Positions 1 to 28,261 of a stretch of 28,261 nucleotides of DNA are shown one piece after another (within the stretch, counting starts at the first letter, position 1; each line of letters starts with the position of its first letter). The notes beneath the pieces were generated by a model that saw only the letters and a list, made by a program, of their open reading frames with translations, made no database searches and had not been told where the DNA came from. Both the position numbers and the translations under genes were made by a program. Source of the DNA: a virus; IMG/VR virus record IMGVR_UViG_3300030012_003309, positions 1-28,261 of that record; one strand, written 5' to 3'.

Positions 1-33
1 AGCTGCTCCTTGTATTAATGCTTTATCTGCCAT
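1..33 (-). CDS. N-terminal start of a gene cut by the window edge
   Basis: An ATG at 33 opens a frame reading MADKALIQGAA before the window ends. It follows the stop of the 260-aa gene by 14 bases, and its leader (TAAAAAAACAAAAAATT before ATG) is A/T-only like the other starts here. The short spacing and matching leader support a real gene continuing the virion-protein operon. Eleven codons are too few to assign a function; from its position downstream of a putative ejection protein it may be another internal virion protein (inference). Confidence 0.6.
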   Translation of the reverse strand, partial: MADKALIQGAA

Positions 34-47
34 AATTTTTTGTTTTT

Positions 48-830
48 TTACATTGGCATGTAGCCACCACCACTTGATGTTGTTGTTTTTTTACCGAATA
101 AACCGCTCATAAAATTTTTAGGGCCTTCTCCTAATGCTCCCGCTGCTGCGCCAACACCTAAGGTTGCAACTGATCCAATCATTCCACCTAAATCAGCTGT
201 TGCTTGCGCCCTTGCTTGTTGCGCTGTTGCGTATCTTTGTTGTGCCATACCTAATAATGTACCTGTTTTATCAAACTCTCTATCTTGTACAGCCATTGCT
301 CCTTGTGCTTGCGCTTGTTGTATACTCATATCTGCACCAGCTCTTGTTAAAGATAATTGTTGTGCATTCTGCGCTGCTAATCTTTCATTAGCTATTTCTT
401 GTTCTTCTATTCTTGCAGCTATTTGCTGTTGATTTCTTGATTGTTGTTGCGCTAATGCTTGTGCTATTGCTGCTGCTCCACTTCCACCTGCTGCTCCCCT
501 AACCGCATCTAATGTTGTTGCAAGTGCTGCTTGTTGCTCCTGTGCTGCAAATTCTGAAGCCTGCGTTGCAATTCTCATATCTTCTAATTCGTTCTCAACG
601 TTTTCGTAAGGATTTGTTAAATCTTCAAAAGCGTTGTCAAATTGAAAGTTTTTAAATGCGGACATCTGATTATTAAATTGCTTTCTAGCTCTTCTTTCTT
701 CTCTTCTTCTTTTTCCGCCACCAAATAAAGAGCCTATACCTTTAACAATACCAGGTACTGCTGCCGCAACCAATCCGACTGGTCCTCCTGCTACAGCCGC
801 GCCTGCACCGAGAATATCTTTTAATGCCAT
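48..830 (-). CDS. Putative internal virion (ejection) protein, 260 aa
   Basis: The N-terminus is a Gly/Ala-rich hydrophobic stretch (about residues 6-38) followed by a very basic patch (KRRREERRARK, about 40-50). A segment about 65-130 contains FEDLTNPYENVENELEDMR, then a Gln/Ala-rich helix and the motif AAGGSGAAAIAQALAQQ. Long Gln/Ala-rich helices with coiled-coil character run to about 215, and a Gly-rich tail ends the protein. The FEDLT...AAGGSG...AQAL pattern is one I recall from small structural proteins of many Bacteroidota and marine podoviruses, where a role like T7 gp14 (ejected into the cell envelope) is suspected. The hydrophobic segment and coiled coil fit a membrane-active ejected protein, but the role is inference. 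The start ATG follows TAAAAAATAAAACA, without a Shine-Dalgarno. Confidence 0.6.
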   Translation of the reverse strand: MALKDILGAGAAVAGGPVGLVAAAVPGIVKGIGSLFGGGKRRREERRARKQFNNQMSAFKNFQFDNAFEDLTNPYENVENELEDMRIATQASEFAAQEQQAALATTLDAVRGAAGGSGAAAIAQALAQQQSRNQQQIAARIEEQEIANERLAAQNAQQLSLTRAGADMSIQQAQAQGAMAVQDREFDKTGTLLGMAQQRYATAQQARAQATADLGGMIGSVATLGVGAAAGALGEGPKNFMSGLFGKKTTTSSGGGYMPM

Positions 831-841
831 TGTTTTATTTT

Positions 842-1171
842 TTAATTACTACTTATAAATATTTCTGAATTTACTGCGAATAATTCCGCATGATCTTTTG
901 AATTGTTATTTAAATTTACCTCTGCAAAATATCCAATTATACCTGATGTATTTTTAGAATTATCTTTTCCAAAGAATATATAACTTGTTTGAGTTAAACC
1001 TGATAAATTACCAGTTGCATTACAAACTATATAAGTATCTGCTATAGTTTGAACGGGTCCAATTTTTTTAATTACGTCAGAATTACCTGATGTATCTAAA
1101 AAATATATTATATCACCTACTTGAAGTGATGTGTTTTTTGTAAATGTTGTTTGTAACGTTATTAAGCTCAT
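842..1171 (-). CDS. Conserved small structural-type protein, 109 aa
   Basis: I place the start at the ATG at 1171. The longer reading frame to 1201 would need a TTG start and would overlap the preceding gene. The protein is beta-rich: VGDIIYFLDTSG (about 18-29), a central YIVCNATGNLS strand pair, and a C-terminal IIGYFAEVNLNNNSKDHAE and ELFAVNSEIFISSN. This C-terminal pattern (GYyAeV..NNS..AELFaV..EifeSS) is familiar to me from short proteins encoded right behind the muzzle gene in marine phages. Position between the muzzle-like and ejection-like genes suggests a minor virion or tail-tip component. No enzymatic motif is visible, and the function is unknown. Confidence 0.65.
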   Translation of the reverse strand: MSLITLQTTFTKNTSLQVGDIIYFLDTSGNSDVIKKIGPVQTIADTYIVCNATGNLSGLTQTSYIFFGKDNSKNTSGIIGYFAEVNLNNNSKDHAELFAVNSEIFISSN

Positions 1172-1191
1172 ATTCTTATTATTACATGTTT

Positions 1192-4100
1192 TTATGGACA
1201 ATCAATTAGATAAGCTTGTGACAACGAATACCCATTCCAAATATGATAATACTGTTCATCTGTTGAATAATATTTTGTTCCTGACATTAATGTACCACAA
1301 CCACTTGCCGTATAAATTTGTGTTGAATTTGCGAGAGTAGTGCCATTAATATATATAGTTATTGAATTTCCTCCCCCACATAAATCAGCTGCAGCATTCT
1401 CATCTGTTTCTGGATTGCTAGTTGTCATAAATCCACTTACACTATTACATGAAGACTGAGGAATTGATACTTGAGCTATATCTCCTGTACAAGGATCTGT
1501 ACTATTAATTGTTCCTGTAAGAGTTACACCTGCTGAAAGTGTTAATGTAACTCCACTTTGTAATTGAGATTTAGTAGCGCTTGCTGGACTTACAGTGCCT
1601 GAACTTACAGTAAATCCTACAGATGATGTTCCTGTATGACCAGAACCAAATGTACCTCTTACAACTTGTGTTCCTGCACTACTATTATAATTTCCTTGTG
1701 TAGTTAAAGAAAAACTACAATCAGCAGAATTAGCAGTTTGACAAGCTGAACAACTATTGTGAAACGTAACTATTTCAGAATTACTTTGATTACCTGTAGT
1801 AGTTCCAGTAATTTCGTAACATGTTACTGTGGTTGTTCCCAGCTCAAATATTGTGCCATTAGAAAGCGCATTTATACTTGTATATCTTACAGTTATTACT
1901 TCCTCATCATCGGTACAGTCAGATTGAAGCGCTTGAGCATTATAAAATCTTTCTACAGACACGTTTGTTTGCCAAAATATAAAATGAGGGTCTGAAGTTT
2001 CACTAATACCTGATGCTGTTGCTATAACTCTATAATAAATAAAACCACCTGAAGCTGATGTTACATCAATAGTTGAAGATGTTTCTCCTGATATATCTGC
2101 ATATCCTGAATTTTCACTTGTTGACGACTGCCATTGATAGCCTGTTGGTGTAAATCCTGAAGGCGTAGCTGTTAATGTTGTAGTTTGATTTACTGGTTTT
2201 GAAGTTGTACCACTAACAGAAACACTACACCCAGTACAATCACAACAATCATTATATGGTGAAAAAGGATAATTTCCTACTACTGTTGTGCTATATTGTT
2301 GATTACCTGTAAAATTAGCATTAGTAATTTTATAACAACCAGCAGGTAAAGACCCATCAGAATTTAAATTAACCACCTGGCCTACTTGATAACCATCAGC
2401 ATTCGTAATACGAATATCACGAACAGTTCCATTTGGACAAAGTTGAGCTTGCACCTTTTGTTCTGGCACAGACCAAGTTATCGTGTGTGTATCATTTTGA
2501 TTATTTGCTGTTCCTCCTGAAACTGTACAACCGTATGTTACATTACCGCTGAAATTATTTGCTACTGTTGCTCCAAATGTATTATTACTACCCGATTGAA
2601 CTACCGAGCCTCCAGTTGACCACGCAAAATTTGTTCCCGCAAATCCTGTTTCTTCTGCTGTTAACATAACTGTTGCATATGAACTACCTTGTGTTGCTCC
2701 AGTTATTTCAAATGTTGTACATTCCTGCCAAGTACTAACCACATTACCACTGCTTTCTACATAAGCTCTTTTTGTTCCATCTGAATACGTTCCTACTACA
2801 ACTGCAGGCGAGCTAGATCCATTTTGGTTTCTAGAAAATCTTGTTACTTGTCCTAAATTATCAGCATTGCCATAAAGTGTATATTGCTCACCTGTATTTG
2901 TACAAGCGTCTGTACTAGGTGATGAAGATGAACCACCGACTACACGATTTAAATTTGCATACGTTGTAAAATTTTTCCATAATACACCAACAGCTTGTGG
3001 GTCTGAAGCTGTTTTAGTATTACCACTTTCCTGATAAGTAACTACACAGTTATAATATGTTATTTGTCCCGCTGTATTACTAACTGTATTAAAATTAACG
3101 GTTAATGTTTCGCTATTTGCACCCGATATGTTGCTTAAACTATTAGCTGCCGTTCCCCCTTGCCATTGAAATGAAGGTGTTACTCCTTGTGGCTCATTAG
3201 CTCTTGATGCTGCAGATAAAGTTACTGTTTGTAATTGATTTTGAAAATCGTATATATAAGAATTAGTTGCAGATGCTGTAACATCAACTGTTGGTGTTAA
3301 CATTAAAGTACAACTATTATGCGTATTTGCTAACGTTGGAGCAGAATCATATTGCCCTTCACTAAGTGTTAAATTTATTGCCTCTACTTTCCAGTAATCA
3401 TTACCAGCTTGTTGAGTTGTAAAACTTATTACATTGCCAACTGCTAATGCGTCATTTCCATCTAAATCAACAAAAAAGTTTTGGTCACTACTAGAGTTAT
3501 CACATCTTGAAGCTCTTATACCTTGACTACCACCCCCAGCACTACAAGCTGTATGAGCACCAGGCACTCCACCTGAATTTATAAATCTATAGTTTGTTCC
3601 GTCAGAATATGTTCCTTGTTGAAATCCTGATGTGCTACCTTGATTGTTTACAGCAAATTGTGTTGCGGCTGTGAAACTTCCATTACCAAATATACTTAAT
3701 GTATTTGTTTCTGTACACGCACCTGAGTTGGCTGATGTACCACCGCTTGCAAATTTTAAATTGTTATGAGCAGTCCAAGCTGACCACACAATAGCATGTT
3801 GTGGGGATGTTGCTGGGCCATTTATTACTACTTTATAATATTGTGTTGATGCTGAGCTTTCCGAAACAGTTAATGTTGATGAATTACCCCCTGAAATAGC
3901 TGTACTGTTACTTGGTGTAAATCCTGAAGAGCTACTTTTGTGCCATTGATAAGAAGTTACTACACCTGTTGTATTAGTAGATAATAAAACACTTGAACCA
4001 ACCATAGCTGCTCCAAGACCTGTTATAACCACTGTGGATGCTTGTGGCATATTTATTGTAGCTGTTTCACCATTACATAATCCACCTGATATAGTAGCTG

Positions 4101-7100
4101 TTACTAATACACTTTCTGATGCTGTTACGGTTATTCCACTAGCTAATGCTGATTTTGTTGTAGATGTTGGAGATATAGTTCCTGAAGCTACTGATAAATT
4201 TATAGTTGGATTAGTTCCAATATCAGTACCTGTAAAAGTACCTGATAATGTTGTACCACCTGATGAATATGTAGTTACACCTAAACTAAAAGCACAACTA
4301 CCAGCAGAACCTGTTGCTGTATCAGTACAAGTTAATGTTCCTGAATTTGTATAACCTGATGGTATATTTATTACAGCTGTATATGTACTATTACCTGCTT
4401 GATATGTTGAAGGCGATATGCTAGCTATTGTTCCTAAACTAACAGTACCGCTAACTGTTGCACCAATCGTTCCGTTAGGTATTTGTAAATTAGCATCTGT
4501 ACAAGTAAAAGCTGCATTAGTTGAACCAGCACTAGCTGAACAAGAAATTGTGCTACCTGAATTATCAAAACCTGATGGTGCTAATATTGTTGCTGTGTAT
4601 ACGTTTGTTCCTGTTTGATATGTTGAAGGTGATATAGACTGTATAGTTCCCGATGCAACTGTTCCTGTTACAGTTTGCCCTACTACACCGCTATTTATAT
4701 TTAACGCAGCATTAGCACATCCAAATGTTATTGTTCCACTGTGTGATGATATATTACCTAAACCTTGTATTGAAAAATCTTTTAATCTTGAATCTAACTC
4801 TTTTCCTGATATAGTATTTAATTCTGTTTCAACACCTGATATTAATCCAAAGTACTTGCCTTCTTTTTCTTTAAATTCTAAAATTTGTCCTTTTTGTTGA
4901 TCTGTAATTACTTCTTCAGAGCCAACAGTCCAACCAGTAGTACCTTCGTAGGTTAAATTTTTAAAGTTTTTAATTGCTGAAGCTTCTTGATTAAATATTA
5001 ATTTAATACCAGCAGTTTTTCTTTCACCATAAAAATTACCTCTTTCAGCATTAGGATAGTGGTGCTCGTATAATTTTCCTAAATAACATGTATAATATTT
5101 ACCATTTAAAGAAACTCCTGCATCTGGTATAAAACTTAATTTTGAAACCCAACCCTTTGTATCTTCGCTATAACTTATTGAAGCTCCATAATTTTCTAAA
5201 GAAAGAATATATTGGTCAGAATGAATATCATAACTACCTATTATACTAGTATTACTTTCGTTTAATAAGTTTTCTCTAAAAAAACTTGACATACCAGCTT
5301 CTGATATTACTGTAATTCCATCTCCTGATAATCTTAATACTGCACCTCTTGCTTTATCTGTAAAATATGTTCTATATCCGTGAACTGCAAAAGATTCAGG
5401 ATTTCTTGATATACCATAATCTCCTGCAAAAGCTATTGCTTGCCCTAATACATTTTCAGTTGCTGTTAAATTAACATTGCCGTCAGCATTAAATAAAGCA
5501 TCTTTATTAGCTAAAACTCTTAATACTTTATCTTCACAAAAAGCTATAACATCAGTATTTCTTGTATAAAGTTTTTGTATACTACCATATTCAGGATTTA
5601 ATTCTTTAGTTATTTTTAATCCTACATTAAATTCATTTAATTTATTTATACCACCTAATGAATTATATATACCTGAATATATTAAAGAACTTTTTTGATT
5701 ACGCTCTTTATAATCACCCTCTATTGTTGTTGAAACTTTTACTCCTGGTGATACAACATCTTCATTAAAATCGTCATTAATAGTGCTAGATTCAACACCA
5801 TTACCCATTATATAAGCATTATGCCAAGATAAATCTTGTTGTTGTCCCCATTTATTTTTATCAAAACATTCACTTGTTTCGTAATATATATCTAATACTT
5901 CGTCTTCTGGTATTGTTTCAAATACAGCTGGTGATGTATTAGCTGATACACCTGCGCCAGAGTTTTGACTTGCGTATGTTATTTGAAAAGATGTAGGAAA
6001 TTTACTACTATTATATTTAACCTCAACTTTAGTTACAGTGTTATCTCCGTCAGCAAAAGATAAACCAGATCCTGGAATACCGGCAACGTGTCCTGCTAAA
6101 TCTGCATATGCGCCTCCAGCTGAACTACCCACAACGCTTGATTGAAAATGTTCTGTTAAGCTACTAAGATTAGCTATATCAGTAGTTGAAACAACTTCGA
6201 ATATTTCTCCATCTTTAAAATAAAACTTAGTTAGCTCTACTCTATCTTGAGAATCAGGCGCAGTAACTTGCCCTAAAAATAAAGCATTACTTATACTAGA
6301 AGAACTACCTTGTTTAAAATCAATTTCTAATATTTCACCATTTTTTCCAGCAAGCCCTTGATTTGTAAAAATATTATCAGTTATCTGTGAAGTCTTTTTT
6401 ACTTTAATAAAAAACTTACCGTCAAAAGATTCAACAGCATCTATGTTTTTAGGTTTATTGCCTGATATATCTAATATTTTAAATTTAAAATCATCAGGGT
6501 CGCTACCGTAAGATAATCTAGTATTTGAGTTTAATGCTTTTTTAAGCATCATGTATTGCCCCTCTTTTACTTTATTTATTTCGTAGGAAGGTACAACTAA
6601 CCAACATGTGCCGGAATCTTCTTTATCATTTTTAACAGTTTCAACTATTAAATTATCAAAATTATTAGAACTAGGTTTAATATAATACTTAAATTTTGTT
6701 AATCTAGGATTTGATGGGAATGAGCCACCCATTGTAATACCTAATTTAGTACCAGCAACTGTTCCTGTATCAAACGGCACTTTTAAAGTACCTGATCCTG
6801 TACCACCATCTGCTGTTATAACAGGCGTTTGTCTTCCGTATTCATCTTCAAAAACTACACCTATTTCATATTCTCTACCTGTTTTTATTGTTCTTGTATC
6901 ATATAATCCAGTACCTGTCCCAGATATGACTCCAGATGAAGTTAATTGATTATTACCTATAAATATTCTTCTTGTTAATTCTGCGTCTATAGTATTTCTT
7001 CCTAATGTGGTAATAGTTTGAAAAGTAGGATTATAATCTGATATATTTAAACCATCTTCGTAATTACCAAACACTATTCTATTGCCAACTACTTCAACCG

Positions 7101-8103
7101 CTTTTGCTTTATGAGGTATATTATCAAAAGCTCTTAATAATTGATCTTCTGGTATAACACTTTTTTTAACTGTTTTATTCGCAATATAACCATTAGTGTT
7201 AGCAAGTATTGCTTCAGCTTTAGTTATAGAATCATAAAGATATATATTAGCGTTGTTTGATTCCTTATAAATAATTTCAATGCTTTCAAGTGAATTATGT
7301 GAAGTATCAAATTCAAATAACTGAGCTTCATCAATATTATTTTCCATTTGATTATTAAAGCCCTCATCTATATCGTAAGAGTTAGTAGCACTAGGTAAAA
7401 ATACGGGCTGTGTAAAAGGCGATATTGGAGATCTTTGACCATTATTAAAAACAAATCTATAAGCAAATCTTATAAATTTATTTTCAAATATAGGTGTTGA
7501 TGTTTTAGTAGCAGCTGCAACTTTTATTCTAACACCGGGTGCTTCATCAGGTTTTTTGGTTATTAAAGCAATATCTTTTTCTTCAAAATTATTGCCATTT
7601 ATTTTACTTGTATAATTAAAAAGAGTTTCGCTGTTATTAGAATTGAAAAAACCCGTACTTACAGAATTATCTAAATTAATAATTTTTGGTTCAGAATTGT
7701 CATCTGTAAATATTAAGAAATTATCTAATATAGTTATACCTGTTATTTTTGTAATATTTGAAAAATCTAACACTTTAGTAGCTCTAGCATCTAAAATTAC
7801 AGGCTTAGTTACAGGTGTTGTCCCTGGAGTATATTCAATAATACCGTGAACAGATGTTCCTTTAATAAACATATATAGTTTATCTGTTTCTGTGTTTTCA
7901 ATCATGCCAACACATACACCACCCATACCTGTATTAGATACAATATGATTACCTAGTATATTCTGAGCTGTTCCCGCGTCATCACCTTCAGTGCTTGCTA
8001 TTTGAATATTAGAAGCATCTCTATACTCACCATCAGGAATTAATCTCTCGTCGAGGTCCTTATTCATCTTTCCACGTAGGAAAACCTTTTTTATTTCTGG
8101 CAT
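1192..8103 (-). CDS. Giant muzzle/stabilisation-like tail protein with C-terminal Ig-like and repeat modules, 2303 aa
   Basis: The first ~1110 residues look like the stabilisation ('muzzle') protein that caps the tail of crAss-like and related podoviruses: the N-terminus contains GKMNKDLDERLIPDGEYRD and TAQNILGN, followed by a long beta-rich stretch. The remaining ~1190 residues are a Ser/Thr/Gly-rich array. It has a 72-residue tandem duplication (about 1123-1262, key motif ISPSTYQxGxxxYTA), a CxFSL unit found twice (about 1270-1355 and 2127-2212), and four Ig-like domains with the YQW/FQW/FAW core (about 1358-1443, 1617-1712, 1801-1882, 1960-2043). Between them lie modules with paired cysteines and GTYSDGT (about 1445-1528, 1713-1800, 2043-2122, 2215-2303). 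The array probably projects from the tail tip and touches the host surface (inference). It ends 20 bases before the next gene and starts 4 bases after the adaptor stop. An assembly fusion of two genes is possible, but the frame is uninterrupted. Confidence 0.75.
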   Translation of the reverse strand: MPEIKKVFLRGKMNKDLDERLIPDGEYRDASNIQIASTEGDDAGTAQNILGNHIVSNTGMGGVCVGMIENTETDKLYMFIKGTSVHGIIEYTPGTTPVTKPVILDARATKVLDFSNITKITGITILDNFLIFTDDNSEPKIINLDNSVSTGFFNSNNSETLFNYTSKINGNNFEEKDIALITKKPDEAPGVRIKVAAATKTSTPIFENKFIRFAYRFVFNNGQRSPISPFTQPVFLPSATNSYDIDEGFNNQMENNIDEAQLFEFDTSHNSLESIEIIYKESNNANIYLYDSITKAEAILANTNGYIANKTVKKSVIPEDQLLRAFDNIPHKAKAVEVVGNRIVFGNYEDGLNISDYNPTFQTITTLGRNTIDAELTRRIFIGNNQLTSSGVISGTGTGLYDTRTIKTGREYEIGVVFEDEYGRQTPVITADGGTGSGTLKVPFDTGTVAGTKLGITMGGSFPSNPRLTKFKYYIKPSSNNFDNLIVETVKNDKEDSGTCWLVVPSYEINKVKEGQYMMLKKALNSNTRLSYGSDPDDFKFKILDISGNKPKNIDAVESFDGKFFIKVKKTSQITDNIFTNQGLAGKNGEILEIDFKQGSSSSISNALFLGQVTAPDSQDRVELTKFYFKDGEIFEVVSTTDIANLSSLTEHFQSSVVGSSAGGAYADLAGHVAGIPGSGLSFADGDNTVTKVEVKYNSSKFPTSFQITYASQNSGAGVSANTSPAVFETIPEDEVLDIYYETSECFDKNKWGQQQDLSWHNAYIMGNGVESSTINDDFNEDVVSPGVKVSTTIEGDYKERNQKSSLIYSGIYNSLGGINKLNEFNVGLKITKELNPEYGSIQKLYTRNTDVIAFCEDKVLRVLANKDALFNADGNVNLTATENVLGQAIAFAGDYGISRNPESFAVHGYRTYFTDKARGAVLRLSGDGITVISEAGMSSFFRENLLNESNTSIIGSYDIHSDQYILSLENYGASISYSEDTKGWVSKLSFIPDAGVSLNGKYYTCYLGKLYEHHYPNAERGNFYGERKTAGIKLIFNQEASAIKNFKNLTYEGTTGWTVGSEEVITDQQKGQILEFKEKEGKYFGLISGVETELNTISGKELDSRLKDFSIQGLGNISSHSGTITFGCANAALNINSGVVGQTVTGTVASGTIQSISPSTYQTGTNVYTATILAPSGFDNSGSTISCSASAGSTNAAFTCTDANLQIPNGTIGATVSGTVSLGTIASISPSTYQAGNSTYTAVINIPSGYTNSGTLTCTDTATGSAGSCAFSLGVTTYSSGGTTLSGTFTGTDIGTNPTINLSVASGTISPTSTTKSALASGITVTASESVLVTATISGGLCNGETATINMPQASTVVITGLGAAMVGSSVLLSTNTTGVVTSYQWHKSSSSGFTPSNSTAISGGNSSTLTVSESSASTQYYKVVINGPATSPQHAIVWSAWTAHNNLKFASGGTSANSGACTETNTLSIFGNGSFTAATQFAVNNQGSTSGFQQGTYSDGTNYRFINSGGVPGAHTACSAGGGSQGIRASRCDNSSSDQNFFVDLDGNDALAVGNVISFTTQQAGNDYWKVEAINLTLSEGQYDSAPTLANTHNSCTLMLTPTVDVTASATNSYIYDFQNQLQTVTLSAASRANEPQGVTPSFQWQGGTAANSLSNISGANSETLTVNFNTVSNTAGQITYYNCVVTYQESGNTKTASDPQAVGVLWKNFTTYANLNRVVGGSSSSPSTDACTNTGEQYTLYGNADNLGQVTRFSRNQNGSSSPAVVVGTYSDGTKRAYVESSGNVVSTWQECTTFEITGATQGSSYATVMLTAEETGFAGTNFAWSTGGSVVQSGSNNTFGATVANNFSGNVTYGCTVSGGTANNQNDTHTITWSVPEQKVQAQLCPNGTVRDIRITNADGYQVGQVVNLNSDGSLPAGCYKITNANFTGNQQYSTTVVGNYPFSPYNDCCDCTGCSVSVSGTTSKPVNQTTTLTATPSGFTPTGYQWQSSTSENSGYADISGETSSTIDVTSASGGFIYYRVIATASGISETSDPHFIFWQTNVSVERFYNAQALQSDCTDDEEVITVRYTSINALSNGTIFELGTTTVTCYEITGTTTGNQSNSEIVTFHNSCSACQTANSADCSFSLTTQGNYNSSAGTQVVRGTFGSGHTGTSSVGFTVSSGTVSPASATKSQLQSGVTLTLSAGVTLTGTINSTDPCTGDIAQVSIPQSSCNSVSGFMTTSNPETDENAAADLCGGGNSITIYINGTTLANSTQIYTASGCGTLMSGTKYYSTDEQYYHIWNGYSLSQAYLIDCP
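4320..4740 (-). repeat. Tandem 216-bp (72-aa) repeat inside the muzzle-like gene
   Basis: Two adjacent copies encode related domains: TVTGTVASGTIQSISPSTYQ followed by TGTNVYTA, then TVSGTVSLGTIASISPSTYQ followed by AGNSTYTA. At DNA level, gatatgttgaaggtgatat (from 4617) recurs as gatatgttgaaggcgatat (from 4401), a spacing of exactly 216 bases. Both copies also carry a cysteine near the start (FGCANAAL, FTCTDANL) and an xPSGYxNSG/xPSGFDNSG strand. This is an in-frame domain duplication, not a mobile element. Confidence 0.85.
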
Positions 8104-8107
8104 TTAA

Positions 8108-9193
8108 TTAGTGTTTAATCTGCTTAGACTTGCCTCTCATTACTTGAGTAAGCTCTTTTAATTTAAGGTTAGATAATCTTAACTTAGCATTACGCATTGC
8201 TGCTCTTCTTTCTTTTCTAAATCTGTTTACTATAAATTCTGGAATATTTGCTTTTGCGGATAGGATTGCATGAGCTGTATATTTATATATTGCTTCTTCT
8301 GCAAGTTTATGTATTTGCATTTCATTATCAGTTCCAAGCCCATCAGATATATATTTTAATGTTATAACTTTACCTGATAAGTTACTACTAAAACCAAACT
8401 GACCATTTGCTTCGTCAATTATAAATACACCATTTATTTGTGTAGTTTCTGGATCTATACCAAATCTTTTACCTTCACCAAGCATTGCATTTCTATCATT
8501 GTCTGAATAAAAATAATCATCATTTAGTTCTGTTGTTGGTACATTTTTAAATCTTTCCGAAGTTATCGATGTTGAAGTAAGTAATGATTCGTTATTATCA
8601 TATATATATTCTGCTGCGTCATCTTGTAATATTGCTTCAGATGGTCTTGAAGTTATTTTAGACGGGTATATTACTCTTTCTAATCCATCACCGTCAATCC
8701 ATGATAATTGTGTATAATTAACATAATCTTGTGGCATAGGTATTGTAAGAGACGCACCAACTTCAACTTCTTGTATTTTTTCTATTCTGGATATATCGTA
8801 ACTAAATTCCTGTATTCCTCTTTTAACATGAAATAAAACATCCAGTTTTCTTGCTTTATCAATTATTTTTCCATCACCCACATATGAAACCATAAAGTTA
8901 TTTATAATATCATCTAGCGCTATATATCTATAGCTACCATGCTTAACATTTTTTAATTTAATTTGTATTGCTGTTCCATTAGCTGGAGCACTACTGAATG
9001 TAACTACACCTGTACTTGAATTATATGTATACTGATCATCATCAATTTCGTTTCCTCCTTGATATACTATAAATTCATTTTCTGTAGATGGTAATGGGTC
9101 AAACGTAACAGTAAATGTTGTTGCAGAACCGTTACCAGTAAAATTATTAGCTACTGTGTAGTATTCTTTAGCTGTTTGTGTTATTAGTCCCAT
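8108..9193 (-). CDS. Tail-adaptor/tail-tube-like protein with an N-terminal fibre-type beta domain, 361 aa
   Basis: Residues about 16-85 form a beta domain of the type found at the N-terminus of phage tail fibres: FTGNGSATTFTVTFDPLP, then FIVYQGGNEIDDDQYTYN, then TGVVTFSSAPANGTAIQIK. The rest (ALDDIINNFMVSYVGDGK, then an alpha/beta body, then a basic C-terminus with RFRKERRAAMRNAKLRLSN and VMRGKSKQIKH) matches what I recall of a protein that follows the gp4-like adaptor in uncultured marine podoviruses. It lies 3 bases after the 234-aa adaptor and 4 bases before the muzzle-like gene, so it is probably part of the same neck/tail tube. Exact fold and role are inference. Confidence 0.6.
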   Translation of the reverse strand: MGLITQTAKEYYTVANNFTGNGSATTFTVTFDPLPSTENEFIVYQGGNEIDDDQYTYNSSTGVVTFSSAPANGTAIQIKLKNVKHGSYRYIALDDIINNFMVSYVGDGKIIDKARKLDVLFHVKRGIQEFSYDISRIEKIQEVEVGASLTIPMPQDYVNYTQLSWIDGDGLERVIYPSKITSRPSEAILQDDAAEYIYDNNESLLTSTSITSERFKNVPTTELNDDYFYSDNDRNAMLGEGKRFGIDPETTQINGVFIIDEANGQFGFSSNLSGKVITLKYISDGLGTDNEMQIHKLAEEAIYKYTAHAILSAKANIPEFIVNRFRKERRAAMRNAKLRLSNLKLKELTQVMRGKSKQIKH

Positions 9194-9196
9194 TTA

Positions 9197-9901
9197 TTAT
9201 GATTTTTCTTGTGTTATTTTTTTTGTTTCTTTTGCATCTGCTAACTGCGCTATATTAGGATCTTTAATACTTACTCCTGCATATAACAATATTTTTAATA
9301 CAAGATTTGTTTCTTCTGAATCATGTAATTCAAAATCAGTAGATGCACTTGCATTATATAAAGCATTACCTGCAACAGTTTGTGAAGCCCACGTAACTGA
9401 ATTAGGTTTTCTAACATATGTTATTGATATATTTGCATTTATAGTAGTTGGATAAACTATTAATCCCCAGTGGCCTGAAGCATTTGCTATGTTTTGAACA
9501 TATACAGGATTATTAGTTGTAGGCGCTGTAAGTTTTGATAATTGATATTCTAATAAATTCTTTTTATCAATTTGTTCAACAGGTGTTGTATTATTATATA
9601 CTACAGTTCCTAATTTATGTAAGTCGGATGGTAAATGAAAATGGTCCGTCATGTAAGATATAGATGCGGACTTTTTAAACTTGCTTAATTTTTCATTTAT
9701 AATTTTTGGCAAATCAGAGTATTCAGTATCATTCTTTGGTAATCTACTGTATTGATTTAGATCAAAGAAATACTGCTCGAATATTTCAAGCTGTGCTTGG
9801 TTTGCAAACAAGTTAAATTCTTGTGGTGTTACATAACCACGGTTTTCTTTATTAAGAATAGCTAATACTCTTTGATATACTGTATCTATGCTAACTGCCA
9901 T
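9197..9901 (-). CDS. Head-tail adaptor (P22 gp4-like ring protein), 234 aa
   Basis: The N-terminus (IDTVYQRVLAILNKENRGYV, then TPQEFNLFANQAQLEIFEQY) is a pattern I associate with the gp4-like tail accessory/ring proteins of crAss-like and marine podoviruses: an alpha-helical start with a Gly-Tyr-[VI]-[TP]-P turn. The middle (FHLPSDLHKLGTVVYN, VEQIDKKNLLEYQLS) and the beta stretch HWGLIVYPTTINANISITYV, then RKPNSVTW, fit the same family. A charged helical C-terminus follows. Such proteins bind the portal ring and extend the DNA channel after packaging. The start codon sits 14 bases after a strong RNA hairpin (9916-9952), so mRNA processing or attenuation could set its level. Confidence 0.6.
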   Translation of the reverse strand: MAVSIDTVYQRVLAILNKENRGYVTPQEFNLFANQAQLEIFEQYFFDLNQYSRLPKNDTEYSDLPKIINEKLSKFKKSASISYMTDHFHLPSDLHKLGTVVYNNTTPVEQIDKKNLLEYQLSKLTAPTTNNPVYVQNIANASGHWGLIVYPTTINANISITYVRKPNSVTWASQTVAGNALYNASASTDFELHDSEETNLVLKILLYAGVSIKDPNIAQLADAKETKKITQEKS

Positions 9902-9915
9902 ATTCTTTTATTTAT

Positions 9916-9952
9916 TATAATGAAAGCCACCATTACAGTGGCTATCACTATA
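9916..9952 (-). terminator. Long intercistronic hairpin (terminator or RNA-processing site)
   Basis: On the transcribed strand UAUAGUGA-U-AGCCAC, loop UGUAAUG, GUGGCU-U-UCAUUAUA folds into a 14-bp stem with one G:U pair and one internal U:U mismatch. It fills most of the 59-base gap between the 248-aa and 234-aa genes. The run after it (AUAAAUAAAAG) is not a proper U-tract, so it is a weak terminator candidate. An RNase III-type processing or 5'-end stabilising element is equally plausible. Base pairing is seen directly; the role is inference. Confidence 0.55.
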
Positions 9953-9960
9953 ATGAGACT

Positions 9961-10707
9961 TTATTTTAGTCTTTTTTCAATTGATTTATAAACTTCTAAG
10001 CCTTCATCTGTTTTTAAGAAAGCTGTAAAAGCGGAGTAAGGATGCTCATCAAATGGAACAGTCATAATTTTTTTATCTGTTTTTGCCCATTTAAATGTTC
10101 TTTGATCATCAGATAACTTTAATATTCCAAGTTCTGATGCTTTAATAGCCATATTCCTAATATTTATGTCATCGTCATTGGCTAATTCTAAGAACAGTTG
10201 AGGATTATTCTTAGCGAATAATAATAAATCTCTTTTAATCTCCTTAGAAGTCATCTTAGATACCTCAGATCCAACCTCCGACCTTATAACTGCCTCTGCT
10301 TGATCAATATCCATTGATTTTGCAACTGTTAAAGCCTCAATTTCTAGTTCTAATATATCTAAATCATCTTCTGCTTCTGCTTCTGCATCAAATTCTGCAA
10401 ATACTCTTCCATTGTCTGGATGATATATTGACATTAATTTCTGCAATGTTTGTTTTTCTTTTGGTACATTTAATACACCATCTTCAAAAACTATATGACC
10501 AAGTCTTGCATCGCCTTTAAATTCATCAACGAAACAAGTTTTTTGGTTTAATGTATATTTTAATTCTCTTTCAAAGCCTTTTTCTTTGTCGAACCAATAT
10601 ATACCTTTTCCTTTAATTGTATATGTAAGCGGTGATTTACCGTTTACAAGATAGTATTGTCTATCTTTTATCTCCCATTTAGGGGCTGTTTTTGTTTTTG
10701 TTGCCAT
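9961..10707 (-). CDS. Conserved protein downstream of the capsid gene, 248 aa
   Basis: No enzymatic motif is recognised. The N-terminal ~80 residues are beta-rich: WEIKDRQYYLVNGKSPLTYT, FDKEKGFERELKYTLNQ, LGHIVFEDGVLNVPKEKQTL. After QKLMSIYHPDNGRVFAEFDA an acidic helix EAEAEDDLDILELEIEAL leads to a mostly helical C-terminal half (MDIDQAEAVIRSE, SKEIKRDLLLFAKNNPQLFL), ending TVPFDEHPYSAFTAFLKTDE. I recall close relatives always next to the capsid gene in uncultured marine phages, so a head-completion or capsid-decorating role is likely but unproven. It is separated from the capsid gene by a terminator-like hairpin, which would reduce its dose relative to the capsid protein. Confidence 0.6.
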   Translation of the reverse strand: MATKTKTAPKWEIKDRQYYLVNGKSPLTYTIKGKGIYWFDKEKGFERELKYTLNQKTCFVDEFKGDARLGHIVFEDGVLNVPKEKQTLQKLMSIYHPDNGRVFAEFDAEAEAEDDLDILELEIEALTVAKSMDIDQAEAVIRSEVGSEVSKMTSKEIKRDLLLFAKNNPQLFLELANDDDINIRNMAIKASELGILKLSDDQRTFKWAKTDKKIMTVPFDEHPYSAFTAFLKTDEGLEVYKSIEKRLK

Positions 10708-10728
10708 AATATAATAAGATTAAATAAT

Positions 10729-10773
10729 AAAAAAATATAAGAATCCCCGGCCGAAACCGGGGTAATTCCTATA
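10729..10773 (-). terminator. Intrinsic terminator behind the major capsid gene
   Basis: In the 77-base gap after the capsid stop codon, the RNA reads UAUA-G-GAAU-UA-CCCCGG, loop UUUCGG, CCGGGG-AUUC-U-UAUA, followed at once by seven U residues (10729-10735) and an A/U-rich run. The six G:C pairs contrast sharply with the surrounding AT-rich sequence. A leaky terminator at this place matches the T7 arrangement, where Tphi follows capsid gene 10 and gives excess capsid transcript over downstream tail genes. The structure is seen directly; partial readthrough is inferred because the downstream tail genes have no other evident promoter. Confidence 0.8.
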
Positions 10774-10784
10774 CTAAATAAGGA

Positions 10785-12191
10785 TTAGTTTAATAACATA
10801 AAGTTATTAGCACCTTGTACTACTAAACATCTTTCAGATAAATAGTGTACCTCCATTGCGTCTAGATCAGAAGTAGTTGCACCACCTACAGAACCTGTAG
10901 TCCAAGACTTCATCTTTCTGTCATCAGCTTCAGAAGCTCTATATCTGACGTGAAGGAATGGTCTCTTGATGTTCTTACCTAATGTTTGATCGTAAACTGT
11001 TGATGTTCCAGCAGGTACCACTACACCTCTAATGTTAGTAAATGCACCACCTGTTGTAATATCATTTAAGTATTTCCAGTCAGTTTTGTAGAAGTCATAA
11101 GAACCTCTTCTGAAACCAGAGAAACCTAAATTAAGTGCCATATCTTCGCTGTTTGAGAAAACACCGTAAGATGTACCACCTGTACCATAAGAATTTTGAG
11201 CCGCTAGCATGTCGTCAATGTTTAATGCAACATCTCTGTTTACAAATAACATGTTTTCTTCAATTGCACCTTGCGTATCTAATTTCTTAAGAATTTCATC
11301 GAAGTCAGCTAAATCTTCAGTTGCTGAGTTTCCATCAACACCTGCAGTTACGTGACCTCTATCTTCGATTGCTGCGAATAAACCTTCAGTACCACCTATT
11401 CCAGTAACACCAGCTGCACCAGAACCTGATACTGCTAATTCACCTTCTACCATAGACATTTCTAAGTAATCCTCGAATCTAGTTCTTGTATCACCTTCTG
11501 CCTTTAGGTACCATAAGTAACCTGACTGTCCGTTTTCACCTGTAATTTCAACCCAACCTACTTGAGAAGCATCAGATCCTGAAATCTCATACTTGTCTTT
11601 TAAGATGATTGGTTTGTTTGTAAACGACTTGAAAGATGGAGTTACTGCACCAGTCATACCGTTAGTAGCTTTTGCAAATTCAGAACCGATAACAAATAAT
11701 GTTACTGTTTCATTGTTTGTAAAAGTATTACCTGAAGTATTAAATGCTGCTGCACCATATCTCTTAAGTGTTAAAGTAGTGTTATCTGCTGCAATTGCCG
11801 ACACATAAGCGTTGTCAACTTTACCAGATGAACCACCTTTAATTTTTACTGTTTGTCCTACTCTTATAGCGTGAGTACCTGAGTTTGCAATTGTTACAAC
11901 ACCTGTTGCAATTACAAGAGCACCTGTATAAGTTAAGTGTAGTCTACCTTGCTCAGACCAAATAATTTGATCAGAAGTCATAGGCATTTCAGCACCTACC
12001 ATTCTTAAGAAGCTAGCGATAGATCTGTCTCCATATCTTTCAACTTCTGCTTCATATAAATCTGGTAAGTATTGTTGCGACCAATCGTTATTACCACCTG
12101 TAAAAGATAAGTAATTTGTCGCTAACGTTTGTTTAACGGGAGCTGGTACCGCGTTCAAATTGGAACCGCCCGTTGGAGTTATTACTGCCAT
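10785..12191 (-). CDS. Major capsid protein (HK97-fold type), 468 aa
   Basis: Identified by order (terminase, portal, acidic scaffold, then this gene), by length and by composition. The N-terminus leads into YLPDLYEAEVERYGDRSIAS and a FLRMVGAEMPMTSDQIIWSE stretch, consistent with the N-arm/E-loop region. Residues about 88-169 form a beta-rich insertion (IRVGQTVKIKGGSSGK, ETVTLFVIGSEF), like the accessory domains inserted in many capsid proteins. The following ITGENGQSGYLWYLKAEGDT, the spine-like helices about 285-330 and the beta-rich C-terminus ending ERCLVVQGANNFMLLN fit the rest of the fold. Third-position G/C use looks higher than in neighbouring genes, usual for a highly expressed protein. 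The leader AAAAAAATAAATAAAA before the ATG fits strong translation in a Bacteroidota host. A terminator follows the gene. Confidence 0.85.
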   Translation of the reverse strand: MAVITPTGGSNLNAVPAPVKQTLATNYLSFTGGNNDWSQQYLPDLYEAEVERYGDRSIASFLRMVGAEMPMTSDQIIWSEQGRLHLTYTGALVIATGVVTIANSGTHAIRVGQTVKIKGGSSGKVDNAYVSAIAADNTTLTLKRYGAAAFNTSGNTFTNNETVTLFVIGSEFAKATNGMTGAVTPSFKSFTNKPIILKDKYEISGSDASQVGWVEITGENGQSGYLWYLKAEGDTRTRFEDYLEMSMVEGELAVSGSGAAGVTGIGGTEGLFAAIEDRGHVTAGVDGNSATEDLADFDEILKKLDTQGAIEENMLFVNRDVALNIDDMLAAQNSYGTGGTSYGVFSNSEDMALNLGFSGFRRGSYDFYKTDWKYLNDITTGGAFTNIRGVVVPAGTSTVYDQTLGKNIKRPFLHVRYRASEADDRKMKSWTTGSVGGATTSDLDAMEVHYLSERCLVVQGANNFMLLN

Positions 12192-12211
12192 TTTTATTTA
12201 TTTTTTTAAAG
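12192..12211 (-). promoter_or_regulatory. A-rich, Shine-Dalgarno-free translation leader of the capsid gene
   Basis: The 20 bases before the capsid ATG are, on the coding strand, ACTTTAAAAAAATAAATAAA ending in A next to the ATG (one C only, no GGAG-like element). Flavobacteria are known to initiate without Shine-Dalgarno pairing, with adenines near -3, -6 and -12 to -14 raising translation. The same TAAATAAAA-type leader precedes the 159-aa short fibre gene (25105) and, in part, the 234-aa adaptor gene (9901). Confidence 0.55.
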
Positions 12212-13426
12212 TTATTTTCTAAGTTTAATTTTTAACTTTGAACTATCATCACCAGAAATTGCTCTTATTTTTATTCCTCCGGTTTCAACTGTGCCAGTTT
12301 TACGTGGATCCATATTTATATTTTTGGATTCAGCATCTAACTGTTTTATAGCATCAGCTTTACCTTGCTCGTAAAAATGATTTGCAATTGCATCCGCATT
12401 GTCTGCAACGAAAAGAGCCTTATGATAACCTTTAGCGTCTTGTAACATATTATCTTTACTGATATACTTATCTAATACGTTTAATATGTTTGCTTGCCTA
12501 TCTTGGACTTCCTTCGCATCTTTAACATTGTATCTATACTTTTTATCACCCACTTTAAATTCAAAACCTTTGAATTCATCGGTAAATATTTTTTTAGATT
12601 CATTATTAAAATGCTCAGTCTGCTTCTCTTGCAGCTTTTGCTGTTCTGATTGCTCAGAGTTGTAAGTATTGAAAAACTCAATTGCTTTTTGCTGATCATC
12701 GGTTAACTTAGAACCCAACTTGACTTCTTCGTAGTATTGGTCCTTTAATCCTTCTAAATAGCTTTTGGCTTTTGCAATTTCTTCTTTATAAGCGAGTTTT
12801 TTACGCTTAATATCTCTTGGTTCATCAACTTCTTCATCAACATTGAAATTATCTTCAATTAAAAAATCAATTTCATCTTTTGTAAGATGTGATTTTGTTT
12901 GATTGTAGTATTGATATAAAAGAGTTGAATCGTCGATGTTAGAATAATCTTGATTAATTTTTACATAATCTTCTAACGTTCCACCAGTTTCATTAATAAA
13001 GTCTACGACTTTTTGAATGTTCTCTGGTAATTCTATTCCTGTATCTTGCGAAGTTTGTACAGCTTCTTCTACTTGTTCTTGTAGCTCTTGTACTTCTTCT
13101 TTTACTTCTTGCTCGGGTTCTTCCTTAGTTTCTTCTTCAATTACTTCTTCTAAAGTTAATTGATTTTCTTCTTGCTGTACTTCTTGCAATTCCACTTCGG
13201 CTTCTTCCCCAGTTTTTTCATCCGTGCCGCTTCCGCGTAACACGCTTTCATCTGTGCTTTGTTCTTGAACGGCATCTGTTTCTGTTTTTGGTGGTTTACT
13301 TAAATCCACTTTATACATACCATCTTCGGTTTTACCCGTGTCTTGTCCCGCTGCTTCAAGTACTTTTTCTTCCTTTTCTGCAGCAGTTGGTGTTTCGTCA
13401 ACTACGACGTCTTTGTTTTCTTCCAT
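12212..13426 (-). CDS. Scaffolding-like protein, 404 aa
   Basis: The first ~130 residues are extremely acidic and low-complexity (for example VELQEVQQEENQLTLEEVI and EETKEEPEQEVKEEVQELQE), predicted disordered or coiled coil. The middle is helical (AYKEEIAKAKSYLEGLKDQY, KLTDDQQKAIEFFNTYNSEQ) and the C-terminus is basic, ending SGDDSSKLKIKLRK. An acidic, helical protein with a basic C-terminal end, encoded 20 bases upstream of the capsid gene and 32 bases after the portal, is the usual profile of a phage scaffold, whose basic C-terminus binds the capsid protein. No protease motif is seen. The assignment rests on context and composition, not on a sequence family. Confidence 0.7.
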   Translation of the reverse strand: MEENKDVVVDETPTAAEKEEKVLEAAGQDTGKTEDGMYKVDLSKPPKTETDAVQEQSTDESVLRGSGTDEKTGEEAEVELQEVQQEENQLTLEEVIEEETKEEPEQEVKEEVQELQEQVEEAVQTSQDTGIELPENIQKVVDFINETGGTLEDYVKINQDYSNIDDSTLLYQYYNQTKSHLTKDEIDFLIEDNFNVDEEVDEPRDIKRKKLAYKEEIAKAKSYLEGLKDQYYEEVKLGSKLTDDQQKAIEFFNTYNSEQSEQQKLQEKQTEHFNNESKKIFTDEFKGFEFKVGDKKYRYNVKDAKEVQDRQANILNVLDKYISKDNMLQDAKGYHKALFVADNADAIANHFYEQGKADAIKQLDAESKNINMDPRKTGTVETGGIKIRAISGDDSSKLKIKLRK

Positions 13427-13458
13427 GATAAAATATTATAAAAATGTTTTGCAGTTGT

Positions 13459-15876
13459 TTATCTAGGCTCAAACTGCTCTAAGCCAAATCCTCCTAAAGT
13501 ATCAAATCCTGCAGATTCAAAGTTTTTTGGAGGTTTATTATTTTTTCTTTGATCTATTAATTCAGATTGTTGTGAAGCTTGTATTTTAGTTCTTTCATCT
13601 TTTCTATCTTCTTTAAACTTCTCTTTATCTTTAATTACATTTAAATCAGCGTCTTTAAGCTGCATATTTAATTCAAATTCTTTTTCCATCAACATCATTT
13701 TTATTTCAGCTTCTTTTTCTAATTTTTGTGTATCTAATTGTGCTTCAACTTGCGCTAACTCAGCTTTGCTTTGTGTTATAGCTTGTTGTTTTTGAACATC
13801 AGCTTGCGCAGCAGCTTGAGCAGCTTGAGCATTTGATTGACTTTGCATTTGAATATTTTCTTGTTGCATTTGTCTGTCTTGCTCAAATTTTTGTTTTCTT
13901 CTAAGCTTTAATAATTGATTAGCAAGTTTTAAATTTCTTATTTCTCTAATATCAATTGCATCTTCTAAATTAATTTGTTCTTTTTGAAGAGACATTTGTA
14001 TATTGTTTTCTAACAATTGCTTTTCTTCTTCATCCGGTGTTAATTCTAAAAATATACCAAAATCATGCAATTGTAACTTTTTAATTTCTTCTAAAGCCCC
14101 AACATTTGATTTACCTATAGCTTGTATAAAAGATTTACGCGTTGGACTATATTCTAATACATCTGATATTCTAAGTGATATTGCTTCAGCTGTTTTTAAA
14201 GTAAGATATAATCCTCCTTGTAATATATGTCTTGTTGCTGTATTTGAATTTGCAGCAGCAATTTTTTGTAATCCTACTAATGCGTTTTTATCTGGTGTAG
14301 AACCATCTCTTGCTTCGTTTAACCCGGTCACATCTCTTATCATTTGTAAATAATAATTATATGAATTAATTAAACTAGATATTTTTGCGTTAGATCCTGA
14401 CGATTGTAATTCCTGTACGGGAACTTTACCATTGTTAAATTCACCATCTTGTGTCATTGATCTACCAATAACAGAACCTGTTTGGAAATACATGTTCAAT
14501 GCTTCTTGCGCATTGTAATTTGTACCATTACCTAAATCTATCTCAGCAATACCATCTGCATCTAAATAAACACCATCTGGCACCATTCTTGATAATACTT
14601 GTTGTAATTTTAAATGTGTTAACTGAATCATATCAGCAAACGTTGTCATTCTGCTTACAAGCGATTCAACTCTACCTTTGTATATTCTAGGCGCTACTAT
14701 ATTATAACTAAATTGTGCTTTAACTGTATTTGACTTTGGTCTTGTCATATTTTCAGCTAATTGCCACTTTAATAATTTTCTAGTACCAATTATTTTTGCA
14801 CCTTCATATATAACTTCAATCGTTCTTGACGATTTTTCAAATCTTGATCTTGAATCTTTAGGTGGATTAAAAGTATCATCTTTTTTAATTGCTTTCGATG
14901 CACCTGTTGAAGTTTCTTTTATTTTGTGTACTTCATCTCTATATGTTTTATATTCAAAATATAATACATAAGCATATGAATCATCTTCATTATCTTGCCC
15001 AGCATATGACTTATTATATAGTTTAGCATTAGTACCTTGTCCTTCAACATCTCTTCTTATATCTTCGTCTGTTAAATGAGGGTATTGTTTTTTTAAATCA
15101 ACAACTGATACTTTTCTTATTTCACCTACGTAATATATATCATCAAAATGAGGTGATTCTGTATATGAATAAACTAAATCAGCTGGATCAACATATTTTA
15201 TATTTATACCTTCTGATGTTGTATATTCGTTTTTAACAGCACCCATCCCTATAACAGCTATATCGTAATCTAATCTTTTCTTTATTAATTCATATTTATT
15301 ATGATCAAATACATTGTTTATAGCTTCCTCTTCTGCAATTTCAATTGAGTCTTTATAATTCAACTGCATATGCAATTGCAATTCTTCTTCATTTTCAGGT
15401 AAATTATCTTTATCTGTTTCATATAAATTAATACCAAATTCATTTAAAACAGAATCATTAAAGTTTTTTGTACGCATATCCTTTAATAAAGCCTCTACGT
15501 AGTCAGTTCTTTTTTGTACTGAAGCTGGATCCTGTGAATACGCTTTTATATCGTATGTTCTTTCAGCAATACCATTAACTACAATATCAACAAACTTTGG
15601 TATTATAGGTACTGGCTTCCAGTCTATGTTTAAATATGATAAATCACCATTAATAGATAATTCGTCTTTGTACTTTTGTATTGATTGTTCACCTCTAGCA
15701 TACAATCTTAAACGGTGAAAGTTGTCTCTATTAGCGTAATACCTAGCTGTACCAGAATCTCTTTTAAACCATTCTGACTCAACTGCTTTTGCAATCTCTA
15801 AACCATATTTTTCACTTGCTTTTTCAGCATTTGAAACTGCTTGGCTTGGGAATACGCCTTTTGGTAATATATTCAT
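13459..15876 (-). CDS. Portal protein, 805 aa
   Basis: This is the large portal that follows the terminase. It has an N-terminal alpha/beta region (RLYARGEQSIQKYKDE, WKPVPIIPKFVDIVVNGIAE), a core with IAVIGMGAVKNEYTTSEGIN and IKYVDPADLVYSYTE, and a stem/clip region. A helical stretch contains DVTGLNEARDGSTPDKNALV, a motif I associate with portals of crAss-like and related podoviruses. Residues about 635-770 form a long Gln/Ala/Lys-rich coiled coil, and the tail ends GGFGLEQFEPR; such a barrel/crown extension is common in podovirus portals. The length (805 aa) agrees with the crAss-like family. Portals form the dodecameric DNA gate at one capsid vertex. The ATG directly abuts the TAG of the terminase gene, and both genes share the reading frame. 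Confidence 0.8.
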   Translation of the reverse strand: MNILPKGVFPSQAVSNAEKASEKYGLEIAKAVESEWFKRDSGTARYYANRDNFHRLRLYARGEQSIQKYKDELSINGDLSYLNIDWKPVPIIPKFVDIVVNGIAERTYDIKAYSQDPASVQKRTDYVEALLKDMRTKNFNDSVLNEFGINLYETDKDNLPENEEELQLHMQLNYKDSIEIAEEEAINNVFDHNKYELIKKRLDYDIAVIGMGAVKNEYTTSEGINIKYVDPADLVYSYTESPHFDDIYYVGEIRKVSVVDLKKQYPHLTDEDIRRDVEGQGTNAKLYNKSYAGQDNEDDSYAYVLYFEYKTYRDEVHKIKETSTGASKAIKKDDTFNPPKDSRSRFEKSSRTIEVIYEGAKIIGTRKLLKWQLAENMTRPKSNTVKAQFSYNIVAPRIYKGRVESLVSRMTTFADMIQLTHLKLQQVLSRMVPDGVYLDADGIAEIDLGNGTNYNAQEALNMYFQTGSVIGRSMTQDGEFNNGKVPVQELQSSGSNAKISSLINSYNYYLQMIRDVTGLNEARDGSTPDKNALVGLQKIAAANSNTATRHILQGGLYLTLKTAEAISLRISDVLEYSPTRKSFIQAIGKSNVGALEEIKKLQLHDFGIFLELTPDEEEKQLLENNIQMSLQKEQINLEDAIDIREIRNLKLANQLLKLRRKQKFEQDRQMQQENIQMQSQSNAQAAQAAAQADVQKQQAITQSKAELAQVEAQLDTQKLEKEAEIKMMLMEKEFELNMQLKDADLNVIKDKEKFKEDRKDERTKIQASQQSELIDQRKNNKPPKNFESAGFDTLGGFGLEQFEPR

Positions 15877-18099
15877 CTATTTTATTATTTTTGAAATACT
15901 TCCTTTATTATTATATTTTTTAAAACCAAAATCTAAAACCTTCATTTGTTTTAATTGTTTTGGCTGGTACAAATGTCTGTTACATGCCATTATTGCAAGA
16001 CCAGAACTTATTGCAGCATCATGTTTTGTTCTATTGTTTATGTTAAATTTAGACCAATCGTTTAACGTTGCATTAAAATATATATTTCCATAATCTCCAT
16101 TTTCTTGTAATCCTACATATTTATCTATATATGATTCTATAGCTGCAGCGTGAATTTGTTTCATATCTTCAGATGAGTTAGGTATGCCACCTATTTCTTT
16201 TTCAGCTGTTGATAATTTATTTGATGTTTTATCTGGTCTATTCATAGAGTAACCTCTATATCCTCTTCTTTTTAAATAATACAACAATCTAGGTTTGTTA
16301 TTTTCTGCAAGTATTGGCATACCATAAAATACTAATGCCATTAATACATCTTCAAAAAACATTTCAGCGGTTTGTGGTCTAGCTATATATTCTAAAAAGA
16401 ATGAGTTAACAGGTGCATCTTCCATACTGTATTTAGTTAATCCATGCAAAGCACCTTTAGAACCTCTACCGTCTGTTGTACCTGATATATCATACGAGTC
16501 ACATCCAAATGCTCCTATATGTTCATTACCTGGATGCTTCCTATTATTTTTTAGTATTACGTGGTTTTGTAGATTTATACTTGGAACCCAAGATATATTG
16601 AACCTTCCTCTAAGATCTGGTGTAAAAATTACTCTTGAATCTTTTATACCATTTTCCCATTGAAAGTTTCCTTTTGTTACAGCGCCAGATGTTAATGTGC
16701 CATCGTTGTAATCTATTTGTTCGTATATTTTTTGTAAATTAAATATACTATTTTTTGTTTCATCTCTAAATGCGTGTTCTTCTGTTCTTGGGAATTGTCT
16801 ATAAAATTCATTTAATCCATCAGGATCATCTTTTAATCCATCAGCTTCATTCTCCCAATGTTCTATGACGCCAACATCGATTTTATCACCGTGGGGTCCT
16901 TCGACAGGAGTTCCGGGTGTATCGAATACAGGTAATCCAAAAGAATCAATGAATCCTTCGTAGTTCCATTCCATAGGTATGAACAAACTATATAATCCGC
17001 TGCTAGTCTGTCCATTGCGGTTTCTTTTTGTAACGTCTGAGTCATTGTATAATTTTTTAAAGTTATCTCCACCCTTATCTAAGGAGTTTGAAGTAGATCC
17101 CATCATACATTTTCCTATAATCCTACTTCCTAGTCTCAGCGTTGTTTTAGTTACACGCCAGTTATTTAATATGTTATCTGGTCTTTCCCATTTACCAGAT
17201 TCATCGTGAACAAGTAATCTTAACTTTTCACCATCATAAGAGTTATCACCCGTGTTCTTCCAATCTATTGTTGTATCGAGCCCTTCGAGCGTCCCTGTGG
17301 GGGATTTGGATGTGGTTGTACTGGTGATGGACTTTCTTGTGAGTTTGGATGCGGGGACACGGTAGGCCAGCTCTGTCTTGGGGCGGTCCATTCCATCTTG
17401 TATTGGTTTGAAGAAAAATGGGTAGTGGGTTGATATTGGTACGACCTTGTCGGTAAACATCTTCTTTGCATCGCTACCAGTCTTCGATAAGATTCCGAAT
17501 CTAGCGTCGGAAGTGATTGTAGCTTGATTAACTGTTTCGCTGCTCGACATGAAGCTAAATCCAGACCGTCTATTCTTAAGGTAGCAAATTCCGTAGCATC
17601 TATTATCTGCCTTGCAAGCTTCCCAGAATATGAAGAATAATCTGTTTGCTTCTCGAAAGTCTGGGTTCCCAACATCAATTTTGGACCATTGCAAGTAATT
17701 GTAATGAGAGCCAGTAATATAAGTGTCAACCCCTTTATTGCGGAACCAGTGCCCTTCTTCCCTTCTAGTAAATTCTTTATCAATGTAATCATGCCACTTG
17801 TTTTTAAAATCTTCCGGATATGTTTGCCAGTCGAATATAGTTTTTATATTTTTTAATTCTTTAGGATATTCTGTAGCAATCCATTTATCATGCTTGCTAT
17901 ACACGTTTTCTGCAAGAGGCAAAGCAATTTTTAGGTTTTGTATTTCGTATATATCCCCTATCTTACCTGTTTTACTTATAACAACCACATCGTGTTCTTT
18001 GTTATAACCATATTCCCAGTACTTTTTTTTATTTAACCTATGTATTGTTGTACGCTTAATAGGTTCAATAATTTTATATAATGTCTGCTGATATGGCAT
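15877..18099 (-). CDS. terL: Terminase large subunit (packaging ATPase-nuclease), 740 aa
   Basis: The protein drives ATP-powered DNA packaging through the portal and cuts the concatemer. A variant Walker A is visible at about 174-183 (LKNRRSGFSF, with SG-F-S in place of the usual GKS/T). Walker B is LRLLVHDESG at about 292-301, with the Asp-Glu pair. A coupling-type CMMGSTSN follows. The C-terminal RNase H-like nuclease has GAFGCDSYD (Asp534), a second acidic position at ILAENN (about Glu598) and a third at HDAAISSGLA (Asp694). The start forms TAATG with the 91-aa gene, indicating translational coupling. The gene ends in TAG, one of only two TAG stops in the window, directly against the portal ATG. 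A ~480-base stretch (17281-17760) is much more GC-rich than the rest and is treated as a separate observation. The family is certain; the exact lineage is inferred. Confidence 0.9.
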   Translation of the reverse strand: MPYQQTLYKIIEPIKRTTIHRLNKKKYWEYGYNKEHDVVVISKTGKIGDIYEIQNLKIALPLAENVYSKHDKWIATEYPKELKNIKTIFDWQTYPEDFKNKWHDYIDKEFTRREEGHWFRNKGVDTYITGSHYNYLQWSKIDVGNPDFREANRLFFIFWEACKADNRCYGICYLKNRRSGFSFMSSSETVNQATITSDARFGILSKTGSDAKKMFTDKVVPISTHYPFFFKPIQDGMDRPKTELAYRVPASKLTRKSITSTTTSKSPTGTLEGLDTTIDWKNTGDNSYDGEKLRLLVHDESGKWERPDNILNNWRVTKTTLRLGSRIIGKCMMGSTSNSLDKGGDNFKKLYNDSDVTKRNRNGQTSSGLYSLFIPMEWNYEGFIDSFGLPVFDTPGTPVEGPHGDKIDVGVIEHWENEADGLKDDPDGLNEFYRQFPRTEEHAFRDETKNSIFNLQKIYEQIDYNDGTLTSGAVTKGNFQWENGIKDSRVIFTPDLRGRFNISWVPSINLQNHVILKNNRKHPGNEHIGAFGCDSYDISGTTDGRGSKGALHGLTKYSMEDAPVNSFFLEYIARPQTAEMFFEDVLMALVFYGMPILAENNKPRLLYYLKRRGYRGYSMNRPDKTSNKLSTAEKEIGGIPNSSEDMKQIHAAAIESYIDKYVGLQENGDYGNIYFNATLNDWSKFNINNRTKHDAAISSGLAIMACNRHLYQPKQLKQMKVLDFGFKKYNNKGSISKIIK
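17281..17760 (-). other. GC-rich compositional island inside the terminase gene
   Basis: Counting by hand, these 480 bases are about 45% G+C, with a peak of 60% at 17341-17400. The flanks reach only 25% at 17821-17880 and about 32-38% at 17041-17280, and the 3' part of the same gene falls to 17% at 15901-15960. In the terminase frame, C-ending codons (CCC, CTC, TCC, ACC, GTC) cluster here although A/T-ending codons dominate elsewhere. The island spans roughly residues 113-273, including Walker A. An uninterrupted +1 frame of 175 codons (17265-17792) covers the same stretch. Possible causes are recombination with a different phage, or constraint from an overlapping gene. Confidence 0.7.
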
Positions 18100-18374
18100 T
18101 ATCTAGATCTTTTTTCTGCAAATCCTTTAAAAGCTTCATTCTTTTCTTGAGGCTTATTTTCAAGCATTGCTTTTTCAGATTCAATCCTATTTAATATTTC
18201 AAAAGCATCAAAGATAGCTAATTTTTTTGTAGCTGCTGCGTTTTTTAATCTATCCGCTGCTAGTTCATCTGCTGCGTCTTCAACTATAATTTCTTCTTCA
18301 GCGACCTTGATTAACTCTTTTACAGCTTTATAACCAGCTAGTATTATAGAGTTTTTCTGTTCCTTTGTGTTCAT
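18099..18374 (-). CDS. Small helical protein preceding the terminase, 91 aa
   Basis: A short, charged, Ala/Glu-rich and largely helical protein (GYKAVKELIKVAEEEIIVED, DELAADRLKNAAATKKLAIF, DAFEILNRIESEKAML), with a basic end GFAEKRSR. It begins inside the 3' end of the GroES-like gene (47-base overlap) and its stop overlaps the terminase start as TAATG. Position directly before terL is where a small terminase subunit is often found, but at 91 aa with no visible DNA-binding helix-turn-helix this is only a possibility. I do not recognise a family. Confidence 0.6.
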   Translation of the reverse strand: MNTKEQKNSIILAGYKAVKELIKVAEEEIIVEDAADELAADRLKNAAATKKLAIFDAFEILNRIESEKAMLENKPQEKNEAFKGFAEKRSR

Positions 18375-18912
18375 ACTTTATTGAAATATCATTTAATTTT
18401 ATTCTATATAGTCTTTTATCGCCAACTATAAACTCAAACTCTGAGTAAGGTGTAAAACCTATTAGCTCACCTTCTTTTACAAAATCTGTACCGTCTGTGT
18501 AAACTACAATACCTTTCAATGGTTCTTCTTTGTTTTCCCATTTATTTTCTGATTGTATAGGATTTACAAAACAATATCCCGGCATTGCTATCCAATTATC
18601 ATTTCTTTTATACATGTATACTTGATCTAAGTAACAAAAATACATATCTTCTTTGAAATAATTACCACTATTTTTTTCATTTCCTCTTACATCGTAGTAT
18701 CTTCTAAATATATTGTGATGTACTAATACTTCATCAGACTCGCGTAGAGGCGTTTTAAACGCTCCTGGAAGAGCTTTTACTATAGCTTCTTTACTTACAT
18801 ACCTATGGTCACTAATTGACGTGTTTAGGATTAAGTTTTTATCGGATATTTTTTTGGTGTTTTTATAGCGGTTTTCTTTTGGTTGTATTATTAAAGCGTA
18901 TGGGTTATTCAT
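18328..18912 (-). CDS. Putative co-chaperonin with two tandem GroES-like units, 194 aa
   Basis: Two halves each follow the GroES strand order. Unit 1 (about 5-103): YALIIQPKENRYKN at the roof strand, LILNTSIS, SKEAIVKALPG (compare GEVVAVGxG), LRESDEVLVHHN (compare VKVGDxVLF) and KEDMYFCYLDQVYMYK (compare EEYLILRExDILAI). Unit 2 (about 107-181): PGYCFVNPIQ, PLKGIVVYTD, FVKEGELIGFTPYSEFEF and VGDKRLYRIKLNDISIKY. Both end with the closing-strand pattern of GroES. Phage co-chaperonins (T4 gp31, RB49 CocO) dock on host GroEL to fold the capsid protein; a gene beside the packaging/capsid block fits such a role. A duplicated single-chain form recalls plastid Cpn20, but the mobile-loop IVL tripeptide is not obvious. 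Homology is judged by eye. Confidence 0.55.
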   Translation of the reverse strand: MNNPYALIIQPKENRYKNTKKISDKNLILNTSISDHRYVSKEAIVKALPGAFKTPLRESDEVLVHHNIFRRYYDVRGNEKNSGNYFKEDMYFCYLDQVYMYKRNDNWIAMPGYCFVNPIQSENKWENKEEPLKGIVVYTDGTDFVKEGELIGFTPYSEFEFIVGDKRLYRIKLNDISIKYEHKGTEKLYNTSWL

Positions 18913-19126
18913 AATCTAAATTATACTCTACACTTATTCCCATGTTTTTATTAAAAGATTTCCAAAGTAATACTTCTTTATTCTTTTTAATATATATTTC
19001 GTAATCTGTATCTTTTTCTAATATATTTGTGATTACATGGTTACCATAAACTTCTTGACCAATTTGATAGTGCATTGCATTATCTTTATAATCTCTTCCT
19101 ATACTAATCTTTCTTATTAGTTTCAT
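18905..19126 (-). CDS. Small conserved unknown protein, 73 aa
   Basis: The start is the ATG at 19126; extending to 19135 would require a TTG codon. The protein begins MKLIRKISIGRDYKDNAMHY and continues with QIGQEVYGNHVITNI and a beta-rich DYEIYIKKNKEVLLWKSFN, ending NMGISVEYNLDYE. The pattern (MKLIRKISIG.DYK..AMHY..GQ.V) is one I remember from uncultured marine phage genomes next to packaging genes, always without a known function. It overlaps the 81-aa gene by 23 bases and the GroES-like gene by 8, consistent with coupled translation. Function unknown. Confidence 0.6.
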   Translation of the reverse strand: MKLIRKISIGRDYKDNAMHYQIGQEVYGNHVITNILEKDTDYEIYIKKNKEVLLWKSFNKNMGISVEYNLDYE

Positions 19127-19349
19127 TTGATTCAATTTTATCTATCTCGCCGGTTTCAACATTTATATTGCATTTGCCATATATTTCCTCTAAACCAGCT
19201 TTCATAGTATTTAATTCTATTTCTAATTGTGAAAACGCATGAGCTAATTTATGACCATTAATAGTATTTAACCCAATTTCGTTTTGTTTTGTAGACATTT
19301 TTTCTACTAAAGCTTTTAAATTATCAAGCTCTTTTTTCTTTAATTTCAT
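19104..19349 (-). CDS. Small coiled-coil-like unknown protein, 81 aa
   Basis: A basic start (MKLKKKELDNLKALVEKM) leads into helical stretches with leucine spacing suggestive of a coiled coil (KLAHAFSQLEIELNTMKAGL), and the C-terminus is acidic and polar. There is no recognised family. It is the first gene after the 1307-aa fibre gene, across a 46-base gap in which I see neither a clear promoter nor a terminator. It is one of only two genes in the window ending in TAG; reading through that TAG would add just six residues before TAA. Confidence 0.6.
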   Translation of the reverse strand: MKLKKKELDNLKALVEKMSTKQNEIGLNTINGHKLAHAFSQLEIELNTMKAGLEEIYGKCNINVETGEIDKIESNETNKKD

Positions 19350-19395
19350 AAGTTATTGAATTTGATTTAATTGTATTTTTTATATATTACGCGTT

Positions 19396-22300
19396 TTAGT
19401 TTATTTTGAATGCCATATACAATCTATACACATTGCTAGATTCACTTGTGGCTGTAAACCCTGTGCTTGTAAATGTGATAAGACTCTGTGATGATTCAGC
19501 ATCACTACTCTGTGCTTTTAATTGAACATCATCATCTCTTACACTGTCAATCATTGACCAACTTCCTCCTGCTCCATAGTCTTGGTGCATTACAAAATCA
19601 GGTTGGAATCCTAAATTTATTGTTGTTGTTCCTCCTTGCCAGTACCCAAACTTACTAAAACCAGTAACAGAGTGAAAACAATAGGCAATAAAATGGTCAT
19701 TTTCTTCAGTTACAGAACCAGCACTACCAACACTAAACACTGTATTAGTAGGGGCTGTATCATTCCATATATTAGATGAAGTGGCTTGCGCTGAGCTATC
19801 GTTTAAATTTCTATATTTAGTTGGTCCCATAGCTGTATGATAAACTCTCCAGTCGTCGGAACCAGATCTATTTTTAACTATAATCATTTCAGGAGCTGAA
19901 TTTAATCCATGTCCTATGGTTGTAGCGGATCCAGTACCTATATAACTAACAACACTCATTCCTGCATTTGCGTTTACAAGAACAATTGAATCAGTATTTC
20001 CATCTGTATTAATTACAGGCTCATCATTATCCATTTTCCAAGCCCATCCAACATATGTACTACCATTACCGTTTACAGCCCCATCTGTAAATAAAGAAAA
20101 TCCATCCTGATCAAACGATGCTAACCTTGATGTAGTATCAGTTACTTCACCACCATCTGTGGTACTATGCAGATATTTAGAAGAACCTCTAATTGCATCG
20201 TATAAATATGGGTGTTCTGTGTTATTTCTACCTTTAATCCATAAAAATCCAGGTTTGAAGCCTACGCGAGTAATACTTCTATTTGACCCGGTACCTGTCC
20301 ATGTAACCGTGTTAAAACTTTTTGCTTTAGTAGGTACTACCGTGTCTGGATCTTCTGCAAACGCCATATATAAATATTTTTCATTATTAGCGTTAATTAA
20401 ATTATCTGAGGATATTACTCTAAATCCATTTCCATAAAACTCTACTTTTGCGGCATAATTTGAATATTCAGTATCAGTTAAATTAATAAATAAAGCCTCA
20501 TCTCTTGGATTTAATGGGCTTCTTTTATTATCTACCATAAACCAATGATCTGCTCTATCTAAGCTTTTTATTATTAAAAATGCAGGCTCAAATCCTGTTG
20601 TAACTATAGGGCCGTTTGCGTTCCCGTTACCTGTGTATTTGCTAATTTTTGAAAACCCTGCAACTGATACAAAGCTATAATAAATACGATCATTTGTGTC
20701 TCCTGGATTTGTAAATACTGTAGATGTTGGAAGACTATATGAACTAGGGTCTGGCCCGTTATTTGTATTAAATTTCATATAGTCTAATGTCCCATCTATA
20801 ACTGTAGTATAAAATGTCCAATCATCTGACGCATCTAAATTTTTTCTTACAATTACTTCAGGGGTAGAACCTAATCCATGACCAAAAGTTGCTGATGACC
20901 CACTTCCTGTAACTTTTGCTATTGCAAATCCAGCAGCAGAATTTGATTGTACTGTGCTTGTAATTGCACCGTCACTATTACTAGATGTTGTACCTCCATT
21001 TGCTTTTAGACACCAAGCCACATAATCTATTCCACTGTTATTTATATTGTTATCACCATTTGTTGTGAACCCTCCTGTATCAAATGATTGCACTGTTTGA
21101 GGCTGAGTCGATTCTGCTGCTGTGCTGTTTGGCGCTAATTGTTTTGTAGCACCTCTTGTACTATCATAAATATTATGATGATCAGCTTGTGTTCTTGGTT
21201 TTATCCAAACAAAATCTGGTTTAAATCCAAGACCAAACTCATAATCCATATTGCTATCTGATCCATTTGATCTTAGAACCTCATCTTTTGAATTACCATC
21301 AAATTTATAAAACCCAGATAAAGATGTTTCATTATATAATGCCATCGCTTCTCCTGGACTAATCCATCTATTATAAATTCTTACTTGGTCCATTTGCCCA
21401 TCAAATCCACCGCTTTGACTAGCTCTTGATTCATCACCTAATCTTAACGCTCCCGGGGATGCTTTACGAGTATTATATCTACTTGTGCTAGCCCACGGTT
21501 GTTCTACACCATTTACATATATTTTATGATTATCAGCTTGAACTGCAAAAACAAGGTGAACCCATTCATTAGCCTGAAAAGTTCTTGCTACTTGTCCACT
21601 ACCATAGCTACTACCATTATATGTGTTCCATTGAAGAACTAAAGCGTCATCACCTGAACTATACATTGCAACACCACTTCCTGCAAAATGATTTGCAGAT
21701 TGCCTATCAGCTGAATCTACTAAAAACATGTTTTGATTAAACTCATCAAAATTTACCCACATTGAAAAACTTCTATCACCATTTATTCCACAATCATCTA
21801 AATCTACATAACTGTTATTATTTCCTGCAAAATCTATAGCATGCGATCCGAATTTTGAATCAGTAGTATACGATGTACCTGTTGCATTACCATTATTATT
21901 TCCCGCTGTATCTGTTGTATTGTTGTTAAACTGATAAAATCTAGTTGCTCCTTTTACAGATGTTTCTGTTTCTGATAAAGGATTTAAAGACGCAGGATCT
22001 GTTTCATTATAAAGCGTTGAAACTTCTGAAGATGATATAGCTCTTGTAAATATACGAAGCTGATCTATTTTACCATTAAAATAACCACTTGTCGATGCTC
22101 TTCTATATCCTATACCATAATTACTATCAGCAGTATTAGCATTTCCTGTCTGCGAACCTGAAGTTGCCATACTAACCGCGGAACCATTAACATATATTTG
22201 TGTGTTAGTTGCGGTTTCAATAGCTCCACCATTATATGTTACCGCTACATGATACCAAGTATCTACTGCAATATGTGCTGCGCTTGTTATTGCATCTCTA

Positions 22301-23319
22301 TTATAATATTCTACATAAAGCTTTCCTGATGTATCAATAGCAAACCCAAATCTTTGTCCATTTGCAGCAGCACCGTGTTGATATATAGTTTGTGCGGAAC
22401 TTAAACTATCCGTATTAATCCATGCTGATATAGTTCTTTCTGTATTTCCTCCGAGCCCCATGTTGCCAATATCTATTTTAGCATTAGTTCCATTAAAGTA
22501 TGCTGCACCTCCATATTTACCCCCATTTACTTCACGACCTGTTGCACCATCTCCTGTATAAAGCATAACACCAAAACTCTGTGAAGGCAATTTATTTGTA
22601 ACTGTTATGCTAAAAGCCCTAGAAGCAGTTTGATTTTCATTATCTGTGGCTGTGATAGTAAAATTACTAGTTGTATCTGCTGATACAGAAGGAGCGGTTC
22701 CTGTTATAGCACCTGTTGATGTATTTAGCGAACCTCCGCTTGGTAGTGCTCCTGATGTAACTGCGTATGTTATAGCGCCCCCATCTGATTCGGTTGCAGC
22801 AACAGTAAATGACATAGAATCACCTTCGCCTACACTTCCTAAACTTCCTGCGTTTGTAGTCCATGTTGGTAAAGCATTGTATACAGATGTTACTGTGACA
22901 GTTCCTCCATCGGTATTAGTTATTTTTAAATCGTGATTTCCTGCTGCTTTTGCAGGGGCTACTACTGATAATTGTGTTGCAGAATTTAGTGTTATAGATG
23001 TTGCGTTAGTACCACCAAAAGTTACTGTTGCACCTGCTTTAAAATTAGTACCATTAATAAGCAAAGTTTCTCCTCCAGCAGGATCTAAAGTTGTTTTATT
23101 TCCAGGATAATCAAGTGAAGTAACTGTTGGATTTTGCACACCTATTTGACTCCAGCTAGTGCCATCATATACTTCAGTTTTACCAACTGTTGTATTAAAC
23201 CTAATAAATCCTGCAGCAGCAGAGCTAGGTCTTTGCGCTGTAGTACCAGTCGGTATTTTTAAATAATCAGTTGATTCTGTAAATTTTAATAACCCTTGTT
23301 CTATTTTAGTCTGTGCCAT
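19396..23319 (-). CDS. Large tail fibre with TIG, He_PIG-like and two LamG-like lectin domains, 1307 aa
   Basis: The N-terminal ~60 residues carry the fibre-attachment-type motif GTTAQRPSSAAAGFIRFNTT then EVYDGTSWSQIG. Next come an IPT/TIG Ig-like domain (about 62-148, SLDYPGNKTTLDPAGGETLL) and a He_PIG/cadherin-like domain (about 150-242, GALPSGGSLNTSTGAITGTA). Two concanavalin/LamG-like domains follow (about 262-440 and 455-661), each closing with the hallmark IDQLRIFTRAISSSEV or MDQVRIYNRWISPGEA followed by LYNE. From about 690 to the end, repeats of a FKPDFVWIKPRTQADHHN-type domain run to the C-terminal YMAFKIN. The lectin domains are expected to bind surface glycans, so this is a likely receptor-binding protein. 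It is a paralogue of the 896-aa fibre, which lacks the lectin insert. Confidence 0.8.
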   Translation of the reverse strand: MAQTKIEQGLLKFTESTDYLKIPTGTTAQRPSSAAAGFIRFNTTVGKTEVYDGTSWSQIGVQNPTVTSLDYPGNKTTLDPAGGETLLINGTNFKAGATVTFGGTNATSITLNSATQLSVVAPAKAAGNHDLKITNTDGGTVTVTSVYNALPTWTTNAGSLGSVGEGDSMSFTVAATESDGGAITYAVTSGALPSGGSLNTSTGAITGTAPSVSADTTSNFTITATDNENQTASRAFSITVTNKLPSQSFGVMLYTGDGATGREVNGGKYGGAAYFNGTNAKIDIGNMGLGGNTERTISAWINTDSLSSAQTIYQHGAAANGQRFGFAIDTSGKLYVEYYNRDAITSAAHIAVDTWYHVAVTYNGGAIETATNTQIYVNGSAVSMATSGSQTGNANTADSNYGIGYRRASTSGYFNGKIDQLRIFTRAISSSEVSTLYNETDPASLNPLSETETSVKGATRFYQFNNNTTDTAGNNNGNATGTSYTTDSKFGSHAIDFAGNNNSYVDLDDCGINGDRSFSMWVNFDEFNQNMFLVDSADRQSANHFAGSGVAMYSSGDDALVLQWNTYNGSSYGSGQVARTFQANEWVHLVFAVQADNHKIYVNGVEQPWASTSRYNTRKASPGALRLGDESRASQSGGFDGQMDQVRIYNRWISPGEAMALYNETSLSGFYKFDGNSKDEVLRSNGSDSNMDYEFGLGFKPDFVWIKPRTQADHHNIYDSTRGATKQLAPNSTAAESTQPQTVQSFDTGGFTTNGDNNINNSGIDYVAWCLKANGGTTSSNSDGAITSTVQSNSAAGFAIAKVTGSGSSATFGHGLGSTPEVIVRKNLDASDDWTFYTTVIDGTLDYMKFNTNNGPDPSSYSLPTSTVFTNPGDTNDRIYYSFVSVAGFSKISKYTGNGNANGPIVTTGFEPAFLIIKSLDRADHWFMVDNKRSPLNPRDEALFINLTDTEYSNYAAKVEFYGNGFRVISSDNLINANNEKYLYMAFAEDPDTVVPTKAKSFNTVTWTGTGSNRSITRVGFKPGFLWIKGRNNTEHPYLYDAIRGSSKYLHSTTDGGEVTDTTSRLASFDQDGFSLFTDGAVNGNGSTYVGWAWKMDNDEPVINTDGNTDSIVLVNANAGMSVVSYIGTGSATTIGHGLNSAPEMIIVKNRSGSDDWRVYHTAMGPTKYRNLNDSSAQATSSNIWNDTAPTNTVFSVGSAGSVTEENDHFIAYCFHSVTGFSKFGYWQGGTTTINLGFQPDFVMHQDYGAGGSWSMIDSVRDDDVQLKAQSSDAESSQSLITFTSTGFTATSESSNVYRLYMAFKIN

Positions 23320-23330
23320 TATTAATTTGT

Positions 23331-24173
23331 TTATAATTTAAAATCCCACACTTTATGATTTGTATTATCAAAAATAAAAAAATGCGATTGATCCGCGTTA
23401 AACTGCATATAACGAATATCTACATTACCAATAGTAGAGGAAAAATCAAAAACTGTTGCGCTTCCCCTTGTACTTACATTATAAGCGGTAGATAAATCAT
23501 ATTGCACTATTTTACCATTAGCTTCGCCACCAGCATAAAATTTAGTTCCGTCATTATTAAATTTAGTTGAATATAGGTTTCCGCCAATATCACTTGACAT
23601 ACCGCTTATATCATATATTGTTCCACATCCTGAACCTGATGACAAATCACCATTTGTACTTAAAGATATTGCATACAAATTATAACCAGACTGTAAAAAT
23701 AATGTATCTTCATTAGCTGATAAATGTTGTGAAGCAGATGTTCTGTTACCTCCGGTTCTTGTACAAGTATCTGTGTAAATGCTTGAGCCTGCTGTTGATA
23801 TGTCGCCTGCTGTGCTTAACTGTTGCGAATAATAATTACTTGTATGATATGGATCATAAGAAATCCAAGTTAGTGCATTATTTATTAAACAACCAGTCAT
23901 ATAATTTTCTATAGTTGCAGTGGTTTGATATTCTTTTTGGACTGTACCTATTGATGTTACATCAAATGCAGTGCTAAAATTATATTGATTAAACCAGTGC
24001 TGAGTCCCACTTTTATGTGTAGTTATTAGCCTTGTTCCATCTGAACTAATACAACCTCCACGTGGATTACCCCTTGAGCCTACTGTAAGTGTTTTTGAGG
24101 CATAAGAACTAGCTCCTGATAAATCACCGTCTAATATTTTTGCGCCTGATATTAATCTTTTACCTAAACTCAT
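23331..24173 (-). CDS. Beta-propeller-like virion or tail protein, 280 aa
   Basis: The protein consists of repeated blades of about 45-55 residues, each with a [FI]SxDGT/FNxDGT turn and a closing QYxLST/ISLST strand: CISSDGTRLITTHKSG, QYNFSTAFDVTSIG, LYAISLSTNGDLSS, FNNDGTKFYAGGEANGK then IVQYDLSTAYNVSTR, and FNADQSHFFIFDN. This pattern is typical of seven-bladed propeller-like proteins in marine phage tail modules. Lying between two fibre-associated genes, it probably is an adhesin or fibre accessory. Its start overlaps the upstream chaperone-like gene by 14 bases. Substrate unknown. Confidence 0.65.
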   Translation of the reverse strand: MSLGKRLISGAKILDGDLSGASSYASKTLTVGSRGNPRGGCISSDGTRLITTHKSGTQHWFNQYNFSTAFDVTSIGTVQKEYQTTATIENYMTGCLINNALTWISYDPYHTSNYYSQQLSTAGDISTAGSSIYTDTCTRTGGNRTSASQHLSANEDTLFLQSGYNLYAISLSTNGDLSSGSGCGTIYDISGMSSDIGGNLYSTKFNNDGTKFYAGGEANGKIVQYDLSTAYNVSTRGSATVFDFSSTIGNVDIRYMQFNADQSHFFIFDNTNHKVWDFKL

Positions 24174-24621
24174 ATTTAATTACATCTGCTTTTTTAGTTA
24201 ACGCATTTATTTCTGTTTCGTGATTATTGTGATTAGATAATATCGCTTCTCTTTCGTCTTCTATTTCTTGTGGTATATTTATATCTCTTTGTAATTTTCT
24301 AATATAATACCAATCTGTTACACCTAATAAACTATTTGTATGTTCTTTTAAATGCATTAACTTATTTTCTTTTAGTTCAGCTAAGGTTTCTTCCCAGGTT
24401 TTACTGGAAACATCGTAAGTATACACATCATTATCTGAATCAAAGTATATATCTGAAAGTTTTTGCACCATGTTGTCATACTCAGGGGTTACTACATCAT
24501 AAAAACCATACGATTTTATTTCTTCATTCGATAATTTACTAAAATTACCTATAACTCCTTTCCATGAATTTGGAAGTTGAGCATACACTTTAATTTCTCC
24601 GTTTATTTCTATTGCTTTCAT
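24160..24621 (-). CDS. Tail-fibre assembly chaperone-like protein, 153 aa
   Basis: The N-terminus (MKAIEINGEIKVYAQLPNSW) is the short 'parameter' strand seen in fibre-associated proteins. The C-terminal half, TNSLLGVTDWYYIRKLQRDI then NIPQEIEDEREAILSNH, matches the tDWyxxRk....ip.ei...R pattern of phage tail assembly chaperone (APC-like) proteins. It lies between the short fibre gene and the propeller-like gene. A role in folding or trimerising the neighbouring fibre is likely by analogy to Tfa-type proteins. It appears distantly related to the 111-aa protein at 27809-28144. Confidence 0.6.
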   Translation of the reverse strand: MKAIEINGEIKVYAQLPNSWKGVIGNFSKLSNEEIKSYGFYDVVTPEYDNMVQKLSDIYFDSDNDVYTYDVSSKTWEETLAELKENKLMHLKEHTNSLLGVTDWYYIRKLQRDINIPQEIEDEREAILSNHNNHETEINALTKKADVIKYEFR

Positions 24622-24625
24622 ATTA

Positions 24626-25105
24626 TTATGGTGTTGTATCAGATGCTACTGTAGCTACTGAATAATAAAATACTTCACTTGCTGAATCATCTGCAACAAG
24701 TATTTGTATTAAGTTTGTGGTGGATCCATCGTAATCTGTACCCCCTACTTTGTTAAATGTAGCACCACTCATTGCTAAAGTTGGTGTATGATTTCCTGAT
24801 AATATTAAATCTACTACTTGCCCTTGCTTTGGGTTAGTTATAGTAAAGGTAGCATTACCACTCATTGTTGCTGTAAATGTACTCGCTGCTGAAAAATCTA
24901 ATGTTTGATTTGTGCCAGTTCCTAGCGCACTTAAAACAGTATATCTGTTTTCTAATTTATCATGTGTTACTTGATTATCTGCAATTGAAGCGGTTACGAC
25001 TGCATTTGAAGCTAATTCAGCTGCTCCTACTGCGTCATCTGCTAATTTAGCTTGCGTTACAGAATTATCTGCTAATACGTTTGCTGTTACTTTTGTTATT
25101 GCCAT
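24626..25105 (-). CDS. Short tail-fibre protein with heptad-like N-terminal repeats, 159 aa
   Basis: Residues about 5-50 are repeats of the type DNSVTQAKLADDAVGAAELA, then SNAVVTASIADNQVTHDKL, a pattern common at the N-terminus or stem of phage fibres (triple-helical stalk). The rest is a beta-rich head with ATFTITNPKQGQVVDLILSG and GATFNKVGGTDYDGSTTNLI, ending in a short polar tail. The leader TAAATAAATAAAA is the same type as that of the capsid gene, so high expression is plausible. It stands between the 896-aa fibre and the second chaperone-like gene. Binding target unknown. Confidence 0.65.
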   Translation of the reverse strand: MAITKVTANVLADNSVTQAKLADDAVGAAELASNAVVTASIADNQVTHDKLENRYTVLSALGTGTNQTLDFSAASTFTATMSGNATFTITNPKQGQVVDLILSGNHTPTLAMSGATFNKVGGTDYDGSTTNLIQILVADDSASEVFYYSVATVASDTTP

Positions 25106-25118
25106 TTTTATTTATTTA

Positions 25119-27809
25119 TTAGTTTATTTTTATTGCCATATATATCATTGTACGAGCTGTTCCTCCTGAGGGATAGTAGTTGTGGTTGTCTGTTAGCATT
25201 GTAAACCCATTACTATCAAATTGCATGTGACCTGCATTTATTTCAGTAGCTGATGTATTTGGATATAACCCTTTAGCTGATCTAGCACTATCATATATAT
25301 TCCAAGAATTACCGTCAGCATCTAATTTAACTAATAAAAAATCTGGTTGAAATCCTGTTGTAATTGAATTCGTTGTACTAACAGCTGGATTTGTACCTTG
25401 ATATGTTCCTATTTTAGAATACCCAGTTACTGAATGGAAACAATAAGCAATATAGCTACCGTTGTTGCTATTAATACAATTACCGGAAGCACAATTACTT
25501 AAAGTAAATACCGAGCTTGTTGGTGTTGTGTTATTAAATGCAGCATCAGTAGCTGACCCGTCAGTATTATTTAAATGTACTGTTTTATTATTACCTAGCG
25601 AGTGATGATATACTATCCAATCTTCTCCATAATCTAGTCTTTTTACCATAATTAATTCTGGAGCAGATGATAGTCCATGCCCCACGGTAGCTCCTGCAGC
25701 CTGTGTGCCATCATACCTAACAATACTAAATCCCGCGTTTGGGTTTGCACTAACTATTGAATTTATACTTCCATCCGTATTAATTGTAGGTTCATTGTCG
25801 TCAGCTTTCCAAAAATATCCTACGTAAGTATTACTTGCTGCATTTGAAGGGCTAGTAGAACCATAAAGTTTTGTGGAAGTAGCAAGAAATTCTTCTATAC
25901 CATAACTTCCTGAAGCTTCTGCATTATTTTCATTGGGTAAAATCCATTTTCCAGGCCCTCTAACAATATCAAAACCTCCCCAGTGGTGTCCCACAGTTCT
26001 AGCTTTAGTAAAAAGCAATCCTGTTTTAAACCCATTGTTAATTGTTAACGATGAATTTTGTCCAGACCATGTTAAAGCATCAAAGCTATTAGCCAAAGTA
26101 GGGGTTGTTGTATCAGGGTCAGCCGCAAAAGCCATATATAAATAAGTGCCACCATTTGTATTCCAACCATTATCTGAATTTATTATTTGAAAACCATTGG
26201 ATAAAAAATTAATAGCATAAGAACTGTTTGTATATTCTTGATCATTATTGTGAGCTTGTAAAATTTTTGTACGCGGGTTAGAAGTGTCTCTTTTATTATC
26301 TGTTATATTCCAACCAGAAGTACCGTCCGTCCTTTTAAACATTATAAATGCAGGCTCGAATCCCGTGTTTACAATTGGCCCGTTTGCCGAACCATTACCT
26401 GTATATTTTCCTATTTTTGAAAATCCTGCAACAGATTTAAAAGAATAAGTAATCCAATCAGCACCTGCAGAAGAGGTTACGGTTCTAAATGTTGTACTAG
26501 TCGCGTAAGTAGCAGAATAATCAACTTTTCCACCAGTAGCATTTAAAGTTAATTCGTCCCAGCTTCCATCTATTACATCTGTATATAAAAACCAAGAACC
26601 AGTACTACTTAACTTTTTATAAAGCACAGCATCAGGTTTACCACTTAACCCATGTCCAATGGTATGTGAACTACTACTCGTCGATGTCCATTTAGCTATA
26701 GAAAACCCCAAATTATCATTAGCTTGAACTGTAGATGTAATATCCCCGTCTGAATTACTACTAGTAGTTCCCCCATTTGCTCTAAAACACCAAGCTACAT
26801 ACGTAGCACCACTTGCATTAAGAGCCCCATTAGCTCCTGTAGTGAATCCATCTGCATCAAAAGAACTTATTGCACCTGTCTTTGTAGCTTCTGCTGCATT
26901 TGAGTTACTTAATATTTCTTTTTGAACTCCTCTTGTAGAATCAAACCAAGCGTTATCATCACCAGCACTTCTTTTTTTAGCCCACACTAAATCAGGTTTA
27001 AAGCCAATTCCTGTAATTGCTTGTGTACCGCCATTTCCTGTGTATGTTTTTACACTAAAATGTTGTGAAGGAGAATTATTGGTTACTGTAATACTGTATG
27101 CTCTTGCATTTGATTGATTTTCATTATCTGTTGCGGTTACTGTAAAATTACTTGTAGTATCAGCAGACACACTTGGGGCTGTACCTGTAATCGCCCCTGT
27201 AGAAGCGTTTATACTTAATCCTGATGGCAACGCTCCTGATGTTATAACATGATTTACCGCCCCTCCATCTGGCTCAGTAGCTGCTGCAGATAAACTAACA
27301 GTTGATCCTTCTTCAACACTTCCTAAACTACCAGCTGCATTTGAAAATGCGGGAATACCGTTGTATGAAACTGCGTTAGCAGAAGTTGATGTTCCCCCGT
27401 CTGTATTTGTTATAACAAGAGCATATGTGCCTGCTGATTTAGCTGGAGTGGTTACAGTTAATTGCGTTGCTGAATTCCTTGTTATACTTGATGGAGTAGT
27501 TCCTCCAATTGTAACTGTCACCCCGGTATTAAATGTGCTACCATTAATTATAAGAGATTGATTTCCTGCAGGATCTAAAGCTGTATCGTCTCCTGGATAG
27601 TCAACTGACGAAAATGTAGGCGGTGCAATACCCATTCTAGCCCAATTAGTACCATCATATACCTCTGCATCATTTATAGTTGTATTAAACCTAAATTGTC
27701 CAGCAGCTGGAGAACCTGGCCTCTGAGCTGTTGTACCTGAAGGTAATTTTACAAAATCAGTATCGTCACTGAATCCTAAAAGGTTTTTATCTAATTTAGT
27801 TAATGCCAT
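25119..27809 (-). CDS. Large tail fibre with TIG and He_PIG-like domains and fibre-type repeats, 896 aa
   Basis: The architecture is an N-terminal module with GTTAQRPGSPAAGQFRFNTT and EVYDGTNWARMG (about 1-60), an IPT/TIG domain (62-150, SSVDYPGDDTALDPAGNQSL), and a He_PIG/cadherin-like domain (152-244, GALPSGLSINASTGAITGTA). From 253 to 896 runs a series of repeat domains beginning GIGFKPDLVWAKKRSAGDD, with recurring YVAWCFRANGGTTSSNSDG, VAGFSKIGKYTGNGSANGP and GFEPAFIMFK stretches. The repeats resemble a phage-fibre domain of unknown function (the DUF7483-type, from memory). The C-terminus is YMAIKIN. The start forms TAATG with the preceding chaperone-like gene. It is the shorter paralogue of the 1307-aa fibre and is probably a receptor-binding fibre. 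Confidence 0.8.
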   Translation of the reverse strand: MALTKLDKNLLGFSDDTDFVKLPSGTTAQRPGSPAAGQFRFNTTINDAEVYDGTNWARMGIAPPTFSSVDYPGDDTALDPAGNQSLIINGSTFNTGVTVTIGGTTPSSITRNSATQLTVTTPAKSAGTYALVITNTDGGTSTSANAVSYNGIPAFSNAAGSLGSVEEGSTVSLSAAATEPDGGAVNHVITSGALPSGLSINASTGAITGTAPSVSADTTSNFTVTATDNENQSNARAYSITVTNNSPSQHFSVKTYTGNGGTQAITGIGFKPDLVWAKKRSAGDDNAWFDSTRGVQKEILSNSNAAEATKTGAISSFDADGFTTGANGALNASGATYVAWCFRANGGTTSSNSDGDITSTVQANDNLGFSIAKWTSTSSSSHTIGHGLSGKPDAVLYKKLSSTGSWFLYTDVIDGSWDELTLNATGGKVDYSATYATSTTFRTVTSSAGADWITYSFKSVAGFSKIGKYTGNGSANGPIVNTGFEPAFIMFKRTDGTSGWNITDNKRDTSNPRTKILQAHNNDQEYTNSSYAINFLSNGFQIINSDNGWNTNGGTYLYMAFAADPDTTTPTLANSFDALTWSGQNSSLTINNGFKTGLLFTKARTVGHHWGGFDIVRGPGKWILPNENNAEASGSYGIEEFLATSTKLYGSTSPSNAASNTYVGYFWKADDNEPTINTDGSINSIVSANPNAGFSIVRYDGTQAAGATVGHGLSSAPELIMVKRLDYGEDWIVYHHSLGNNKTVHLNNTDGSATDAAFNNTTPTSSVFTLSNCASGNCINSNNGSYIAYCFHSVTGYSKIGTYQGTNPAVSTTNSITTGFQPDFLLVKLDADGNSWNIYDSARSAKGLYPNTSATEINAGHMQFDSNGFTMLTDNHNYYPSGGTARTMIYMAIKIN

Positions 27810-28144
27810 TATTCAGGTTTTGTAGGTTTTGTTTCTGGAAAATCAGCTGTTGAAGGCCAATCTCTTAATTCTTGTCTATATATAATCCACGCATCTCTGT
27901 TTGGATAGTCAGGTGTTTGAGCAATATAGTCTGTAATTTGTAATTCAAAGTCTCTCCATTTTCTAGCCTCATCTTCAGTTATAACAGATTCTGTATATGA
28001 AAACTCTCCATTTATATAATCATATCCAATACCGACTTCTTCTTGTAATAATACAATTTCTTTTTCATAAACTTCAGCAAAACTAGTATCTGCTTCTATT
28101 ATATTCGTTACTTTATTATTTTCAATTACTGCGTATTTAGCCAT
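27809..28144 (-). CDS. Tail-fibre/tail assembly chaperone-like protein, 111 aa
   Basis: The start MAKYAVIENNKVTNIIEADT is the small beta 'viral parameter' module found in front of fibre chaperones. It is followed by ARKWRDFELQITDYIAQTPD, then YPNRDAWIIYRQELRDWPST and a Pro-rich end. The WRDxELxxTD...YRQxLRDWP pattern is characteristic of the phage tail assembly chaperone (APC) family. The stop overlaps the ATG of the 896-aa fibre (TAATG), a tight coupling that suits a chaperone serving that fibre. The leader AAAATATAAAAAA before the ATG has no Shine-Dalgarno. The exact client is inferred. Confidence 0.7.
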   Translation of the reverse strand: MAKYAVIENNKVTNIIEADTSFAEVYEKEIVLLQEEVGIGYDYINGEFSYTESVITEDEARKWRDFELQITDYIAQTPDYPNRDAWIIYRQELRDWPSTADFPETKPTKPE

Positions 28145-28155
28145 TTTTTTATATT

Positions 28156-28261
28156 TTATTCAAACCAAGTTATTCTAACAAATCCAGGGCCGGCAGCAGC
28201 AGCGTAAGAAGTACCTTGTGTTCCTGCACAACCGTAATTTTTTGCAGTTGAATCAAATCCT
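28156..28261 (-). CDS. C-terminal end of a glycine-rich tail-fibre-type protein (cut by window edge)
   Basis: An open frame enters from the window edge and ends in TAA at 28156-28158, giving 35 codons: GFDSTAKNYGCAGTQGTSYA then AAAGPGFVRITWFE. The ending GPGFVRITWFE after a Gly/Ser/Ala-rich stretch is typical of the C-termini of glycine-rich phage fibre or tail-tip proteins. Only 11 bases separate it from the start of the 111-aa chaperone-like gene, so it belongs to the same adsorption operon. The rest of the gene lies outside the window. Confidence 0.7.
   Translation of the reverse strand, partial: GFDSTAKNYGCAGTQGTSYAAAAGPGFVRITWFE

Follow-up and report, generated by a model that had tools for sequence, protein, structure and literature searches.

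In a marine phage that is a distant relative of crAssphage, the muzzle gene is extended in frame by a long array of repeated modules, and we put at roughly 60% the probability that this array is adhesin-like cargo housed in a recurrent slot of the gene. The reading follows from two observations, namely that the joint between the muzzle core and its terminal domain (TD) is filled in all 48 sampled loci whose TD lies on a separate ORF, and that fused cargo of some relatives is homologous to separate ORFs of others. The gene occupies ORF 1192-8103 on the minus strand of the window, i.e., the whole 28,261-nucleotide stretch of DNA analysed here, and is a single uninterrupted frame of 2303 aa. A preliminary description had proposed a muzzle-like protein and an adhesin array in one frame, which is confirmed, with the muzzle ending near residue 1110, which was roughly right: the core reaches residue 1118 (motif SIQGLGNI, nt 4750). 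The array comprises the 1185 residues from 1119 to 2303 (nt 4749-1195), is beta-rich and made of internally repeated modules, and holds 30 cysteines versus five in the 1118 residues of the core. The parts of the protein, and the TD gene directly behind it, are listed below.

4750..8103, minus strand: muzzle core, residues 1-1118 (phrog_14478, E 1.9e-129)
4849..5046, minus strand: crAss_MUZ_C domain, residues 1020-1085 (PF25729, E 6.5e-8, 33.3 bits against a cut-off of 27)
4297..4719, minus strand: tandem modules A1 and A2, residues 1129-1269 (profile-profile match 99% over 66 columns)
4036..4296, minus strand: module B1, CxFSL unit, residues 1270-1356 (matches B2, 99%)
3781..4035, minus strand: Ig-like module 1, residues 1357-1441 (forms, together with B1, the block where the window and locus L008 diverge)
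3538..3780, minus strand: module Y1, GTYSDGT, residues 1442-1522 (matches Y2, 98%)
3298..3525, minus strand: module X1, residues 1527-1602 (weak match to Y4 and Z3)
2986..3297, minus strand: Ig-like module 2, residues 1603-1706 (matches Ig1, 79-92%, not Ig3 or Ig4)
2716..2985, minus strand: module Y2, GTYSDGT, residues 1707-1796 (profile-profile)
2470..2715, minus strand: Ig-like module 3, residues 1797-1878 (profile-profile)
2233..2469, minus strand: Cys-rich module Z3, residues 1879-1957 (weak match to Y4)
1969..2232, minus strand: Ig-like module 4, residues 1958-2045 (matches Ig1, 97%)
1735..1968, minus strand: Cys-containing module Y4, residues 2046-2123 (profile-profile)
1453..1722, minus strand: module B2, second CxFSL unit, residues 2128-2217 (profile-profile)
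1195..1452, minus strand: C-terminal Cys module Y5, residues 2218-2303 (weak match to Y1 and Y2)
842..1171, minus strand: separate TD gene with an ATG of its own, 109 aa (frame open from 1201; phrog_18548 and fused-TD HMM)

Residues 1-1118 are a crAss-type muzzle, homologous to gp44 of phi-crAss001. The core matches gp44 by profile (E 1.2e-5), contains the crAss_MUZ_C domain of gp44-family muzzles above its cut-off, and has the gp44 fold, a propeller with inserted domains, when its structure model, of middling confidence (mean pLDDT 54.4), is compared with 7qok_A by Foldseek (E 4e-18) and VIA-align (Z 19.3, rmsd 6.5, 582 residues); when the window protein alone was searched against PDB profiles, no match was obtained. 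Of genes for tail-barrel ring proteins, several of which mark the order Crassvirales, the window, itself a genome fragment, shows one SU10_adaptor-like candidate (9197-9901, below cut-off) next to the muzzle. Structural comparison with gp44, together with the available text of section 9 of PMC10172136, would place the anchor of the array behind the beta-propeller, in the part of the muzzle that joins the ring, and not in the distal crass domain. The earlier idea of a tail tip turned into a receptor-binding device is therefore retained in part: an adhesin-like, plausibly binding array is there, but its probable anchor is not at the tip.

The repeats named in the preliminary description were compared module by module, profile against profile. 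The tandem duplication is found in A1 (1129-1198) and A2 (1199-1269), and the two CxFSL units in B1 and B2, which match over 84 columns. Among the four Ig-like domains proposed, Ig1 is matched by both Ig3 (88-92%) and Ig4, with Ig2 the weak member because its matches to Ig3 and Ig4 stay below 10%. The GTYSDGT modules Y1 and Y2 likewise pair, the C-terminal Y5 reaching only 7-24% with them, and the mutual matches of X1, Z3, and Y4 are at best 42%. That an assembly artefact joined two genes, an objection raised at the outset, has practically no probability left, as the same architecture is read in one open frame through to the stop in L008 (2313 aa) and L009 (2382 aa), and as far as the cut contig ends in L010 and L018. 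L011, whose contig is full of frameshifts and which was for this reason left out of most counts, is collinear with the window. The other objection, that all relatives might carry the same array, is true of this nearest clade (L008, L009, L010, L018, and, in pieces, L011) and false beyond it.

What the notion of a simple C-terminal fusion overlooked, correct as it was about the fusion, is that the muzzle's own TD has moved to a separate gene behind the array. In the sequences of cultured relatives, the propeller is followed by an F-x-x-QG-[LIV]-G-type motif and then directly by the ~105-residue TD that ends the muzzle, and in the window the order is array, stop, and TD ORF. The window TD matches an HMM made from muzzle-fused TDs only (E 2e-31), as well as positions 147-237 of the 241 of phrog_18548 (E 2.5e-7), a family in which positions 4-157 align with muzzle residues 975-1137. 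In gp44 of crAss001, no significant match to the TD was found, its last strands against the end of gp44 giving E 0.28. Programmed frameshifting from the array into the TD is not favoured because the TD starts from a separate ATG, located at the stop of the muzzle or a little beyond it, in 12 of the 12 fused-cargo loci checked (the window and 11 others).

The same joint was then followed through 87 distinct muzzle loci; of 579 muzzle hits, 80 were kept. The TD is fused without cargo in 14 and lies on its own ORF in 48; it is not visible in 24, most of which stop at a contig edge, and one locus (L011, frameshifts) was dropped. Cargo is thus present in 48 of 48 separate-TD loci among the 62 with a visible TD, and measures at least 126 aa in all of them and at least 339 aa in 47. 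Across the window phage and many uncultured relatives, it ranges from 126 aa (L039, followed by L028 with 339 aa) to about 2000 aa; extension lengths set by profile ends were re-anchored on the QG[LIV] motif, whose regex matched 42 of the 48 loci, the matches in L009 and L037 being at incidental positions. The cargo of L039 is a short charged tail and not adhesin-like.

Cargo is carried in frame only (13 loci), on a separate ORF only (29), or in both forms (6), L063 being a doubtful "separate" case because its next ORF starts within the muzzle core. The two forms are equivalent in that, for 8 of the 22 in-frame extensions, blastp finds a homologous cargo ORF standing separately at a different locus (E<=1e-5; best pairs L085-L077, 1.4e-37, and L038-L033, 2.0e-37). 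A ninth pair, L079-L063, was discarded, the match lying within the muzzle core. A tree of the muzzle cores has 83 rows, of which 62 carry labels, with the window included, L011 unlabelled, and the duplicate L052 removed. At least 15 changes are required on it to account for the four states, and 10 for fused versus separate cargo within the 48 cargo loci. Since relatives have the same or other adhesin-like cargo, fused or separate, the joint resembles a swappable socket. No cargo at this joint was found in the six named phage records examined, nor any account of it in the open-licence PMC literature.

Lineages differ in what fills the joint, i.e., Ig/PKD, cadherin-like, TSP3, or Cys-rich modules, and the Pfam matches in the cargo of relatives include Cadherin_3/4/5, Big_9, TSP3_bac, and K319L-like_PKD. 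Of the five homologues of the array itself, two match K319L-like_PKD weakly (best E 0.002), and the window's own sequence does not. The window array gave no significant family in its own Pfam scan, no PHROG family, and no match in a PDB profile search, and no BACON domain was matched in the Pfam scan of the array and its homologues. Its Ig HMM matches the muzzle extension of L019 (E 3.2e-17). The AlphaFold model of the array is poor (pLDDT 36.6; B1 mostly 60-78, B2 about 50-81), and for this reason the Fn3/Ig tandems that Foldseek returned with it carry little weight.

Judged by sequence identity, modules within the array are exchanged between phages. In the core, the window shares 97% identity with L008, but in B1 and Ig1 only 62-64% (63-73% in nucleotides). 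Within this block the window is 84-90% identical to L009 and L010, and L008 comes closest to L011 (77% versus 54-57%). Between the window and L008, Y2 is the most divergent module (49% identity), and Y5 is 96% identical. Residues 1590-1700 of the window protein share 94.5% identity with part of an ORF in L011, the cores of the two being only 58% identical.

Modules of the array's types are found in secreted proteins of many bacteria, which speaks for the earlier proposal of a recent, host-derived adhesin fused to the muzzle. Even so, we regard this origin as very improbable: two pattern-based scans of a genome collection of 84,980 species, which reach close relatives only, found no relative of the array, a plasmid search gave no match, and the nearest kin are phages, L019 among them. 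Moreover, the array is common to phages with muzzle cores 52-97% identical, and is therefore old in the clade. A phage search with the array gave nothing credible, with three chance-level matches (E 0.6-0.7).

As to function, the array likely provides six adhesin chains at the ring-muzzle joint that bind host or host-associated surfaces. The chains would radiate from the joint, flexible and probably stabilised by disulfides, and would bind the host envelope or host-associated glycans, their engagement helping the muzzle gate to open, while the TD, made in trans, would re-dock on the muzzle core. Tentatively, and as less likely than not, we propose that the muzzle of these marine crAss-related phages is a split, re-docking socket, with the last domain of the gate supplied in trans and whole adhesins, fused or separate, swapped at the opened joint, so that, where ring and muzzle meet, surface sensing would be wired directly into the DNA gate and not via docked tail fibres.

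Further proteins of this phage are likely fibres (encoded at window 19396-23319 and 25119-27809; Laminin_G_3, DUF7483, TIG), and receptor binding may therefore lie there. The array might then be an environmental adhesin that holds virions near hosts by binding particles, glycans, or polysaccharide of algae or sponges and not a host receptor, with the upstream LamG/DUF7483 fibre proteins as the true receptor binders; this we consider rather unlikely. The Laminin_G_3 and Sialidase N-terminal matches of the window's fibre-like genes agree with it, as does the non-host adherence mediated by gut-phage Ig/PKD adhesins in the available text of PMC13370021, but the in-frame link with the DNA gate and the switching of allele blocks between nearly identical phages suit host-surface selection at least equally.

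An improbable alternative stores the array inside the tail lumen, next to the ring-joining domain, as ejected or space-filling material. The anchor in the ring-joining part would allow this, and in the accessible part of PMC10172136 the lumen density of crAss001 adjoins that part. However, the Ig, cadherin-like, and TSP3 domains and the cysteine enrichment suggest exposed, oxidised, extracellular domains, and by our own arithmetic a tail cavity of crAss001 size, for which the same text gives 8.15e5 cubic angstrom, would have little room left beside six chains of ~1185 aa.

If the array is cargo in a recurrent slot, a fixed and repeatedly used position can be named where crAss-related phages change surface-binding parts, and a gate protein is linked directly to adhesins. 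For the unannotated ORFs that uncultured relatives carry between muzzle and TD, the fused homologues predict a place on the muzzle, which supplies concrete candidate proteins for host recognition by crAss-like phages.

Among known systems, the gut-phage Ig/BACON/PKD adhesins (PMC13370021) and the tentaclins (PMC10743442) resemble the array as virion Ig-like chains proposed, in the accessible text of both sources, to serve adherence. The available text of the former mentions no muzzle; in that of the latter, an N-terminal C-type lectin domain precedes the Ig chain, whereas in the window protein a propeller muzzle precedes it and the Pfam scans found no lectin family. The core shares with gp44 of phi-crAss001 (PDB 7qok/7qol; PMC10172136, as far as available) the ring-joining domain, seven-bladed propeller, Ig insertions, and fold, although gp44, at 1371 aa, is without an array, and the muzzle length variation described in the accessible part of section 9 of that paper lies in the crass and IG2 insertions, not at the ring-joining joint. 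Core and TD are homologous to those of Cellulophaga phage phi38:1 gp097 and its relatives (Pervagoviridae, Pachyviridae, Elemovirus), in which, unlike in the window, the TD is fused and the joint has no cargo. The muzzle extension of IMG/VR locus L019, in which modules of types A, B, and Y were looked for and not found, lies in frame at the same joint and contains Ig modules related to those of the array.

The window is a 28,261-base virus record from IMG/VR, and the muzzle gene is one of several features referred to here:

842–1171: ORF from its own ATG, directly behind the array, encoding the terminal domain (TD, ~105 residues) that ends the muzzle in cultured relatives.
1192–8103, minus strand: a single uninterrupted frame of 2303 aa, with muzzle core (residues 1–1118) and adhesin-like array (1119–2303).
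18328–18912: a 194-aa protein similar to the GroES-like phrog_13932 (E 4.7e-13), upstream of the terminase.
19396–23319 and 25119–27809: two fibre-like proteins, candidate primary receptor-binding proteins, both with DUF7483, He_PIG, and TIG, and one with two Laminin_G_3 stretches.

The core, which the preliminary description called muzzle-like, is a crAss-type muzzle. It matches PF25729 above the cut-off, phrog_14478 (E 1.9e-129), and, by profile, the phi-crAss001 muzzle gp44 (E 1.2e-5), which is also the best solved-structure match of the predicted fold (mean pLDDT 54.4; Foldseek E 4e-18; VIA-align Z 19.3). Upstream on the same strand lie genes for 361-aa and 234-aa virion proteins, a 248-aa protein, and a capsid-type virion protein, followed in the same direction by a 404-aa protein, the portal, and the terminase; this order is the same in Cellulophaga phi38:1 and the elemo phages. 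ORF 842–1171 aligns to the C-terminal portion of phrog_18548, a family that with its N-terminal portion also matches the end of the core, and an HMM built from only the 14 TD-ending muzzles finds it at E 2e-31 (10,684 ORFs scanned).

Comparison with itself resolves the array into two tandem A modules, two B modules (CxFSL), and four Ig-like modules, the second of which is a weak member, along with two clear GTYSDGT modules and several that contain cysteine (30 cysteines in the array vs 5 in the core). It has no PHROG match and no significant Pfam family; K319L-like_PKD is hit weakly in two of five homologues (best E 0.002). Its structure model is poor except around both B domains.

An IMG/VR scan with the whole protein gave five loci: the array region is present in L008, L009, L010, and the frameshifted L011, and L012 ends within the muzzle; an array-only profile recovered L008, L009, and L010 and nothing else. 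Of the 579 loci confirmed by a muzzle-profile scan, the 80 best include L018, which carries the same array. The array thus occurs in phages with core identities to the window of 97, 78, 68, and 52%. The L011 contig has frameshifts in the ring, muzzle, and array genes and looks like uncorrected long-read sequence. The muzzles of phi38:1 (1324 aa), Gundel_1 (1386 aa), and elemoA (1470 aa) lack the array, as do those of Panino, phi13:2, and ctfjg026, which are divided between two genes. In the split muzzles of phi13:2 (8010–13580), ctfjg026 (8001–14021), and L091 (9001–14173), the break falls at about position 960 of the profile, beyond which the N-terminal piece continues for 497, 351, and 251 residues, respectively, possibly marking a second place for cargo. 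The two ctfjg026 pieces are separated by a putative glycosidase gene.

We then surveyed the 87 distinct muzzle loci among the matches listed (L050 and L052, identical in their protein, count once), leaving out the window and dropping L011 from TD classing. The TD is fused in 14, an ORF of its own in 48 (including L063, although its next ORF begins within the core), and not seen in 24, most of them cut by the contig end. All 48 listed separate-TD loci hold cargo between core and TD, as an in-frame extension only (13), a separate ORF only (29), or both (6), each separate ORF being a predicted gene taken as a stop-to-stop frame of at least 200 aa; the shortest is a charged tail of 126 aa (L039), followed by 339 aa (L028). 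A motif of the type F-x-x-QG-[LIV]-G precedes the cargo; a regex picks it up in 42 of the 48, its placement being incidental in L009 and L037. Judged by sequence, the cargo joint is the same throughout these loci.

Fused cargo in some loci is related to separate cargo in others. Of 62 cargo sequences (22 extensions and 40 separate ORFs), 41 fall into one blastp-linked component in which both forms are mixed, and eight extensions have a direct match among the separate ORFs of other loci; one further match was discarded, being located in the core. The window's group (L008, L009, L010, and L018) has no blastp link to other cargo at E ≤ 1e-5, and the Ig modules of the window array are related to the L019 extension. 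On a quick core tree with 19 of 80 inner branches open, the minimum number of changes is 15 for four states, 4 for cargo against none, and 10 for fused against separate. Relatives' cargo matches Cadherin_3/4/5, Big_9, TSP3_bac, K319L-like_PKD, and once Hint families; two of the eight sequences tested had no domain match. The L050/L052 extension has bacterial TSP3 repeats inside (TSP3_bac E 2.4e-11). The L053 muzzle ORF (8041–17127) has a 1099-aa extension with a Hint domain at its end (PT-HINT E 1.2e-9), which suggests that self-processing is possible.

Within the array, window and L008 are 64% identical in B1 and 62% in Ig1, vs 97% in the core. The window is 84–90% identical to L009/L010 in B1 and Ig1; the L008 version of this block is nearest that of L011 (77%; others 54–57%). 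At residues 1255–1445, L008 alone deviates at 102 positions and the window alone at 15, vs 37 and 27 in the core. A second divergent block spans residues 1603–1957, and residues 2128–2303 are 96–99% identical. Window and L011 are 94.5% identical at residues 1590–1700, with cores at 58%. Fourfold-degenerate sites diverge along with the amino acids (60% window–L008 identity in 1255–1445 vs 87–92% in the core), so alleles were replaced and point selection is not the sole cause. The simplest reading is that recombination replaced array segments block by block.

gp44 is described as having five domains, with IG1 at 163–292 and IG2 plus crass at 318–1021 (PMC10172136). Propeller-only proteins align to core model residues of about 49–1017, so the segment beyond must be the ring-joining part, and the gp44-family profile aligns with this presumed part to near the joint (E 1.1e-17). 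We therefore infer that the array is anchored near the ring–muzzle joint, not on the distal crass domain. The TD, translated from its own ATG, would probably re-dock on the muzzle, and we estimate that six arrays, each with roughly a dozen beta modules, could reach some tens of nanometres. Our best guess is that they bind the envelope of the host or glycans linked to it and that this binding is coupled to the gate; the main rival is that they bind environmental surfaces. In the open-licence PMC literature we found no account of a fixed muzzle joint with fused or separate adhesins and a TD in trans, whereas adhesin domains on phage virions as such are already known, for example from PMC13370021.
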